From the NCBI RefSeq assembly GCF_001983935.1, contig NZ_CP017641.1, positions 5,365,001 through 5,429,000 of the forward strand: DNA of 64,000 bases, given 5' to 3'. Shown here piece after piece: positions 1 to 64,000 of this stretch. The notes beneath the pieces were generated by a model that saw only the letters and a program-made list of their open reading frames with translations, was not told the origin of the DNA and did no database searches. The stretch comes from Fuerstiella marisgermanici (GTDB taxonomy: Bacteria > Planctomycetota > Planctomycetia > Planctomycetales > Planctomycetaceae). Both the position numbers and the translations under genes were made by a program. Position 1 is the stretch's first letter. Every line of letters begins with the position of its first letter.

Positions 1-56
1 TAAGCTCGCAAGGCCGATGATAGTGCATACCAGTGCGAAAGTAGGTTATTGCCGGG
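1..56 (+). rRNA. rrf: 5S ribosomal RNA, 3' part only
   Basis: The first bases read as the 3' half of a bacterial 5S rRNA: a CCGATGATAGT stretch followed by a GCGAAAGTAGGTTATTGCCGGG stretch corresponds to the loop D/E arm and the closing helix I strand of known 5S genes (compare the E. coli 3' segment GAGAGTAGGgaacTGCCAGG). The 5' half lies before the window, so the window starts inside the tail of an rRNA operon. A rho-independent terminator follows about 12 nt later, as expected for the end of rrn transcription. The exact 3' end is uncertain by a few bases. Confidence 0.8.
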
Positions 57-68
57 AACATTTTATTA

Positions 69-96
69 AGCCGGATCTTAGGATCCGGCTTTTTTT
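69..96 (+). terminator. Rho-independent terminator of the rRNA operon
   Basis: A perfect 9-bp stem (AGCCGGATC at 69-77 with GATCCGGCT at 82-90), a 4-nt loop TTAG and a run of six T (91-96) directly follow the 5S rRNA tail. Confidence 0.9.
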
Positions 97-134
97 ATGC
101 GCCGATCTTCGATTGGTCGGCATGTGGCGATTCA

Positions 135-554
135 ATGCGTTGTGGTGTGATCGGAATGCCTGATTCAGATTCCAGCTGGCGACGAAGAGTCCTCATTGCC
201 GCATCTCTGCACTCCGGACTGTGGGGTGTGTTTATAATGGGCATGCCCCGGCAGTCTTCGATCGTATATGGCTTCGCTACCGTTCCTCAGGAAGTTCACT
301 TGTGGCAAGGCGCGGGCCTTTTTATTTTTCTACTCGCCATCGGCTTTGGAATGGCGGCTTTTGACGAGCGTCAGCACTGGGGCATCGTCTTTATCGGATT
401 ACTCGCTAAAGTTTTTGGGATGGCTGGAATGGCGAGCGCCGTTTTTCGAGGGCAAGTTGCTGCTCAAGTACTGTGGCTGCTGCCTTTCAATGACTTGATC
501 TGGATCTGGCCCTTCTTCCGGATCGTGCAACACGGAATGAAACAATCTCGATGA
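135..554 (+). CDS. Small integral membrane protein, unknown family
   Basis: 139 residues with about four hydrophobic segments (around residues 20-36, 53-75, 82-104 and 112-130), so an inner-membrane protein. I do not recognise a family. The stop overlaps the next start (ATGA at 551-554), which suggests translational coupling with the downstream DMT transporter. The ATG at 135 has no clear Shine-Dalgarno sequence; an in-frame ATG at 156 would shorten the protein by seven residues. First gene after the rRNA terminator. Confidence 0.65.
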   Translation: MRCGVIGMPDSDSSWRRRVLIAASLHSGLWGVFIMGMPRQSSIVYGFATVPQEVHLWQGAGLFIFLLAIGFGMAAFDERQHWGIVFIGLLAKVFGMAGMASAVFRGQVAAQVLWLLPFNDLIWIWPFFRIVQHGMKQSR

Positions 555-1552
555 AGGAGCAGAAGTCGGATCGCAACATGGATGCGGTCAATGTTTCGCC
601 CCCACTAAGCCAAAACGCTGCACCTGTGGTTGGCAATAGCGTGAATCGCGGGCTTGCGTTAGGACTTTGCTCGGCTGTTTGCTATTCCGCCGCGAACCTG
701 GCATTGCGCGGGCTTTCTGGTCGCCACGCAGATTCGGGCTGGGAAATCTGGGTGACCGCGATGAAAGCGGGCCCAACGGTTTTGCTATCGCTCGGACTGT
801 TGCTCAGGCTCCGATTAAGAAAAGAAGCAGCATTTCCGTCGTTTAGACCCGTTCCCTGGTTGTTGGCCGCCGCATTAATCATGCAGTTTGGTGGTAACCT
901 TGGATTCCAATTGGCAATGGGACAAATCGGCCTCGCAATCACAGTCCCCCTCGTTTTCACGTTTATTATTATCGCTGGGGCTGCGCTGGGACGCACATTT
1001 CTAGGAGACACCGTTTCGAAACGAACGGTTGTTTCGATAATGGTGATGTTGGTCTCGATCATTCTGCTGTCCTACGCGGCCACATTGAATGCGCCGGAGC
1101 TCGGGACGGAGACGAAAGAGAAGATCGCATGGCTGGGCATCGTTCTCGCCGTCATTTCAGGAATGTCGTACGGAATCAATGGGATTGTGATCCGCCGAAT
1201 TTCTCAGCGAGCCCTTCCAATTGCCTCAATGTTGTTCGTCTACAGCACGACGGGGTTGGTGCTCCTGACAGCCATTGGCTGGAACATGCTGGGCACGGAG
1301 CGAATTCTTCAGATTCAAAGGGCAGAGTGGCAGATGATGCTGGCGGCCGGTACATTCAACGCCATCGCTTTTTTTTGCGTGACCAACGCTTTGAAGTTGC
1401 TGAACATCACGCAAGTGAATGTGATTAACGCAACTCAAAACGCAATGTGTGCTGCGGGCGCGGTCATCGTTTTCTCCGAACCACATTCGATCCCAATGGT
1501 TTCCGGCATCGCTTTGTCGATTGTGGGACTGCTGCTGCTGGATCGAAAATAG
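551..1552 (+). CDS. DMT-superfamily permease (EamA-type transporter)
   Basis: 333 residues, about ten hydrophobic helices arranged as two EamA-like halves (roughly residues 33-155 and 190-330), the usual size and layout of drug/metabolite exporters of the EamA family. An N-terminal cytosolic extension of about 30 residues precedes the first helix. The start overlaps the stop of the preceding membrane protein by 4 nt, and the next gene (KDPG aldolase) begins about 20 nt after the stop, so the four genes 135-3341 could be one transcript. The substrate cannot be told from sequence; the position next to Entner-Doudoroff genes makes a sugar acid or amino-acid-like compound possible, but that is inference only. 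Confidence 0.85.
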   Translation: MKEQKSDRNMDAVNVSPPLSQNAAPVVGNSVNRGLALGLCSAVCYSAANLALRGLSGRHADSGWEIWVTAMKAGPTVLLSLGLLLRLRLRKEAAFPSFRPVPWLLAAALIMQFGGNLGFQLAMGQIGLAITVPLVFTFIIIAGAALGRTFLGDTVSKRTVVSIMVMLVSIILLSYAATLNAPELGTETKEKIAWLGIVLAVISGMSYGINGIVIRRISQRALPIASMLFVYSTTGLVLLTAIGWNMLGTERILQIQRAEWQMMLAAGTFNAIAFFCVTNALKLLNITQVNVINATQNAMCAAGAVIVFSEPHSIPMVSGIALSIVGLLLLDRK

Positions 1553-1574
1553 AATTCTGTACAGGAGCCTCTTC

Positions 1575-2234
1575 TTGGAATCACAATTTCCACCGGACAT
1601 GCTGCAGCGAATTGAACGCAGCGGCGTGATTTCTGTCCTGATTATCGACGACGCCTCAGATGCCGTTCCCCTGGCGAAGGCTCTGCTGGCTGGCGGCGTC
1701 GATGCCATGGAACTGACCTTACGAACCGATGCAGCGGTTGACGCTTTGCGTCGAATTCGTGACGAGGTGCCTGAAATGCTGGCCGGAATTGGCACCGTCA
1801 TTAGCGTAGATCAGATTGATCCGATCGTTGCCGCCGGTGCCCAGTTTGCCGTTTCGCCGGGGCTGAATCCTCAAGTCGTGCGAAAAGCTCAACAGGCAGG
1901 TCTGCCGTTCGCACCTGGGGTAATGACGCCATCGGACATTGAGGCCGCTGTTGAACTCGGGTGCCGCGAACTCAAGTTTTTTCCCGCCGAACCGAGTGGC
2001 GGCCAGACGATGTTGAACAGTATTCGAGCTCCCTATGCCCATTTGGGCGTGCGGTTCGTTCCGTTGGGTGGCGTAAACGAAAAGAACGCGGCTTCCTGGC
2101 TGTCCAACCCCGGTGTCTTCGCTATCGGCGGGTCATGGCTGACGCCAAAGGAATGCCTTCAAAAGAAAGATTGGACGGAAGTGACTCGCCGCGCGGCCGA
2201 AGCCCGAGCCATTGCGGACAGCATTTCACCGTAG
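1575..2234 (+). CDS. eda: 2-dehydro-3-deoxy-phosphogluconate aldolase (KDPG/KHG aldolase)
   Basis: Class I aldolase of the Entner-Doudoroff pathway; cleaves KDPG to pyruvate and glyceraldehyde 3-phosphate in the cytosol. 219 residues from the proposed TTG start, matching the usual ~210. Seen: catalytic Glu in MELTLRT (E46), phosphate/substrate loop GIGTV (72-76), GVMTPSDIEAA (115-125) and the Schiff-base lysine in LKFFPAE (K134). The TTG at 1575 is preferred because AGGAG lies 8 nt upstream (1562-1566); the reading frame is open further upstream into the DMT gene, and an ATG at 1599 is an alternative. Followed 15 nt later by a KDG-type kinase, the enzyme that makes its substrate. Confidence 0.92.
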   Translation: MESQFPPDMLQRIERSGVISVLIIDDASDAVPLAKALLAGGVDAMELTLRTDAAVDALRRIRDEVPEMLAGIGTVISVDQIDPIVAAGAQFAVSPGLNPQVVRKAQQAGLPFAPGVMTPSDIEAAVELGCRELKFFPAEPSGGQTMLNSIRAPYAHLGVRFVPLGGVNEKNAASWLSNPGVFAIGGSWLTPKECLQKKDWTEVTRRAAEARAIADSISP

Positions 2235-2249
2235 ATACAGGAATTACTT

Positions 2250-3341
2250 ATGCCACAGTTTATTACCTTCGGCGAAATCATGATGCGGATGGCTCCGCCC
2301 GGATTTCTGCGCCTGCAACAAACCCTCCCGGGAAGCCTCGACGTGACCTTCGCCGGCGCGGAAGCAAACGTGGCAGCATCATTGGCGATGTTTGGCGCAG
2401 ACGTCGGCTTTGTCAGTGCATTGCCAGACAATGCGCTGACCGATGCCTGTTTAAATACGCTCCGCAGCCTAAAAATTGACACTTCGCACGTGCAACGCTC
2501 GGCAGAAGGCCGGATGGGCATTTATTTTGTAGAAGCCGGTGCTAATCAGCGGCCCAGTCGCGTGACGTATGACCGAGCCGGCTCGACCATCAGCGTGACC
2601 GACGCCAACAGTTATGAGTGGCCGACGATTTTGTCCGGAGCGAAGTCGCTGCACGTGACTGGCATTACCCCTTCGCTGTCCGAGGCAGCTGCCGATGCCA
2701 CGATCGCTGCTGTTTCGACCGCACGAGAGCTAAAAGTTCAGGTTTCCTGCGACCTTAATTACCGAGCGAAACTCTGGAACTGGCGGCCGGGGACGGAGCG
2801 AAAGCAGCTTGCTGCGGAAACGATGGCGAAAATTCTTCCTTTCGTTGACATCCTGATCGCCAACGAAGCCGATTGTGGAGACGTTCTAAAGATCCACGCT
2901 GGGCACAGCGAAGTTGAATCCGGCCATGTTGAAGTCGCCGCCTATCCTGACGTTGCTCGTCAGGTCGTTGAACGGTTTCCCAACATCAGGTTCATCGCGA
3001 CCACGCTGCGTGAAAGCATTTCTGCAAGCCACAATAACTGGGGCGCCATGTTATTCGATGCCGCGGACGGGAATGCTGTTTTTGCGCCGGAGGTGAAGGG
3101 CGACTACCAGCCGTACCAGATTCGCAACATTATCGATCGGGTCGGCGGAGGCGATGCATTCGGGGCCGGCCTGTTATTTGCCCTCAACCACGACGACTAC
3201 GCGACTCCGCAGGAAGCTCTTCAATTCGCTACTGCAGCCTCGTGCCTGGCCCATTCGATTTCCGGCGATTTCAACTTCAGCAACCGCCAGGAAGTGGACG
3301 CGTTGATGAAGGGCTCGGCGTCCGGTCGAGTTGTCCGGTAG
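2250..3341 (+). CDS. kdgK: 2-keto-3-deoxygluconate kinase (PfkB family sugar kinase)
   Basis: 363-residue PfkB/ribokinase-fold kinase. Seen: N-terminal FGEIMMR and the sugar-binding GAEANVAASLA segment (about residues 36-46), and the C-terminal PfkB signature GGGDAFGAG (about 299-307) whose Asp is the catalytic base and whose glycines form the anion hole. The partner gene 15 nt upstream is KDPG aldolase, so phosphorylation of 2-keto-3-deoxygluconate to KDPG is the natural reading. It is somewhat longer than typical KdgK (~310-340), with an insertion around residues 205-225 rich in His/Glu/Ser. Other hexonate or fructose-like substrates are possible. Confidence 0.88.
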   Translation: MPQFITFGEIMMRMAPPGFLRLQQTLPGSLDVTFAGAEANVAASLAMFGADVGFVSALPDNALTDACLNTLRSLKIDTSHVQRSAEGRMGIYFVEAGANQRPSRVTYDRAGSTISVTDANSYEWPTILSGAKSLHVTGITPSLSEAAADATIAAVSTARELKVQVSCDLNYRAKLWNWRPGTERKQLAAETMAKILPFVDILIANEADCGDVLKIHAGHSEVESGHVEVAAYPDVARQVVERFPNIRFIATTLRESISASHNNWGAMLFDAADGNAVFAPEVKGDYQPYQIRNIIDRVGGGDAFGAGLLFALNHDDYATPQEALQFATAASCLAHSISGDFNFSNRQEVDALMKGSASGRVVR

Positions 3342-3726
3342 CACGTCAGTAATCGCAATTTGCGATATGCGTTGTACGACTTTTCCACGAACCTATTGCC
3401 TCTTCCACGAGGTTCGCCGATCATATTTTGAAGCCGCATGCCGCGCGAGATCAGCCTTTTCCTGCTATCTGAACAGTATGTACGGTCGGGGCATTTCACT
3501 TCTGGGCATGAGCAACACTCTGATCGCTAATGCAATTTCGGTTCGGCTCATTGCGAAAAACCGCAAAAAAAGGTCGCAACCGGCGGCCGGATGACGGCGA
3601 TAACTCATTTGACTTGCAGTTGTTGCGGAGATTTTCTGTCGTTAGAGTGGCAACCGTGGTTCACACATCGGCACGCGGTGGATTTTCGCAATCAACAGGA
3701 ATAGCGGCTGTAAGGGCTAACTGATA
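3342..3726. other. Intergenic region upstream of the T6SS-like cargo block
   Basis: About 385 bp without a convincing gene. Two short plus-strand ORFs here have no ribosome site or recognisable product. A weak promoter could lie near 3608-3660 (TTGACT/TTGCAG followed by AT-rich DNA), but no good -10 element is seen. Confidence 0.4.
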
Positions 3727-4272
3727 ATGGCGACCCAAACTGATTCCACGCGCCCACCAGCTGAAGTTTCGTCTGCCAGCAGCCTGAATGACATTGTCTC
3801 GGGCACGCAAAAGTCGGCTGCAGCGGCCACCCCGCCTGCAACTTTTCCCGCTGTTCTAACAGCCACGCTGGCTGAACTTTCGGAAGACGGGCCGGTTGTC
3901 ACGCTGCAAAACGGTGAGCAGCGACTCGCTCGCACAACAGTGCCGCTCACGCCGGATTCGATCGCACGAAGCGTGGTCCTCGTCTTTGAAAACGGCGACG
4001 CCAACCTTCCGATCATCATGGGAGTGATTGCGGGACAACCGTTGTTGCCGGTCCTGTTGGAAAAAAGTTCTCCGATCGTTGGTGAAGACACGACGGCGAA
4101 GGTGGACGGGGAACGAGTAATCCTGGAAGGCAAGAAAGAGATTGTGCTGAAGTGCGGCAAAGCTAGTATCACGCTTACTCGCGCCGGCAAGGTACTGATT
4201 CAGGGAGCGTACGTGTCCAGCCGATCGTCGGGCGTGCAGCGCATTCGCGGCGGTTCTGTACATATTAACTAG
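3727..4272 (+). CDS. DUF6484-like, VgrG-accessory type protein
   Basis: 181 residues. The first ~40 are Ala/Ser/Thr/Pro-rich and probably disordered. The central part (about 45-120) forms short beta strands around a G-rich turn (VIAGQPL). The C-terminal part (about 125-181), with spaced Gly and alternating hydrophobic residues ending in RIRGGSVHIN, resembles the beta-helical stalk found at the end of VgrG/gp5-like spike proteins and DUF6484 proteins. It starts the gene series DUF2169, ketosynthase-like and DUF4150 PAAR-like, so a role in presenting a secreted cargo is likely. It is not a full VgrG: the gp27/gp5 base is missing. Family name given from memory of the pattern. Confidence 0.6.
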   Translation: MATQTDSTRPPAEVSSASSLNDIVSGTQKSAAAATPPATFPAVLTATLAELSEDGPVVTLQNGEQRLARTTVPLTPDSIARSVVLVFENGDANLPIIMGVIAGQPLLPVLLEKSSPIVGEDTTAKVDGERVILEGKKEIVLKCGKASITLTRAGKVLIQGAYVSSRSSGVQRIRGGSVHIN

Positions 4273-4301
4273 AGCAACTCACTTTTCATCGTGGACGGCA
4301 T

Positions 4302-4373
4302 GGGCTCATGGGGCACCGAAACTGCTGTCAAAACGCTTCTTTCGCGGCCACAAATCAGCGAAACTCGCTGTAG
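4302..4373 (+). repeat. Dispersed ~72-bp repeat, copy A
   Basis: The segment TTCGCGGCCACAAATCAGCG followed by AAACTCGCTGTAG recurs with few changes at 21844-21916 and 49992-50064. It contains a short hairpin CAGCGA-AAC-TCGCTG. In this copy the 3-nt loop is AAC, the reverse complement of the GTT loop in copy B, as if the hairpin had inverted. It lies between the DUF6484-like gene and the DUF2169 gene. Confidence 0.65.
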
Positions 4374-4381
4374 ACGCCACC

Positions 4382-5494
4382 ATGCAAATCACCAACGCCA
4401 CCAACATGCTGACTGGCTATACCATGGGGATGAAGCCCGATGGTCGCGAGTGCATTGTCGTTGTTGCGAAGGCAACTTTTGACATCCCTGAACCCGGCCG
4501 GTCGCTGCGTTTATCGAAGAAGCAGGCGCCACTGGTAATGGCTGACGAGTTCACCGGCGAACCCGGCTACTCCGCAACTCTTTACGAAGTCGACTACGCC
4601 CCCTTCAAGCCAAAATGTGACGTCCTCTTCAACGGCAGTGCGTATGCTCCTCGAGGACGCACGGCAGAATATGTTGACGTGAGCCTCTCCGTGGGTGAAA
4701 TGACCAAGTCATTCAGCGTGGTTGGTAATCGCCACTACGGAGCCGCCAGTTACGTTTCGTTTATTCCCAGCGCACCGGAACCCTTCGAAAAACTGCCGTT
4801 CAGTTACGACAACGCATGGGGCGGCTGCGATGCCCCGGAAGACGATCCGGAAAATGGCAAAGCGTTTATGGGGAATCCCATCGGTTGCGGATACTACCCG
4901 ATTTCCGTGGGTCCGGCGCTGGAAGGCAAGCCACTGCCTAACACGTTCGAAAAAGGTCGCCCGATCGATTCGCCGTCCGGAAACCACAAGCCCATGGCAC
5001 TTGGCGTCGTCAGCCGCCACGCAGAACATCGTTCAAAATGGGCAGGCACCTATGACGAAGCATGGCAGGAAAACGTGTTCCCATTTTTGCCCAGAGACTT
5101 CGACGAACGATACTACCAGGCCGCTCCGGAAGATCAGCAGATTGACTATCCCGTCGGCGGCGAAGAAATCCAACTGGTGAATCTGTCGCCACACGGCCGC
5201 ACGTCTTTCAAACTGCCGTCGATCGATATTCCAGTGGAATTCACCACCAACGAATTCGACCGCATTGAACAGATGGCAAAGCTGGACACGATTTTAATCG
5301 AACCGGACCTGAACCGCTTTATCCTCGTGTGGCGTACGTCGATTCAACTAAAGAAGAACATCTTCGAAATTCCATCGTGCGTGGTGGGGCGGATGTCGCG
5401 AGCGTGGTATCGAGCTCGCGATATGGGCAAGACATATTATCCGTCGCTGCAGGCCGTGGCGGCGTCGAACCGTGATGAGGACGAAGACGAATGA
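4382..5494 (+). CDS. DUF2169 family protein (T6SS effector adaptor)
   Basis: 370 residues matching the DUF2169 pattern along its length: PFSYDNAWGG (about residues 138-147), the GNPIGCGYY segment (about 163-171) and the AGTYDEAWQENVFPFLPRDFD stretch around 222-242. DUF2169 proteins are known as adaptors/chaperones that load PAAR-like or effector proteins on type VI secretion spikes. The stop overlaps the start of the ketosynthase-like gene by 4 nt (ATGA at 5491), and the DUF4150 gene follows, so the three are translationally linked. The C-terminus ends in an acidic tail. No signal peptide or membrane segment; cytosolic. A short repeat copy lies just upstream. Confidence 0.85.
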   Translation: MQITNATNMLTGYTMGMKPDGRECIVVVAKATFDIPEPGRSLRLSKKQAPLVMADEFTGEPGYSATLYEVDYAPFKPKCDVLFNGSAYAPRGRTAEYVDVSLSVGEMTKSFSVVGNRHYGAASYVSFIPSAPEPFEKLPFSYDNAWGGCDAPEDDPENGKAFMGNPIGCGYYPISVGPALEGKPLPNTFEKGRPIDSPSGNHKPMALGVVSRHAEHRSKWAGTYDEAWQENVFPFLPRDFDERYYQAAPEDQQIDYPVGGEEIQLVNLSPHGRTSFKLPSIDIPVEFTTNEFDRIEQMAKLDTILIEPDLNRFILVWRTSIQLKKNIFEIPSCVVGRMSRAWYRARDMGKTYYPSLQAVAASNRDEDEDE

Positions 5495-6525
5495 AGCCGA
5501 TTGCTGTGATCGCAACCGGCATGGTGACCGGCGTTGGACTAACCGCACCATCCACGTGCGCGGCGATTCATTGCGCCATCGACAACTTCGCGGAGACTCG
5601 ATTCATCGACAGCGGCGGTGAATGGATTGTGGCGTCCGAAGTGCCGCTCGATCCGCCGGTGCGTGGTCGAGCCAAACTGATCAAGATGGCGGCTCCGGCG
5701 ATCATGGAATGCCTTTCCGCCATCAAGACATCCGTCCCGGTTTCAGTTCCGCTGCTGCTGTGCCTGAGCGAAGAAGACCGCCCCGGCCGGTTTGCGGATC
5801 TTGACGGATCAATGCTGACCGACATCGCCACCGAACTGAACGTGCCGTTTTCAAGCAAGTCGCAGGTCTTCTGCAACGGAGCCGTCGGCGGTGTGCAGGC
5901 GATTGAACGAGCGTTCGAGTTACTCAACAACGGCGGCTACGAATACGTGATTGTGACGGGCGTCGACACGTTGCTGGTCGCTGGAACACTGGCAGCTCTC
6001 GACAAAAACCACCGCCTGCTAACTCCGAGCAACTCAAACGGCTTGATCCCCGGTGAAGGAGCAGCCGCGGTGCTTTTAACGCCAGCTCCTGATCCCCAGC
6101 CGGGCCAGTTTGTGCTAAAAGGAGTAGGTTACGGTCGAGAAGAGGCGACTATACTGTCGGAAGAACCTCTCCGAGCCGACGGCATGGCTGCCGCCATCCG
6201 AGACGCCTTCCGCAACTCCGGCTGCACCTACGACGACGTCGACTACCGCATCACCGACATCAGCGGCGAACAATACGCCTTCAAGGAAGCCACGCTGGCG
6301 GCGTCTCGAACAATGAAGAAGGTCAAAGAAGAATACGACATCTGGCACCCCGCCGACTGCATCGGCGACACCGGAGCCGCCATCGTGCCCGTCATGGTGT
6401 CGGTTGGCAAAAGCGCGGCCGAAAAGGAAATCTCAAGCGGCGACGGAGTCCTGTTCCAATGCGCTAACGACGACAATCAACGAGCCGTCATCATCGGCGG
6501 TTACTTAGACCCGGAGGATTTCTAA
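5491..6525 (+). CDS. Ketosynthase-fold protein of T6SS cargo loci, probably catalytically dead
   Basis: 344 residues with the thiolase/beta-ketoacyl synthase fold: N-terminal IATGMVTGVG, the NGAVGGVQAIERA helix (about 130-142), TGVDTLL, and PGEGAAAVLL (about 188-197). By alignment with KAS enzymes the nucleophilic Cys of the CASG..AI motif is Ala in GAVGGVQAI (a Cys sits three residues before, in FCNG), and the conserved His of the GHTxGAAG motif is Asp in IGDTGAA. It is also shorter than true KAS (~410). It is therefore more likely a structural or binding protein than a fatty-acid enzyme. Starts inside the DUF2169 stop codon and ends 1 nt before the DUF4150 gene. Confidence 0.72.
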   Translation: MKPIAVIATGMVTGVGLTAPSTCAAIHCAIDNFAETRFIDSGGEWIVASEVPLDPPVRGRAKLIKMAAPAIMECLSAIKTSVPVSVPLLLCLSEEDRPGRFADLDGSMLTDIATELNVPFSSKSQVFCNGAVGGVQAIERAFELLNNGGYEYVIVTGVDTLLVAGTLAALDKNHRLLTPSNSNGLIPGEGAAAVLLTPAPDPQPGQFVLKGVGYGREEATILSEEPLRADGMAAAIRDAFRNSGCTYDDVDYRITDISGEQYAFKEATLAASRTMKKVKEEYDIWHPADCIGDTGAAIVPVMVSVGKSAAEKEISSGDGVLFQCANDDNQRAVIIGGYLDPEDF

Positions 6526-6526
6526 A

Positions 6527-7624
6527 ATGGCCAACAACGTCTTTGCTAATGGTCGAGAAATCTCCTGCAAGAAGGCGGACGGAAAGTCCATCTGCGCATT
6601 CCCAGACGTCTGCTTTACGCCGCCGGAGAATCCTGCCACACCGCCCGGTGTTCCAATCCCTTATCCCAATACCGGCATGGCCAAAGACACGACCAGCGGA
6701 AGCAAGAAAGTTCAGATTTCCAAGAAGGAAGTCCTGCTCAAGAACAAGTCCTACTTCAAGAAAAGTATGGGAGATGAAGCAGGTGCCGCCGCCAAAAAGG
6801 GTGTTCTCACCAGCACAAACCGCGGAAAAGTCTACTTCACGATGTGGTCGATGGATGTGAAAGTCGAAGGACAGAATGTTGTTCGGCACCTGGACCTGAC
6901 AACACACAATCACATGTCATTTCCAGGAAATTCGCCTCCATGGGCGTATGCCGATACTCAAGCGGTGACGGCCATCAGTGATTGCGAAGATGAGGTGAAG
7001 GAAGCGAAGAACGCGTGCAGTGGAAAGGAAACCAAGAAGGCTCAATGCAATAGCAAGAAGTGCAGAGATGCAAAAAGGTGTCTGCTTATTACATACAAGC
7101 AAGGCAAACGAAAAGGGAAAAAGAGTAAGACGGGCTGTTGTCCAGGCGAGCAACCACACCATCTGGTTGAAGCGCACTGTTTCTACGAAGTCGGTTCACG
7201 GGGAAAGCCGGGGAAACGGGTAGTGAAAGCTCCTCGAGGCAAACGAGCATACAATGATGGCGACTCGCCCTGCGTCTGTGCCAAGGGGCCTCGCCATGAA
7301 AAAGAGCATGGCCAGTATCATGCGTTCCAGCAGAAACTCGAAGCAGCTCATCATTCCAAGAACGGTAGCTGGACGTACAAGGATGCAAGAAACACCGGAG
7401 TGAAGGCGCACAAGGCAGTGAATGGGCAGTGTAGCGAGGAATGTACAACGGCGCAGTTAGATGCGTATCACAAAGACCGTTGTGGCATGGATGACTCTAC
7501 TCCGCTTCGCACGGACCCTCAGGCTGGAACGCGTTCTGCGGGAAATCTAAACACAAAACAGAAGAATGCCCTTCAATCCGCGATTTCAGCCATTACTGGT
7601 GGCACGACATCCGGTTCACCATAA
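6527..7624 (+). CDS. DUF4150 PAAR-like protein with C-terminal HNH/GHH-type nuclease toxin region
   Basis: 365 residues. Residues ~1-135 form a PAAR-like DUF4150 domain: MANNVFANGREISCK at the start, FPDVCFTPPENPATPPGVPIPYPNTG, and a HNHMSFPGNSPPW segment, the parts that cap a T6SS spike. A Lys/Cys-rich linker (~150-205) precedes a C-terminal region with QPHHLVEAHCFYE (about 213-225), DSPCVC, and spaced His residues (EKEHGQYHAF) that resembles the Tox-GHH2 class of HNH/EndoVII nuclease toxins. Gene order (adaptor, ketosynthase-like, this protein, then a propeller protein) is that of an effector with its chaperones. Assignment of the toxin subclass is by motif resemblance only. Confidence 0.75.
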   Translation: MANNVFANGREISCKKADGKSICAFPDVCFTPPENPATPPGVPIPYPNTGMAKDTTSGSKKVQISKKEVLLKNKSYFKKSMGDEAGAAAKKGVLTSTNRGKVYFTMWSMDVKVEGQNVVRHLDLTTHNHMSFPGNSPPWAYADTQAVTAISDCEDEVKEAKNACSGKETKKAQCNSKKCRDAKRCLLITYKQGKRKGKKSKTGCCPGEQPHHLVEAHCFYEVGSRGKPGKRVVKAPRGKRAYNDGDSPCVCAKGPRHEKEHGQYHAFQQKLEAAHHSKNGSWTYKDARNTGVKAHKAVNGQCSEECTTAQLDAYHKDRCGMDDSTPLRTDPQAGTRSAGNLNTKQKNALQSAISAITGGTTSGSP

Positions 7625-7648
7625 AACGACAGAATTGAGTAGAACAGA

Positions 7649-8557
7649 ATGGACCAGATCGCAGAGCATTTTACGTTTGTGGCAGGATTCGTAGAGAATA
7701 GGAACACGCTGCAATTGTTGGCGACCTCGGATGAGCTCACGGAAGATGGAGAAGCAAACTCCACTCTAATGAAGAAGACACTAGAGCCAAGTGCGAGAGC
7801 TGATTTTCACTTGGACTGGTTTGCGAAGCGCGCCTGCGTCACAATGCACCCCAAACGCACAGTTGTAATTGTTTCAGAGGACGGTCGCGCCCTGTATAGT
7901 TCCAGTGACGGAATGGTAACTGAGCAGGTATCAGACGAGATTCCAGCACCGCTCGGCGTAGTAAGAAATATGCGTCTGATTAACGATGAATTTGTGTGCG
8001 TTGGAATGAGCCGGCAAGTTTACCGTCGTGACAGGGAACAGGGATGGCAGAGGGAAGACGATGGCGCCCTCGCAGAACCGAGCCTCGAAGAAGTCATGGG
8101 GTTCAATGCAGTCGATGGCAATGATCTCAACAACTTGGTCGCTGTCGGCTTCGGGGGAGAAATATGGGAGCGAGAGCGAGGTGTTTGGTCTCAGGCAGAG
8201 AGTCCGACCAACCTCATGTTGAATGATGTGCGACTAGCCAAGAATAGTACTGTTTATGCCTGTGGCAAAAATGGCGTATTACTGTCAAAAGCCAATGGAG
8301 CCTGGTCTGTAATCGACCATGGCACCACGGACGACGAATTGTGGTCTCTGGAAGACTTCATGGGCCACGTTTTTGTCGCTTCATCAGACGCAGTTTATCG
8401 GCTGGAGGATACGACTTTGGAGCCGATCAACGTAACAACGAAAGATGATGCGACATTTGGATTCTTGCACGCGAACGACGGTGTCCTGCTATCAGTTGGG
8501 AGTAAGCACGTGTTTTGGTCGACCGATGCGTCAAAATGGGAGCAGATCATGAATTAA
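7649..8557 (+). CDS. Beta-propeller-like protein; candidate immunity protein for the upstream toxin
   Basis: 302 residues without signal peptide. From about residue 60 it shows repeated beta-blade patterns of the form V-x-x-DGRALYSSSDG, VGFGGEIWERERGVWSQ, ACGKNGVLLSKANGAWS and SKHVFWSTDASKWEQ, as in BNR/YCF48-like propellers. It starts 24 nt after the DUF4150-toxin gene on the same strand, the usual place for an immunity gene. Base composition looks lower in GC than the adaptor genes upstream, as cargo-immunity ends of such loci often are. The function is inferred from position only; it could also be an accessory or carrier protein. Confidence 0.55.
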   Translation: MDQIAEHFTFVAGFVENRNTLQLLATSDELTEDGEANSTLMKKTLEPSARADFHLDWFAKRACVTMHPKRTVVIVSEDGRALYSSSDGMVTEQVSDEIPAPLGVVRNMRLINDEFVCVGMSRQVYRRDREQGWQREDDGALAEPSLEEVMGFNAVDGNDLNNLVAVGFGGEIWERERGVWSQAESPTNLMLNDVRLAKNSTVYACGKNGVLLSKANGAWSVIDHGTTDDELWSLEDFMGHVFVASSDAVYRLEDTTLEPINVTTKDDATFGFLHANDGVLLSVGSKHVFWSTDASKWEQIMN

Positions 8558-8864
8558 CTAGGGCCAATGGTCTCCGTCCGCTCGCGAGGACAAACAAGGT
8601 GGGCATGTCGATTTTGGGGGATGTAATGCCTCCTACGCGGGCCGAGACGGTTGTTTGTCTGCAACGCTGCTTCGCGTAATTGACTAAGGAAACGTTCCGT
8701 CATTGGGGCGACGTGGCAGTCTGACTTTAGCTGGCCGAAATGACACGTTCTAGACTGCGATCCTTTCGCTGTTCCGTCGCTCGCGTAGCGAACCCAAATT
8801 TTCCTGCTTCGCCCCAGTGCTCTGTGCACGGTTCCATTTCAGTCGTCGAAACAAAGTCAGGCCA
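8558..8864. other. Intergenic region with one inverted repeat
   Basis: 307 bp with no convincing gene. GCAGTCT at 8716-8722 and AGACTGC at 8752-8758 form a perfect 7-bp inverted repeat around 29 nt that include TTTAGCTGGCCG. Similar TTAGCTGGCCG text recurs at 18162-18172. Confidence 0.4.
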
Positions 8865-10217
8865 ATGCCGATTGAGTTTGTTGTTAATCAGCATTGGGAA
8901 GCGGCGCTGGGACTAGCGTTGCGACGAGCGGTGGCGGTGCGTGAATGGCATTATTCGCTATGCGACATTCTCGGCCTCGACGATCAGCTTGTCACGCACC
9001 AGCAGGCGTTGCTCGGGAACGATGTGCTGAGTTCAAACTTGGCGAATGAGGCGCCGTCGGAGTACGACGTTGTATTCCTGATCACGCTATTAAATGCGGC
9101 CGCGAAGTCCGATGTTAACTGTCTGGATCTTGCTTGCAGAGTGTGTACGACAGTAAGTCACAGAACAGCCTTCTCTGATGCTCTGTCATGGCATGAATGG
9201 GACATCGCTGCACCCATTGTGGATGGACTGCTCGACACCGGGGATTCCGATCTTCAGCTCATTGGGCTGCGAGCCAGTCGCCTGCATGGCCAGCGTCTCA
9301 GCTCGGGCATTGTTGAGGTATTTAAAAAAGATGCGCCGGAACTTCCGGGCGAAGTCGCTCGTTTGGTTAGCGACCTCGCTGGTCCGGACTTTTTGGTCCT
9401 CGCGTCCCTGCTGACCGACAACTTAGACCGACCGGCTGGTCCGGCGATCAGCGAAGCCATCCTGTTACGGCATCGGGCGAGCGAACTGAAATCGCACCGC
9501 AAAGCGGCGGTTGAATGCCTGACAAATTCCGTCCTTCAAAATCCTTCCGACACCGCGTCGGGAGCACGAATGCTGATGTGTGTGCTGGAAGTCGGTGACG
9601 CTCGTGAGCTTCTCCGGCAGTTGGGCGGTGGCAATCAAGCTTCGGTCCGGGTGGCGATTCAGTGTGCGGGGTGGCTGGGCATTCCGGACAGCATCCCGTG
9701 GCTCATTCAAATGATGTCGCAACCGTTGTTTGCTCGGGTGGCGGGGGAATCGTTTTATCGGATTACCGGATTGCGACTTGATCAGCGGCCTTATGAAGGT
9801 GATTGGCCGGATGGCTTTGAAGCGGGGCCGAATGATGATCCGGAGGATGAAAACGTTGAGATGGATGAGGATGAGAATCTGCCTTGGCCGGAGCCGGGGC
9901 CGATTGCGGAGTGGTGGGAGCAGAATCCGAGTCGCTTCAAATCCAATGTAAGATATCTGTTGGGCTTTGAACTCGACAATGAAGAATGGCTACGCAAAGT
10001 TTTGGTGCTGGGACGGCAGCGGGAACGAGCGACCGCCGCTTTGGAACTGGCGATTCGCAATCCGACGGAGCCGTTATTCAATGTTGAAGAACATGGGCGG
10101 CGTCAGATGAAGAAGCTGGGCATCAAACGGCTGCCAAACGAAGAGTACCGCTGCAATCACATCGAAGCCGGTCCCGACGATCATACGTGGAAGAAGTACC
10201 TGCGGAAGAAGAAGTGA
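8865..10217 (+). CDS. TIGR02270-like HEAT-repeat protein, copy 1
   Basis: 450 residues from the ATG at 8865 (an upstream GTG/CTG extension is possible but unlikely). Mostly alpha-helical with HEAT-like units (about residues 90-310), then a short acidic stretch around residues 325-345 with DDPEDENVEMDEDE, and a C-terminal block with WWEQNP..F, RYLLGFEL, VLGRQRERATAALELA and PLFNVEEHGRRQ. This C-terminal block is the hallmark of the TIGR02270 family, a group of unknown function first seen in Myxococcus, Geobacter and Pseudomonas genomes and often near T6SS genes. The same block recurs in the gene at 10653, so the two are paralogues. Confidence 0.72.
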   Translation: MPIEFVVNQHWEAALGLALRRAVAVREWHYSLCDILGLDDQLVTHQQALLGNDVLSSNLANEAPSEYDVVFLITLLNAAAKSDVNCLDLACRVCTTVSHRTAFSDALSWHEWDIAAPIVDGLLDTGDSDLQLIGLRASRLHGQRLSSGIVEVFKKDAPELPGEVARLVSDLAGPDFLVLASLLTDNLDRPAGPAISEAILLRHRASELKSHRKAAVECLTNSVLQNPSDTASGARMLMCVLEVGDARELLRQLGGGNQASVRVAIQCAGWLGIPDSIPWLIQMMSQPLFARVAGESFYRITGLRLDQRPYEGDWPDGFEAGPNDDPEDENVEMDEDENLPWPEPGPIAEWWEQNPSRFKSNVRYLLGFELDNEEWLRKVLVLGRQRERATAALELAIRNPTEPLFNVEEHGRRQMKKLGIKRLPNEEYRCNHIEAGPDDHTWKKYLRKKK

Positions 10218-10291
10218 ACGCTGATTATCGCAGCTCGATTAGTGTTTCTGACTGGACCGAATTCGATGTGCGGACTGTGAATCAATTTTGG

Positions 10292-10375
10292 AACCACGGA
10301 AGACACAGAAAACACGGAAGTGTTTCGCTCTCCTCTTTTGACTCTTCTTCCGTGTGCTCGGTGTCTTCCGTGGTT
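10292..10375. repeat. Long inverted repeat / hairpin element
   Basis: AACCACGGAAGACACAGAAA continuing to ACACGGAAG (10292-10320) pairs with CTTCCGTGTGCTCGGTGTCT continuing to TCCGTGGTT (10347-10375): 29 positions with about three mismatches around a 26-nt loop. This kind of CACGGAAGACAC element is found scattered in many environmental bacterial genomes. It sits between the two HEAT-protein genes and has no T-run, so a mobile miniature element is likelier than a terminator. Confidence 0.75.
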
Positions 10376-10485
10376 TGACTTTTGAGCACGATCCGTCATA
10401 CAGATCGCGGATTGAAAACGATAAAGTCTGTAGGGTTTGTTAGCAGTCGAAGTCACGCCACTTCTGAATCGGTCAGGAACACATC

Positions 10486-10653
10486 ATGATCGCGAAGTAC
10501 ATACTGCTCGGGATTGCTATCCTGTTTTGTGTTTTGGCGGGGCTGGATCTTCAGAAGTCGGGTAAGCTGTTGCCCCAGCGGAAGACTCAGTTGCTGGTCG
10601 CCGCGATCTTTCTGCTGGTTGCCGCGTTGCTGCATTTCGGAATTCTGGGTTAA
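10486..10653 (+). CDS. 55-residue membrane protein, unknown function
   Basis: Short ORF with AGGAA at 10475-10479, about 7 nt before the ATG. The product has two hydrophobic helices (about residues 4-20 and 35-53) separated by a polar loop DLQKSGKLLPQRKTQ, so a small hairpin membrane protein. Its TAA stop overlaps the ATG of the next gene (TAATG at 10651-10655), giving tight coupling to the TIGR02270-like paralogue. No family recognised. Confidence 0.7.
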   Translation: MIAKYILLGIAILFCVLAGLDLQKSGKLLPQRKTQLLVAAIFLLVAALLHFGILG

Positions 10654-11903
10654 TGAATACGCCCATCGTCGAACCCGTCATTGCCATCCATGCCGAACAC
10701 GCGGCCGATGCGTGGGCGGATCGCTGTGGCGCAGTTGAGCGGCCGGACTACTACCTGGCCGACCTGAAGCAAATTGACAACCGCATCAGTGAAAACCTGG
10801 ATGGGCTGGTTGTGGCGGCATCACGCATCTGGGACTTGCTGGCTCAAGGCCTGGAAGGCGGCGAACCTGCGGCGGTGTTCACGGCAGCGGTCGTGGCTGT
10901 CACCGAAGGCAACCGCGACTGGATGTCGCAGGTGTTGGAAGTTGTTGTCGACAAGTACACTGCGAAGGCCATGGCTTCTGCCATCGCGTGGGTGGGCGCG
11001 GGCAACGATCACCGTCTGACGTCGCAGTTGCTGGCCAGTGAAAATCCATTGCACCAGCATGCGGGGCTGGCAGCCAACGCCATCCAGGGGATTGCTCTGC
11101 CGGATGATCTGTTTCAGCGAAGAGACTTAACGTCGCATCCGCGTTTTTTGAAGAGCATCGGTGAACTGGGGCTTACCAGTCTGCGACGGCCGTGTTCATC
11201 GCAGTTGTCGTCGGACAATGTCGAAGCCAGATTTTGGGCAGCTTGGTCGTGTCGATTGCTGGGCGATTCGTCGGCAAAACGTGAGCTGATGGACATTGTG
11301 ACGAATGAACCAGACTTCGCAGAAAAAGCGTGTCCCTTGATCGCTCGTGGTGAAGCTTACGCCGCAACGGCCGACTGGCTGGGAAAACTGGCCGCCAATG
11401 CAGAACTGCAACGACTGGCACTGGTGACCACGGGAGCCATTGCCGACCCGGTGCTGGCTCCGTGGCTGATCGAATTTATGGCGAATGAAGAACTCGCGCC
11501 GGCGGCGGGAGAAGCGTTCAGCATGATCACGGGCGTTGACCTGGAACGAGAAGACCTGACGGTCGATGCGGGCGAGGTTGATGAATCGGCAGGAGCTTCA
11601 GACGAAGCATCCGGCAAAGCCGAGCCTGCAGATACCGACGCGCCGCTTCCGGTTCCCGATCCGTCATTAGTGAAGGGGTGGTGGGCAGAAAACGGTGGCC
11701 GTTTCAAACCGGGCAAACGATATCTCGCGGGCAAGACCATCAACCGCGACAACTTGTGGACGGTGCTAGCCGAAGGCCCGCAACGTCAAAGAGCAGCCGC
11801 CGCCATTGAACTGGCCTTGCTGGAACCCGGCAAGCCACTGTTTAACGTGCGTGCGAAAGTCGGCGATCAGGTGCGACGGATTCTGAGTCAAAGCTGCGAG
11901 TAG
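10653..11903 (+). CDS. TIGR02270-like HEAT-repeat protein, copy 2
   Basis: 416 residues, predicted all-helical with HEAT-like units from about residue 60 to 290, an acidic Ala/Ser/Asp-rich linker around 300-335 and the family's C-terminal block (WWAENGGRFKPGKRYLAGK, then EGPQRQRAAAAIELALLEP and PLFNVRAKV). It shares this block and the segment order with the gene at 8865. The start codon overlaps the stop of the 55-residue membrane protein. Its role is unknown; placement after a DUF2169/DUF4150 cargo block fits the T6SS association known for the family. Confidence 0.72.
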   Translation: MNTPIVEPVIAIHAEHAADAWADRCGAVERPDYYLADLKQIDNRISENLDGLVVAASRIWDLLAQGLEGGEPAAVFTAAVVAVTEGNRDWMSQVLEVVVDKYTAKAMASAIAWVGAGNDHRLTSQLLASENPLHQHAGLAANAIQGIALPDDLFQRRDLTSHPRFLKSIGELGLTSLRRPCSSQLSSDNVEARFWAAWSCRLLGDSSAKRELMDIVTNEPDFAEKACPLIARGEAYAATADWLGKLAANAELQRLALVTTGAIADPVLAPWLIEFMANEELAPAAGEAFSMITGVDLEREDLTVDAGEVDESAGASDEASGKAEPADTDAPLPVPDPSLVKGWWAENGGRFKPGKRYLAGKTINRDNLWTVLAEGPQRQRAAAAIELALLEPGKPLFNVRAKVGDQVRRILSQSCE

Positions 11904-11973
11904 CGGCGAGGTGAAAGTTGCGCGTACGGAAACCCGGCTTGTTCAACATGCTGGGCTTCTACGCGGAAGCGTC

Positions 11974-12642
11974 TTAACCTTTGAAACCGCCCTGAGCTCG
12001 GATGGCATCCAGTGGGCTCGTTCCGGGTGGTAGAGCTTTCGATTCCTTCTTTTCCGGCTTTGCTTCTGCCGCCGGAGCTGCTTCTTCTTTCTCAGCCGGT
12101 GCTTCGGCGGGAGCGGCCGCTGCGCCACCTGCGGAAGCTCGAATTTTATCCAGCGGCGAGCCGCCAGCTGCAGGTTTTGCAGCGGAAGTTCCTCCGCCTG
12201 ACGCTCGAATCTTGTCTAACGGAGATCCGCCCGCTGGAGTAGCGGCTGCGCCACCACCTGACGCTCGGATCTTATCGAGCGGTGAACCACCGGCGGCAGG
12301 CTTCGCTTTTGCTGCACCGCCACCGCGGATTTGGTCCAACGGATTGCCGCCACCAGTTTTGGCTTTGGGGGCCGCCGTCTTGGCTGCGGCGGGCTTGGCT
12401 TTGGCTTCTTCCTTTTGCTTGGGCTTCGGAGCGTCGACAACGGTCAGAAACTGCGGATCGATGTCGTACCAGGCGATGTCTTCCGGGCCGTCAAATTCCA
12501 CCAGGGCGCGGCAGTTCATATTGACGGTGCGAACCTTGCCTGTGAGCGACGCGAATCGCCGTAGCTCAGGAATCTCTTCAGCCACAACCACCCATTTGTC
12601 GGTGAGTTCTCGTTTCAGTTGTTCGGCGGTTTCGATCGACAT
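11974..12642 (-). CDS. Protein with a small beta domain and a disordered tail of five (S/N)PLDxIR repeats
   Basis: 222 residues from the ATG whose complement is at 12640-12642 (the frame stays open to 12735). Residues 1-70 look like a compact beta-rich domain with an SH3-like strand pattern (WVVVAEEIPELRRFASLTGKV, RALVEFDG, WYDIDPQFL). The rest is Ala/Pro/Lys/Gly-rich and carries five short motifs: NPLDQIRGGG, SPLDKIRASGGG twice, SPLDKIRASAGG and SPLDAIRAQGG, the last close to the C-terminus. The spacing and identity suggest linear binding motifs on a disordered tether. I do not recognise the family. It is transcribed away from the amidohydrolase gene. Confidence 0.78.
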   Translation of the reverse strand: MSIETAEQLKRELTDKWVVVAEEIPELRRFASLTGKVRTVNMNCRALVEFDGPEDIAWYDIDPQFLTVVDAPKPKQKEEAKAKPAAAKTAAPKAKTGGGNPLDQIRGGGAAKAKPAAGGSPLDKIRASGGGAAATPAGGSPLDKIRASGGGTSAAKPAAGGSPLDKIRASAGGAAAAPAEAPAEKEEAAPAAEAKPEKKESKALPPGTSPLDAIRAQGGFKG

Positions 12643-12958
12643 AACGTGTTTGCTGTCTGGTCGTTGGAGGTAATGATCTGCCGGTTCATCGAGCTGCGGT
12701 CGCCGGTGAATTGCCTGCGTATTCTGCTGTAGCAACGTCAGCGATTCAACCGTGGTTCGCTACCGTCAAAGTTGGCGAGTGACCTTCCGAAGACTGAGAA
12801 CGGGGTGGCTTGCGTGTGGCCTACGACGGCGGCCTCATTTCCCGTCATCCGTTTCGCTTTTTTCTGCTGAATTCATGTGGCTGGCTTTTTGTTTTGCGAG
12901 GGCGGAATATGCTCGCCTCAGGCGAGAAGCCAAAATAAACAACGAATCGGGAAATGTA
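12643..12958. other. Divergent intergenic region
   Basis: 316 bp between the minus-strand SPLD-repeat gene and the plus-strand amidohydrolase. It should hold promoters for both, but no clear -35/-10 pair is seen. Both flanking frames remain open into this region, so either gene could start further upstream. Confidence 0.35.
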
Positions 12959-14545
12959 ATGTTTGATGTGATTATTTGTGGCGGCACAGTGGTTGATGGC
13001 ACGAAAGCGGCTCGGTACCGAGCGGACGTTGGCATCACAGATGACCGCATCACGGCCGTAGGAGATCTGGCCAATGCGGAAGCCGCTGCGGTGATTGATG
13101 CGACCGGGCAGATTGTTGCCCCGGGGTTTGTGGATGTGCATAACCATTCCGACGGATGGATGCTGAAGGAACCTCTGCAGGCATCGAAGACATTGCAGGG
13201 CTTCACGACAGAAGTGCTGCTGCTGGATGGAATCGGCTACGCGCCGGTCAACGAACAAACCTGGCGAGAATGGTTTTTTTACCTGCGATCGCTGGATGGG
13301 CTGCGGCTGGATGAATACGAAGGCTGGCAATCGATCCAGGAATTCATGGAATGCGTCGAAGGCCGGACGACTCAAAACGCCATGATGCACGTGCCGTATG
13401 CGAATGTACGCAGCATGTTTTGTGGATTCGGTTCTGCTCCGCCGACACCGGAGCAAATGGACGCCATCAAGGAAGAGATACGTATTGGCATGGAAGCGGG
13501 TGCAGTGGGGCTGTCGACAGGGCTGGATTACATCGCTCAGTGCTTTTCGAGTACCGAAGAACTCACCGAAGCCTGCAAACCTGTCGGTGAATTTGGCGGT
13601 CTGTACGTCACTCATATGAGGTACAAGCTGGGCATGATTCCAGCGTTGAACGAAGCGCTGCAGATCGCTCGCGAATCGGGTTCAGGGCTGCACATTTCGC
13701 ACTTGAAGGCTGTTAAAGGAGCGGGCACGGATGAGCTTCTTGCGTGGCTCGAGGCTGCTCGCAAAGAAGTGCCGCTTAGCTTTGATGTGTATCCCTACAT
13801 GCCAGGCTGCACCATGCTGAACTTCCTCTTGCCGTACGATATATGGGAAGACGGGCCGTTGGCCGCAATGGAAAAGCTGAACCAGCCGGGCGTAGCGGAC
13901 CGGTTTGAAGAAAGCATGCAGCGGTTTATGTTCGACACAAACAAAATCCGCATCGCGTGGTTGCCGAGTAAAGAGAACTCACACCATCAGGGCAAGCTGT
14001 TAAGCGAGTACGTTGCATCAACGGGCCTTCCGGCTGGCGTAGCGTTGGTAAATCTTCTGGTTGAAGAACGGCTGTCGGTGCTCTGCGTTTATCTTGAGGG
14101 CGACGACCGTGCGATTGATCCGTTTCTGCAGCACGATCTTTACATGATGGGCAGCGACGGCATTCACGCCGACGGCGGTTCAATTCACCCTCGTCAGTTC
14201 GGTTCTGCGGCGCGGTTGCTGGGCCGATGCGTGCGGGACTATGGCCTGTTTAGCCTGGAAGATGCAGTCTACAAACTAAGCGGTCACGCGGCGGAGCGTT
14301 TCGGTTTGAAAGATCGCGGCGTGATTCGTGAAGGTGCGATCGCTGACGTCGTAGTGTTCAATCCGGACACGGTTTCCGACACCGCCACTTATGACGCTCC
14401 GCAGACATTGGCGGCGGGAATCAGTGACGTGTTGGTCGGCGGTATTCGCATCGTGCAGGGCGGCGCGGCCATCGAATTCGGCAGCAGCGAAAAGCTGCCG
14501 GGGCGGTTCGTGAAGGCGGATTGGCAGGGCTCTACGGTGAGGTGA
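12959..14545 (+). CDS. N-acyl-D-amino-acid deacylase-like amidohydrolase
   Basis: 528 residues from the ATG at 12959, with GGGAA about 5 nt upstream. Amidohydrolase-superfamily TIM barrel with composite beta domain: N-terminal DVIICGGTVVDG, metal site PGFVDVHNHSD (about residues 56-66), THMRYK and HISHLKA (about 217-242, metal/carboxylate region), MGSDGI..DGGSIHPR (about 396-412), and the C-terminal GVIREGAIADVVVFNPD (about 455-471). This matches D-aminoacylases and related dihydroorotase-like hydrolases that release D-amino acids from N-acyl derivatives. No signal peptide, so cytosolic. Exact substrate uncertain. Confidence 0.85.
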   Translation: MFDVIICGGTVVDGTKAARYRADVGITDDRITAVGDLANAEAAAVIDATGQIVAPGFVDVHNHSDGWMLKEPLQASKTLQGFTTEVLLLDGIGYAPVNEQTWREWFFYLRSLDGLRLDEYEGWQSIQEFMECVEGRTTQNAMMHVPYANVRSMFCGFGSAPPTPEQMDAIKEEIRIGMEAGAVGLSTGLDYIAQCFSSTEELTEACKPVGEFGGLYVTHMRYKLGMIPALNEALQIARESGSGLHISHLKAVKGAGTDELLAWLEAARKEVPLSFDVYPYMPGCTMLNFLLPYDIWEDGPLAAMEKLNQPGVADRFEESMQRFMFDTNKIRIAWLPSKENSHHQGKLLSEYVASTGLPAGVALVNLLVEERLSVLCVYLEGDDRAIDPFLQHDLYMMGSDGIHADGGSIHPRQFGSAARLLGRCVRDYGLFSLEDAVYKLSGHAAERFGLKDRGVIREGAIADVVVFNPDTVSDTATYDAPQTLAAGISDVLVGGIRIVQGGAAIEFGSSEKLPGRFVKADWQGSTVR

Positions 14546-14706
14546 ATTGTTGGCGATTGGCTGCAGGTCAGGCTCGTGATTCTAAACAAGAGTTGAACCT
14601 AAAAAGCCAGACCGAGGCTTACCCACACGCGCACCGCGAAACTGGATTTTCAAAAAGTGCTGGAATTCTGTGGTCCGAAAAGCCTTGTGGCTCCGATCTA
14701 AAACAT

Positions 14707-14755
14707 ACACTACATTTGGTGTTGACAGTCTTTTCGCACACACTATATTGCGACC
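14707..14755 (+). promoter_or_regulatory. Tandem NrdR-box-like operators
   Basis: ACACTACATTTGGTGT (14707-14722) matches about 13 of 16 positions of the NrdR consensus ACACwATATATwGTGT, including the palindromic ACAC/GTGT ends. ACACTATATTGCGACC (14740-14755) matches only about 10, mainly the left half. Start-to-start distance is 33 bp, about three helical turns, as for known NrdR pairs. They abut the -35 and cover the -10 of the promoter, so repression by NrdR at high dATP/ATP is expected. Confidence 0.7.
14722..14749 (+). promoter_or_regulatory. Sigma70-type promoter of the ribonucleotide reductase gene
   Basis: Perfect -35 TTGACA at 14722-14727, 16-bp spacer, -10 TATATT at 14744-14749 (5 of 6). 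Transcription would begin near 14756, giving a leader of about 380 nt before nrdA. Confidence 0.75.
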
Positions 14756-14769
14756 ATCTGTGAACAACC

Positions 14770-14878
14770 GCATGTCCGCCGGAAAGGCGGTTTCTGTCAC
14801 AACAGCTTGCCTGCCAACACCTTGGGGGCGGTTGAAGGTGTGATTTGACATGCCGCTTTGCAGACGTATTCTGCCCCC
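14770..14878 (+). ncRNA. Possible structured RNA element in the nrdA leader
   Basis: Starting about 14 nt after the predicted transcription start, the leader can fold as a three-way junction. P1 is GCATGTC (14770-14776) with GACATGC (14847-14853). P2 is CCGCC (14776-14780) with GGCGG (14886-equivalent position 14786-14790) closing a GGAAA loop. P3 is ACACCTT (14817-14823) with AAGGTGT (14835-14841). The P3 loop GGGGGC (14824-14829) can pair with GCCCCC (14873-14878), a pseudoknot. A competing hairpin GCAGA/TCTGC (14860-14874) overlaps that strand. No known riboswitch consensus is recognised. Pairing was found by eye, so chance in GC-rich DNA is not excluded. Confidence 0.4.
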
Positions 14879-14914
14879 CGCACGGACGCCTATTCGACAG
14901 GAGGTCGACACAAC

Positions 14915-14980
14915 ATGTCAGCCAGCATTCACCCACCTGGTCTGTCAGTCCGCAGGTTTCCTGTCAGCGCATTCTGCTGA
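14915..14980 (+). CDS. 21-residue leader ORF upstream of nrdA
   Basis: ATG at 14915 with the best ribosome site in the region, AGGAGGT at 14899-14905 (9-nt gap), reads 21 codons to a TGA at 14978-14980. The peptide is MSASIHPPGLSVRRFPVSAF plus Cys. It lies between the structured element and nrdA. The upstream GAC..CCT could pair with AGG..GTC around the ribosome site. It may be a leader peptide or a remnant of an earlier start; no homologue is known to me. Confidence 0.4.
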   Translation: MSASIHPPGLSVRRFPVSAFC

Positions 14981-15136
14981 ATCCCCGTGACTGTTCCAAG
15001 TGCTTGATGCTGCGCATTAATTGGCAGGATCCCCTCTGTGTCGCTCGTATCGAGCGAGCGACGGATTACTTCAAATGGACTAATTGCGCACGACGCGCAG
15101 CTTCGGCACTTGTCGGAGAAAGAGGAGTTGAATCGA

Positions 15137-18031
15137 ATGATTCGTGCACGATCGGAATGGGTTATCCGCAAGCGAGATGGTCGCGTCGCTCCGTTTGACG
15201 ACGGGCTGATTGGTCGAGCCATCGCGAATGCTTTTCGAGCCGAACTGAATCTTGCCGACGGGCAGCCGCTCGACGAAAAGATGGATGGCGAAATTCGGGA
15301 GATTACAGAAGAAGTCTCCGACGCAATTGGTGAAGAAGCCGCCACCGCGGACGGAACTGACGTTGAACGTGTGCAGGACATGGTCGAAATCCTGCTGATG
15401 AAACGCGGGCACTACCGAGTTGCTCGCCGCTATATTGTTCACCGAGCTGAACACGCAAAGATTCGTAGCCTGCAGGCTGTAGATGGTGTCGAAGACGACG
15501 CGGAATCCAAGCCACGGATTCATGTGAAGCTGGAAGACGGCGTTTCCGTTCCGTTTGACACACAGCGAATTCGTCGACGCTTTGAAATGGCGTGCAAAGG
15601 ACTTGACGACTGCGAGCCGGAAAAGCTGCTCGAAGAAGTCATGAAGTCAGTCTTCGACGGCATTTCCATCGCGGAAATCTATCGCGCCATGATCCTGGCG
15701 GCTCGTTCCCGCATCGAAATCGATCCCGCCTACGATACGGTAGCTTCGCGGCTGCTGCGAATGGTGATCGCCAACGAAGCACTGGGAAGTGCTCCACTGG
15801 ATGCTGACGAACAGGACAAGCTGTACCGCAACCAGTTTGAACACTACATCATCGACGGCATCGTTGCCGATCGACTGACGTCCGATCTGCGCCAGTACGA
15901 CCTCACCAAACTGGCGAACGCTCTGCAGCCCGAACGCGACAGCTTGTTCAAGTACCCCGGCATTCAGGCGGTGTACGACCGCTATCTGCTGCACATCGAT
16001 GGTCGCCGGATCGAAATGCCGCAGTACTTCTGGATGCGAGTCTGCATGGGACTCGCCATCAATGAGGACAACAAAGAAGAACGGGCAATCGAGTTCTATA
16101 ACCTGTTGTCCAGCATGCGGTTTACGTCCGCTACGCCGACGCTGTTTAATTCAGCGACGAAGCATCCTCAGCTAAGTTCCTGCTACCTGTCTACGGTCAG
16201 CGACAATCTGGAACACATCTTCAAGTGTGTTTCGGACAACGCCAAGCTGAGCAAGTGGGCGGGCGGTCTGGGTAACGACTGGACTAACATCCGAGCGACC
16301 AATTCCTACATCAAGGGAACAAACGGCCGCAGTCAGGGTGTAATTCCGTTTCTGAAGGTTGTCAACGACACCGCTGTCGCCGTCAATCAGGGCGGAAAAC
16401 GCAAGGGAGCCGTGTGTTCGTACTTGGAAACGTGGCACCTGGACCTGGAAGAGTTTCTGGACCTGCGAAAGAACACCGGGGACGATCGCCGTCGTACGCA
16501 CGACATGCACACGGCGAACTGGATTCCCGACCTGTTCATGAAGCGAGTCCAGAACAACGAAGAATGGACTCTGTTCAGCCCTGACGAAGTGCCAGATTTG
16601 CACGACCTTGTCGGCAAGGCATTCGTTGAACGCTACGAGTACTACGAGCAGCTGGCCGACGAAGGCAAGATGGACATTTTTCGTCGCCTGCCTGCCGTCG
16701 AGCTGTGGCGTAAGATGCTGACTCGCGTCTTCGAAACCGGGCATCCGTGGATTACGTGGAAGGATCCTTCCAACATCCGCTCGCCTCAGGACCATTGCGG
16801 TGTTGTTCACAGCAGTAATCTGTGTACAGAAATTCTGCTGAATACGTCCGCCAGCGAAACGGCCGTCTGCAACCTGGGTTCCATCAATCTGTGGAAGCAT
16901 GTGGTTGACGGACAGCTTGACCTGAAGATGCTGGAAGACACCGTCCGCACCGCAATGCGAATGCTGGATAATGTCATCGACATCAACTACTACCCAACCG
17001 AAGAAGCGAAGAATTCGAATCAGAAACATCGCCCGGTGGGCCTTGGTCTGATGGGTTTCCAGGACGCTCTGGCCGCGATGAACATCAGCTACGCTTCTCC
17101 GGAAGCTGTTGAGTTTGCCGACCGCAGCATGGAAGCGATTTCGTACTTCGCCATTCTGGGTTCCAGCGATCTGGCGGCTGAACGAGGCACGTATTCATCG
17201 TACTCCGGTTCGAAATGGGATCGTGGCCTGCTGCCGATCGACACGATGGATCTGCTGGAAAGCGAACGAGGCGTTCCGATTGATGTCGACCGATCTGCTC
17301 AGCTTGATTGGGAACTGGTTCGCAAACGAATTGCCGAAAACGGCATGCGTAACAGCAACTGCATGGCGATCGCTCCCACGGCTACGATTTCCACCATCAT
17401 CGGTGTGTCTCAGTCGATCGAACCGATCTACAAGCATCTGTACGTGAAGAGCAACCTGTCTGGCGAATTTACGCATGTGAATACGTCGCTGGTGAACGAG
17501 CTAAAGTCACGTGGCTTGTGGGATCAGGACATGCTGAACGATCTGAAGTACTTCGATGGTACGCTGACAGACATCCCACGCATTCCGGCCGACGTGAAGG
17601 CTCGCTTCCTGACGTCATTCGAAGTCGATCCAAAGTGGATCATCGAATGTGCAGCTCGACGCCAGAAGTGGATCGACATGGGTCAGTCGTTGAACCTGTA
17701 CATGTGCGAACCAAGTGGCCGCAAGCTGCACGACATGTACATGCTGGCATGGCAGAAGGGCCTGAAGACGACCTACTACCTGCGTACGCTGGCCGCGACT
17801 CAGATCGAAAAGTCGACTGTCGACGTCAACCGCTATGGTGTTCAGCCACGCTGGATGAAGAACAAGAGTGCTTCCGGCGATGTGGCAATGAACCGCGACA
17901 GTGCGGAAACGCAAATGAGAACCGACGCTCCGGAATCACCGGTTGGCTCGCCTCATCCCGTGCCGGCTACAGACATGACGAACGTGCAAGCGTGTAGTCT
18001 GGACGACCCGGACTGCGAAGCCTGCCAATAG
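15137..18031 (+). CDS. nrdA: Ribonucleoside-diphosphate reductase, large subunit (class I) with two ATP-cones
   Basis: 964 residues. Reduces ribonucleotides to deoxyribonucleotides with NrdB. Two N-terminal ATP-cone domains (about residues 7-95 and 120-210) give dATP/ATP overall-activity control. Catalytic set seen: SSCYLS (redox Cys), SNLCTEI (Cys and Glu of the active site), VCNLGS (second redox Cys), the TTYYLRT tyrosine pair of the radical path and a C-terminal [11 protein letters not shown] cysteine tail for re-reduction. The ATG at 15137 is chosen because AGGAG lies at 15123-15127, 9 nt upstream; the frame is open to a GTG at 15038. Preceded by an NrdR-controlled promoter and long leader; nrdB follows after 329 bp. 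Confidence 0.95.
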
Positions 18032-18360
18032 CATAAGCCAAGGGACGTAAGTCCTTCGATTTCTTATTAGCCAACGACTGCGATTGTCTCCTCTCCCCAT
18101 AAAAGGGGGGAGGGGCCGTCGCCAGGCTTTGGTGAAACGAAAGAGCTTGTGCGCTGGAACTTAGCTGGCCGCGTTCACGACCATTTGCTGCCATCAAAAC
18201 GGTTTCTGATCGCTGAATCGACATAGCTTGCCTGAACGGCAAGTTGGGCGACCCGGTCAAATTTGAGATCAAAGAATTCGACTTTGGGCCATGAACTTTG
18301 GCCCCTCATGACTAAACTCTCAGCAACGCATACACCCCATAACCACAAGGACGCAAGTTT
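18032..18360. other. nrdA-nrdB intergenic region
   Basis: 329 bp without a gene. It holds small hairpins, for example CTTGCC/GGCAAG at 18227-18243, and a purine-rich GGGGGGAGGGG tract near 18105-18115. None has a T-run, so readthrough from nrdA into nrdB is possible. Confidence 0.4.
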
Positions 18361-19440
18361 ATGTCAACCACCACTGCAACCAATGACATTCCCACCACCG
18401 AAGAAGAACTCCTTGTCGGAGCGGACGGTCGCTTCAAAGCCACTGAAAAGCGTCTGATCAATTGTGCTCAGGTCGACGTCAACCAGTTGATGCCCATCAA
18501 ATACAACTGGGCGTGGGAACACTACCTGAACGGCTGTGCTAATCACTGGATGCCCACCGAAGTTCCGATGAACCGCGACGTGGAAATCTGGCGTTCGAGC
18601 AAGCTGACGGATGATGAACGCCGCGTCATCATGAGAAATCTTGGCTTCTTTTCGACGGCCGAATCTTTGGTTGGCAACAACCTGGTGCTGGCAATCTTCA
18701 AGCACGTAACGAATGCCGAATGCCGTCAGTATCTGCTGCGTCAGGCGTTTGAAGAAGCCGTCCACAGCCACACGTTTCTATACATCGTGGAAAGCCTGGG
18801 CCTGAATGAAGGCGAAATCTTCAACATGTATCGTGAGATCCCCACGATCGCGAAGAAGGACGCTTTCGAAATGGAACTGACGGCGGAAGTTCTCGACCCG
18901 GACTTCACAACCGACACGTTCGAAGGCCAGCAGGCATTTCTGAAGAACCTGATCGGTTACTACGTAATCATGGAAGGCATTTTCTTCTACAGCGGTTTCG
19001 TCATGCTGTTGTCTTTCCACCGCCGCAACATGATGCCTGGTATCGGCGAACAGGTTCAATACATCCTGCGAGACGAAACCATTCACCTGAACTTCGGCAT
19101 CGACCTGATCAATGGCATCAAGGCCGAGAATCCCGATCTGTGGACTCCGGAATTCCAGGAAGCCATGATCACTCGCATTAAGGCGGCCGTAGAACTGGAA
19201 GTCGAATATGCTGAATCCTGCCTGCCACGCGGTGTACTCGGCCTAAACGCAGACCTGTTCCGCGACTACGTACAGCACGTTGCTGACCGACGCCTGGAAC
19301 GCATCGGCCTGCCGGTTCAGTACGGTTCACCGAACCCGTTCGCATGGATGAGCGAAACCATTGACCTGGGCAAAGAAAAGAACTTCTTTGAAACTCGAGT
19401 CACCGAATACCAGACCGGTGGCTCGCTGAGCTGGGACTAG
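18361..19440 (+). CDS. nrdB: Ribonucleoside-diphosphate reductase small subunit, subclass Ic-like
   Basis: 359 residues, R2 ferritin-like fold. Metal ligands seen: Glu101 in [12 protein letters not shown], Glu132 and His135 in [10 protein letters not shown], a Glu in the [10 protein letters not shown] helix and the DETIHLNFG helix. In E. coli R2 the pattern E-xx-H-xxx-Tyr carries the radical Tyr122; here that position is Phe139. The first ligand is Glu, not Asp. Both features are those of Chlamydia trachomatis R2, which uses a Mn/Fe cofactor instead of a tyrosyl radical. AAGG about 10 nt before the ATG serves as ribosome site. A strong terminator follows. Confidence 0.95.
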
Positions 19441-19469
19441 TTTTCACCGAAGACTACAAGCAACCAGAC

Positions 19470-19504
19470 GCCCGGCTTTTTCCGAAAGCCGGGCTTTTTT
19501 TTTT
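19470..19504 (+). terminator. Rho-independent terminator after nrdB
   Basis: Perfect 10-bp stem GCCCGGCTTT (19470-19479) with AAAGCCGGGC (19485-19494), a 5-nt loop and ten T residues (19495-19504). Confidence 0.93.
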
Positions 19505-19608
19505 GCGCACCACGATCGCTGTCGCCGGACGCTTCGACTTCCATCTGCAATATCGGCACAATAAGAATCCAGCCTTCCCCATTCTGTGTCCCCCACCGGA
19601 GACTATTG

Positions 19609-20931
19609 ATGTTGTCGCCTCGAGTATTCTCTGCCCTCTTGCTGCTCTCAACTTTCTGTAACCAGCTCCAAGCCAGTGAGACATGGCCGGAATGGCGTGG
19701 CCCTTCGGGGCAGGGGCATGCCGACGCCGCTAACCTGCCGGTGTCGTGGGGTGAAGATGAAAACGTCGCGTGGAAAACAGAGATCGTTGGCCGCGGCTGG
19801 TCGACTCCGGTGATCGCCGACGGCGTGGTGTGGGTGACCACGGCAACTCACGTGCCCGCTTCCAAAGAAGAAGCAAAGATTCGTCGCAAGACATCGACCA
19901 ATTCGATGCCGCTAACGATTTCGGATTCAGCCAGCTTTCGAGTCGTCTCACTGGACCTTGCGTCCGGAAAAATCCTGAGCGACACCGAGGTCTTCACGGA
20001 GATCGATCCGCAGATGATCCACGTCGACAACAGCTATGCGACGCCGACGCCGATTATTGAGGACGGTCGACTGTATTGTCACTACGGTCCGTACGGGATC
20101 GTGTGCGTAGATACGGCGACGCACAAAGTGCTGTGGGAAAACCGCACGTTGCGAGTCAAGCACGAAAACGGGCCGGGAAGTTCGCCGATTCTGTGGAACG
20201 ACGTATTGATCATTCACTGTGACGGCATCGATCAGCAATACATCGTGGCACTGAATAAACAAACGGGCAAAGAAGCGTGGAAGACGGCTCGCAGCGGAAA
20301 GATGCACGATGAGCCGCAAATGAAAAAGTCTTATGCCACCTCGCTGGTAGCGGATGTGAACGGCGCCCCGCAGGTGATTTCGCCAGCTGCTGACTGGGTG
20401 TATGCCTATGATCCAGATACGGGCAAAGAGCTATGGAAGCTGGATTATGGTCAGCTGGGGTTCTCGAACTCGGCTCGCCCGGTTGCCGGCCACGGCTTGG
20501 TTTACATTTGCACCGGCTATGCAAAATCGCATCTGCTTGCGATCAAGCCGCCTTCGGCGAAAGATGAGAATCCAGAAGTCGTATGGAAGTCCACGAAGCA
20601 AGTTCCGAACGTTTCGAGTCCGCTGTTGATCGGGGACGAATTGTACTTCGTGTCCGACAATGGAATCGCCACTTGTCTTGATGCGAAGACCGGCGAATCG
20701 CATTGGACCGCTCGCATCGGCAGCCGTTTTTGGGCATCGCCAATTTATGCCGACGGCCGCATTTACTTTTTCGACCGCAGTAGCACGACGACCGTAATCA
20801 CCCCCGGCCGCGAATTCAAAAAGCTCGCCACAAACAAGCTCACCGGCGAACAACTCTCCGGAGCAGCCCCCGTCGATGGCTCGCTGCTGATCCGCACCAG
20901 CGACGCGCTGTATTGCCTGAAAAACAAATGA
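19609..20931 (+). CDS. Secreted PQQ-binding-like beta-propeller repeat protein
   Basis: 440 residues from the ATG at 19609 (GGAG 7 nt upstream); a TTG one codon earlier is possible. Signal peptide MLSPRVFSALLLLSTFCNQLQAS. The mature part carries WPEWRGPSGQGHADAANLP, a start typical of planctomycete PQQ-repeat proteins, then propeller blades with repeats such as DTATHKVLWENRTL, NKQTGKEAWKTARSG, DPDTGKELWKLDYG and DAKTGESHWTARIGS. These PQQ-like blades are also found in BamB; cofactor binding is not implied. Likely periplasmic or extracellular. Stands alone after the nrdB terminator. Confidence 0.88.
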   Translation: MLSPRVFSALLLLSTFCNQLQASETWPEWRGPSGQGHADAANLPVSWGEDENVAWKTEIVGRGWSTPVIADGVVWVTTATHVPASKEEAKIRRKTSTNSMPLTISDSASFRVVSLDLASGKILSDTEVFTEIDPQMIHVDNSYATPTPIIEDGRLYCHYGPYGIVCVDTATHKVLWENRTLRVKHENGPGSSPILWNDVLIIHCDGIDQQYIVALNKQTGKEAWKTARSGKMHDEPQMKKSYATSLVADVNGAPQVISPAADWVYAYDPDTGKELWKLDYGQLGFSNSARPVAGHGLVYICTGYAKSHLLAIKPPSAKDENPEVVWKSTKQVPNVSSPLLIGDELYFVSDNGIATCLDAKTGESHWTARIGSRFWASPIYADGRIYFFDRSSTTTVITPGREFKKLATNKLTGEQLSGAAPVDGSLLIRTSDALYCLKNK

Positions 20932-21209
20932 GTCGACAGGCGAAACATCGTCCCTTCGACCTTCGGCAGTTTCTGCACCAGAATCGTTTTTCGGTGCAGA
21001 TTTCTGCTAGAGTGGCGGGCCGCGCGTCGAATTGGCAAACGGCGCTTCCGGAAAATGTTCGATATGACGGAGAGGGCACGATCAGAAGTCGGATGGAATT
21101 CTGTTTGGCCACTGCCGTTCCAGCCACTGATGGCCGCGAAGCATGGCGTTCGAATAAAGGCAACGCCGCCCCAAAGCCCGACCGTTCCTGACTCACCAGA
21201 ATCCGCCGT

Positions 21210-21695
21210 ATGTCTTCTCAAACAGATGAACTCCGAAGCCCTGGCGTGAATTTTCCACCTCCCATTCTGTTTGTAATCTCGGGTTATTGCGGTTCGGCCA
21301 TCGAAGCAAATGTTCCTGTACCGTTAAGTACGGTCGTCGTCGTCCCCGCACAAGTTCCTCTGGGCTGGAGTACCGTCGCTTTAGGAACCGCGTTACTCGG
21401 GTGGGCACTTGTGACATTCGTTTGGATGAAGACCGCGATCTATCCCAACCGCCCCGCGCGGCAATTGGTGGCTCAAGGACCGTATCGATTCAGTCGCAAC
21501 CCCATGTATGTGGCCCTCACGGTAATCACCGTGGGAGTCAGCCTGCTGGCCGACAACCTTTGGATGCTAACGCTGCTGCCGCTAGTGCTGATTGCATTGA
21601 CGAAGCTGGTGATCCAGCCGGAAGAACGATACCTCGCCGAAACATTTGGCGCGTCGTATCAAAGCTATCAGGCTCGCGTTCGTCGGTGGCTTTGA
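21210..21695 (+). CDS. Membrane methyltransferase of the isoprenylcysteine/phospholipid N-methyltransferase type
   Basis: 161 residues with about four hydrophobic segments. The signature of PEMT/ICMT-like enzymes is present: GPYRFSRNPMYVA (about residues 90-102) and a C-terminal EERYLAETFGASYQSYQARVRRW (about 138-160). Members methylate lipids or isoprenylated thiols at the membrane using S-adenosylmethionine, but bacterial members are mostly uncharacterised. Stand-alone gene; about 280 bp upstream hold no gene. Confidence 0.82.
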   Translation: MSSQTDELRSPGVNFPPPILFVISGYCGSAIEANVPVPLSTVVVVPAQVPLGWSTVALGTALLGWALVTFVWMKTAIYPNRPARQLVAQGPYRFSRNPMYVALTVITVGVSLLADNLWMLTLLPLVLIALTKLVIQPEERYLAETFGASYQSYQARVRRWL

Positions 21696-21843
21696 TCCCA
21701 CCCGGGGCGATCAAAATTCATCGCCAGGTCGCAGATCAAGGGCGGCAGCGAAGCAGGTCCGGCCGCGAGTCGCTTGCGACGGCCCTTCGGAGTCTTCACA
21801 ATCGGGGCCGTTCTAGCAGTTTACCTTTTGCCGTAAACGGTTC

Positions 21844-21916
21844 GGGCTCGTGGGAAACAGCCTTCATGTTCCGAAACACTTGCTCCGCGGCCACAAGTCA
21901 GCGAGTTTCGCTGTAA
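21844..21916 (+). repeat. Dispersed ~72-bp repeat, copy B
   Basis: GGGCTCGTGGGAAACAGCCTT leads to TCCGCGGCCACAAGTCAGCG and AGTTTCGCTGTAA. Matches copies A (4302-4373) and C (49992-50064). The hairpin CAGCGA-GTT-TCGCTG is perfect here. Confidence 0.65.
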
Positions 21917-21949
21917 AGTCGACAACGCCTGCGTTTTTCGCGGCACCGA

Positions 21950-22795
21950 TTGGGAGAAGCAGCGATTAAAGGTCCAATACTTCAGTACGAACTCCGCATT
22001 CGTCGGCTGTGGAAATGCCCCAAATGTGGACGAACCACGCAGACGCGCGGGCACGTCACGTCTCGGTGGTGCACCTGCGCCGACCCGAAACCGCTGATGC
22101 AGTTGGTCGACCCGCCGCCCGTTTCCCCCTTCGATGCAACTCCGTTCGCCACTTACACGACCGAGGAATACACAACCCCCACAGAAGCGGAGCTCGTCGA
22201 AGAATTGCCGCTGGAGTTGCTGCCGGAAGGTCAGGAACTGCCCGTCCCACCAGCGGAAAAGCCGCTGCGGCGAGGCACCGGCTATCTCCGAGCGGAAAGC
22301 GCGCCGGAAGGCCCAGCGCAAGACGACAAGTCACTTGAAGAAAGTGATTTTGGAGCAGGCCTGGACGACACAACACCGACCGAATCTCCGGCGGCACAAA
22401 CCGGCGCTGCAATTCCGAAGAGCACGAACGACGCCATAGCGGCGGCGAGCGACACGTCGGTTATTGATGCCAATCTGAAATCCGATTCACCGAGAGATGA
22501 ACCAAACAAACGTCGTCGCAAGCGTTCACGACGACGAGGAGCGAAGGGGCGTCCCGGCGCGCCGACGGAAAGTGATGCATCGCCTGCCGCACAGTCGGTC
22601 ACGTCGAATACGGCAGACGTAACAGCCAGCAACACAACTGAGGCATCCGCGTCCACATCGTCGTCGCCGGAATCCGACGCCAGCACTGACAAAGCCAAAC
22701 CAGCGGGGCAAGGCCGAAAACGCAGGGGGCGAAAGCGGCGTCGGCGCGGGAAGGGAACCGGCGGTTCGTCGGGCGACGCACAGGCTCCATCCTGA
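21950..22795 (+). CDS. Zinc-ribbon protein with arginine/lysine-rich C-terminal tail
   Basis: 281 residues. Residues ~12-45 read YELRIRRLWKCPKCGRT followed by SRWCTCADPKP, a four-Cys zinc-ribbon-like site. Then an acidic Glu/Pro region (~50-130), a low-complexity Ser/Thr/Ala stretch, and basic blocks NKRRRKRSRRRGAKG and RKRRGRKRRRRGKG. The tail looks suited to RNA or DNA binding. I know similar short zinc-ribbon proteins with a 'YELRIRRLWKCP' start from planctomycetes but no function. The TTG start lacks a ribosome site; GGAGAAG just after it hints at an unusual start near 21966, so the N-terminus is uncertain. Confidence 0.7.
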   Translation: MGEAAIKGPILQYELRIRRLWKCPKCGRTTQTRGHVTSRWCTCADPKPLMQLVDPPPVSPFDATPFATYTTEEYTTPTEAELVEELPLELLPEGQELPVPPAEKPLRRGTGYLRAESAPEGPAQDDKSLEESDFGAGLDDTTPTESPAAQTGAAIPKSTNDAIAAASDTSVIDANLKSDSPRDEPNKRRRKRSRRRGAKGRPGAPTESDASPAAQSVTSNTADVTASNTTEASASTSSSPESDASTDKAKPAGQGRKRRGRKRRRRGKGTGGSSGDAQAPS

Positions 22796-22910
22796 AGTCG
22801 ACCTGATTGGCAACGTTCACGATTTCGGTCCAGGCAACAACAAATTAAAAGGCGGTGCACCCGTCGCCGATTAACGCCGCGACCACCGGCCGCGCACTTC
22901 CGGAGAAAAC

Positions 22911-24383
22911 ATGGGTATTCGAATTCAAACGCCGGTCGTTCTGTTCCTCGCGGCATTGCAGTTTGCCTGCACCACGCAGCTTCAGGCAGCGCCGAAGTAC
23001 AACGTACTGTTCATTATTTCTGACGACCTGACTGCGACCGCGCTATCGTGCTACGGCAATAAGGTTTGCAGCACTCCAAATATAGACGCCATTGCTGCGC
23101 GAGGCACTCGGTTTACGCGAGCGTACTGCCAGGGAACGTACTGCGGACCATCACGAGCTTCGCTGTTGTCCGGCTACTATCCGCACGCAACCGGCGTGCT
23201 GGGCTATACGAGTCCGCGGCCGCAGATTGGTGATCGAGCGACGTGGCCACAGCATTTCAAGAACCACGACTACTACACGGCTCGCGTGAGCAAGATCTAT
23301 CACATGGGTGTGCCCGGAGGCGTGTTGATTGGCGGCGATGGTCGAGACCACAACAACTATAACGGAGCTGACGATGAGGCATCATGGACAGAACGCTTCA
23401 ACAGTCCCGGCCCGGAATGGAAGGCTCCTGGCGATGGCGAAACGCTGGAAGGCAACCCGAACGGTAAGAAGCCCGTCGTCGGCGGAAACACGTTTGTGGT
23501 GGTGGAAGCGGACGGCGACGACGAAACTCATTCTGACGGTATGACGGCTGCTAAAGCAGTCGAACTGATTGAACACCACAAAGACGAACCGTATTGGCTG
23601 GGCGTCGGATTTGTTCGACCGCACGTCCCGTTTGTGGCTCCTAAAACTTATTACCCGCCGTTCAAACCGTATGAAAAAATGGTACTGCCGGAAAAACGGC
23701 CGGGCGACTGGGATGACATTCCCAAGGCGGGAATCAACTACAAAACCAGCAAGAACATGAAGATGGATATTCGGCGCCAGAAGAAGGCCATGGGCGGTTA
23801 CTACGCGTCGGTGGCCTTCATGGACGCTCAGGTGGGCAAGGTTATGGCGGCTCTGGAGAAGTCTGGCGCGGCGGATCGCACGATCGTAATTTTCACCAGC
23901 GATCACGGATATCATCTTGGCGAACACGACTTCTGGGCGAAGGTCAGCCTGCGCGATGAGTCTGCGGCGGTGCCGCTGATTATGAGCGTGCCCGGCAAGA
24001 AGCCCGCCGTCTGTAACAGCCTTGTCGAATTACTGGACTTGTACCCAACGATCTCAAAACTGTGCGGCCTGCCGGTGCCGGATCGCATTCAGGGCAAAGA
24101 CATTTCACCAATGCTGGATTCGCCCGACCACACGGTACGAGACGCCGCGTTCAGCGTCGCCCCGTCTCGCAAGGGCTTCCTGCTGCGAGAAGATAAGTGG
24201 GCGTACATTCAGTACAAAGAAGACGCTTCGGGGGGAATTGAATTGTTCGACACAGAACAGGATCCGCAACAGTTCACAAACCTTGCTGAGCATCCCGAAC
24301 ACGCACAGGTGGTGCAGCGTTTTCGCAAAAAGATGACGGCCAAGCTGGCCTCCGTCCGCCAGAACGACCTTGCCACGCCGTAA
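22911..24383 (+). CDS. Secreted sulfatase, iduronate-2-sulfatase-like
   Basis: 490 residues with signal peptide (cleavage after LQA, about residue 26). Alkaline-phosphatase-fold sulfatase: metal Asp pair ISDDL (38-39), formylglycine motif CGPSRASLLSG with Cys78 as the residue to be oxidised, and FTSDHGYHLGEHDFWAK (about 325-341) with the second metal site. GFVRPHVPFVAPK and the SLVELLDLYPTI region match iduronate-2-sulfatase/choline-sulfatase-like families. Acts on sulfated polysaccharides outside the cytoplasm; needs a formylglycine-generating enzyme encoded elsewhere. No neighbouring polysaccharide genes. Confidence 0.9.
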   Translation: MGIRIQTPVVLFLAALQFACTTQLQAAPKYNVLFIISDDLTATALSCYGNKVCSTPNIDAIAARGTRFTRAYCQGTYCGPSRASLLSGYYPHATGVLGYTSPRPQIGDRATWPQHFKNHDYYTARVSKIYHMGVPGGVLIGGDGRDHNNYNGADDEASWTERFNSPGPEWKAPGDGETLEGNPNGKKPVVGGNTFVVVEADGDDETHSDGMTAAKAVELIEHHKDEPYWLGVGFVRPHVPFVAPKTYYPPFKPYEKMVLPEKRPGDWDDIPKAGINYKTSKNMKMDIRRQKKAMGGYYASVAFMDAQVGKVMAALEKSGAADRTIVIFTSDHGYHLGEHDFWAKVSLRDESAAVPLIMSVPGKKPAVCNSLVELLDLYPTISKLCGLPVPDRIQGKDISPMLDSPDHTVRDAAFSVAPSRKGFLLREDKWAYIQYKEDASGGIELFDTEQDPQQFTNLAEHPEHAQVVQRFRKKMTAKLASVRQNDLATP

Positions 24384-24443
24384 CTTAGTCAGCCGAAGCC
24401 AGCCCCTCTCCAGTTGACGTAATGTTCGCGGCCAACATGCGCA

Positions 24444-25088
24444 TCAGTCGACAGAGGCCGGTGGTCTGAGCACGAGTAGCTGAAATTCAGCCAGCGATGC
24501 TGGTGGCTGGATCGCACCGGCCTGATCGCGTTGTTCTACCTGCCAGCCGCCATCGCGAGCCATCGCGACAAAGGCGGCGGCGTTCTGACGCCCCGGGTCG
24601 CCCAGCCAGAATTCACCATCTCCGTTCAAGGCCGACCTCGCAAATTTGAGCAACGGCGCGTGGAGTGCTGTATCGTAGAGAAGGTCACTGGCTAACAGGA
24701 CGTCAAAGGTTTCATCCGGTGACTCCCGGATATCCACGGCACGCCCTTTTGCGGCAGCGAACCCGTTAGCAGCAGCGTTTTGGACGGCCAGCGATACCGC
24801 ATCCGGAACCACGTCACTGAATGTCAGGTCAAGTCCCGCCATTAACCCGGCGACCCCGACCAGCCCCGCTCCACAGCCCAACTCCAGGGCTTTTGTGCCT
24901 GCAGGCCAGTGGTGATTCAGAACACATTCGGCACAGGGCAGGGCAGCGTCCCACAGGATTCCCCAATACGGATCATGACTTCCTTCAGCTTCGGCCGCCG
25001 CATTCAGCAGTGACTCGGGATCGGCGGGCACGCTGAGGACAATCGAACGACCGGCGACGGCTATGTGTTGCGTCGTCAATGAGTTCAT
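24444..25088 (-). CDS. Class I SAM-dependent methyltransferase (METTL/ETFbeta-lysine-methyltransferase-like)
   Basis: 214 residues from the proposed ATG at 25088; a longer start at 25130 is possible but has a weaker ribosome site. Rossmann motif I is ALELGCGAGLVGVAG (about residues 63-77), preceded by the YWGILWDAA segment (about 38-46) typical of the METTL20/21/nicotinamide-N-methyltransferase-like group. ASDLLYD (about 126-132) corresponds to the post-motif region. The substrate, probably a protein lysine or small molecule, cannot be told. Convergent with the upstream sulfatase. Confidence 0.82.
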   Translation of the reverse strand: MNSLTTQHIAVAGRSIVLSVPADPESLLNAAAEAEGSHDPYWGILWDAALPCAECVLNHHWPAGTKALELGCGAGLVGVAGLMAGLDLTFSDVVPDAVSLAVQNAAANGFAAAKGRAVDIRESPDETFDVLLASDLLYDTALHAPLLKFARSALNGDGEFWLGDPGRQNAAAFVAMARDGGWQVEQRDQAGAIQPPASLAEFQLLVLRPPASVD

Positions 25089-25242
25089 GTTGATTCCGGT
25101 ATTGGTCTGTGCGCACAGCGAAGCATTCATGAAACATCCAGGCAGCTTCTTAGCAACACGATCAAGTTACCGTTTATCGCTGCCGTTTGACGGCTTCGAC
25201 GTCGGATAAAGCTCGAAATCACCAAGCTTCGATTCCTGTCGG

Positions 25243-26472
25243 TTATGGGCTCTTAGCCGGCGATGTCTGAAGACAGCCGATATGGGAGTGACTCATCCGA
25301 TCAAGAAGTTCCTTGCCGCGACGCCGGTAGGTGGCCGGAGCCATCGCCATGGCCTTGCCGGCATGCTGTGCAGCCGATGAAGTTCGCTGCTGATCTTCGT
25401 AGTGCATCGCCAGCAAAAAATGCAGCTCGGCAGACGGTACAGTTTCCAGAGCAGTCAGGTACGTTTTCTCTGCGTCAGCCGATCGATCAAGACGACGTTC
25501 GGCGAACGCGATTCCCTTCCACGCGCTTGTCGATGCGCTGGCTCGCTGCTGGGTTGGAGGCTGCTTCTGCCAGAACTGCAGCGACTTTTCGTACCAGGCT
25601 CGGCTGTCTTCCCAGCGTTGCAGTCGTTGACAGCACAGGCCGCAATAGTCCAGAGCAACAGGCGCGGTCTCGGGCTGTTCTGTTAGTGGGCGGATGAGAT
25701 CCAGAGCGGCCTGGTTTCGATCGAGCTGCATCAGAGCGACCACGCGTTGCCCGATCGCCGCGGTATCCGACGCCTGGGGCAGCGGTTGCTCAGCGAGTTC
25801 CTCCAGCGTTTGAATGCGATCATCCAGTTCACTGGCCACCGCCACCACCGGTTGTTGCAGGACGGTCTCCGTTGGACGGCAGCAAAGCAGGACCGTTGCG
25901 GCACGACGAGCTCGCAGAAAGCGTTGGTCCTGGAGAGCTTCTTCCATGGTCTCAAGCTGTGACTGAGCGGCAACGTGAGCGTACGCATGCGGCAGAAGGA
26001 TCGCAGCCAACAGCACGGATCCCCCAGTCAGCCAGCGCTGCAGGCTGCGGTCGTATGGTAAGTCTGGCGCGTTGTCGCCGACTGCACGGCGATGACCTGC
26101 CAGCAAACACGACACACTTATCGTGACCAGCAGCAGTGCGAGTTGGCTCGCAGAAAACGGTGCCAGCAAATCAATTCCGGACGCTCCAACGTTGTGCCAA
26201 ACTACCCATGCGCATAGTCCGGACAGTGCAGCAATCGTCCCGCGAACAGGCTTTGGGAACGCTTGTTGCGAAAACCAAATCGCAGCAGGCACCATCCAGA
26301 CAATCGTTGTCCACAAAATGTCTGTTCGACCAAACCGGCTGGTAAGTACGTCCGTGGAGTACTGCAGAATGCCTCCAAAAATTCCCAGCGCGATCAGCAC
26401 CAGTATTACCCGACGGGGTGAATGTTTGTTGGAATCGTTGTTCATTGCGGACACGTTCAAAACCTCAGTCAT
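25243..26472 (-). CDS. Membrane protein with C-terminal TPR-like region
   Basis: 409 residues from the ATG at 26472, which overlaps the stop of the upstream gene (ATGA). The N-terminal third has about five hydrophobic helices (~20-165). The rest is helical with TPR-like spacing (for example RIQTLEELAEQPLPQ, ALDYCGLCCQRLQRWEDSRAWYEKSL and ADAEKTYLTALETVPSAELHFLLAMHYE). Last gene of a five-gene coupled run that begins with a seven-haem cytochrome at 32422. The role is unknown; TPRs suggest assembly or scaffolding of the exported cytochrome/PSD1/DUF1501 set. Confidence 0.75.
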   Translation of the reverse strand: MTEVLNVSAMNNDSNKHSPRRVILVLIALGIFGGILQYSTDVLTSRFGRTDILWTTIVWMVPAAIWFSQQAFPKPVRGTIAALSGLCAWVVWHNVGASGIDLLAPFSASQLALLLVTISVSCLLAGHRRAVGDNAPDLPYDRSLQRWLTGGSVLLAAILLPHAYAHVAAQSQLETMEEALQDQRFLRARRAATVLLCCRPTETVLQQPVVAVASELDDRIQTLEELAEQPLPQASDTAAIGQRVVALMQLDRNQAALDLIRPLTEQPETAPVALDYCGLCCQRLQRWEDSRAWYEKSLQFWQKQPPTQQRASASTSAWKGIAFAERRLDRSADAEKTYLTALETVPSAELHFLLAMHYEDQQRTSSAAQHAGKAMAMAPATYRRRGKELLDRMSHSHIGCLQTSPAKSP

Positions 26473-27545
26473 GCACTTGCACGTCTGGCTTTCCAGATCA
26501 TCCCATCGTAGGCATAGTGCAAAAACGCGACCATTAGATTCAGCATGATCCACAGATGCTGGTAGCCGCTGGCAATCATATAGTTGGTGAAGCCCAGAAA
26601 GAGAACGAAGAACGCCAGAAACAGAACCCATGTGCGTGCCATCGTTCCGACCAGGTCTCGGCGTGCTTTCTGAGCTTCCGAAGTGGATGCCCATGTGACG
26701 ACGGCCATGTATTCCACAGAATGAAAGACGGCGGATGCGAGGGCTAACTGCAGCACCATGTGCCGCTGTTCAGCATGAGCGGCCCACAACATGGCAAGAA
26801 ACAATGCCATCACGCTGAAATAATAAACCTGTCCCGGCCTGAACAGATTCAAACGCCTGCACCGGATCGCCTGCACAGCCAGCAGCAGGACAGGAATCGC
26901 AGCAACAAAGACGTCAAGCGACTTCAACTGCCATGTCCAGTCTTCGGGCCCGATGTGCCAGCCCGTGCCGGCGACGCGTGCGATTACGTACAGCAGGAAC
27001 GCGCGGAAGATGGCTTTCTCCGCGGTATCGATCCACGAATACGGTGCTGCGGCGGTCGATTTTGCGACGGACGATTTTCGCTGATAGATTCGGTAAATCC
27101 CGTGATGCTGAGCCGCGAAGTGCCACGCATTCCAAACGTAGTCAATGGCACCAAGGCAAAGCAGCGAGGCTGTGCTGAGCTGCAGCAGGCAGACGCCGCC
27201 GACAATGGCGACAGCGATGCCGACAAACGCCAGACCTCGCCCACGCGTTCTGTTGCGGTCTGTGCTCACCAAAATCAGCGTGATCCAGCGATGGGGCGCC
27301 GTAATAAAATAAACCTGCCAAAACAACACTCCGGTGCGAACATCGTCGCCGCTGAACCAGCAGACGGCAAATAGCAGGGGCCAATAAATGTTGGCGACGA
27401 ACAGTGAGTCAAACTTCGGACCAATCAGGAAGTGACCTCGACGTTGCTCTGCATCTCGCTTACCGGACAACTCTGCTGCGGTAGTGACTGATGAATCAAC
27501 GGTGGAGTGAGTATCTGCATTCGAAGTCTCGACGACGCTGCTCAT
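26469..27545 (-). CDS. Polytopic membrane protein, unknown family, related to the 34520 gene
   Basis: 358 residues with about eight to nine hydrophobic helices after a ~45-residue polar start. The last part reads AVFHSVEYMAVV and, near the C-terminus, FLHYAYDGMIWKAR. Very similar elements (EVFHDVQYLAIV and LLHFYYDGFIWRLRE) are in the N-terminal membrane domain of the protein at 34520, so the two belong to one family. APHRWITLILV near residue 82 resembles GHHLPGMFRAYG there. Conserved His residues suggest metal or haem binding (inference). Coupled by 4-nt overlaps to both neighbours. Confidence 0.75.
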   Translation of the reverse strand: MSSVVETSNADTHSTVDSSVTTAAELSGKRDAEQRRGHFLIGPKFDSLFVANIYWPLLFAVCWFSGDDVRTGVLFWQVYFITAPHRWITLILVSTDRNRTRGRGLAFVGIAVAIVGGVCLLQLSTASLLCLGAIDYVWNAWHFAAQHHGIYRIYQRKSSVAKSTAAAPYSWIDTAEKAIFRAFLLYVIARVAGTGWHIGPEDWTWQLKSLDVFVAAIPVLLLAVQAIRCRRLNLFRPGQVYYFSVMALFLAMLWAAHAEQRHMVLQLALASAVFHSVEYMAVVTWASTSEAQKARRDLVGTMARTWVLFLAFFVLFLGFTNYMIASGYQHLWIMLNLMVAFLHYAYDGMIWKARRASA

Positions 27546-28987
27546 GCCAGAACCTCGTCGATCACGCGACAGGGTTCCGGCCCGGTGAGTCCGACTTCCA
27601 TGCCGCTGCGATAGAACCGAAGTTCATTATGATCGAGCCCCAGCAGATGCAGCACAGTTGCGTGCAGGTCGGCGACGGAACACGGTGTGTCGATGGCTTC
27701 AAGCCCGATGCTATCGGTCGCTCCGATCGCCTGTCCCCCCTTAACGCAGCCACCCGCCAGCCAGACACTGAACCCATGCGGATTGTGATCACGTCCATTG
27801 GACGACGCTTCACGCGTTGGCGTGCGGCCAAATTCACCACCCCAGATCACCAGCGTGTCGTCCCATAAGCCGGTCTGCTTCAAATCATTCAGCAACGCTG
27901 CAATCGGTTGATCAGTTTCTGCGCAGAACTTCCGATGCCTTGCGACGTGCCCCGTGTGACTGTCCCAGGTATTCTTCTGCTCACCACCGCCCGAATAAAC
28001 CTGAACGAAACGAACTCCTCGTTCCACCATTCGTTTTGCCAGTAGGCACTGCGTCCCGAACGGTCGCGTGTGAGTTTGCTGAAGGCCATAGTCGCGCTGC
28101 GTCGCTTCCGTTTCCTGAGTCAGATCCATGGCTTCCGGAGCCGCCACTTCCATACGCCACGCCAACTCGTAAGCACGCTCACGCGCCGCAGCGATCGACT
28201 CGTAGCCGCTGACATCGGAATGATGTTGGTTCAGAGCCTTTAGCAGGCCGCGCATTTGCTGCTCGTCGCCGGGCGCGATACGTCGTTCGCGCTGAAGATT
28301 GATGACAGGCCGTTTCGACGGACGCACCAGCGTCGCAGCCGAAACGGGCAGCGGTCCGCAATTCCAGTTAGTATGTCCGCCAATGGGACCACCGCGATGG
28401 TCCGGCAGCACCACGCAGGTCGGAAGTTGCCGTGGTTGAGCACCAAGGCCGAAGTCGATCCAGGCGCCGAGGCTGGCGGCACCGGTCTGTGGGCGGCCAG
28501 TGTTCATTTCCAGAATCGCCGGAGCGTGCAGGGCAGATCGCGACTGCATAGACCGAATCACACAGAGATCGTCAGCAAAACGAGCGACCTGAGGATACAG
28601 CTCGCTGACTTCCAAACCACTCTCGCCGTGTTGCGAAAACTGAAACTCGGACGCCCATAACGTTCCCGCTGTGCGAGTGCCCGTCGCAACTTTTTGATTG
28701 CCGGAATACGACTTGCCGTCGAACTTTCGCAGTTCCGGCTTCGGATCGAACGTGTCGATCTGGCTGGGACCGCCATTCATGAACAGGAAGATGACGCGCT
28801 TGACACCTCCAGCGGCGGACGCACCTGCATCTGCTGACGGCGCAACATCATCGTCGCTCAGCAATCGCTTCAACCCACCGCCGGGCCACAGTCCACTCAG
28901 CGCACCGGCTGCTAACGCCGCGCGTCGGCGAATGAGCGGCGAACGACCGTCGACATGATCAGGTTGTTGAAGGATGGAGTTCAACAC
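27542..28987 (-). CDS. DUF1501 family protein
   Basis: 481 residues matching DUF1501 throughout: a twin-arginine-like N-terminus (RRRAALAAGALSGLW), VKRVIFLFMNGGPSQIDTFDPKP (about 63-85), MQSRSALHAPAILEMNTGR (about 147-165), VYSGGGEQKNTWDSHTGH (about 323-340), and GEFGRTPTREASSNGRDHNPHGFS (about 380-403). The fold is alkaline-phosphatase-like with metal-binding Asp/His. These genes almost always accompany PSD1 (DUF1549/1553) genes in planctomycetes, as here 4 nt upstream. Exported through Tat if the RRRAAL signal is real. Enzymatic role unproven. Confidence 0.92.
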   Translation of the reverse strand: MLNSILQQPDHVDGRSPLIRRRAALAAGALSGLWPGGGLKRLLSDDDVAPSADAGASAAGGVKRVIFLFMNGGPSQIDTFDPKPELRKFDGKSYSGNQKVATGTRTAGTLWASEFQFSQHGESGLEVSELYPQVARFADDLCVIRSMQSRSALHAPAILEMNTGRPQTGAASLGAWIDFGLGAQPRQLPTCVVLPDHRGGPIGGHTNWNCGPLPVSAATLVRPSKRPVINLQRERRIAPGDEQQMRGLLKALNQHHSDVSGYESIAAARERAYELAWRMEVAAPEAMDLTQETEATQRDYGLQQTHTRPFGTQCLLAKRMVERGVRFVQVYSGGGEQKNTWDSHTGHVARHRKFCAETDQPIAALLNDLKQTGLWDDTLVIWGGEFGRTPTREASSNGRDHNPHGFSVWLAGGCVKGGQAIGATDSIGLEAIDTPCSVADLHATVLHLLGLDHNELRFYRSGMEVGLTGPEPCRVIDEVLA

Positions 28988-28991
28988 GGCA

Positions 28992-31232
28992 CTAATCCAG
29001 TATTACAAATTCGTCCAGGTTGAACAGTACTAAACACAGTTGACTCAGACGTGACTCTGCAGCTGTGCTTTCGTCGCGTGATCTCGTTCTCAGAAAATCG
29101 CCCATCGCATTCATCTCTGACGGATCAGCAGAACGGCCCAGGACGAATTGAAACGCAAGAGCGACCCGACGATCGATACTGTCCTCGTCGGGCGCTAAGG
29201 AGGCGATGCGTTCCGCAAGAGCTTCGGCACAGGTGGTCGCGAAGCGGCTGTTCCACAATGACAATGCCTGCTCAGAGGAATACGAAGTCGTCCGCTGATC
29301 GCAGGAGACGCTGGAGTCCGGGAAACCGAACGCCTGCAGTAGTGGGTCCGGCTGGTTGCGCTGAACGCATTGATAGATGGCTCGCCGATGCCTATCGAGG
29401 GCGATGGTACGGTCTGTATCTTGTGTTGGCCCTGACGACATGTCAGTGGAAGAATCGTGCTCTACCGGTGGGCCGAACAGCTCCTCGTTTCTGAGCCCTG
29501 CAATATCGAGCATGGCATCGTGCAGCATTTCTGCGCGAATTGGTCGTGGAGTGAACGATCCAAAAAGATTCCGACGGCTTGATGAATCGGCAGATTCCGG
29601 TTCGCTGCATCGTTGAAATGCGTCGCTGGTAAGTATCAGATAATGCAGGCGCTTCATTGACCAATTCGCATCGCAGACGAACCAGTGCGCCAGCCACTCC
29701 AGCAGTTCCGGATGCGTCGGTGAGTCGCCGCTGAGGCCCAGGTTGCTGGTGGTGCGACTCAGGCCGTGACCAAAATGCCACTGCCAGACGCGATTCACGA
29801 CAACTCGAGCCGTCAAGTGACGACCGCCGTTTGTCAGCCATCTGGCAAACTGAAGTCGCGGCAGGTTCTTCCCCGTCGTCAGAATGTCATCGTTTGATTG
29901 TTGAAGCACAGACGGAACTCCCGCCGAAACGTATTCGGCGGGCTGGTAAGGATTGCCACGCAGTAACAATTGAGTCGGCAGATTTGACGTTTCGGTTTCC
30001 GCAAAACGGTACGCAAAGTCGAACCGCACCTGGGATTCCAGAGACCTTGCCCTGCGCCGCAACGCTGCTGCCTGAGTTTCATTTTCTGTTTCCAAAGCCT
30101 GCCGTTGCAGGTCGGCCTGCGATCGTCGGATGGTGGCGGCCCGTCGTTGTTCTTCCCAAGTTGCTGATGGCAACGGTTCTTCGAGTCGACCGTTTGTGGG
30201 GCGTGCCAGACCATGGAACACGGCCACCATTCGGGCGTAGTCGTGGCGACTGATCGGCTCAAGTGGATGGTCGTGGCAGCGAGCACATCCAACACTCAGC
30301 CCCATAAATGCCAGGCTGGTTGTCGAAACAATGTCATCGACCTGATCGTAGTGAGCACGTAGTTCATCGTTCGGTTCACTGTCCCATGCTCCCAGCCGCA
30401 AAAAACCGCACGCGACGAATGCATCGTTGTTGTTGGGCTGATCGTTGGATTCTTCGGCGAACAGATCGCCAGCGATCTGCAGGTGCAAGAACCGATCGTA
30501 CGGCATGTCGCTGTTGAACGCTCGAATGACAAAGTCCCGATACTTCCACGCAAATGGCTTTCGGCCGTCGTCTTCGTAACCGTTGGTGTCGGCATACCCA
30601 ACCAGGTCCAGCCAGAAGCGTGCCTGGTGTTCGCCGAAGGCTGGGCTGTCGAGTAACCGCTCAACAAGTGCCGACCATTCGGCAGGATCAATATCACTGC
30701 GTGTCGAATCGGAGTCATACTGTTCGAGCTGGTCGGCAGACGGTGGCAGACCTGTGACAGCAAACGTCAGCCGCCGCAACAGCGTGGCATAGTCTGCTGG
30801 TGGGGCGGGCGAGATGCCGGCTTCCTGAAGCTTAGCCATCAGGAACGCATCGATCGGATTTCTCGTGGATGAACTCGCATTCGCGTCAGGGATCGGCGGA
30901 CGCCTAAGCGGCTGAAACGCCCAGTGCGATCGTTCATCAGCGCCCCAATCGTCAGCCACCTGAGGCGACTGGCCCGCCACGGCTTCAGCATCTTCAGTGC
31001 CATTGTGTATCGTTGTGAGTTCCTCAGCAGATGAATCGATCTGCGAATCCTGGTCAACACGATCCGGCAGCGATGGCACATGGGATTTGGGAACGTCGAT
31101 CAAATGCCGCTTTGAGGCCGCTTCAGAACGCGGACCGGTGACGACAGCGGCATCGCGTGAATCGGTGCGACTGAAAACGCAGGCAACAGCGATCGTTGAG
31201 GCGACAGTGACGCTGAATAGCAAAGGCTTCAC
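28992..31232 (-). CDS. PSD1 protein (DUF1549 and DUF1553 domains)
   Basis: 746 residues with an N-terminal signal/anchor (MKPLLFSVTVASTIAVACVF). A linker of about 100 residues leads to DUF1549 (about 115-335; LLRRLTFAVTGLPPS, FWLDLVGYADTNGYE, and the single haem-like CARCHDHP site). A helical region precedes DUF1553 (about 455-735; RLQFARWLTN, VVVNRVWQWHFGHGL, RRAIYQCVQRN). The usual N-terminal PSCyt1 cytochrome domain is absent; the neighbouring seven-haem cytochrome, whose stop overlaps this start by 4 nt, may supply the electron-carrying part. Function unknown, presumed periplasmic. Confidence 0.92.
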   Translation of the reverse strand: MKPLLFSVTVASTIAVACVFSRTDSRDAAVVTGPRSEAASKRHLIDVPKSHVPSLPDRVDQDSQIDSSAEELTTIHNGTEDAEAVAGQSPQVADDWGADERSHWAFQPLRRPPIPDANASSSTRNPIDAFLMAKLQEAGISPAPPADYATLLRRLTFAVTGLPPSADQLEQYDSDSTRSDIDPAEWSALVERLLDSPAFGEHQARFWLDLVGYADTNGYEDDGRKPFAWKYRDFVIRAFNSDMPYDRFLHLQIAGDLFAEESNDQPNNNDAFVACGFLRLGAWDSEPNDELRAHYDQVDDIVSTTSLAFMGLSVGCARCHDHPLEPISRHDYARMVAVFHGLARPTNGRLEEPLPSATWEEQRRAATIRRSQADLQRQALETENETQAAALRRRARSLESQVRFDFAYRFAETETSNLPTQLLLRGNPYQPAEYVSAGVPSVLQQSNDDILTTGKNLPRLQFARWLTNGGRHLTARVVVNRVWQWHFGHGLSRTTSNLGLSGDSPTHPELLEWLAHWFVCDANWSMKRLHYLILTSDAFQRCSEPESADSSSRRNLFGSFTPRPIRAEMLHDAMLDIAGLRNEELFGPPVEHDSSTDMSSGPTQDTDRTIALDRHRRAIYQCVQRNQPDPLLQAFGFPDSSVSCDQRTTSYSSEQALSLWNSRFATTCAEALAERIASLAPDEDSIDRRVALAFQFVLGRSADPSEMNAMGDFLRTRSRDESTAAESRLSQLCLVLFNLDEFVILD

Positions 31233-32422
31233 GGCGACGCCTCCGGACTGCTTTTATGGACAGCGTCGAGTACCGCGCGGGCGTCGTCTTTGGGATCTGT
31301 TCGATCCAAACGGATCCAGTGATCGTGGAAGCTGATGCCGGGATGCCATTCGACTGTCGGCATGTGGCAATCGACGCAGTCGCCGTCGGGATTAAGAGAG
31401 CACGCGACCTGCTTCGGGCCGGCGTGACACGCGTTACACGCCTGAACATAGTGTTCCGGATCTCGCGAAGTTACGTCGTGAGGATCATGGCAGTTGGCAC
31501 AGGACAGCTTCTTGCCGCTGTTCAGATAGCACTTGCTCTTCAGAATTCCGTACGGCTGAAAGCGCGCGAGGCTTGCTGGAGTACTGTCGGTAGGCGCGTT
31601 GGTTTCATCGCGATGACACTGCGCACATTGGCGCAGGTAAGTTTCTGCGTGTGACCATTCCAACAGTGGCTTGGCTTCGGACGCACGTCCCTGTTTGGCG
31701 AGTTCGACGTGATCTTTGCGTGGCCCGTGGCATCGTTCGCAACCGACGTTCGGAAGGAAGGCTTCCTGTGTGGGCACCACCGTTGGCGGGGGCACAGCCG
31801 TCATGTGACAGTTCACGCAGGCCAATACCTGTTGAGCGTCCATCGGTCGCCCGAAACACTCCAGCGAAGCCGGACGAAAGGTATCGAAACGCTCGTGATC
31901 TGGTGTCAGTCCTAGTTCCTGCGTGGACGCAAACCACGACCAGCGAAATTCGACACCATTACGGGAAGTGGGATCAATCGACACAGGCGTTTGAGCATGT
32001 GTGCCGGAACCAATCAGCCACTGAACGGGAAACACAGGCTCCGGATCGGTTCCTTCAATCCCAACGAGTAGACCGTTTGGCTTTCGCTCGAATTGATAGA
32101 CGGTGTCGCGATTGGGATCCGTATAATTCTGCCCATCAAGCGCACGGGCCAGTTCTGAATGATCAGCGGGAGTGGCCGTGCGAGAATGACCGGACCGCTG
32201 GTGAGCATCGAACTCGGACTGGTGACATTCAGCACAGGCCTGATCGCCGGCAAAGCGACTGTCGATCAGCTTTCGCCATTCCACAACCGATTGTGGCTGA
32301 GTTTGCGCAAGTTGATCCTCGCCGCCTTCAACATTAAAAGGCTCTTTCTGTTGAGACAACAGAAAGAGCCCCAGAGATGCGGCCAACACAATCACTGTGA
32401 TGATGGTCAGCATGCGTGGCAT
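31229..32422 (-). CDS. Seven-haem c-type cytochrome
   Basis: 397 residues, anchored or exported by an N-terminal hydrophobic segment (MPRMLTIITVIVLAASLGLFLL). Seven CXXCH sites: CAECH, CVNCH, CERCH, CAQCH, CANCH, CNACH and CVDCH, in the irregular spacing of cytochrome c554/NrfB-like doubled-CXXCH proteins. It ends with FHDHWIRLD. The protein at 48768 has the same number, order and C-terminal HWIR motif and is a paralogue. First gene of the coupled run with PSD1 and DUF1501; a lipoprotein and a DUF1559 gene lie just upstream. Likely periplasmic electron carrier. Confidence 0.92.
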   Translation of the reverse strand: MPRMLTIITVIVLAASLGLFLLSQQKEPFNVEGGEDQLAQTQPQSVVEWRKLIDSRFAGDQACAECHQSEFDAHQRSGHSRTATPADHSELARALDGQNYTDPNRDTVYQFERKPNGLLVGIEGTDPEPVFPVQWLIGSGTHAQTPVSIDPTSRNGVEFRWSWFASTQELGLTPDHERFDTFRPASLECFGRPMDAQQVLACVNCHMTAVPPPTVVPTQEAFLPNVGCERCHGPRKDHVELAKQGRASEAKPLLEWSHAETYLRQCAQCHRDETNAPTDSTPASLARFQPYGILKSKCYLNSGKKLSCANCHDPHDVTSRDPEHYVQACNACHAGPKQVACSLNPDGDCVDCHMPTVEWHPGISFHDHWIRLDRTDPKDDARAVLDAVHKSSPEASP

Positions 32423-32478
32423 AGAACCCGCCGTTTAATGCCTAAGGATTTCGGCAGGCGGAGCAACCCTTCCGGAAA

Positions 32479-32913
32479 TCAAACTTCCGGTAGAGGAGCA
32501 TCCTTTAGTTTCCATTCACCGGAAACCTTCTGAAGTGTCCAGGTGACTTCCCCGTCAGCAACTTTTGCAGACTTGGTTCCGCCCGAGCCTTCAGATTCGG
32601 CATTCCCTTGAGTCACTTTGACCGTCGCCGTAGCCGTGTCGCCCTCAATCGTGGGTGGTCCCACTATTGAAATGGCAGCACTGAAGTACGTTCGGCGATC
32701 TTCAGGAGCAGCTCCATCGACGAACATCGCCTTAAACGCCGCCTCGTCGCCTGCTGCATCACCAATCGCAGTGACTACCGCTTCGACGACCTGCGTCTCG
32801 TCCAGAACGGGCACATCACGGCCGCCACAACCACAGAAACCTGTAGTGATCAGACCCAAGACAGCAACAACAACTCGTGGACGATCCACGAGTGAAAACT
32901 TTCGAAAATTCAT
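32479..32913 (-). CDS. Small secreted protein or lipoprotein
   Basis: 144 residues with a hydrophobic leader ending in TTGFCGCGG, which may be a lipoprotein signal though the lipobox is not canonical. The mature part (about 35-144) has the helix-then-sheet order of SnoaL/DUF4878-like domains (AFKAMFVDGAAPEDRRTYF, then DTATATVKVTQ, EVTWTLQKVSGEWKLKD). It lies 74 nt after the DUF1559 gene and 56 nt before the cytochrome gene on the same strand, so probably one transcript. No function known. Confidence 0.72.
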   Translation of the reverse strand: MNFRKFSLVDRPRVVVAVLGLITTGFCGCGGRDVPVLDETQVVEAVVTAIGDAAGDEAAFKAMFVDGAAPEDRRTYFSAAISIVGPPTIEGDTATATVKVTQGNAESEGSGGTKSAKVADGEVTWTLQKVSGEWKLKDAPLPEV

Positions 32914-32987
32914 TTCTCTACCTGTGTGAATGAAAACGGTAAAAGCAAAAACACTTGAAGCTCCACGACCGGCGTGGACGGGGCGGC

Positions 32988-34091
32988 CTAGAATTCCCCA
33001 ATCACTTCACCGTTCATTCGGGTGTTCAGCGGTTGCCAGACGCCGACATTGTCGATGTTCTCGCTGATGAAACGCACGGATCCGTCAGCCAGCACTGCAT
33101 TAACGCCACCCGTGTGATAGCTGCGTGTGGCAGCGTAGACATCAGCATCCGCCGTATTTTCGACACACTGCAAAGTGGGACGGAATGTGGCAGGAATGTT
33201 GGTGTCACAGGACGGAAGAATGTCCGGCTCCTTCGAGTTTGGATTTCGAGCAGCACTAAAGATTGATGCTCCCATGCCCGGATTCATCCATACCCCACGA
33301 ATGTCGGGGCTGCTGCTGCCTGTTGCGAACCCATCTGTGCTAATGACTTCTGCGACGGCAACTGTGTTACTCATGCCATCGACAAAGTCGCCTGACCGGC
33401 TTCCCTTGTCCTGCTGAAACCGATCCCCGGAACCTCCCAGTGACCTAACGATCTTGTTCTGGTTCACGTAATAACAGCCGAATGCACCGGCGGTGGCTGT
33501 GGATTCCCAGCCCAGCATGTTGCCCGACCCCCAGCTTGCGGCATAATTACCTTTGGCCAATGATTCCAGACTGATCCCGCTGAACAGTTTTCGCGTCTGT
33601 GGATTGGACGGACAAAGCATAAACTTCAGCGGCTCACGACCAATATGGCCAAATGCCGCATTGTACTCGCAGTCGTCAGACGGATTGTGCGTGTGCGTGT
33701 CTAAACGTGCGGCGTTGCAATCGGTAATCTGCTGCCAGCGAGCCGGCTCCTCTACAAATGGCAACAGCATAGGCATCCAGCTAAAGCCAAGCTCGTTAAT
33801 GCCGTCCTGCCAACCGCCAGTTTTGAACTTGTTACCCGTCTCGTCATAGCAGACGTAGCCCGGTGGAAACGCTCCGTGAGTATCCATGTGATTGTGCAGT
33901 GCCAGTCCAATCTGCTTCAGATTGTTCTTACACTGTGTCCGCCGCGCAGCTTCTCGTGCCTGCTGAACAGCTGGCAGTAAGAGCGCGATTAAGATGGCAA
34001 TGATCGCGATCACTACCAGAAGTTCGATCAAAGTAAATCCGCGGCGGCTGGGATGCTCACCTTTGGATCTCGACAAATGCGATAATGGCAT
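32988..34091 (-). CDS. DUF1559 prepilin-like protein
   Basis: 367 residues. N-terminal type IV prepilin-like signal: [19 protein letters not shown] followed by [17 protein letters not shown] and CKNNLKQIGLALHNH, the pattern found in dozens of DUF1559 proteins per planctomycete genome. DUF1559 then extends to the C-terminus with typical DGMSNTVAVAEV and AVLADGSVRFISENID motifs and the ending VIGEF. The prepilin peptidase site is expected after the Gly of RRG. Probable pseudopilin of a type II-like secretion or surface structure. A second copy at 45075 is broken. Likely first gene of the minus-strand run. Confidence 0.95.
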   Translation of the reverse strand: MPLSHLSRSKGEHPSRRGFTLIELLVVIAIIAILIALLLPAVQQAREAARRTQCKNNLKQIGLALHNHMDTHGAFPPGYVCYDETGNKFKTGGWQDGINELGFSWMPMLLPFVEEPARWQQITDCNAARLDTHTHNPSDDCEYNAAFGHIGREPLKFMLCPSNPQTRKLFSGISLESLAKGNYAASWGSGNMLGWESTATAGAFGCYYVNQNKIVRSLGGSGDRFQQDKGSRSGDFVDGMSNTVAVAEVISTDGFATGSSSPDIRGVWMNPGMGASIFSAARNPNSKEPDILPSCDTNIPATFRPTLQCVENTADADVYAATRSYHTGGVNAVLADGSVRFISENIDNVGVWQPLNTRMNGEVIGEF

Positions 34092-34519
34092 TGTTCACAC
34101 TTCCTTTTCGTTAATGTTTAACTGTAAAAAAACGGAGCAGGCTTATGAAAATTGTCGTCGGGATTACCCGTCCAGACAAGAGGTAGCAGCGTACGCAGCG
34201 GTAACCCGGCAAAAAGAAATCGTACGTGAGCTACGGTGTCGGAGCAAGTATCCCTTAGCCCGCTGCGATTTTCCTTCGCGTATAGTTAGCTATCACAAGG
34301 TTACTGCCAGCAGCATCCGATTCGGCCAAGGCATGTCCGGAAAACTGCAACCGCGGTATTATTATGTCCACTGTTAAGGAACCGTGAAGACGACTGACGA
34401 ACCGCGCAGAATTAGATGAATTGCGGGTGAACAGCGCGCGACTACGGTGATTTGCGGGCCGGATCGAGCTAATAATAGGATAAGCCTAACGACTCAAGCT
34501 TCTACAAAACAAAGACGCC
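34092..34519. other. Divergent intergenic region
   Basis: 428 bp between the DUF1559 gene (minus) and the membrane-TPR gene (plus), comparatively AT-rich near both ends. Promoters for both are expected; an AT-rich TAATAATAGG near 34471-34480 could be part of a plus-strand -10. No gene or strong repeat is seen. Confidence 0.4.
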
Positions 34520-36610
34520 ATGTCGACATCCGCACCCGTTAAAAAAGCCCAAAATTTGTGGATCGTCGACCCGCGACTGGATTTGCTGTGGTTTATCGGA
34601 ACGCCGGTGCTGCTCGTACCCGCATTTTTGCTGCTCACACAGGTCATGTCGCTGGAACGGTTGGCGATTTTGGTCGTGACCTTCGGCGCGGTCGGCCATC
34701 ACCTTCCCGGAATGTTTCGCGCGTACGGCGATGCCGAACTGTTTCGTCGCTATCGCGTTCGATTCATTCTGGCCCCGATTTTCCTGCTCACCATTTCCCT
34801 GTTGTTCAGCTTCTACCGTCCCGACACCCTTACGGTTGTTGTCATCGCATGGGGCTATTGGCACTCGCAGGCCCAGATTTACGGTTTCCTGCGGATCTAT
34901 GATTCGAAGGCGGGATTCACTGACGCTCGCTCTGCGCTCATCGACCGTTTCTTGTGTCTCACGTGGTTTGCGGGCGGAATCGTACTATCGACTGGCCGCA
35001 TGACGGATTTCTTCTCCGTCTATTACCGAACGGGAGGGTCTGCCATCGACGCCGCCTGGGTCCGTGCGGCACAAAACTGCGTGCTTGGCCTGATGATGGT
35101 GTCGCTACTGGCTTATGTCGGCCACTTGTTGTTCGCAGTCCTTTCCGGTCGCCGCCCGAGTCTGGTGAAGCTGCTTACCATTGTGGTCAGCGTGAGCTTC
35201 TGGTGGTACTGCATGGTTGAAGTCTCGAATATCGTATTGGGCGTCGCGATGTACGAAGTGTTTCACGACGTGCAATACCTGGCGATTGTGTGGTACTTCA
35301 ATCGGCGGCGCGCCTCGACAGAAAATTCCGGATGGTTGACGAAGGCTCTGTTCCAACCTCAGATGCGCTGCGTCTTTATCTATGTGGCCCTGGTGCTGAC
35401 GTACGGTGCCGGAAGTTTGCTGACGAGGTCAATGGACCGCTCAACCGTGCAGACAATCCTCACGGCATTGTTTGTCGCGTCTGGACTTCTGCACTTCTAC
35501 TACGACGGCTTTATCTGGCGACTGCGCGAACGCGCCACCAGCAGCATGTTGGGTGTAGCCGAGAACGCATCTGCCGTGCGACGAACGCTCAGTCGAGCTC
35601 CGTCGTGGTTTCCCCATGCGGCATTGTGGGGCGCGTTCGTTGTTCCGCTGGCAGTGCTGGGATTTTCTGAATCAGCCAGTGATGTGAATGCCCAGGTTGT
35701 CGCGACGCTGCCGGAAAGCTCGCTGGCTCACTACAACTTGGCAAAAGAACGACAAGCGGCTGAAAATCTGGCCGAAGGTGAGCGGCATGCTCAGAAGGCG
35801 GTCGGCATTCAGCCTTCGTTCGCCAAAGCCTGGACGCTGCTGGGTGAGATCCATCTGGCTCAGGGACGCATCCCATCCGCCGTCGAACACCTTCAGCGCG
35901 CCGTCAGCCTTGACGCTCACAGTGCCACGGCTCACTTTAATTTGGGCAACGCGATGATTCGCAATCGTCGCATTGACGCCGCCACAGATGCCTATCTGCG
36001 AGCCATCGAACTGGATCCCGAACTGGAATCGAGTTCCTACAACAACCTGGGAACCGCGCTGCAGGAATCTGATGCCGTCAAAGAAGCCGCGTTTGCGTTT
36101 GAGCGCGCAGTTGAAGCAGATCCCACTAACGTGAGTGCCCTGACCAATCTGGCCAACGCCGAGGCAAAGCTGGGGAAAACAGAATCCGCTATTCAGCGAT
36201 TCCAGAAAGCTCTAACGCTGCAGCCGGAGGATGTGCCCGCATGGACGGGGCTTGTCAAAATGATGCTCACGAACAATCGGACGGATGACGCCGCGAATTA
36301 CGCTCACGCCTTTGCGGAAGCCTGCCCGGATGTTCCTGAGTCGTGGACGATGCTGGGCATGTTGCATCTTGAGCAGAAAAACTTTGCGGCGGCGGAAACC
36401 GAATTTAGTCGCGCTATAACAATACAGCCGCAGCACTTCGCCGCTCAGTATGGCCTGGCAACCGTTTACTTTCGCGACCAGAGAACTGCCCAGTGTCGAG
36501 CAATCATCGATACATTAACCAGCAGCACCTCCCTGACCACCGTTCAACAGATGAGCGTCCAGCAGCTGAAAGCGAATCTCGACGCCCCCGCAAAGACGCA
36601 GTTGGAATAG
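34520..36610 (+). CDS. Polytopic membrane protein with C-terminal TPR domain
   Basis: 696 residues. About nine to ten hydrophobic helices (~20-390) contain conserved-looking His motifs GHHLPGMFRA (about 64-73) and EVFHDVQYLAIV (about 241-252), and end in LLHFYYDGFIWRLRE (about 324-338). The C-terminal ~300 residues are a clear series of TPRs (for example AKAWTLLGEIHLAQGRIPSAVEHLQRAVSLD, ATAHFNLGNAMIRNRRIDAAT and the following units). It is homologous in its membrane part to the 26469 protein, where a separate TPR-bearing gene is adjacent; here the two functions are fused. Role unknown. Confidence 0.82.
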   Translation: MSTSAPVKKAQNLWIVDPRLDLLWFIGTPVLLVPAFLLLTQVMSLERLAILVVTFGAVGHHLPGMFRAYGDAELFRRYRVRFILAPIFLLTISLLFSFYRPDTLTVVVIAWGYWHSQAQIYGFLRIYDSKAGFTDARSALIDRFLCLTWFAGGIVLSTGRMTDFFSVYYRTGGSAIDAAWVRAAQNCVLGLMMVSLLAYVGHLLFAVLSGRRPSLVKLLTIVVSVSFWWYCMVEVSNIVLGVAMYEVFHDVQYLAIVWYFNRRRASTENSGWLTKALFQPQMRCVFIYVALVLTYGAGSLLTRSMDRSTVQTILTALFVASGLLHFYYDGFIWRLRERATSSMLGVAENASAVRRTLSRAPSWFPHAALWGAFVVPLAVLGFSESASDVNAQVVATLPESSLAHYNLAKERQAAENLAEGERHAQKAVGIQPSFAKAWTLLGEIHLAQGRIPSAVEHLQRAVSLDAHSATAHFNLGNAMIRNRRIDAATDAYLRAIELDPELESSSYNNLGTALQESDAVKEAAFAFERAVEADPTNVSALTNLANAEAKLGKTESAIQRFQKALTLQPEDVPAWTGLVKMMLTNNRTDDAANYAHAFAEACPDVPESWTMLGMLHLEQKNFAAAETEFSRAITIQPQHFAAQYGLATVYFRDQRTAQCRAIIDTLTSSTSLTTVQQMSVQQLKANLDAPAKTQLE

Positions 36611-36751
36611 CGGTTGTCGCCGCGTTCAGAGGAGGCTCGGGATCGACGGGCAGGTCGAGTACAATCTGGCACCCCGCAACTGTCAGAGGATGCGCCGTCG
36701 ATGAGTCCATGTTGCTTCAGTCACTGGCGAATGCCTCACGGCGAAGAAGTT

Positions 36752-37210
36752 ATGAAACGCCTGAGCACCTTCTTCACCACGCTGACACTGAACATTGCGC
36801 TACTGACCGTCAGCGTGTTCTGGCTGGCCGGGCAATTTTCGATCATCTTCGGTTGGGTGGCGATTGGAGGGGCGGAGCATTCGGTGCGGATTGATCGAGA
36901 AGGCTGGATGTGGCAGCAGATGCCTTCCCAGCGAGGACGAAGGATTGGAGTCATCGCCCACGACTACCATCCGCACCGCTCTGGACTCTGGGAAGACGTC
37001 CTTAGTGACGGCGACTTAACGCATCCGCTGCCTGGAGTTCTTCATTACCATGCTTCCGGAGCGGGCGGTGCGAGCTTCGTGAGGATCGTCGCGGTGCGGC
37101 ACTGGCTCGTGTTCCTGCTGACCTTCGGTACTTGGTGCGCGTGGCGAATTGCACTCCGCCGCTGGCTTATGCCGCGTGACAAGACCTGCCGCGAGAGCGT
37201 TGAATCCTAA
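36752..37210 (+). CDS. Small membrane protein, unknown
   Basis: 152 residues from the ATG at 36752 (the frame is open back to 36614 but without a plausible start). Two hydrophobic segments, about residues 8-38 and 117-135, flank a polar loop of about 75 residues rich in His, Trp and Gly (DREGWMWQQMP, HDYHPHRSG). No family recognised. Ribosome site is weak (GAAG), so the start is uncertain. Confidence 0.5.
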   Translation: MKRLSTFFTTLTLNIALLTVSVFWLAGQFSIIFGWVAIGGAEHSVRIDREGWMWQQMPSQRGRRIGVIAHDYHPHRSGLWEDVLSDGDLTHPLPGVLHYHASGAGGASFVRIVAVRHWLVFLLTFGTWCAWRIALRRWLMPRDKTCRESVES

Positions 37211-37408
37211 GCCACAGCGAATCTCACTGACTTGTGGCCGCGGACCAAGCGTTTCGGACGACGAAGGCTGCTCCCCACGAGCCCGAACCGTCCACAACTA
37301 AAGGGAAACTGCTTTAACAGACACAGGTTGTCGGCGCGTCAGACTTCCTTCTACAATCCTCGCTATACCGGCTGGTCATGCAACCTGGATCCCGCAAGCC
37401 CTTCACAA

Positions 37409-38197
37409 ATGAATTCTATGAAGTCTGGACATCGCTGGCTGATCTTCCTTGCCGCGGCGATCGTGTTGTGTGGAGCGACCGGTGTCTTAGCCATGCAGCC
37501 GCCTGATGGGGCCAATGTAGTCGTCAACGAAGTGCCCGATCGGTCGCTGGATCTGCGCGAAATGTTGCGAGCGGGCGGGGCCGTTGGCTACTTGATTGTC
37601 ATGCTGAGTCTGGTGATGGTCGCTTTGATCGCTGACCACGTGATGAATATCCGTCGGTCGACGTTAATGCCGCCGGGGCTTGCGGAAGAAGTGCATCGTT
37701 GTCTGGCCGAACGCAATTTTGACGAAGCCAAAAAACGATGCCGGGAACACACCAGCTTTCTGGCTCGAGTTCTGCATGCCGGGCTGGACGAAATCGGCGT
37801 CGGCTACAACGCTGTGGAAAAAGCGATGGAAGACGCGGCCGCCGAACAGATGGCGCGGCTGTACCGACGCATCGAATACCTGTCGGTCATCGGCACGATC
37901 GCTCCGATGCTGGGCCTGATGGGAACGGTCTGGGGGATGATTCAGGCGTTTCTGGAATTCGAACTGAAAGCCAATCCGCAGGTTTCAGAACTCGCCCCGG
38001 GCATTTACCGAGCCCTCATTACCACTTTGCTGGGCCTGGGCGTCGCCGTACCGTCGCTAAGTGCCTTCGCGATCTTCCGCAACCGCATCGACGAACTGGT
38101 GGCCGAAGCGACTCTGCTGGCTGAGCACGTCTTCGCCGACTATCGGCGAGCTTTGCAGATGCGCAAGAAGTCACGCGAACGAACCTCGCCGGAATGA
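37409..38197 (+). CDS. MotA/TolQ/ExbB-family proton channel protein
   Basis: 262 residues from the ATG at 37409 (a second ATG at 37418). An N-terminal signal-like segment ([19 protein letters not shown]) precedes the three-helix ExbB core: helix around 55-80, then [22 protein letters not shown] (about 172-193) and [23 protein letters not shown] (about 213-235), the conserved channel helices. Members work with ExbD/TolR to couple proton flow to outer-membrane or motility machines. No ExbD/TolR gene is next to it; the 700 bp downstream are palindromic non-coding DNA. Confidence 0.88.
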
Positions 38198-38923
38198 ACG
38201 TGTGTTGCGGATGGGCGAATGCTGCAAGCGAAGAGTTCGACCGCCTCAGGAACCTGGCTTAACCGCTGGCGATCGGGAATTTGCGGGAAAGATCCGGCAC
38301 ATATTGCAGCATTGGCCCAGCTTGGTACACAGGCGACAAAAAGAGATTTCGAATTGTAAAACTGCGACTGGCCCGGAAGGGCCGAAACACTTAGCCGTCG
38401 GTGTCAGCCGACGGAACGGGACAATATCGACGCACCAGCCCCGAATGGGGCGAAAGTATTTGCTGTCGCCCCGTTGGGGCTTTCTCGCACGTGAACGAAC
38501 TTTCCCGTCGGCTCACGCCGACGGCTACGTGCTTGCGCCCTCCGGGCGAAAACTCAATAATCGCCTCTGGCAGCGCAACAAACTGTCGCGTTCGGGACCA
38601 CCTCAACGTCCCCACGTCCCCCGGTGCATCTGGCCAGCCTTGCCGTCCCTAAAAGCGGGTCAAATAGGAGACATGGGAAGCCCCGGCAAAGTCTGCTCTC
38701 TGCACGGCTGATGCTGGATTCTCCGGCTGTGGTCGCTCGATAAGCCTACTGCGCGGGGCGTGCGCGTTGAGAATTCTTCATTTGAACGCAATTCTGCTAC
38801 GTTACGTGCAGCATGAGTCACCGCTGTCCGGAAGTACACTAAATTCCGCAGTCGTGTTCGCATGCCCCCATCAACACCGTTGTTTCTGAAAAATCGTCGC
38901 TCGTCGACATGGAGTTGTCTCCC
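38198..38923. other. Long intergenic region with a palindrome cluster
   Basis: About 725 bp with no convincing gene. Its middle (38370-38548) is listed separately as a compound palindromic element. The remainder holds no clear promoter or repeat that I can support. Confidence 0.5.
38370..38548. repeat. Compound palindromic element (six hairpins in 180 bp)
   Basis: Perfect short hairpins in order: GGCCC-GGAA-GGGCC (38370-38383), CCGTCGG-TGTCAG-CCGACGG (38395-38414), GCCCC-GAAT-GGGGC (38438-38451), GCCCC-GTT-GGGGC (38468-38480), CCGTCGG-CTCACG-CCGACGG (38505-38524) and CGCCC-TC-CGGGCG (38536-38548). The whole array is itself an inverted repeat: the first and last, second and fifth, and third and fourth hairpins correspond, including CACTTAGCCGTCGG versus the complement of CCGACGGCTACGTG. 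Looks like a REP-type/BIME mosaic. Confidence 0.85.
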
Positions 38924-41179
38924 ATGACAGGGACTGTCCGCCTGATTCTGGCCTTTCATAACCATCAGCCCATCGGCAACTTCGACGGTGTGTTCGAACA
39001 GTCGTATCAGGAAAGCTATCTGCCATTCCTGAACGTTCTGGAAGAGTATCCCGATATTCCGTTCGCTCTGCACACGTCAGGCAGCCTGCTGGAATGGATG
39101 GAGACCGCTCACCCGGAATACATCGAACGCGTGCGCGGTTTGGTGGCTCGCAACCAGACCGAAATTATCGGTGGAGCTTACTACGAACCGATCCTGGCCA
39201 ACATTCCGCGACGCGATCGCATCGGCCAGATCAGCATGTACACCGATCATCTGGAAAATCTGTTCCAGACGACCGTGCGCGGTATGTGGGTTCCCGAACG
39301 CGTGTGGGAGCAGTCCTTTGCCGGCGACATCACGGCCGCTGGAATTCGCTACACAATTCTGGACGACCATCACTTCAAAACCGGCGGCATGGAGCAGGAG
39401 GATTTGTTCGGCTACTACGTGACCGAAGACGATGGGCGACTGCTTTCAGTATTGCCTGGCAGCGAACGCCTTAGATATCTCATCCCGTTCCAGGATCCGT
39501 ACGAAACGGTGGAATACCTGCGGGAGGTGGCGAACAACTATGAAAACCCGGTGGTCGTGTTCGGCGACGATGGCGAAAAATTCGGCACATGGCCTGACAC
39601 CTTCAAGCATGTCTACGAAGACCGCTGGCTGGAACGCTTCCTTCAGGCACTGCGTGAAAACGAATCATGGCTGCACGTGACGACGCCATCGGAAACGTTG
39701 GATCATGTCACACCGAAGGGCACCTTCTACCTGCCCGATGCCAGCTACCGCGAAATGACAGAATGGGCCTTGCCGCCCCAACCGCAGCAGGAACTTCACC
39801 GCCTGATGCACCAGGAACGCCACGACGACGAAGACTGGAACAAGCTGATTCAGTTCACGCGCGGTGGTTTCTGGCGGAACTTCCGAGTGAAGTATCCGGA
39901 AAGCAACGAGATGTACGCGCGTTCGCTGGAAATCAGCACGCGGGTCGCTCAGCTTGACGCGGATGAATCGCTGAACGCAGACCAGCGCGAGATCCTCGAA
40001 AACGCTCGCCGGTGTTTGTATCGAGCTCAATGCAACTGCAGCTTCTGGCACGGAGCGTTCGGCGGCCTGTACCTGCCTCATCTTCGTAACGCAGTCTACG
40101 CGAACCTGATTGAAGCCGACGGGCTGATCGAACAGATCACGCGCGATGCAGATCGCTGGGTTGACGTCGTCACGGGCGACCTGAACCTTGACGCTCGCCA
40201 GGAAGTGAAGCTCAGCAACCAACGCCTGGTCGCACTGTTCGCACCAGCGTCGGGCGGACACATGTACGAACTCGACCTGCGCGCCTGCAAGTCGAACTTG
40301 CTTTCCACGCTAAATCGACGCCCGGAAGCGTATCACCAAAAGATCTTCGAACACGCAGACAGGCTGCGTGAAGCGGCTGAACGCGGCGAAGAACTGCACG
40401 ACAACGTGAGCAGCATTCACGACCTCGTACGATTTAAACAGCCGGACCTGGACAAAAAAATCGCCTACGATGCGTGGCCACGCAAGAGCCTGGTCGATCA
40501 CTTTCTGCAACCAGATTTGTCCATCGACGAATTCCAGCGTGGCGAAGGTCTGATCAGCGGCTTCTCGATCGCTACATACGAAGCCTCGGTTCGCCGCAGC
40601 GAAACTGAGATCGCTTTGGAAATGCGTTCACGCGGACCAGCCGGCGAGTACGAGATCGAGATTCGCAAGGTCGTGATGATTTCACAGGACCGCCCTAACG
40701 AGTTGATGATTCAGTACCAGGTTCACGGATTGCCTCAACACGAACACATGCATTTTGGCGTGGAATTCAACTTCGCCACCATGCCGGGCAGTGCGTCGGA
40801 TCGGTATTTCTACGATGCCGCAGGAAGCCAGCTGGGAACGCTCGATTCGCGACAGTCGCTTGAGACATGCGAACGCATTGGTCTGGTCGACGAATGGCAG
40901 GGCCTGGATGTGAGCCTGGAAATGTCTCAACCGGCCGGCATCTGGGCGTTCCCGATCGAAACGATCAGTCAGTCTGAATCCGGTTTCGAACTCGTCCACC
41001 AAAGCGTGGCCGTCACGCCTCACTGGTACATCTCGGCTCCCGAAAGCGGTCCGTGGACGGTCGACCTGCGTCTGGTTCTGGACACTTCGCTGGCTCGAGC
41101 CCGGCACCTCGCGAAGATCGGTGAGAGCAAATCGCACCACGACCCGGAAACAGTCTCAGATCACCCCATCATGAACTAA
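38924..41179 (+). CDS. GH57 4-alpha-glucanotransferase/alpha-amylase-like enzyme
   Basis: 751 residues from the ATG at 38924, preferred over ATG 38909 because GGAG (38911-38914) is 9 nt upstream. Glycoside hydrolase family 57 start [14 protein letters not shown] (about 7-20), nucleophile Glu125 in MWVPERVWE, and acid/base Asp in [10 protein letters not shown] (about 212-221), equivalent to Glu123 and Asp214 of the Thermococcus litoralis enzyme. DUF1925- and DUF1926-like beta domains follow (~310-740; [24 protein letters not shown] at ~369-392). No signal peptide: cytosolic, remodelling of alpha-1,4-glucans such as glycogen. No other glycogen genes are adjacent. Confidence 0.9.
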
Positions 41180-41218
41180 GAACCTATCCGAAACCCGCGT
41201 GAGCCGCACCAATTGTGC

Positions 41219-41325
41219 CTCGACTCTCCGAGTCGAGAACGCGCGCCACCGTGTTGTTCACACTTGTTGTGCAGGTGCTATGGTTGCGTTTGTCTAAGCG
41301 GAAGCTGGTCGACTCGGACAGTCGA
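41219..41325. terminator. Paired hairpins between convergent genes
   Basis: In the convergent gap between the GH57 and FtsQ-like genes, CTCGACTC-TCC-GAGTCGAG (41219-41237) forms a perfect 8-bp hairpin and TCGACT-CGGAC-AGTCGA (41309-41325) a 6-bp one with related sequence. No T-run, so bidirectional termination is only a guess. Confidence 0.35.
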
Positions 41326-41373
41326 GCCACAAATTCAACACTGCTCAAACGTTCGAATTTCCGGTTAACCAAA

Positions 41374-42315
41374 CTACCGACGCGACGTCTTGGGCGGTTC
41401 TGCTGCAAGAAGATGTCGGCGAGTTGTTTCCCAATCGCGAATGTCGATCAGGTAGCGAGCCGGACCGTCGTCGAAACCGTTTTGGCTGCGGTGGTATTCC
41501 GCCATACGTTCCAGTTTCTGGGCGACCGTCAATTCGCCCGGATGTTGACTCTGCGGCGGCCGGCCCCATGCGATGCGAGAACCGCCGCTGGTGCCAAGTT
41601 CAAACTGAAGGTCGTCGATATTGTCGTCCGCTGCCAGTCGGCGTGGCGCGAAGATTGTCTTCAGACCCAGTGAATTCCACCACGACTGTCCCGCCGCATT
41701 CGGTGCCGTCAATACGGCAGCCAATTGAGCGGCTCCAGCGACGGCCGGGTCACCCCAGGATTCGCCATGATAGCCAATCGGCGCGGTGCTCACATTTTTG
41801 ATCACCGGGTACCGATCGATGTCCGCAGCACTGAAGTCTTTCTCAGGCAGCAGGTGCCCATGACGATCGACGGGCAGATAACCTCCGCCAACAACTTCCA
41901 CCATTGCGACCGGTTCGCGATACACGACTTCCACGTAGACTCGCGCCGGAAACGATTTGCGGACCTGCTTCAGCCGCTCAACCCACGGATAGGTGTAAAA
42001 CGCCAGAGCGACGCGTTCGCTTAAATCTGAATCCAGCAGCGACAGCGATTCATCAAAGCCCGCGCGAGCAAACACCTTCGCGACGATGTCTTCGGGCACC
42101 CAGCGAGGCGGTGGCGTAACCACAACCTGATCGACGCCGATGCGATATTCGTCACGGTTGTCGAGCTGCGGAAGTTGCCGCTCGACCATAGGCCAGCACA
42201 GCCATAGCATCGCCAGGGCCGCAGCACACACCAAACGCATTGGGCGAAATACCCAGCGAACGATGCGCTGACCGAGGGGCAGTGCTTTCTTTTTTTTGCT
42301 AACTGTTCGCGCCAT
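41374..42315 (-). CDS. FtsQ/DivIB-like single-pass membrane protein
   Basis: 313 residues: basic cytosolic start (ARTVSKKKKALPLGQR), one transmembrane helix (about 24-45), then a periplasmic part with POTRA-like order. The segment VRKSFPARVYVEVVYREPVAMVEVVGGGYLPVDRHGHLLPE (about 121-161) parallels the FtsQ core (a xxPxxLxVxVxEREPVAxW, then a VDxxGxLF motif). The C-terminal half has no clear match. FtsQ normally joins the FtsZ-based divisome, yet planctomycetes lack FtsZ, so a role in septal or wall synthesis is inference. No other division gene is adjacent. Confidence 0.6.
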   Translation of the reverse strand: MARTVSKKKKALPLGQRIVRWVFRPMRLVCAAALAMLWLCWPMVERQLPQLDNRDEYRIGVDQVVVTPPPRWVPEDIVAKVFARAGFDESLSLLDSDLSERVALAFYTYPWVERLKQVRKSFPARVYVEVVYREPVAMVEVVGGGYLPVDRHGHLLPEKDFSAADIDRYPVIKNVSTAPIGYHGESWGDPAVAGAAQLAAVLTAPNAAGQSWWNSLGLKTIFAPRRLAADDNIDDLQFELGTSGGSRIAWGRPPQSQHPGELTVAQKLERMAEYHRSQNGFDDGPARYLIDIRDWETTRRHLLAAEPPKTSRR

Positions 42316-42692
42316 TTACCAGAGCCGGGGTGACAATCCTTTGTCTACCCGAACGCTAAGAGCTCGGGTCGCCAAGAATTGCATACAATCGAAAGAAGTC
42401 AACACCCTAAATGTCGGCAATCCGCCCCCAGATCATGTACAAACGAATGAATCGGCCAACATTTCCGGGGCCGGTACCCGTTCGTCCTGGAATTGATTTT
42501 TCGGCAGAAGCCGCCACATCAATCTTGCCACACAAACTCGCCAGCATTTTGGTGAAACCGGCAATCAACAGCAGGCTTTGGGAAGAATCCCAGGAATGTT
42601 ACGACAGGGCAAAATGGGGCGTCCCGCCACGCTGAGGCGACTGCGTATATTTGTCCATTCCGCACGTCCGAAACTCCGTCCAAGAGCACACC
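42316..42692. other. Divergent intergenic region
   Basis: 377 bp between the FtsQ-like gene (minus) and the DUF255 gene (plus). No gene, strong promoter or repeat is seen. Confidence 0.4.
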
Positions 42693-44753
42693 ATGAATCG
42701 CCTCGCCCACGAATCCAGCCCCTACTTGCTGCAGCACGCCGCCAACCCGGTTGACTGGTATCCGTGGGGCGACGAAGCCTTTCAGGCGGCCAAAGATCGT
42801 GACTGCCCAATCTTTTTGAGTATCGGTTACAGCGCATGCCACTGGTGCCACGTGATGGAACACGAAAGTTTCGACAACGTCGATATCGCCGCGTTGATGA
42901 ACGAACGGTTTGTGAACATTAAAATTGATCGCGAAGAACGCCCCGACCTGGATCAAATCTACATGAACTCCGTGATGGCCATGACTGGACGCGGCGGCTG
43001 GCCAATGTCTGTGTTTTTGACTCATGAGCTGAAACCGTTTTTCAGCGGCACGTACTGGCCGCCCGAAGCCAAAATGGGGATGCCCGGTTTCCGGCAGATC
43101 CTCACCAAGATCAGCGACGCATGGCAGCAGCGACGCAGCGATGTAGAAGGCAGTTCCGGCGAACTCGCGGACATCGTGGCGAAGATGAGTCAACCAGGCG
43201 GGGCCAACGGATCCTGCGACGAAGCGTTACTGCATTCCGCGATGGGTGATCTGCTGCAGGCGGCCGATGGAACTTACGGCGGCTTCGGAAGTGCGCCCAA
43301 GTTTCCTCACCCAATGGATCTGCGACTACTATTGCGATGCTGGAAGCGATTCAACAACAGCGATGCTGTGCACGTGGTCAAGCTAAGCTGCGATCGCATG
43401 GCGGCCGGCGGAATCTACGACCATCTCGGCGGCGGGTTCGCTCGGTATTCGACCGACGCCCGCTGGCTGGCACCTCACTTTGAAAAAATGCTGTATGACA
43501 ACGGACTGCTCACATCCGTTTATGCCGAAGCATTCGTGGCGACAAAAGAACCGGAATACGAACGAGTGCTGCGCGAAACACTCGATTACGTGCTGCGTGA
43601 AATGACGCTGGACAGCGGCGCGTTCTGCAGCGCTCAGGATGCCGACAGCGAAGGCGAAGAAGGTAAGTTCTTTGTTTGGAGTCAGCGAGAAGTCGAAGAA
43701 TTGCTGGGCAAAGAAGACGCTCGAATTTTCTGCTCGGCTTACGATGTGACTACGGCGGGCAACTGGGAAGCAAAGAACATTCTCAATCGTCCTCAGCCGT
43801 TGAGCAAAGTGGCGGAAGAATTCGGAATCACACGCGACGAACTTGTGGCGAAGTTAGAGCCCCTGAAGTTGAAGCTGTTTGAACAACGCAGCCAGCGCAT
43901 CGCGCCGGGAACCGACGACAAAGTCATCACCGCGTGGAACGGCATGATGATCAGTGGCATGGCGCTGATGTCACGAGTCCTAAACGAACCGCGGTACGCA
44001 ACCGCTGCCGCCCGTGCGTGCGACTATATCTGGACCAAAATGCGGAAAGACGACGGGCGGCTGTTCCATACGGCTCGACATGACAAACCCACGATCGACG
44101 CATTTCTGGATGACTACGCCTGCCTGATTGACGGCCTGATCGAACTGCATCAAACCACGTTTGACGAAGACCGGCTGAGTCAGGCCGCTGAACTCGCAGA
44201 CATCGTGCTGGAAGACTTCAGCGACGACACGCCCGGTGCTTTCTTCTACACACCGGAAAGTCAGGCAACGCCGATAGCAAGAATCAAAGACAGCCAGGAC
44301 GGAGCGACTCCATCCGGCAACAGCATGCTGGCGACAGCATTGCTAAAGCTAAGCGTGCTCACAGGCCGCACAGATTTCCGCGACACGGCCGAATCGATTC
44401 TGTCCGTGTTAGAAAGTCAGCTGCGGAAGTCACCGATGTCAGGCGGTCAGGCGTTAATCGCCATCGATCACCTGTTGAGTCCCATGCCGGACGTCGTGAT
44501 TCGTTCGGCGTCGCCCAACATGGCCGATTCCAAAATGCTGGCGGCTTTGAACACACACTTCCATCCCGGTCTGCTGGTCGCCTGGCGAGGAGCCGACGCG
44601 CCGTCAGATCAAGCGTCGCCGATCAATGCCCTCTTCGAAAGCCGTCCGGCACCATCAAACGGCGAAACCGCATGGGTCTGCCACAACGGCGGTTGTCTGG
44701 AACCGGTGACGACGGTTGACGGATTAATGGAGCAACTGGATTCGCTCAGGTAA
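42693..44753 (+). CDS. DUF255 thioredoxin-fold protein (YyaL/SSP411-like)
   Basis: 686 residues from ATG 42693, the usual size for this family. N-terminal DUF255 thioredoxin-like domain: [28 protein letters not shown] (about 3-30), [20 protein letters not shown] with the CHWC redox-like motif (about 44-63), and [13 protein letters not shown]. The C-terminal ~500 residues form an (alpha/alpha)6 barrel-like region ([43 protein letters not shown]) related to N-acylglucosamine 2-epimerase folds. Cytosolic. The function of the family is not established despite wide conservation. Confidence 0.92.
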
Positions 44754-45074
44754 CCAAGTACTGACCCCAAATTTTGGCAACCGTGCGAGGGCCCCATGGG
44801 ACACCCCGGCCCATCTCCGTATCGCGAAAACCCATAAATCCCTGCGGGGTTTGGCAACGACACGCTGCCTAACACCGCAAGTTAATGCATTCTGAGTGAC
44901 GGGAATAACGTTAAATATTAAAGAAAGTTGTCATTCAGGCAGCGTGATTAGCGAATCAGGATTTGACAATCATCGCTTCAAGAGTGACATCGATCGGTTC
45001 GGGCAGTGGCGCAAAATGGCGTTCCAGTGCTCAGGATATTCCGTTTTCGTACTGAGACTTGTAGGAAGGGTGCT
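44754..45074. other. Intergenic region upstream of the broken DUF1559 gene
   Basis: 321 bp. TTGACA at 44963-44968 is a perfect -35 hexamer, but no good -10 is at the right distance. Otherwise nothing seen. Confidence 0.35.
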
Positions 45075-46076
45075 ATGTTGAAAGTTAAAGAGCGACGTAA
45101 AGCGTTTACGTTGATCGAACTGCTGGTAGTGATTGCAATTATTGCGATTTTGATCGCATTGTTATTGCCTGCTGTACAGCAGGCGCGAGAAGCCGCACGA
45201 AGAACACAGTGCAAGAACAACCTGAAACAGCTGGGACTGGCACTGCACAACTATCACGATGTTTACGGGGCACTGCCTCCAGGCCGAGTACGCAAGGCAT
45301 CGGCACATGTGTCGGGATCAGCCTGGTACAGCGGAAACATTTCCTAGCTGCCGCGACTTCTGGCACAAATCGATCAGGCACCATTGTTCGGCCAGATTGA
45401 CTGGAACATGGGGTACGGTACATCTGGCACCGACGGGCATGGAGGAGCCAACGGGGTCGACCCAACAGGCGCACGCCGTCAAATCATTCCGGCGTTCCGA
45501 TGCCCGTCAGACCCTGGCACGGGTCGAATCCCATGGACTACCCCAGCGGGAGTGAAGGTTACCGGAGCCCCCGCCAACGGCGGTTATGCTCACGGTAACT
45601 ATGTGGGAAGCGTAGGCACCTCAACCCGCTTGAACACGAACACTCCCGGAATTTTCAATCAAAACAACACCGTAAAGATCCGCGACATTGTCGATGGGAC
45701 GTCAAACGTACTGGCCGTTGCTGAAACCGTGATCGGGTTCTATCGCGAGAGCGTCAATGACTCCGGGAACCTGACAGACTGTGTCGGAGGATCGAAAGAT
45801 ACCTCCTCGACACGAATGGCCGGAAATTCGTGGTTCTATGCGTATTTTCCACAGAGTGCATTTTTCAATACCTATGTAGGGCCGAACAACAAGGTTTCGG
45901 TCGACTGTGGTGTGAATTCGGACCGCGTTAACGCAGCTGCTCGAAGTATGCACGTCGGCGGTGTACAGGTTCTGATGTGCGACGGTTCAGTGCGATTCGT
46001 TAGCGAAAACATTGACCTCGGCACATGGAGCTTCCTCGGCGACATGGCGGATGGCAATGTCGTTGGCGAATTCTAA
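45075..46076 (+). pseudogene. DUF1559 prepilin-like gene interrupted by an in-frame TAG
   Basis: ATG 45075 (AGGAAGG at 45063-45069) starts a normal DUF1559 protein: [32 protein letters not shown] and [17 protein letters not shown]. At 45345-45347 codon 91 is TAG. The same frame continues at once with LPRLLAQIDQAPLFGQIDWN, DGTSNVLAVAETV, CDGSVRFVSENIDLG and NVVGEF, all expected parts of DUF1559, to the TAA at 46076. A single nonsense change in an otherwise intact 333-codon frame: a recent pseudogene, a sequencing error, or suppressed translation. The internal ATG at 45384 would give only the C-terminal half without the pilin signal. Confidence 0.88.
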
Positions 46077-46126
46077 TCTTTAGCATTCTGGTCGGGGCTT
46101 TGTTCCCAACCGGTTGTGTAGAATCA

Positions 46127-46168
46127 AAGGCGACTGGTGAGGCTTTTGTCTCCCCAGTCGCCCTTTCT
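46127..46168 (+). terminator. Probable terminator after the DUF1559 gene
   Basis: GGCGACTGG (46129-46137) pairs with CCAGTCGCC (46154-46162), a 9-bp stem, followed by CTTTCT. The T-run is poor, so moderate strength. Confidence 0.6.
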
Positions 46169-46194
46169 ATCGCATCGCATGCATGCGTTTCGTT

Positions 46195-46228
46195 GCCCAG
46201 CTCCTGAAGGGCTGGGCTATTTTTTTTG
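46195..46228 (+). terminator. Rho-independent terminator
   Basis: GCCCAGC (46195-46201) pairs with GCTGGGC (46211-46217); the 3' side runs into TATTTTTTTTGTT. Second hairpin in series downstream of the DUF1559 gene and just upstream of the small lipoprotein gene. Confidence 0.8.
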
Positions 46229-46255
46229 TTTCCAAAAAGATGATTGAGTTATACG

Positions 46256-46432
46256 ATGGCCAAACGATTGTTTTTCTGTCTGCTTTTCTGCCTGCCGATG
46301 ACGTTCACTGTCGTTGGCTGTGGTGGAGGCGTTGAACCAGGTGTTGCCAGCGGGCCTGATGAGCCTGAACCAGAAATGACGGAAGAGGAAGAAGCGTCCG
46401 AAGCGGAAGCTGCTCGCTCTGCTGCCAATTGA
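46256..46432 (+). CDS. Small lipoprotein, 58 residues
   Basis: Starts at ATG 46256 in the same frame as a TTG at 46244. Signal peptide MAKRLFFCLLFCLPMTFTVV with lipobox VVGC, so the mature N-terminus is a lipidated Cys. The remaining ~38 residues are Gly-rich then very acidic (PDEPEPEMTEEEEASEAEAA). Very short lipoproteins of this kind often follow DUF1559 genes in planctomycetes, as here. No function known. Confidence 0.75.
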   Translation: MAKRLFFCLLFCLPMTFTVVGCGGGVEPGVASGPDEPEPEMTEEEEASEAEAARSAAN

Positions 46433-46537
46433 ATTTGTGCTTGTAGACATTATTGGGAGCGGTTCGCGGTACGCAGACCTGAAGCGAAGGTTCATGGCAT
46501 GGTTTCCTGAAGAGAATTCTCGTCGGAGGCTGAGCCA

Positions 46538-48739
46538 TTGAAATTCAGGACCTTTCTCGGGTGGGCCGTGCTCGCCACGGTGCTGATCGTGCAGCGACCG
46601 CTCACGTCTACCAACCTTTGGTGGCACCTTTCGCGCGGTCGTGAGGTTGCCAGCGGGAGCTGGACGCCAAGCCAGGTGCTATTAACCCTGGACCACAGTT
46701 GCGAAGCCGACTGGTTGAGCGGCGTGCCGTTCTACTTCGGCTGGACCCTGGGCGGGGTGCATTTCCTCGCGATGGTCCCTCTGGCCGCATGCGCCGTGAT
46801 GCTAGTCCTGCTTAAGGGCAGTCTTTCCCACTGCAGGAACCTCTTTACGGCGGCCATGTTTCTGCCGCTTTTCCTGTGGTCCGCGCGAGGAGACCTGCAG
46901 CCTGTCCCTGCCGTTTTCGATCTTGTCTTTCTGGTATTCCTTTGGCTGCTAAGCAGTCGCTGGAAATCCAAACGGACGTTCGTCACGCTGATTTTCCTGA
47001 CCTTCGTCCCCTGGAGTAATCTGGGACCTCGGCCAATCGTTGGACTGCTGTGGTTGATGTGTTGCGATTGGCGACGTGTCACTGATCCGCCTGCTGGCCC
47101 ACTTGCTGTCGCATCAGACTCGGCTCCAACAGCATCGGCCTCTCACCAAACTCGTCGCTGGGTGATTCAGATTTTCGCAGCCGCTGTTGTCGGCGGATCG
47201 CTGACTCCGCGAGGACTTTTCACGTGGAGCGACGCCTGTGTTCTGCTATCCCCCACATCGTTTGTCAGCGTCGGCGAATACAGCGAGACATCGTGGCCAG
47301 GATTGTTTTCAAACCAGCCATGGACTGCCGCCGAATGGGCGTTCGTCCTTTTGTGGACCTTATGGGCTGGAAACCGGTTCCTGTGCAGGCAACAGCCTCC
47401 AGAGGCATCTGATGTGGACCGGCGGCCGCTGGCGCTGCGTCGCTATGTGGGATGCTGTGTGCCGTTAGTGCTGGTGATCCTTTCTCGCAGTAACCTTGCG
47501 ATCTGTGGCTTGTGGATCTGTCTTGATGCACTCAGCGCCACCGCCCGCGGCCCAAAAGAATCGCTCAACTGGCGTTTTTCAGGGAAACCGATACTTCTTC
47601 CAGCGGCCTTCGTAGTGGCCTTAGCGGCTATGATTGTCGATGCGAACGGTCGGGCACTGGCGTCCTATGGCCGACTGGGTTGGGGAATCTCGCAGGAGCT
47701 TGATCCGCGCCTTTTGGACATTTCGCTACGTCCCGACAAAGACGAGCCGGTGATCGGCTGGGCGGCCGACGGACGTTCCACCGGCATCGCCGCATGGCGT
47801 TATCCCGAAATGCAGTTGTGTGATCATCCTCAGCGAGCGTTGCTCGGAGGACGAGTCCGGGAACATTCGATGTTGATTGAAGATCTTCAGGGCGATCATC
47901 GAGCTCGCTACCGGCGCGACGACGGCACGTGGGGTGGCTGGGTGCAGAGACTGGCAGACTGGAAGGTGCAGCTCATGCTCGTTCCCGTTGAGATGCAACA
48001 GTTGAATCGAGACCTACAGAAAATTACCTGGCGGCCACTTGATCTGGATTCACCAACGGTGCCGTATGTCTCCACGGACGACCTTCGCTATTCCGATGCG
48101 ATTTTGGCGACAATGCAACAGGAATGGTTTGTGGAATCAGGTCCCTGGCAACCAACAGCAGAGATCTACTCCGGACAGGACTGGCGGTTCGACATCATCG
48201 GTGAAATTGGCGGCACCCCGGACCCGATACCTGCGATACGTCAAGCTCAGCGCTTTCGGGCAACCGGTATTCCGGTTGCGGCACTTCGAGCGCTCTTGCC
48301 GATACGCCACCATAACCATCACCCGGCCTTGATTGACGAGTTCAGAAAGTGCCAACTGGCCTTGGCGGACCAGGAATGGACAACATTCGGGCGGACGACG
48401 TTGTTTCGAAGGCTCATCGCAGAACGATTAAACCTGAAGCCTCAAATTCCCAACGGCATTGACGGTGAGACCACCGAGGATGCGACAGCACCATCAACAG
48501 ACGTCTGGGACAAATGTATCAAGCGATACATTGCCGGCGAGTTGACCGAAGCCATTCACGTATTGCAGGGTGGTACGCCGCAAGAGTACTTTGCAGCAGC
48601 GATGCTGTGGCTTGAGCTTGGAGAAACTTCACAAGCGTTAGCTGCCCTACAGCCTCTGCTGTCCGATCAACGGGATTTGAATCTGGCGATTGCTGCAAAG
48701 TTTTGGTCTGAACAAATGGCTCTGGATCAGGGACAATGA
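46538..48739 (+). CDS. Polytopic membrane protein with helical C-terminal region
   Basis: 733 residues from TTG 46538, supported by GGAGG (46525-46529) 8 nt upstream. N-terminal TNLWWHLSRGREV (about 25-37) just after the first helix, then about ten hydrophobic helices to ~370. A large soluble part follows (~380-733) with a helical, TPR-like end (ALQPLLSDQRDLNLAIAAKFWSEQMA). The layout resembles GT-C-type glycosyltransferases, whose first loop carries a conserved acidic/Trp-His motif, but the acidic residue is not obvious, so this is only a hint. The seven-haem cytochrome gene follows after 28 nt. Confidence 0.72.
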   Translation: MKFRTFLGWAVLATVLIVQRPLTSTNLWWHLSRGREVASGSWTPSQVLLTLDHSCEADWLSGVPFYFGWTLGGVHFLAMVPLAACAVMLVLLKGSLSHCRNLFTAAMFLPLFLWSARGDLQPVPAVFDLVFLVFLWLLSSRWKSKRTFVTLIFLTFVPWSNLGPRPIVGLLWLMCCDWRRVTDPPAGPLAVASDSAPTASASHQTRRWVIQIFAAAVVGGSLTPRGLFTWSDACVLLSPTSFVSVGEYSETSWPGLFSNQPWTAAEWAFVLLWTLWAGNRFLCRQQPPEASDVDRRPLALRRYVGCCVPLVLVILSRSNLAICGLWICLDALSATARGPKESLNWRFSGKPILLPAAFVVALAAMIVDANGRALASYGRLGWGISQELDPRLLDISLRPDKDEPVIGWAADGRSTGIAAWRYPEMQLCDHPQRALLGGRVREHSMLIEDLQGDHRARYRRDDGTWGGWVQRLADWKVQLMLVPVEMQQLNRDLQKITWRPLDLDSPTVPYVSTDDLRYSDAILATMQQEWFVESGPWQPTAEIYSGQDWRFDIIGEIGGTPDPIPAIRQAQRFRATGIPVAALRALLPIRHHNHHPALIDEFRKCQLALADQEWTTFGRTTLFRRLIAERLNLKPQIPNGIDGETTEDATAPSTDVWDKCIKRYIAGELTEAIHVLQGGTPQEYFAAAMLWLELGETSQALAALQPLLSDQRDLNLAIAAKFWSEQMALDQGQ

Positions 48740-48767
48740 CCCCGATTTTTCCTGACTGTAGTTCCGT

Positions 48768-49922
48768 ATGAATGAGATTCCTGCCAAACGTGTTTGGACC
48801 ACCATAGCAACGTCAATTATTGCGTTGCTGGGAGCGTTCGCAGTGTGGGCGTCGTTTAGCCACGAATTCACCACGCCGCCTCGCCCCGTGGTGCTCAGCC
48901 GACACTCGACAAATTCGCAGCACCGGTGCGCTGAATGTCATTCAGATATTACCGACCAATTCGCACAGGCACCGCATTCCCGAACGTTAAGCAGGGCGAC
49001 CGCGCCGGAGAATCAGGAAGCATTCGTCGGACGAACATTCCACAACGACCTGACAGACGTGTCCTATCACTACGAAGCCGGTAAAGACGGGATTGACATA
49101 ATCACGGACGCCTATTCACGCAAGGTTTCGGCTAAGTGGATCTTCGGATCAGGGACACACGCTCGCACACCGTTGATTACATGGACCGACCGCGACGGGA
49201 AGACTGCTGGAATCGAACACAGCGTTAGTTCGTATCCATCCGGCGAACTGGGGCTTACGCTGGGTGCCGAAGACCAGAAAGAAACAAGCGGAATCTACTG
49301 CCTGGGAGCCGTGCGAGGGCCGGCCGAAACGGTCAACTGCTTCGGCTGCCATTCGACTCATCTACCCGTTGAAGACGGACGCCTTGCGATGGACAGGATC
49401 GTACCGAACATCGGATGCGCCCGATGCCATTGGAACACGACAGAGCATGTTCATGAAATGGATGCTGATCTACCCACGACTATCGAACGTTTCTCTGAAC
49501 TTACCCCGGAACAGTCAGTCGATCGATGTGGGGAGTGCCATCGACGGACGGAGGAAATGGGAGCTGAGGTTTCCCCCGAAGACAAATCGCTGGGCCGTTT
49601 CGCGCCGGTGGGGCTCACACAAAGCCCATGCTTCCAACAGCAGGGCAGCGTCACACTATCATCTGGCGCACAGGCCCGCCTGGATTGCACCAGCTGCCAC
49701 AACCCGCACGGTCCGACGTCCCACGACTGGCGGGATCACGCCGCGGTCTGTTTGGATTGCCATGATGGGGCTCATGATCGAGCGGCCAACTGCCCGAAGG
49801 CCGCGCGAACAGACAACTGCCTTACGTGCCATATGCCCTCGGTCCCGGCAAACAAGCATCTGCATTTCACCGATCATTGGATCCGTATCCGAGACACGGA
49901 ACCGACTCCGGAAAACCAGTGA
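48768..49922 (+). CDS. Seven-haem c-type cytochrome, second copy
   Basis: 384 residues, N-terminal anchor/signal (TTIATSIIALLGAFAVWASF). Seven haem sites CAECH, CFGCH, CARCH, CGECH, CTSCH, CLDCH and CLTCH in the same order and similar spacing as the protein at 31229, plus shared KWIFGSGTHARTP (there QWLIGSGTHAQTP) and the C-terminal FTDHWIRIRD. Clearly a paralogue. Its partner here is a membrane protein rather than PSD1/DUF1501. Presumed periplasmic electron transfer or scavenging enzyme of the c554 type; substrate unknown. Confidence 0.92.
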   Translation: MNEIPAKRVWTTIATSIIALLGAFAVWASFSHEFTTPPRPVVLSRHSTNSQHRCAECHSDITDQFAQAPHSRTLSRATAPENQEAFVGRTFHNDLTDVSYHYEAGKDGIDIITDAYSRKVSAKWIFGSGTHARTPLITWTDRDGKTAGIEHSVSSYPSGELGLTLGAEDQKETSGIYCLGAVRGPAETVNCFGCHSTHLPVEDGRLAMDRIVPNIGCARCHWNTTEHVHEMDADLPTTIERFSELTPEQSVDRCGECHRRTEEMGAEVSPEDKSLGRFAPVGLTQSPCFQQQGSVTLSSGAQARLDCTSCHNPHGPTSHDWRDHAAVCLDCHDGAHDRAANCPKAARTDNCLTCHMPSVPANKHLHFTDHWIRIRDTEPTPENQ

Positions 49923-49991
49923 GATCCAGGCCGAAACCATCAACAGCCCCCCCCATACATGAGAGCAGTTTCCCTTTTGGTGTGGCCGGTT

Positions 49992-50064
49992 GGGCCTCGC
50001 GGGAAACAGGCTTCATCGTCCGAGACGCCTGTTCCGCGGCCACAAGTCAATGAGTTTCGCTGTA
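49992..50064 (+). repeat. Dispersed ~72-bp repeat, copy C
   Basis: GGGCCTCGCGGGAAACAGGC, then TTCCGCGGCCACAAGTCAAT and GAGTTTCGCTGTAG. Matches copies A and B. An internal inverted repeat ACAGGC/GCCTGT (50006-50011 with 50027-50032) adds a second hairpin. Its end encodes the last residues of the GNAT gene on the other strand. Confidence 0.65.
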
Positions 50065-50541
50065 GCCGGCACTGTCAACTCGTTTCACCATCGGGATACA
50101 CGCGAGTGAAATACCTCTTGGCGAATGATATTGACTGATTCGCTCACCGGTGAAGCCGCATTTGCGATAGAAGGCGGCCGCGTTAAGCGTTGAATCCAGA
50201 GACAGGTTTTCCAATCCGCAACGCGCAGCAATCTCCTGCAAGTGTCGCATCATTGCGGTGCCGATGCCGTGGCCCATTAAATCGGGGGACACGAACACAC
50301 CATCAATGTGGCCAGTAAGACAATCGATCACGCCCGTGCCGACAATGGCACGGGCCACAACCGCGACATGCCATTTGTCGACGACGGATTGAACAAACCG
50401 CTCGGTTGGAACACCATCGGTCCAAATTGCGACGTCCTTATCCGAGTAGTACCCAGCACACTGGGCGCGTATCGATGCGTTGCGAATTTCCCAGATCGAA
50501 ACCGCGTCTTTGGCAACGGCTTTACGAATCGTGACTTCCAT
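50047..50541 (-). CDS. GNAT-family N-acetyltransferase
   Basis: 164 residues. GNAT fold: N-terminal TIRKAVAKDAVSIWEIRNASI, acetyl-CoA loop VSPDLMGHGIGTAMMRHL (about 85-102, the Q/RxxGxG/A position) and the C-terminal SLDSTLNAAAFYRKCGF (about 115-131). Substrate unknown; probably a small amine or protein N-terminus. The last codons (AGYSETH, stop) come from the dispersed repeat copy C, so the C-terminus may have been remodelled by that element. 27 nt downstream of the aldehyde dehydrogenase gene's end. Confidence 0.88.
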   Translation of the reverse strand: MEVTIRKAVAKDAVSIWEIRNASIRAQCAGYYSDKDVAIWTDGVPTERFVQSVVDKWHVAVVARAIVGTGVIDCLTGHIDGVFVSPDLMGHGIGTAMMRHLQEIAARCGLENLSLDSTLNAAAFYRKCGFTGERISQYHSPRGISLACIPMVKRVDSAGYSETH

Positions 50542-50568
50542 TTCCGGTGCCAGTTTTTGCCTCGCGCA

Positions 50569-52071
50569 TCACAGCGGACGCACGATCGAAATTGGTCGCA
50601 GGTAATCGTTCAGCGTATCTGGTGAAACCACGCCGCCACCCATGCCACTCTTGCCGACACCGGCATACGGGACACCGTGCACGATGACGTTGTGAGCGTT
50701 GATCCAGCCGTTGCCTGATTCAAACGCTTCGGCCACGCGAGCACATCGCACGAGGTCACGTGACCAGACGCTGTTGCCGAGTCCGTATTCCGTGTTGTTC
50801 GCCAGGCGAATGCCTTCTTCTTCGTTGGCGAATGGAGCCAGATACGCGACCGGGCCGAAGATCTCTTCGCGAGCGGCAATGTTGTCCAGCGAACCAGCCA
50901 TCAACGCTGGCTTCACGTAATAGCCGTTCTTGCCCGCAACCTTGGCGGCTCCACCTTCAAGTACCAGTTCAGCTCCTTCGGCCACACCCTTTTCCAAATA
51001 CCCGAGAACTCGGTCACGCTGCTTGGTGTTCACGAGAGGTCCCATTTGAGTCCCCGCGTCAAGCTGATAGCCAATGCTGACGGCCTTCATTCGATCGGCA
51101 CATTCGCCGACGAATTTGTCGTAGATGTCCTTGTGGATCAGCCAACGCGTCGCATCACAACATACCTGCCCGCTGTGAAACGTAATCGCTCCGACCAGTT
51201 TTTCGGCCGTTTCTTCGATGTCCACATCATCGAACACAACCGCCGCTCCTTTGCCGCCGAGTTCGCATTTGATTGGCGTCAGATTCCGACCACTGGCTTC
51301 CGCCACCATGCGGCCAACTTCCGGCGATCCAGTGAAACTCATGCGACGAAACTTCGGGTTGTTGGCGATCGCCGCGCCCGCTGTTTCGCCGATGCCCGTC
51401 GTGACGTTCAACACGCCCGCCGGAAGCAGATCCAGTTCCTGCACAACCTTGCACAAGTACAACGCAGACAGCGGCGTGTCTTCGGCCGGTTTCAGAACGC
51501 ATGTATTACCAGCGGCAAGTGCGGGAGCCAGCCCCCACCCTGTTAGCAGAAAGGGGAAGTTCCACGGAACGATAAATCCGCACGCGCCCCACGGGTGACG
51601 AGCGATCCAGGCTTCGTGGCCTTTGACGCCGATCACGCTGCGGTAATTGACCTGCTGCGCGAGGTCAGCGAAGTAGCGGAACGTGTCGATGAAATTTTGC
51701 ACGTCGGCTTCGGCCTGAGCGAACACTTTGCCGCAGTCCAGCGATTCAATCTGCGAAAACTGAGCCTTGCGAGCTTCGACGGCATCGGCGAGTCGGTGCA
51801 AAGCAGCGCTGCGTTCGTTGACTGGCATTTTCGCCCAACCGCTGCCTTCGAACGCATTCACCGCCGCGTCAACCGCGCGATCGACATCGTCTTTCTGAAG
51901 GCTGGCGACGGTTGTGATTTTCTGCCCCGTGCCCGGATCGACAACGTCAAACGTTTGGCCACCGGATGCGTCAATCCATTCTCCATTGACGAAGGCTTTC
52001 AGCGACGGCGAATCCAAAAATGCGGCAACTTCGGGAAGCAGGTCTGAAGTGGGTGCAATGGTGGTAGACAT
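50569..52071 (-). CDS. NAD(P)-dependent aldehyde dehydrogenase
   Basis: 500 residues, full-length ALDH superfamily. Seen: FIVPWNFPFLLTGWGLAPALAAGN (cofactor and substrate groove, about 165-188), FTGSPEVG (about 242-249, nucleotide loop), catalytic Glu in ELGGKG (about 266-271) and catalytic Cys in GQVCCDATR (about 300-308), EIFGPV (about 403-408). Closest in pattern to betaine-aldehyde/aminoaldehyde or aldehyde dehydrogenases of the ALDH1/2/9 group. Cytosolic. Likely co-transcribed with the acetyltransferase 27 nt downstream. Confidence 0.92.
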   Translation of the reverse strand: MSTTIAPTSDLLPEVAAFLDSPSLKAFVNGEWIDASGGQTFDVVDPGTGQKITTVASLQKDDVDRAVDAAVNAFEGSGWAKMPVNERSAALHRLADAVEARKAQFSQIESLDCGKVFAQAEADVQNFIDTFRYFADLAQQVNYRSVIGVKGHEAWIARHPWGACGFIVPWNFPFLLTGWGLAPALAAGNTCVLKPAEDTPLSALYLCKVVQELDLLPAGVLNVTTGIGETAGAAIANNPKFRRMSFTGSPEVGRMVAEASGRNLTPIKCELGGKGAAVVFDDVDIEETAEKLVGAITFHSGQVCCDATRWLIHKDIYDKFVGECADRMKAVSIGYQLDAGTQMGPLVNTKQRDRVLGYLEKGVAEGAELVLEGGAAKVAGKNGYYVKPALMAGSLDNIAAREEIFGPVAYLAPFANEEEGIRLANNTEYGLGNSVWSRDLVRCARVAEAFESGNGWINAHNVIVHGVPYAGVGKSGMGGGVVSPDTLNDYLRPISIVRPL

Positions 52072-52621
52072 TTGAGTTCCTTAAACGTGGCCGTGAATGG
52101 GGCGAGTATGCCGTTCGTGGCGAACAGCGTTCCTCAAAATAAGATACGATTTCGCATCTACAATTCCAAGCCGGTACGGCCCGGCGGGCGATTAGCCTGG
52201 CCGATTGAGTCGCGAGACAACCGCACCGTGTTTTTACCGCCAATCGCGGCATGCGTGTCAGCATTGTTCCCGTTGGCTGCTGGCCGCGTTCCATGGCGAC
52301 GGTGCCCACGCCGACACGACGGCCGGACGGGCAAATCGGAGAGGGTGAACATGGAGACAGAGAATGCGACGGCCGAGCTCCCGGCGTCGGCGGCAGCAGC
52401 GAATCCAAGACGACCACCGTGGACGGTGACACCACAACCACCATTTATGCGTTCACAAGCACCGTCTCGCCGGCAACCGCCAGCGAGGCCAGGCAAAGGG
52501 AACATGGCTGACGGCAACTCGGCTTCTGGTGGCGAGTCCGAGACACCAAAGCCGAACGAATTCGGTTCGCGGTTCACGGCGTCGTCCGCAATCACCGTCA
52601 CCATCACCACCTCAATTTGCC
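52072..52621. other. Region without a convincing gene
   Basis: 550 bp upstream of the aldehyde dehydrogenase gene, with overlapping open frames on both strands, all low-complexity (Thr/Ala/Arg-rich) and without ribosome sites or recognisable products. It separates the aldehyde dehydrogenase from the four-gene cluster and may hold the dehydrogenase promoter. Confidence 0.45.
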
Positions 52622-53707
52622 TCACTTTTCCGTTTCGTACAGACTAGTCTTGAGGAGATAGTCTATGTGGGAAATGGGGTTCTCGTTGAACGACCGATCC
52701 ACGAAATTCTCGTTTCTAAGCACGCTCAGGCGATTCCTCATACCAGCTTCTATACCCCAGACTCCCTTTTCACCAGGTACGGCTACTCCGATGATGGTTG
52801 CATCAATGCCCTCTTGTTTGATGACGCCCTTGAATTCGTCCAGCCGTGCCTCTTTTACCGAAGCAATGATTTGCCAGTCGCCCCAGAATAGAAAGAGATT
52901 CTTCGGGTCCAGGTCATGTTGGGTAGCTTCCCTGTGCACACAGTCTGGTATCTGCGAATCATCCAGCCACAACTCGATCCCAACATTTGAACGCTCAATA
53001 ATATTCCAAAGTGAACCCATAACTCCATCAGAGTTATCCGTTGCTGAGCTTAACACTCTTGCTCTCCGAAGTATCTGCATTTGGCGGATTTGTGGCTCAG
53101 GCCTTACAACGGCGTCGCGTTCAGCGCTACTCAAAAGGTCTATATTACCCAGTCGCGATGCTTTCAGATAGCTCGCTATAAAGTAACCGTTGCGTCCGAT
53201 CGACACTATCTTGTCACCGGGTTGACATGTGCTTCTGCCAACCTGTTCAGACTGCGGGATCGTGCCAATAGCTGTCCCATGACAAGCAAAGCGAGGAGCA
53301 ACGCGAATGTTCCCTCCAGCGTTTTTAAGTGAAAACGCCGTGCACGCTGCATCGAGGCCCTCAAAGTACTCTTCGAATTCTTTGACCGGCATGTCCGCCG
53401 GTGCCTCAACAGATGTAGTTAGTGCTACGGGACTGGCTCCAGCCGCAGCGAGATCACTGGCGTTTGCAAGAACAGTGTACCAACCCCAAGTTCGATATGA
53501 CTCATAACCAAGTGCCCATGCGAGTGGCTTGGGGCCTACGTCTGTCGTAACAACGAGTTTCTGTTCTGCTGAGTCGAGGCTCAGAAATGCACAATCGTCG
53601 CCCAACTCCATGCCTGCAGAACCTCGTCGCAAGATTGGCAAGACAAGCTCATTCAAGAGTCTGAATTCGCCCCAATCTCGCAATGTGTCATGCTCGCGAT
53701 TATTCAT
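52622..53707 (-). CDS. ThiL/AIR-synthase-like ATP-binding protein
   Basis: 361 residues from ATG 53707, which overlaps the stop of the kinase gene by 8 nt. PurM/ThiL superfamily: Mg/phosphate site GMELGDDCAFLSL (about 32-44), VVTTDVG (about 52-58), VLANASDLAAAGASPVAL (about 77-94, the ThiL NlSDlaAMGA-like helix), and SATDNSDGVMGSLWNI (about 234-249, the dvSDGL motif). Thiamine-monophosphate kinase is the nearest named relative, but no thiamine gene is near and the four-gene setting suggests another phosphorylation. Last gene of the HIT, deaminase-like, APH-like run. The frame is open to 53881. Confidence 0.72.
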   Translation of the reverse strand: MNNREHDTLRDWGEFRLLNELVLPILRRGSAGMELGDDCAFLSLDSAEQKLVVTTDVGPKPLAWALGYESYRTWGWYTVLANASDLAAAGASPVALTTSVEAPADMPVKEFEEYFEGLDAACTAFSLKNAGGNIRVAPRFACHGTAIGTIPQSEQVGRSTCQPGDKIVSIGRNGYFIASYLKASRLGNIDLLSSAERDAVVRPEPQIRQMQILRRARVLSSATDNSDGVMGSLWNIIERSNVGIELWLDDSQIPDCVHREATQHDLDPKNLFLFWGDWQIIASVKEARLDEFKGVIKQEGIDATIIGVAVPGEKGVWGIEAGMRNRLSVLRNENFVDRSFNENPISHIDYLLKTSLYETEK

Positions 53708-54983
53708 GGTGTGGGAGAACTTTCTCAGAAATGTATCTGGCCAACTGAAGGACGTGAAGTTGCGTCGAGATATGGGAGTAGAAATCATCGCTATGTTTAA
53801 GCAGCCCCATGGCCACAATGAACATTGGAATGATGTACTCGTTATCCCAATTCGTGTCGGTGGGAAAGGCTTTTTTCGCACGACTCCGCACCTGAGAGAT
53901 GAGTTGAACGCGGTGTCGTAGTCCTTCGGTTTCGAATTCCGGTTCGTGATCGTCGAATCCTAACCAGTCGGACAGCTTCAGAATCTCTGAATATGGCATT
54001 GCCGAGGCTAACGTCACGTACCTCAAATTACATTCCATGAGCACGAAGTCTTTTGCGATGTGGGCATCTCCATCGGCCCACCCGAAGTCAATGATTCGAG
54101 GGCCATCCTGCGCAAACACGATGTTCTTGGGGTGTAGGTCGCCATGGACGCCTCCACAGTACATTCTGATCTCAATTGCAGAGATACGTTTGAGGACACG
54201 AAATGGATTCGGCCAGTCGATCCCAAACATCTGCGTGGTTTTTACCGTTGCGTCGCCCCAGCAAGACCGCCAGTGATTTGACCAGTCTGCCGTGTCGATT
54301 TTTCGCAGATACCGATTGTACTCTCCGAATACGCTCTTCAAGGATGGCCCAGCCGTTCCACCTCGATGATGGAGTGGCCACAGATAGTCAAAAGCCTTAT
54401 CCAGCGCATTGGAAATCTCGTCAACGGCTTTCGAATTGTTTGTCAAACCCTTCCAAACATCGTCGATTCGAAGGTTCAACGTTTGCTGGTAGGCTTCGAC
54501 TCCCCAAATGCCACCTGCGGATGCGAATGGAGACCAAAGGACCGTAAACGGCTGAGAGTCCCCGTGTTTGTGGCAGACAAGTGGCGTGGCAAAACCGCAA
54601 GGCGACAAAGCGATGTAGTTTGAGACTGACTGGTAATCGTCATACTCTTTATGGCACGAATCGCGTTCACGCGTTGGCTTGGCAAACTTCACAATCAACG
54701 GATGAGACGGCCATCTTTCCCCACTTGGACGAAAGTAGGCGACGAATACTGATGCGCTACTTTTTCCTTCATCAGCACCCAAGCGGTTTAATGGAACCAA
54801 ACGCAACACGACGTCATTCTTGTCAACTCCTTCGATAGTTGGCCAAATCAGTTTGCGCAGGTTGTCGTCAGAAGTGCCATTACCGGTCAATTGATCGAGC
54901 AGTGCGGACGCTGACTGTCGCACGCTCTTTTCTGCGTCGGAGCTGAGAACGTCAAACTCAATGTCTTTCATGCCATCACTCAC
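53700..54983 (-). CDS. Aminoglycoside-phosphotransferase-fold kinase
   Basis: 427 residues from a GTG at 54983 that overlaps the previous stop (GTGA); ATG 54971 is an alternative. The catalytic half is clear: GGVHGDLHPKNIVF (about 272-285, Brenner loop HGDLHxxN) and RIIDFGWADGDAHIAKDF (about 290-307, metal-binding DFG-like motif). The N-lobe shows VLRLVPLNRLG and PLIVKFA (about 95-101) with the ATP-binding Lys. The 'DFGWA...HIAKDF' pattern resembles APH-like kinases seen in NTPase-linked conflict systems (TCAD9-type), but I cannot confirm membership. Substrate unknown. Confidence 0.68.
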   Translation of the reverse strand: MSDGMKDIEFDVLSSDAEKSVRQSASALLDQLTGNGTSDDNLRKLIWPTIEGVDKNDVVLRLVPLNRLGADEGKSSASVFVAYFRPSGERWPSHPLIVKFAKPTRERDSCHKEYDDYQSVSNYIALSPCGFATPLVCHKHGDSQPFTVLWSPFASAGGIWGVEAYQQTLNLRIDDVWKGLTNNSKAVDEISNALDKAFDYLWPLHHRGGTAGPSLKSVFGEYNRYLRKIDTADWSNHWRSCWGDATVKTTQMFGIDWPNPFRVLKRISAIEIRMYCGGVHGDLHPKNIVFAQDGPRIIDFGWADGDAHIAKDFVLMECNLRYVTLASAMPYSEILKLSDWLGFDDHEPEFETEGLRHRVQLISQVRSRAKKAFPTDTNWDNEYIIPMFIVAMGLLKHSDDFYSHISTQLHVLQLARYISEKVLPHHE

Positions 54984-55585
54984 TTCTTACGCTGCTCGCT
55001 GGCACTCTGAAAAATCGAAATAGACGCGAATTCCTCAAACAAGGCTGGACCAAACGGAGTAGGAAGACTCTCGTAAACGCTATTGGCGAGACGCGTCTTG
55101 CCGCTTGCAGCCTCCACATTTGCGAGTAGCAGGTGACATATGGGCAGGCCTGCACGCAATCGGACTGGATTCGGGTTGTGAGAAGTGATCTCGAAAGTCA
55201 GCTCGCAGGAAGCATCTTTGCCAAATCCCGGAGAGACAAGATGCGAGTCGGAGGTAACCGAGATCCCAAACCGAGATATATGAGAAAGTGTCGTAATGAC
55301 TCCCAAAAGTCCATCGGTAAGGCCGATCCGTTCGTGAGAATTGACGAGCAGCAGTTCTCCTCTGTTAACAGTGATTTCAGAAAAAGTCTCGATGGGACCA
55401 AGCACGCTTTCGCTGCAGTTGTTAGACCACACGTCGATCGCCTTATCCGATTTGGCCCATCGACGAACTTTATGCCCCAGCCGTAAAACGTAACTGACTG
55501 GCTTAAGTAATTCACGATCGAACGGCTCAATCAGAAGTGCAGACTCAGACCGCTTCGCTGTGATCTGCTCTGCATTAAGAAACAC
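54980..55585 (-). CDS. dCTP-deaminase/dUTPase-superfamily protein
   Basis: 201 residues from a GTG at 55585 with GAGG 7 nt upstream; the start overlaps the HIT gene by 11 nt. Start pattern FLNAEQI...LIEPFDRELLKPVSYVLRLG is that of dCTP deaminases (PaSyDlRLG). SHISRFG (about 101-107) keeps the Ser and Arg equivalent to Ser111 and Arg115 of E. coli Dcd, and CELTFEITSHNPNPVRLRAGLPICHLLL (about 127-154) keeps the catalytic Glu138 equivalent. The usual DPGW is SPGF. Could deaminate dCTP, hydrolyse dUTP or act on a modified nucleotide. Confidence 0.72.
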   Translation of the reverse strand: MFLNAEQITAKRSESALLIEPFDRELLKPVSYVLRLGHKVRRWAKSDKAIDVWSNNCSESVLGPIETFSEITVNRGELLLVNSHERIGLTDGLLGVITTLSHISRFGISVTSDSHLVSPGFGKDASCELTFEITSHNPNPVRLRAGLPICHLLLANVEAASGKTRLANSVYESLPTPFGPALFEEFASISIFQSASEQRKK

Positions 55586-56249
55586 CTGAAAACCTCAATT
55601 CTTTGTAAGCGGATTGAAGGTCGTGTTCTGGCGAATCGTATTCACGCCAATCCCACGGTCGTTGAACGTCAAATATCTCGGCCAGCTTGCGCCGAACATA
55701 TTGGGAACCAATGTTGTGCGTAGACAGTGATTGCTCCCCAATTGACGAGATTTTGCCAAGGGTGTCACGAATTAAGATGTAATTCCCGCCGTCTCGGTGG
55801 AATGCCCAAGCGTCAAGGAGAGACTCGTGCGTGTGATGGCCAAACGGAAAAAGCAAAGGAGCTGAAAGGGAATCGGGTAACGGAACGAAATGAACATGGC
55901 AGTGATATATTCCGCATCCAGCCCCGCTACACGCTCTCGCCCCGTGTTCAAATAAGAGGTAGTGTTCCGGCGCTCCACAACCATTCCACAATCGCTCAAC
56001 AACAGCAGAGAAATCATCAAGCTCGGCGGAGTTAAGGTCAGCAAATCGTTCAACATGCCGATGCGGCAGTATCAGGAAACTGTTTGGGAAAAGCTGTCCA
56101 ATGGTCGGCCAAACAACTAACGCACCGGATTCGAGAGCCGTCCGATCCAAAAATTCGGGACCATATATTTTTCGAAACCGCGAGTCTGAAGCTCCGGACA
56201 GTTCCTCGCAGAACTCGCACGAATCTGAGTTGATGTTTAGCGCTTCCAC
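55575..56249 (-). CDS. HIT-family protein with N-terminal CxxC
   Basis: 224 residues from a GTG at 56249 with AAGGA about 8 nt upstream; the frame is open to 56354. N-terminal SCEFCEEL (about 8-15) is the zinc-binding start common in HIT proteins. PNSFLILPHRHVERFADL (about 51-68) precedes the HIT triad, here YHCHVHFVPL (about 111-120). HIT enzymes hydrolyse or transfer nucleoside monophosphates (AMP-X, Ap4A, galactose-1-P uridylyl). The C-terminal ~100 residues are not typical. First gene of the four-gene run, whose products probably act in sequence on one nucleotide-linked substrate. Confidence 0.72.
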   Translation of the reverse strand: MEALNINSDSCEFCEELSGASDSRFRKIYGPEFLDRTALESGALVVWPTIGQLFPNSFLILPHRHVERFADLNSAELDDFSAVVERLWNGCGAPEHYLLFEHGARACSGAGCGIYHCHVHFVPLPDSLSAPLLFPFGHHTHESLLDAWAFHRDGGNYILIRDTLGKISSIGEQSLSTHNIGSQYVRRKLAEIFDVQRPWDWREYDSPEHDLQSAYKELRFSGVS

Positions 56250-56772
56250 TTTTCCTATCCTTGCCTCAAGTCTGCAGAACTGGTTCCGAGGCGACTGATT
56301 GTCGCGATGTGTCGACGGAAACCAGAAACGAATTGTACCCAATTCCGTCATCACCTGCGACGTTGATCGCTGGGTAGCTGTGTGGTGACCAAGTCATTTG
56401 GCAGGAAAGAAATGCTTCGATTTTCTTGCGCACCGTCACGGCCACTGGCAATCTGGCCACGCTCTGCCGCTTCTGTCAAAGCCCGCGTTCAGCGGTTGTG
56501 TTCTTTCGAAAGTGGAGCGACCCAAATGCTTGCCGTTCTCGAAGATGGACGTTGCCGAAACATTAATGGGCAGAGCCCGAGCTGTGAACTTTGCGGCTTG
56601 GTGAATGTTCACAGAATGGCAAAGACAACCGACAAACCGAAGCAGGGTCGCACCGGTTTTCCAACCAATGACGTGCAGCGGTGAAAGCAAGGAAGTCAGG
56701 CGGGAGCCTGACCTACGGCTACTGAGGGTGACTGTCCACCGCTTCATCATGCACAGGCTGACCTACGTTGAC
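56250..56772. other. Intergenic region upstream of the four-gene cluster
   Basis: 523 bp between the HIT gene start and the end of the hydroxylase gene, both on the minus strand. It should carry the promoter of the four-gene cluster. I see no gene and no clear -35/-10 pair. Two overlapping plus-strand frames of 70-100 codons have no ribosome site or recognisable product. Confidence 0.4.
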
Positions 56773-57876
56773 TTATACGGCCGACGCCTCCTGACGCACG
56801 GTCGAAGGTCGGACTTCTTCCTGGCGTTTCAGCCAGTTGCGGCCGACTGGCGTGTCGTTGTAAGCCTTCCGAAGAGCTGCCAGCGCGTTTCGTTCTTCGG
56901 GCGACAGGCATGGGTGCCATGCGTTAAAGAACAGCACGATGCGAAGTTCGTCGCTGTCGTTCCAGACGTCGTGGACGAACGAATCGTCGAACACCAGAAT
57001 TTTGCCTTCCTGCCATTCAACCTTTTCGCCGCCCACCTGTAGCCCGCAACCTTGTGGAACAAACAGAGGCAAGTGGCATCGCAGAATTCCGTTAAGCGGC
57101 CCCACGTGCGGCGGGATATGAGCATGAGGATTTAGAGCAGACAGCATCGTCAGCTCGCCTTCTTCGTACTGGAGCATGTCGTCCGCAATTTTCGCCAACG
57201 CGGGCGCTCGTTCGCAGTTCGATTTTTGGCGGCGGCCGTTCACGTAGAAAATAAACGTGTTCCACCCGTCGACGAAGTTTTCAAAGTCGGTACGGAACAT
57301 CCCAAATTCGTCGCGGTGCACGTTCAGCAGTTCCGCGACTTCCTGGCGAGCCGCTGCGAAGCTGGCTTCCAGTTGAGGCGTCCATTCGAAGTTGGCCGGA
57401 TCGTAGAATCGGTTTGGCGGAATGCCTGGCACGAAGTACTGCGGCTGCTGCAGTGGATGAGTGAATTCAGTCGCCTGCCACTTGCCCTGACGGAAGAATG
57501 GATCCAGAAACGCGCCGCGATAAAACATGGCCTCCAGGCAGTTGCGAAATTTCAGCTCACGGCAACCGTTGCGAAACGTGGGATGAGCGTCCAGAGCGGC
57601 CGCGGCCAGAGCAAGTCGCCGAGCTTCAGCGTACGTGAATGTCCAAACCAGCTGCGACCACGCTTTGGCCATCGGATGACTGTGATGGCGACCGAAGAAT
57701 CCCCAGCTTCGATGCAGCAACCAAACGGCGATGGCAAAAAAACGATGGTTAAACGACACAACGCGCGCCACCATTCGGCGAACGATTGCGGGAAACACGA
57801 ATGGCGAACCGTCAATACCGTATTCGTCGTGAGACGCTTTCAGCAGGTCTTCGATTGTCGTTTCGTCAGCAGACAT
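56773..57876 (-). CDS. Aspartyl/asparaginyl beta-hydroxylase family protein
   Basis: 367 residues. The C-terminal half is the AspH/LpxO-like Fe(II)/2-oxoglutarate domain: HIPPHVGPLNGILRCHLPLF (about 253-272; HxxPHxGxxNxxLRxHL), GGEKVEWQEGKILVFDDSFVHDVWN (about 282-306, second iron His and the FDDSFxHxxWN motif). The N-terminal ~140 residues have a hydrophobic stretch (about 34-56) that may anchor or pack. Relatives hydroxylate Asp/Asn in proteins or lipid A acyl chains. Transcribed alone toward the cluster. Confidence 0.88.
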   Translation of the reverse strand: MSADETTIEDLLKASHDEYGIDGSPFVFPAIVRRMVARVVSFNHRFFAIAVWLLHRSWGFFGRHHSHPMAKAWSQLVWTFTYAEARRLALAAAALDAHPTFRNGCRELKFRNCLEAMFYRGAFLDPFFRQGKWQATEFTHPLQQPQYFVPGIPPNRFYDPANFEWTPQLEASFAAARQEVAELLNVHRDEFGMFRTDFENFVDGWNTFIFYVNGRRQKSNCERAPALAKIADDMLQYEEGELTMLSALNPHAHIPPHVGPLNGILRCHLPLFVPQGCGLQVGGEKVEWQEGKILVFDDSFVHDVWNDSDELRIVLFFNAWHPCLSPEERNALAALRKAYNDTPVGRNWLKRQEEVRPSTVRQEASAV

Positions 57877-58099
57877 GCGGTGGTCAAGAGAGTCAGGTTT
57901 CGAGCGAATTCGTGTGCATTTTGCGGCGAAGCAATGGCAACCGCCAATGAAAAAATGCGGGCTGCCTTTCGAATCGGTCGGAGTCCCGCGGCTGCACTGT
58001 TAAAAAATGGTCCGAAAGAATCTAAGCTGCCGCCTCGAACGTCCCAAACAGCGTCTGACGAACGCAGACTATGATTCCTCAAAGCCGGCAGCACAATTC

Positions 58100-58636
58100 A
58101 TGAAGGTACTGATCACCGAACACGAAATCCGCGATCGTGTGACCGAATTGGGGCAGACGCTAAGCGAAACGTACGCGGGACGTCCACTCACGATTCTGGG
58201 TGTGCTGACCGGCAGCATCGTGCTGCTGGCAGACCTGATTCGAGCGACCTCGGTGCCGTTGCGAGTCGCCCTCATTCAGGCGGCAAGTTACGGCGGTACG
58301 CGGACAACGGCTGGTGAGCTGACAATTAACAGTGCTCTTGTCCCCGACCTTCGCGGTCGCGACGTAGTCATTCTGGACGACATCTTCGACACCGGCAACA
58401 CGATGGTCGGAATGCTGGAAGCGGTGCAGGAATTTGAGCCCCAGAGTATTCGGTCGGCCGTGTTGTTGTGGAAGACGGATCGCACTGTCGTGGATGTCGA
58501 ACCGGATATCTACGGGTTTAAGATTCCCGATGAGTTTGTGGTCGGATACGGTCTGGACTACAACGACGAATATCGCCATCTGCCATATATCGGTGTGATG
58601 GAAGAGGAAGACTTGAAACACGCGAGCGGGAATTAA
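58100..58636 (+). CDS. hpt: Hypoxanthine phosphoribosyltransferase
   Basis: 178 residues from ATG 58100 (the frame is open to 58007). Salvages hypoxanthine/guanine with PRPP. PRPP-binding motif VVILDDIFDTGNTM (about 89-102), N-terminal GVLTGSIVLLADLIR (about 34-48) and C-terminal VVGYGLDYNDEYRHLPYIGV (about 152-171) all match Hpt. Size is normal. Stand-alone gene, divergent from the hydroxylase gene. Confidence 0.93.
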   Translation: MKVLITEHEIRDRVTELGQTLSETYAGRPLTILGVLTGSIVLLADLIRATSVPLRVALIQAASYGGTRTTAGELTINSALVPDLRGRDVVILDDIFDTGNTMVGMLEAVQEFEPQSIRSAVLLWKTDRTVVDVEPDIYGFKIPDEFVVGYGLDYNDEYRHLPYIGVMEEEDLKHASGN

Positions 58637-58728
58637 ACCGAGGTCCTCGCACGGCTGGGAAACTTCTAGCGCCTGATCTGCAACCAGGGCTGGATGTTTC
58701 GATCAGGATTGAATAACCGGACACAAAC

Positions 58729-60090
58729 ATGCAACGACGCAATCGCACAACCTCACGAATTCTATCCTGCCTGCTGTGCCTCATCACCGCCTCTGTGGCA
58801 GCCGCCGATCGCAAGCCGAACGTTATTCTGATTCTGGCCGACGACCTGGGCAGCGTCGACCTGAATTGCTACGGAGCCAACGACCTGGCAACTCCAAACC
58901 TGGACGCCCTGGCCGATCGCGGTATCCGGTTCACTCAGTTCTATGCGGCTGCTCCCGTGTGTTCGCCTTCGCGAGCCGCCTTTATCACCGGCCAGTACCC
59001 TCAACGAGCAGGTGTGCCGGGCAACGTTTCATCGAAGGCTGGCAACACGGGAATGCCGGTGGCGACGCAGACGGTCGCCGAACTTTTTGGAGCAAACGGT
59101 TACGTGGCGGGGCACGTTGGGAAGTGGCATCTTGGCTACACGCCCGCCACGATGCCCAGCGGCCAGGGCTTTGTAGAAACGTTCGGCCACATGGGCGGGT
59201 GCATCGATAATTACTCGCACTTCTTCTATTGGAACGGCCCCAATCGCCACGACCTGTGGCGCAATGGCAAGGAAGTGTTTCACGATGGCGAGTACTTTCC
59301 GGACCTGATGGCGAACGACGCGATTCGATTTATCGAACAACACCGCGAACAGCCCTTCATGCTGTACTGGGCATTAAACACGCCTCACTATCCACTGCAG
59401 GGAACCGACAAGTGGCGGAAGCACTACGCCGACCTCGACGCACCCCGAAAAATGTACGCGGCCTTCGTATCGACCACGGATGAGATCATCGGTCGCTTGC
59501 TGGCAAAGCTGGACGAACTGAAAATGCGTGAGAACACGATCGTCGTGTTTCAGTCGGATCACGGCCACAGCACAGAAGAACGCACGTTCGGCGGCGGCGG
59601 TTCAGCCGGACCTTATCGAGGTGCGAAGTTCAGTTTGTTTGAAGGTGGCATTCGAGTTCCCGCGATGGTTTCGTGGCCGGGCCACATCCCGCAGAAATCA
59701 GTGCGGCACCAGATGGCAACCGGCTGCGATTGGCTGCCGACTCTGGTTTCTCTTTGCGACCTGGACGCCGGCCAGCGTAAGTTCGACGGGAAAGATATCT
59801 CATCCGTGCTAAAGTCGGCTGACGCGCCGTCGCCTCATAAAGTCTTCCATTGGGAATCCGGGGGCGGCAAAAACAACCGACAATGGGCGGTACGAAAAGG
59901 CGACTGGAAGCTGATCGGAAACCCGAACGACACAAGCAACAAGGCAGCGTTGACGCAAAACGACCGACGTTTTCTGGTGAACCTGAGCGATTCTGTTCAC
60001 GAGCTGGAGAACACCGCTGCACAACATCCGGAGATCGTGAAGGAACTGGAACAGCTTCATGACGACTGGATCAAAAATGTCACTCAATGA
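58729..60090 (+). CDS. Secreted arylsulfatase-type sulfatase
   Basis: 453 residues with signal peptide (to about VAAA, residue 26). Sulfatase signatures: NVILILADDLG (metal Asp38/Asp39), formylglycine motif CSPSRAAFITGQYPQR with Cys78, GHVGKWHLGY (about 119-128) and FQSDHGHSTEERTFGGGGSAGPYRGAKFSLFEGGIRVP (about 276-313). Typical of planctomycete arylsulfatases acting on sulfated polysaccharides. The stop overlaps the next gene by 14 nt, linking it to a GT39-like membrane protein. Confidence 0.92.
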   Translation: MQRRNRTTSRILSCLLCLITASVAAADRKPNVILILADDLGSVDLNCYGANDLATPNLDALADRGIRFTQFYAAAPVCSPSRAAFITGQYPQRAGVPGNVSSKAGNTGMPVATQTVAELFGANGYVAGHVGKWHLGYTPATMPSGQGFVETFGHMGGCIDNYSHFFYWNGPNRHDLWRNGKEVFHDGEYFPDLMANDAIRFIEQHREQPFMLYWALNTPHYPLQGTDKWRKHYADLDAPRKMYAAFVSTTDEIIGRLLAKLDELKMRENTIVVFQSDHGHSTEERTFGGGGSAGPYRGAKFSLFEGGIRVPAMVSWPGHIPQKSVRHQMATGCDWLPTLVSLCDLDAGQRKFDGKDISSVLKSADAPSPHKVFHWESGGGKNNRQWAVRKGDWKLIGNPNDTSNKAALTQNDRRFLVNLSDSVHELENTAAQHPEIVKELEQLHDDWIKNVTQ

Positions 60091-61420
60091 AGATGAAGCT
60101 GCCGCTGCGATGGCGGCGAAGTGGAAGCCGCTGATCGCCGCGCTGATCATTGTCGCTCTTGTGCTGCGCATCATGGCGGCGATTCTGGTCGAACGTCACG
60201 TACAAAACGCCGGGCGACCGTTCTTGATTGAAGGCGATGCCAATGGCTATTGGGAGCTGGCTCAAAAAATCGCGACGGGACAGGACTACGCCATTCATCA
60301 GCCGCCGCGCTATGTTTTACGGATGCCCGGCTTTCCGTTGTTGCTGGCAGCTTCCATCCGAATCTTCGGCGACAATGTGTTTGCGGCTCGAATTGTGCTT
60401 GCCGTTGTCGGCACGGCCTGCTGCTGGCTGACGTATCGCCTGGGAAGTTTGGTCCACATGCGCCGCACCGGTTTTTGGGCGGCCATGTTTGTCACCATCA
60501 ATCCGCTGCACATCGGCAATAGCGTTCTGGTCCTCTCCGAATCGTGGTTCACGTTTTGGATGCTGTTAAGTCTGCTCGCACTGGTGAAACTGGTTGATCG
60601 ATTTTCTGCTCCGAAAAAATTGCCAGAGAATGCCGACGCTGCTCCCGCTGTGCCTTCGCTGGGGCCATTAGTCACGCAGTCCTGTTGGGCCGGAATACTG
60701 ATCGGCGGTGCAGTGCTGGTCCGTCCCGGATTTCTGCCGTGGCTCGCCTTGGCGGCTTGTGGCGTGCTGTTTTTGCTGCGGCGAACGGTAGCGATTCGCA
60801 GTTTGTCGGCGGGCTGTATGGTGGCGGGCTGTTTTGTCGTACTGTTCCCGTGGGCCGCGCGAAATGCGGCCGTGACCGATCATTGGGTTTTCACGTCGCT
60901 CTGGTCGGGTCCCAGCTTGTACGACGGCTGGAATCCTGACGCCACAGGTGCCAGCGACATGCGGTTTTTCGACGACGAGCAGGTGATGGCCAAACAGGGC
61001 CTGTCGGAATTTGAGATGAATGAGCACTACAAACAGCGAGCGTTCGCGTTCGCCACATCCAATCCCGGCCGAGTGCTGGAACTGGCGGCCATCAAAGCGG
61101 GCAAGTTTCTGAGCCCGGCACCTAACGCAACAAAGCAGGCGGGATGGGTAATCGAGGCCGCCTTCGTGGCAGTCTGGGCAACTTTGGCGGTGCTGGCGAT
61201 CGCTGGTCTCGTGAGTCGCCAGTGGGACGGTGTTGGAATTTTAGTGACCGTGGGGCCACTGCTGCTGTTTTTGCTGGTTCATATGGTCTTCGTTGGCTCA
61301 GTCAGGTATCGTTTGCCGGTGGAGTTTCCCTTGTCCGTGCTGGCCGCCATCGGATGGCGTTGGTTGGTACTGAAACGAGGAGGTTCTGCCGGGAATTCGT
61401 CGCCGACTTCCCCTGCTTGA
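60077..61420 (+). CDS. GT39/ArnT-like membrane glycosyltransferase
   Basis: 447 residues from ATG 60077, inside the sulfatase 3' end. About ten to eleven hydrophobic helices. The first loop after helix 1 carries EGDANGYWELAQKIATG (about 54-70) with the acidic residue expected for GT-C enzymes, then PPRYVLRMPGFPLLLA and INPLHIGNSVLVLSESWFTF (about 141-160). The pattern is that of Pmt/ArnT-family enzymes that transfer sugars from polyprenyl phosphates at the outer face of the membrane. Coupling with a sulfatase suggests a surface glycan role (inference). Confidence 0.78.
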   Translation: MSLNEDEAAAAMAAKWKPLIAALIIVALVLRIMAAILVERHVQNAGRPFLIEGDANGYWELAQKIATGQDYAIHQPPRYVLRMPGFPLLLAASIRIFGDNVFAARIVLAVVGTACCWLTYRLGSLVHMRRTGFWAAMFVTINPLHIGNSVLVLSESWFTFWMLLSLLALVKLVDRFSAPKKLPENADAAPAVPSLGPLVTQSCWAGILIGGAVLVRPGFLPWLALAACGVLFLLRRTVAIRSLSAGCMVAGCFVVLFPWAARNAAVTDHWVFTSLWSGPSLYDGWNPDATGASDMRFFDDEQVMAKQGLSEFEMNEHYKQRAFAFATSNPGRVLELAAIKAGKFLSPAPNATKQAGWVIEAAFVAVWATLAVLAIAGLVSRQWDGVGILVTVGPLLLFLLVHMVFVGSVRYRLPVEFPLSVLAAIGWRWLVLKRGGSAGNSSPTSPA

Positions 61421-61485
61421 AGCACGACGCGCGGCAGAGTACACGCAACACCGCTGATTTGGCGGACGATCTTCGGCATGGATGC

Positions 61486-64000
61486 ATGAAGTTTCTTCCC
61501 GTTCTGAAATGGATGATCTTTCTGATCCTGGTTGCAGCGCTGGCTGCGAGCGGTGGGTTCGTCTATTTCCAGAACCACAAAGACCAATTGGTCGAATCAG
61601 AAATCCTGAAACGCTTTGCCGAAGTCGCGCCGGAACTGAAGCTGATTGTCGGCCGGACAACGTTAAACGGAACTCGCGGTGCCACTCTCAAGCAGGTGGA
61701 GATCCGCGAAAAAGCGACCGACCGTCCTTTGTTTCGAGCGAAGGAATTGACCGTCGATATCGATTCGACTCGGCTGCTTGAACACCAGCAGGTCATCGTC
61801 GACAAAATTCATCTGACATCTGCTGATGTGCTGCTAACGCGAGAGGTCGACGGACGCTGGAACTGGCAGAAGTACGAATTCCGTCCACCGAAGCTCAAAT
61901 CGCCGGCGCTGCCCGCCATCATTATGGACGACGTGGCTGTGCAGTTGACGCTGAAGCACGGAGGCAACGTCCCTGCCGCTCGATTGCTGCTGCGGGAATC
62001 TCGCCTGCAGGCCATTCCGAAGTCGCAGCACGCCTACGATTTCGACGGCGCGCTGAACCTACCTGGTGCGGGCATGCTGCGGCTGGGCGGCGGCTGGGAT
62101 CTGCAATCGCGACAGTGGCACCTTGGCGGAAAAATGTTGAACGTGCAGGCCGATCAGCAGCTGATGCAGCTGGCCAAAGCCACGGCACCACAACTGAATG
62201 ATCAGTTAACGGATCTCGACTCCGCCATCGAACGCGCGCTCCCGCCTCGCCAGACGGCGAACGCAGCGTCGCCGGGTGCCGCGTTACTGATCGGCAACAA
62301 CGGCCAGACTGCGCCTCAGTTTCTTGGCATGCTGGACGTGTTCTTCAACGTGGCAGGAGCCCCGGAAAACAGCATTCCTCAATTCCAATTGATGGTCAAC
62401 GTGAAGAACGGCCGGCTGGAGACTCCCGCAATTCCGATAGCACTCACCAACGTCAAAGCGACGTTTTTCCGTGACAATGAGTCGCTGACATTCAAGCTGG
62501 ACGAAGCCACCGGCGACAACGCCACGATCACCGGCGGTTTCGAAATGGAAACGCGAGCCGACGCCCCGCCGGGCCAGGCGTGGTTCGACATCAAACGCTT
62601 TCCGGTCGATGCACGCCTTCGCCCGCTGTTGCCACCGCGCGCGCAGCGGCTGTTTGATGGCTTTCAACCGAAGGGCGTCGTGTCCGTCAAAGGGCAGATT
62701 CGACGGCATCCATCTGGCCGGTGGATGCCGGTCAACGTTGTGGCCGATTTCGAAGAAGGGACGTCCGAGTATCATCGGTTCCGGTATCCGGTGAAGAACG
62801 TGTTTGCCCACGTCGTGCAGCGGCCGTATGCCAACCGTCCCGCAACGCCAACGGAATCCGGAACCACTGTGGACGACATGATTCTGGATGTGGAAGTCTC
62901 AGGAATCGCGGGCGACCTTCCGTTTACCTCAACCGGATGGTGGAAGAACCCCGGCCCCAAAACAGAAACTCGGTTTGAACTGGCTGTTCAGAACTTCCCG
63001 CTCGACAGCCGTTTTCGCAATGCATTGAACGACAAAGAGCTAAGTGTCGTTGAGAACCTGAATCTCACCGGCATGGCCAACGTCAGCTTTGTGTTTCACC
63101 GCCCGCCCGGTCTTGATCAACCGACTCACGTCTACGCGGACGCTCAAGTGTTCAACTCACGCATGCGTTTCAGCAAATTCCCCTACGACATTGAAGACCT
63201 AACAGCGCATCTGACATTCAACAGCGCCACCAAGCACTGGAAGTTCCTCGAGTTGAATGGTCGACACGGCGAAGGCCGAATTCGCGCCGCCGGAAGTTTT
63301 CGAGGCCAGCCGGAACCCGGCGTACTCGACCTGCAGATCACTGCCACCAAAGCGGCGTTGGATTCCGATTTGTACAACGTACTGTCCAAGCCGCAGCAGA
63401 CAGTTTGGAATCTAATTAATCCCAGCGGGTTCTGTGACCTGACAGCAAAGATCGACTGGACGGCTGGCCCCGGACATTCGCCGATCGTCACGTTTCCTCG
63501 CGATTCACCCGTTCGAGTTTACAACACGAAAATTCGCCCCACGCCGTTTCCCTTCGACATGACGATTCGGGAGGCCGTGTTAAGCTTCGACCCGAACGAC
63601 GTTCGCGCGGCGGGGAATCAACATTGCGAAATCCGATCGTTTCAGGCGACTCATGAAGGCGCCGAAATCACCGCCAAAAACTGCTGGGCGGACATCAAAC
63701 CCAACGGCGAATGGCAGGTGCATTTCAACAACCTTTCGGCCGACAATCTTCGACCGGACGATCAGTTGCGAGCCGCGTTGCCGGCGTCGTGGCGGGAAAC
63801 GATGGGGCGAGTCCAGCATGTCGGTGTGGTGTCGCTTACCGATTCGCAGATGGATTTTCGAGGCGACACATCCGGCGAAAGAAACACGACCGCCAAGTGG
63901 GCTCTGAATGTAAACCTGCGAGACTGCATGGTGAACGCTGGCCTCGACGTGAAGCACGTCCACGGTGCCGTGACCGCAAACGGAACATGGGACGGGTTTC
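61486..64000 (+). CDS. AsmA-like large membrane-anchored protein, 3' end beyond the window
   Basis: ATG 61486 begins an uninterrupted frame to the window end (838 codons so far). A single N-terminal helix (MIFLILVAALAASGGFVYFQ) is followed by a long beta-rich part: LVGRTTLNGTRGATLKQVEIRE-type strands, VDIDSTRLL, VDKIHLTSADVLLTREVDGRWNWQKY (about 105-130), and repeated sections such as LTAHLTFNSATKHWKFLELNGRHGEGRIRAAGSF (about 571-605). This is the plan of AsmA/TamB-like proteins thought to move lipids between membranes. 65 nt after the glycosyltransferase stop. Confidence 0.72.
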   Translation, partial: MKFLPVLKWMIFLILVAALAASGGFVYFQNHKDQLVESEILKRFAEVAPELKLIVGRTTLNGTRGATLKQVEIREKATDRPLFRAKELTVDIDSTRLLEHQQVIVDKIHLTSADVLLTREVDGRWNWQKYEFRPPKLKSPALPAIIMDDVAVQLTLKHGGNVPAARLLLRESRLQAIPKSQHAYDFDGALNLPGAGMLRLGGGWDLQSRQWHLGGKMLNVQADQQLMQLAKATAPQLNDQLTDLDSAIERALPPRQTANAASPGAALLIGNNGQTAPQFLGMLDVFFNVAGAPENSIPQFQLMVNVKNGRLETPAIPIALTNVKATFFRDNESLTFKLDEATGDNATITGGFEMETRADAPPGQAWFDIKRFPVDARLRPLLPPRAQRLFDGFQPKGVVSVKGQIRRHPSGRWMPVNVVADFEEGTSEYHRFRYPVKNVFAHVVQRPYANRPATPTESGTTVDDMILDVEVSGIAGDLPFTSTGWWKNPGPKTETRFELAVQNFPLDSRFRNALNDKELSVVENLNLTGMANVSFVFHRPPGLDQPTHVYADAQVFNSRMRFSKFPYDIEDLTAHLTFNSATKHWKFLELNGRHGEGRIRAAGSFRGQPEPGVLDLQITATKAALDSDLYNVLSKPQQTVWNLINPSGFCDLTAKIDWTAGPGHSPIVTFPRDSPVRVYNTKIRPTPFPFDMTIREAVLSFDPNDVRAAGNQHCEIRSFQATHEGAEITAKNCWADIKPNGEWQVHFNNLSADNLRPDDQLRAALPASWRETMGRVQHVGVVSLTDSQMDFRGDTSGERNTTAKWALNVNLRDCMVNAGLDVKHVHGAVTANGTWDGF

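What the first reader, a model, noticed from the sequence alone, without database searches (positions are those of the whole stretch)
52622..56249. Overlapping four-gene cluster: HIT + dCTP-deaminase-like + APH-like kinase + ThiL-like, possibly an undescribed nucleotide system
Seen: four minus-strand genes each overlap the next (11, 4 and 8 nt), three start with GTG, and the DNA looks lower in GC than its surroundings (one line counted by eye: 48%, versus 57% for a line in the GH57 gene). Each product keeps its family's key residues: HIT HxHxH, Dcd-type Ser/Arg/Glu, HGDLHxxN plus DFG, and ThiL GDD and NSDG. Known: dCTP deaminases and kinases of this fold appear in antiviral conflict systems, and HIT proteins cut nucleotide phosphoramidates. 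Inference: the four act on one nucleotide-linked substrate, either a defence pathway that alters the dNTP pool or a small nucleoside biosynthesis.
Basis: partly seen in the sequence, partly recalled or inferred. Interest (0 to 1): 0.8.

Follow-up and report, generated by a model that had tools for sequence, protein, structure and literature searches.

The report
Mobile four-gene nucleotide-processing operon
Four tightly overlapping genes for two kinases, a dCTP-deaminase-like enzyme and a HIT hydrolase travel together between bacteria as one unit and resemble parts of operons suspected of fighting viruses by altering DNA building blocks; the exact job is not yet known.

Summary
Four minus-strand genes overlap by 11, 4 and 8 nt at 52622-56249. 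Their GC is 50.4%, against 56.5-57% on the flanks, the lowest 3.6-kb stretch of the window. The same four genes, in the same order and with the same three overlaps, occur in one genome of another family (G333), 70-81% identical in amino acids, under purifying selection (dN/dS 0.10-0.13), near a weak integrase match and a reverse transcriptase. Seven same-genus genomes keep the neighbouring ALDH gene but lack the kinase. So this is a real, horizontally moving operon. It is rare: the same two genomes in draws of 392 (phylum) and 397 (class).

None of the four is a housekeeping orthologue: the genome has separate ThiL and Dcd genes, and the cassette copies score below those families' cut-offs. 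The kinase is TCAD9-type. Its two other relatives found sit between HMUDK_hel and MazG_C genes, a slot where a third genome has a DCD-family gene. HIT relatives sit beside DCD, dGTPase-like, ThyX or ThiL-like genes. A nucleotide-modifying conflict module is the best reading (0.45). No direct defence evidence exists and a metabolite pathway stays open. New variant of a known kind.

The parts
55575..56249 (-). HIT-superfamily hydrolase/transferase, 224 aa (GTG start). Belongs to a subfamily with an EHG motif before HxHxH and a C-terminal extension with conserved Y, Q..R and a D between aromatic residues
   Evidence: PF01230 19.8 bits for the 259-aa reading, just under the cut-off of 21.5; profile of 8 relatives matches 45 distinct PDB sequences of the HIT superfamily, incl. 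HINT, FHIT, GalT, CWF19L1
54980..55585 (-). dCTP-deaminase/dUTPase-fold protein, 201 aa (GTG start); Ser101, Arg105 and Glu132 kept
   Evidence: PF22769 9.3e-20; TIGR02274 82.8 bits, cut-off 92.8
53700..54983 (-). TCAD9/APH-fold kinase, 427 aa (GTG start); K99, E113, HGDLHPKN (D282, N287) and DFG (D299) kept, so probably active
   Evidence: (PF19974 8.6e-21)
52622..53707 (-). ThiL-like AIRS-fold kinase, 361 aa (ATG start); GGN-I-R where ThiL has GGD, W-G-D where most ThiL rows have G-[ED]-D, plus a C-terminal extension
   Evidence: (TIGR01379 157.2 bits, cut-off 184.15)
56250..56498 (-). leader upstream of the HIT gene, homologous to the leader of the G333 cassette; one copy in G000 apart from one 30-nt weak match, one copy in G333

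Best explanation
A horizontally acquired four-gene operon whose products act one after another on a pyrimidine deoxynucleotide, most likely as a phage-conflict module of the nucleotide-modification type. Proposed mechanism (inferred): the DCD-like protein deaminates dCTP or a modified dCTP to a dUTP-type product. The TCAD9 kinase phosphorylates a hydroxyl on that nucleotide or its relative. The ThiL-like kinase adds a second phosphate to the phosphomonoester, as ThiL does to thiamine phosphate. The HIT protein hydrolyses or transfers the nucleotidyl group. The result would be an abnormal or depleted nucleotide pool that harms phage replication. Shown here: operon structure, transfer between families, purifying selection, kept active-site motifs, non-housekeeping status, and a recurring nucleotide-operon context of the relatives. 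Inferred: substrate, order of steps, defence role.
For: Same four-gene unit with identical overlaps in G333. dN/dS 0.10-0.13 for each gene, and DNA homology limited to the unit and its leader. The G333 copy lies near an integrase-like gene (weak match) and an RT. No kinase match in 7 of 7 same-genus genomes, which all keep the ALDH neighbour. Low GC in both hosts. The other two kinase relatives found among 397 class genomes lie between HMUDK_hel and MazG_C genes; in G492 that slot holds a DCD-family gene. In G538 the operon is followed by ThsB-type TIR and Nmad2 genes. HIT relatives lie beside DCD (two Streptomyces plasmids), a dGTPase-like plus a ThiL-like gene (G029) and near Thy1 (Parabacteroides). 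PMC13092281 (passages seen) reports a 5-hydroxymethyluracil kinase and a thymidylate synthase among newly validated defence domains, and predicts aGPT-Pplase, MazG, MazG-C and a dUTPase.
Against: No PADLOC match for HIT, DCD or ThiL-like at E<=1, and only weak kinase-motif matches for the kinase. The five scanned window neighbours are not a defence island: GNAT, aldehyde dehydrogenase, Asp hydroxylase, phosphoribosyltransferase (weak ShosT match, 9.4e-05), sulfatase. The full set is known in only two genomes. The own genome has no HMUDK_hel. Rhizobium and Streptomyces HIT relatives lie with cysteine-desulfurase-like genes, in Rhizobium also with phosphoribosyl genes, which fits a metabolite pathway as well. 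Of seven searches of phage and viral collections six gave no relative; the seventh, with the DCD-like protein, gave dCTP deaminases in 35 phage records (33 of haloarchaeal viruses), which says nothing about defence.
Confidence: 0.45

Rival explanations
1. dNTP-depletion immunity: the DCD-like enzyme, switched on by infection, drains dCTP, and the kinases and HIT protein regulate it or complete the degradation.
For: DCD keeps its catalytic Ser/Arg/Glu. A HIT relative is paired with a dGTPase-like gene in G029 (PADLOC dGTPase 1.3e-45; below NCBIfam cut-offs). The idea follows known nucleotide-depletion immunity (recalled).
Against: No known trigger or sensor part. The known anti-phage dCTP deaminases are, as I recall, of the zinc-dependent cytidine-deaminase fold, not this one, and PADLOC gives no match to the DCD-like protein. 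It leaves two kinases unexplained.
Confidence: 0.22
2. A small metabolic pathway that makes a modified nucleoside or coenzyme-like compound; the two kinases build a pyrophosphate and HIT acts as a nucleotidyl transferase.
For: ThiL-like and APH-type kinases suit phosphorylation of small molecules. HIT relatives occur with PRPP-synthetase-like, Glycos_transf_3 and (by eye) cysteine-desulfurase-like genes in Rhizobium, and near an aminotransferase-V gene annotated cysteine desulfurase in Streptomyces.
Against: No group-transfer enzyme, exporter or resistance gene in the unit. It sits near mobile-type genes in G333, and kinase relatives sit in HMUDK_hel/MazG_C operons.
Confidence: 0.2
3. Nucleotide house-cleaning or salvage: the unit removes damaged or non-standard nucleotides.
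For: HIT, DCD and the MazG of related operons belong to families with clean-up enzymes (recalled).
Against: Rare distribution, no kinase in same-genus genomes; two kinases do not fit removal.
Confidence: 0.1

Closest known systems
HMUDK_hel - MazG_C operons (thymine-hypermodification-like, PF18723/PF18722)
   Same: Kinase relatives (33-35% identity to P0002) in G538 and G742 lie between these two genes; a DCD-family gene fills the slot in G492
   Different: The window cassette has neither HMUDK_hel nor MazG_C, and adds HIT and ThiL-like genes
TCAD9 domain of vWA-MoxR-VMAP ternary conflict systems (PF19974)
   Same: Kinase C-terminal part (249-395) matches with 75 bits, cut-off 40
   Different: Only model positions 269-428 of 429 match; no vWA, MoxR or VMAP gene among the five neighbours scanned
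Thiamine-phosphate kinase ThiL (TIGR01379)
   Same: AIRS fold with both domains, GDD, TTD and SDG motifs
   Different: Below the equivalog cut-off; GGD replaced by GGN; the genome has its own ThiL
dCTP deaminase Dcd (TIGR02274)
   Same: Same fold family, catalytic Ser/Arg/Glu kept
   Different: 82.8 bits, below the cut-off of 92.8; the genome has its own Dcd over the cut-off; a four-residue insert before the Glu132 region against five other rows
HIT hydrolases (HINT, FHIT, GalT, CWF19L1)
   Same: HxHxH active site
   Different: EHG motif and a C-terminal extension shared by the 8 proteins aligned; the window protein scores 19.8 bits, just below the Pfam cut-off of 21.5

Membership tests
ThiL thiamine-phosphate kinase | NCBIfam equivalog score over 184.15 bits | tested here: not met
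   157.2 bits; housekeeping copy at 240.7
ThiL thiamine-phosphate kinase | GGD motif of the AIRS N-domain | tested here: not met
   GGN in 3 of 3 cassette-type proteins, GGD in 5 of 5 others aligned
dCTP deaminase Dcd | NCBIfam equivalog score over 92.8 bits | tested here: not met
   82.8 bits
DCD superfamily (PF22769) | score over cut-off and catalytic Ser/Arg/Glu | tested here: met
   71.7 bits against 27; S101, R105, E132 invariant in 7 of 7 aligned
TCAD9 (PF19974) | score over cut-off 40 | tested here: met
   75 bits, C-terminal part of the model only
vWA-MoxR-VMAP ternary system | vWA, MoxR and VMAP genes beside it | tested here: not met
   The five window neighbours scanned are GNAT, Aldedh, Asp_Arg_Hydrox, Pribosyltran, Sulfatase
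HIT superfamily | HxHxH motif | tested here: met
   H151, H153, H155 in the window protein; H153 and H155 in 8 of 8 and H151 in 7 of 8 aligned
HIT superfamily | Pfam HIT (PF01230) score over 21.5 | tested here: not met
   19.8 bits; the Parabacteroides relative scores 29.0
HMUDK_hel/MazG_C nucleotide-modification operon | HMUDK_hel and MazG_C present | tested here: not met
   no HMUDK_hel in G000; no MazG_C in the four genes
Known anti-phage systems | PADLOC model match | tested here: not met
   0 families for HIT, DCD, ThiL-like at E<=1; kinase 4 weak motif matches at 0.019-0.049
Known anti-phage systems | protection against phage | not testable with these tools
   needs plaque assays

The most novel reading that the evidence does not exclude
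A two-kinase nucleotide-activation pathway of bacterial immunity. An APH-fold TCAD9 kinase and a ThiL-derived kinase would build a pyrophosphate on a deoxyuridine-type nucleotide supplied by the DCD-like enzyme, by the chemistry that thiamine synthesis uses, and a HIT enzyme would consume it. This would be a cellular parallel of phage thymine hypermodification, with ThiL-family and TCAD9 proteins as new parts.
Probability: 0.12. Interest if true: 0.82.

Novelty: new variant of a known kind. Interest (0 to 1): 0.5.

Why it matters
If confirmed, it would extend nucleotide-based immunity to a ThiL-derived kinase and a HIT hydrolase. It would also give TCAD9 proteins, so far named as domains associated with other conflict systems, a small-molecule kinase role. 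The unit is compact (3.6 kb, four genes), so a laboratory test is easy.

Tried and rejected
Housekeeping thiamine or dCTP metabolism: rejected, because the genome has its own ThiL and Dcd over the curated cut-offs and the cassette copies fall below them.

Chance overlap of unrelated genes: rejected, because of identical overlaps and purifying selection in G333.

Spread in other phyla: two genome-contig scans and four viral-contig scans matched patterns but confirmed no relative. These scans rely on short peptide patterns, so they are weak evidence of absence. Plasmid tblastn of the window kinase gave only two Streptomyces protein kinases over 16% of the query; the G538 kinase gave none.

ThiL-like hits on plasmids: 7 records, 5 of them annotated thiamine-phosphate kinase. 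I fetched five (Micromonospora, Nonomuraea, Parabacteroides, Bernardetia, Salinirubellus). No HIT, DCD or kinase of the cassette type is annotated beside them, but three were fetched with only 600 nt of flank, and the Nonomuraea stretch carries a single annotation and its frames were not read. The other two of the seven were not fetched.

Thymidylate-synthase-like gene upstream of HMUDK_hel: of four such genes scanned, two have weak Pfam matches below the cut-off and two have none; a profile of the four found nothing in the PDB. So this naming is unsure and I do not build on it.

Rfam search of 52000-57000: no match at the gathering score. Promoter-like and terminator-like sites are fewer than the shuffled mean. 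The repeat search listed no clear repeats flanking the unit. The two leaders were folded without a shuffled control, so the energies say nothing.

G733 carries a HIT relative at a contig end, and the G173 contig is only 3,870 nt; their neighbourhoods are cut. In G690 the ALDH gene starts 223 nt from the contig end, so the cassette side is not seen there.
Full report
Observation. Translation gives four open frames on the minus strand with overlaps of 11, 4 and 8 nt. GC over the four genes is 50.4%, the minimum among windows of that length in the 64 kb, and third-position GC is 0.48-0.56 against 0.58-0.67 in the five neighbouring genes.

Conservation as a unit. A tblastn-type search of 392 genomes of the phylum with the kinase gave 17 genomes at E<=1e-3, but only G000 and G333 are full-length; the other 15 are short kinase-motif matches. 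G333 belongs to another family of the same class. It has all four genes in the same order, at 70.4% (HIT), 77.1% (DCD), 77.1% (kinase) and 81.4% (ThiL-like) identity, dN/dS 0.13, 0.10, 0.11 and 0.12, and the same three overlaps. DNA homology between the two places, searched over window 48001-62000, runs from 52629 to 56498, that is the four genes plus a leader of about 250 nt, and not into the other genes. The leader occurs once in G000, apart from one 30-nt weak match, and in 1 of 7 other genomes searched, G333, once. In G333 the unit lies about 0.6 kb from an integrase-like gene (Phage_integrase 0.0057, 16.9 bits, below its cut-off of 27.1) and about 2.2 kb from a reverse transcriptase (RVT_1 4e-12) (group II-type match below its cut-off; PADLOC RT 1.5e-23). 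Seven of seven same-genus genomes have the ALDH gene (79-85% identity). The stretches of 9-19 kb read around it contain none of the four genes (in G690 the cassette side is cut by the contig end), and the same seven have no kinase match at E<=1e-6 anywhere. So the unit is a sporadic, horizontally acquired one.

Not housekeeping. G000 has a ThiL at 240.7 bits (cut-off 184.15) and a Dcd at 110 bits (cut-off 92.8) elsewhere. The cassette proteins reach 157.2 and 82.8 bits. In an alignment of eight, the cassette-type ThiL proteins (window, G333, G029) read GGN where five others read GGD. A tree puts these three together against the five others (support 89/92), but branches are long and the sample is small. 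The DCD-like protein keeps Ser101, Arg105 and Glu132. The kinase catalytic residues are the same in 4 of 4 aligned relatives.

Context of the kinase family. A profile of the two cassette kinases searched in 397 class genomes gave four hits at E<=1e-6: G000, G333, G538 and G742. In G538 and G742 the kinase lies between a HMUDK_hel gene (E 2.6e-107 and 3e-115) and a MazG_C gene. HMUDK_hel itself occurs in 11 of 387 class genomes, at 12 places (G742 is not among the listed hits, so it was evidently not in that draw). MazG_C follows it at 10 of these 12: directly at 8, after a DCD-family gene at one (G492, PF22769 5.7e-15), after the kinase at one (G538). One place (G423) has no MazG_C and looks like a phage-type set (HMUDK_HMUD1 7.6e-24, thymidylate synthase 3.7e-23), and one is cut by the contig end. 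So TCAD9-type kinase and DCD-type protein occupy the same slot in related operons. This is the strongest link between two of the four cassette proteins outside the cassette, but it rests on three loci. In G538 the operon runs on into ThsB-type TIR and Nmad2 genes.

Context of the HIT subfamily. Besides the window and G333 I found nine members: two similar Streptomyces plasmid loci, Parabacteroides, Rhizobium and Caulobacter (all 5 records with a match), G029 and G173 (E<1e-30; 217 of 392 genomes matched at E<=1e-3, the rest much weaker and not examined), G576 and G733 (4 of 397 genomes at E<=1e-12, including G000 and G333). Neighbours: DCD in Streptomyces; AAA, Thy1 and a gene annotated dihydrofolate reductase in Parabacteroides; ThiL-like (TIGR01379 128.4 bits, below its cut-off), a 271-aa unknown and a dGTPase-like gene in G029; a TM protein and an 800-850 aa protein in Caulobacter, G173 and G576 (in Caulobacter the latter has a weak PRA-PH match; the G173 one has no Pfam match; the G576 one was not scanned). 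In Rhizobium there are PRPP-synthetase-like and Glycos_transf_3 genes, with a thymidylate-kinase-like and a cysteine-desulfurase-like gene named by eye. G733 is uninformative. All four cassette genes together: 2 of 11; HIT with DCD: 4 of 11; HIT with ThiL-like: 3 of 11; HIT with kinase: 2 of 11.

Function. A HIT enzyme, a DCD-fold enzyme, and two ATP-dependent kinases whose relatives recur with deoxynucleotide enzymes most simply act on a pyrimidine deoxynucleotide. That phage conflict is the purpose rests on analogy. PMC13092281 (passages seen; not read in full) lists a 5-hydroxymethyluracil kinase and a thymidylate synthase among newly validated defence domains, and predicts aGPT-Pplase, MazG, MazG-C and a dUTPase. 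PMC7159879 (passages seen) notes a few active APH-type kinases in vWA-MoxR systems that might act on small molecules; the word TCAD does not occur in its main text. PMC10910872 (one passage) names TCAD9 as associated with vWA-MoxR-VMAP. Against: no PADLOC match for three proteins and only weak ones for the kinase, ordinary flanks in the window (one weak ShosT match of the phosphoribosyltransferase, E 9.4e-05), and metabolite-like neighbourhoods of some HIT relatives.

In print. Searches with the terms TCAD9 (4 papers, 2 listed), dCTP deaminase + HIT family + operon + conflict + kinase (0 papers), HIT domain / dCTP deaminase / thiamine monophosphate kinase / gene neighborhood, three of four (0 papers), ternary complex associated domain, thymine pyrophosphorylase / MazG, 5-hmdU DNA kinase, nucleotide modification associated domain, dCTP deaminase + phage + defense + dGTPase (5 papers) and aGPT-Pplase / HMUDK / MazG-C (10 papers) listed no paper whose title or shown abstract start describes this set. 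Searches show only the top 10-12 of many papers, and only open-licence papers are held, so this is not proof. Statements about ThiL chemistry, phage thymine hypermodification and zinc-type anti-phage deaminases are recalled.

Verdict. The unit is a rare, horizontally moving nucleotide-type operon, a new variant of a known kind, with defence the likeliest single purpose but unproven.

Noticed in passing
window 56250-56498; L027 3260-3510: A leader of about 250 nt upstream of the HIT gene is conserved between the two cassettes and essentially single-copy in each genome; best block 79% identical over 85 nt
   Followed up: partly
L027 5488-6834 and 6771-8294: Reverse transcriptase (RVT_1; weak group II and defence-RT model matches) overlapping a 507-aa gene without Pfam match, close to the cassette in G333; possibly a separate RT defence system
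   Followed up: partly
L067 4297-10890: G029: ThiL-like (GGN type), 271-aa unknown, HIT, dGTPase-like gene, next to an RtcR/CARF sigma-54 regulator and, by eye, an HsdR-like helicase
   Followed up: partly
L116 455-1363: DCD-family gene between HMUDK_hel and MazG_C in G492
   Followed up: yes
L068 182-3829, L086 4129-7943, L034 7992-11648: HIT - small membrane protein - 800-850 aa protein operon in two genomes of the phylum and a Caulobacter plasmid; the large protein has little or no Pfam match in the two scanned
   Followed up: partly
L033 3188-11344: Rhizobium plasmid cluster with PRPP-synthetase-like, cysteine-desulfurase-like, HIT, Glycos_transf_3, methyltransferase and PhyH-like genes (several named by eye), looks like nucleoside biosynthesis
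   Followed up: partly
L032 4346-8639: Parabacteroides thymidylate synthase ThyX, AAA ATPase and HIT gene in a row, with a gene annotated dihydrofolate reductase nearby
   Followed up: no
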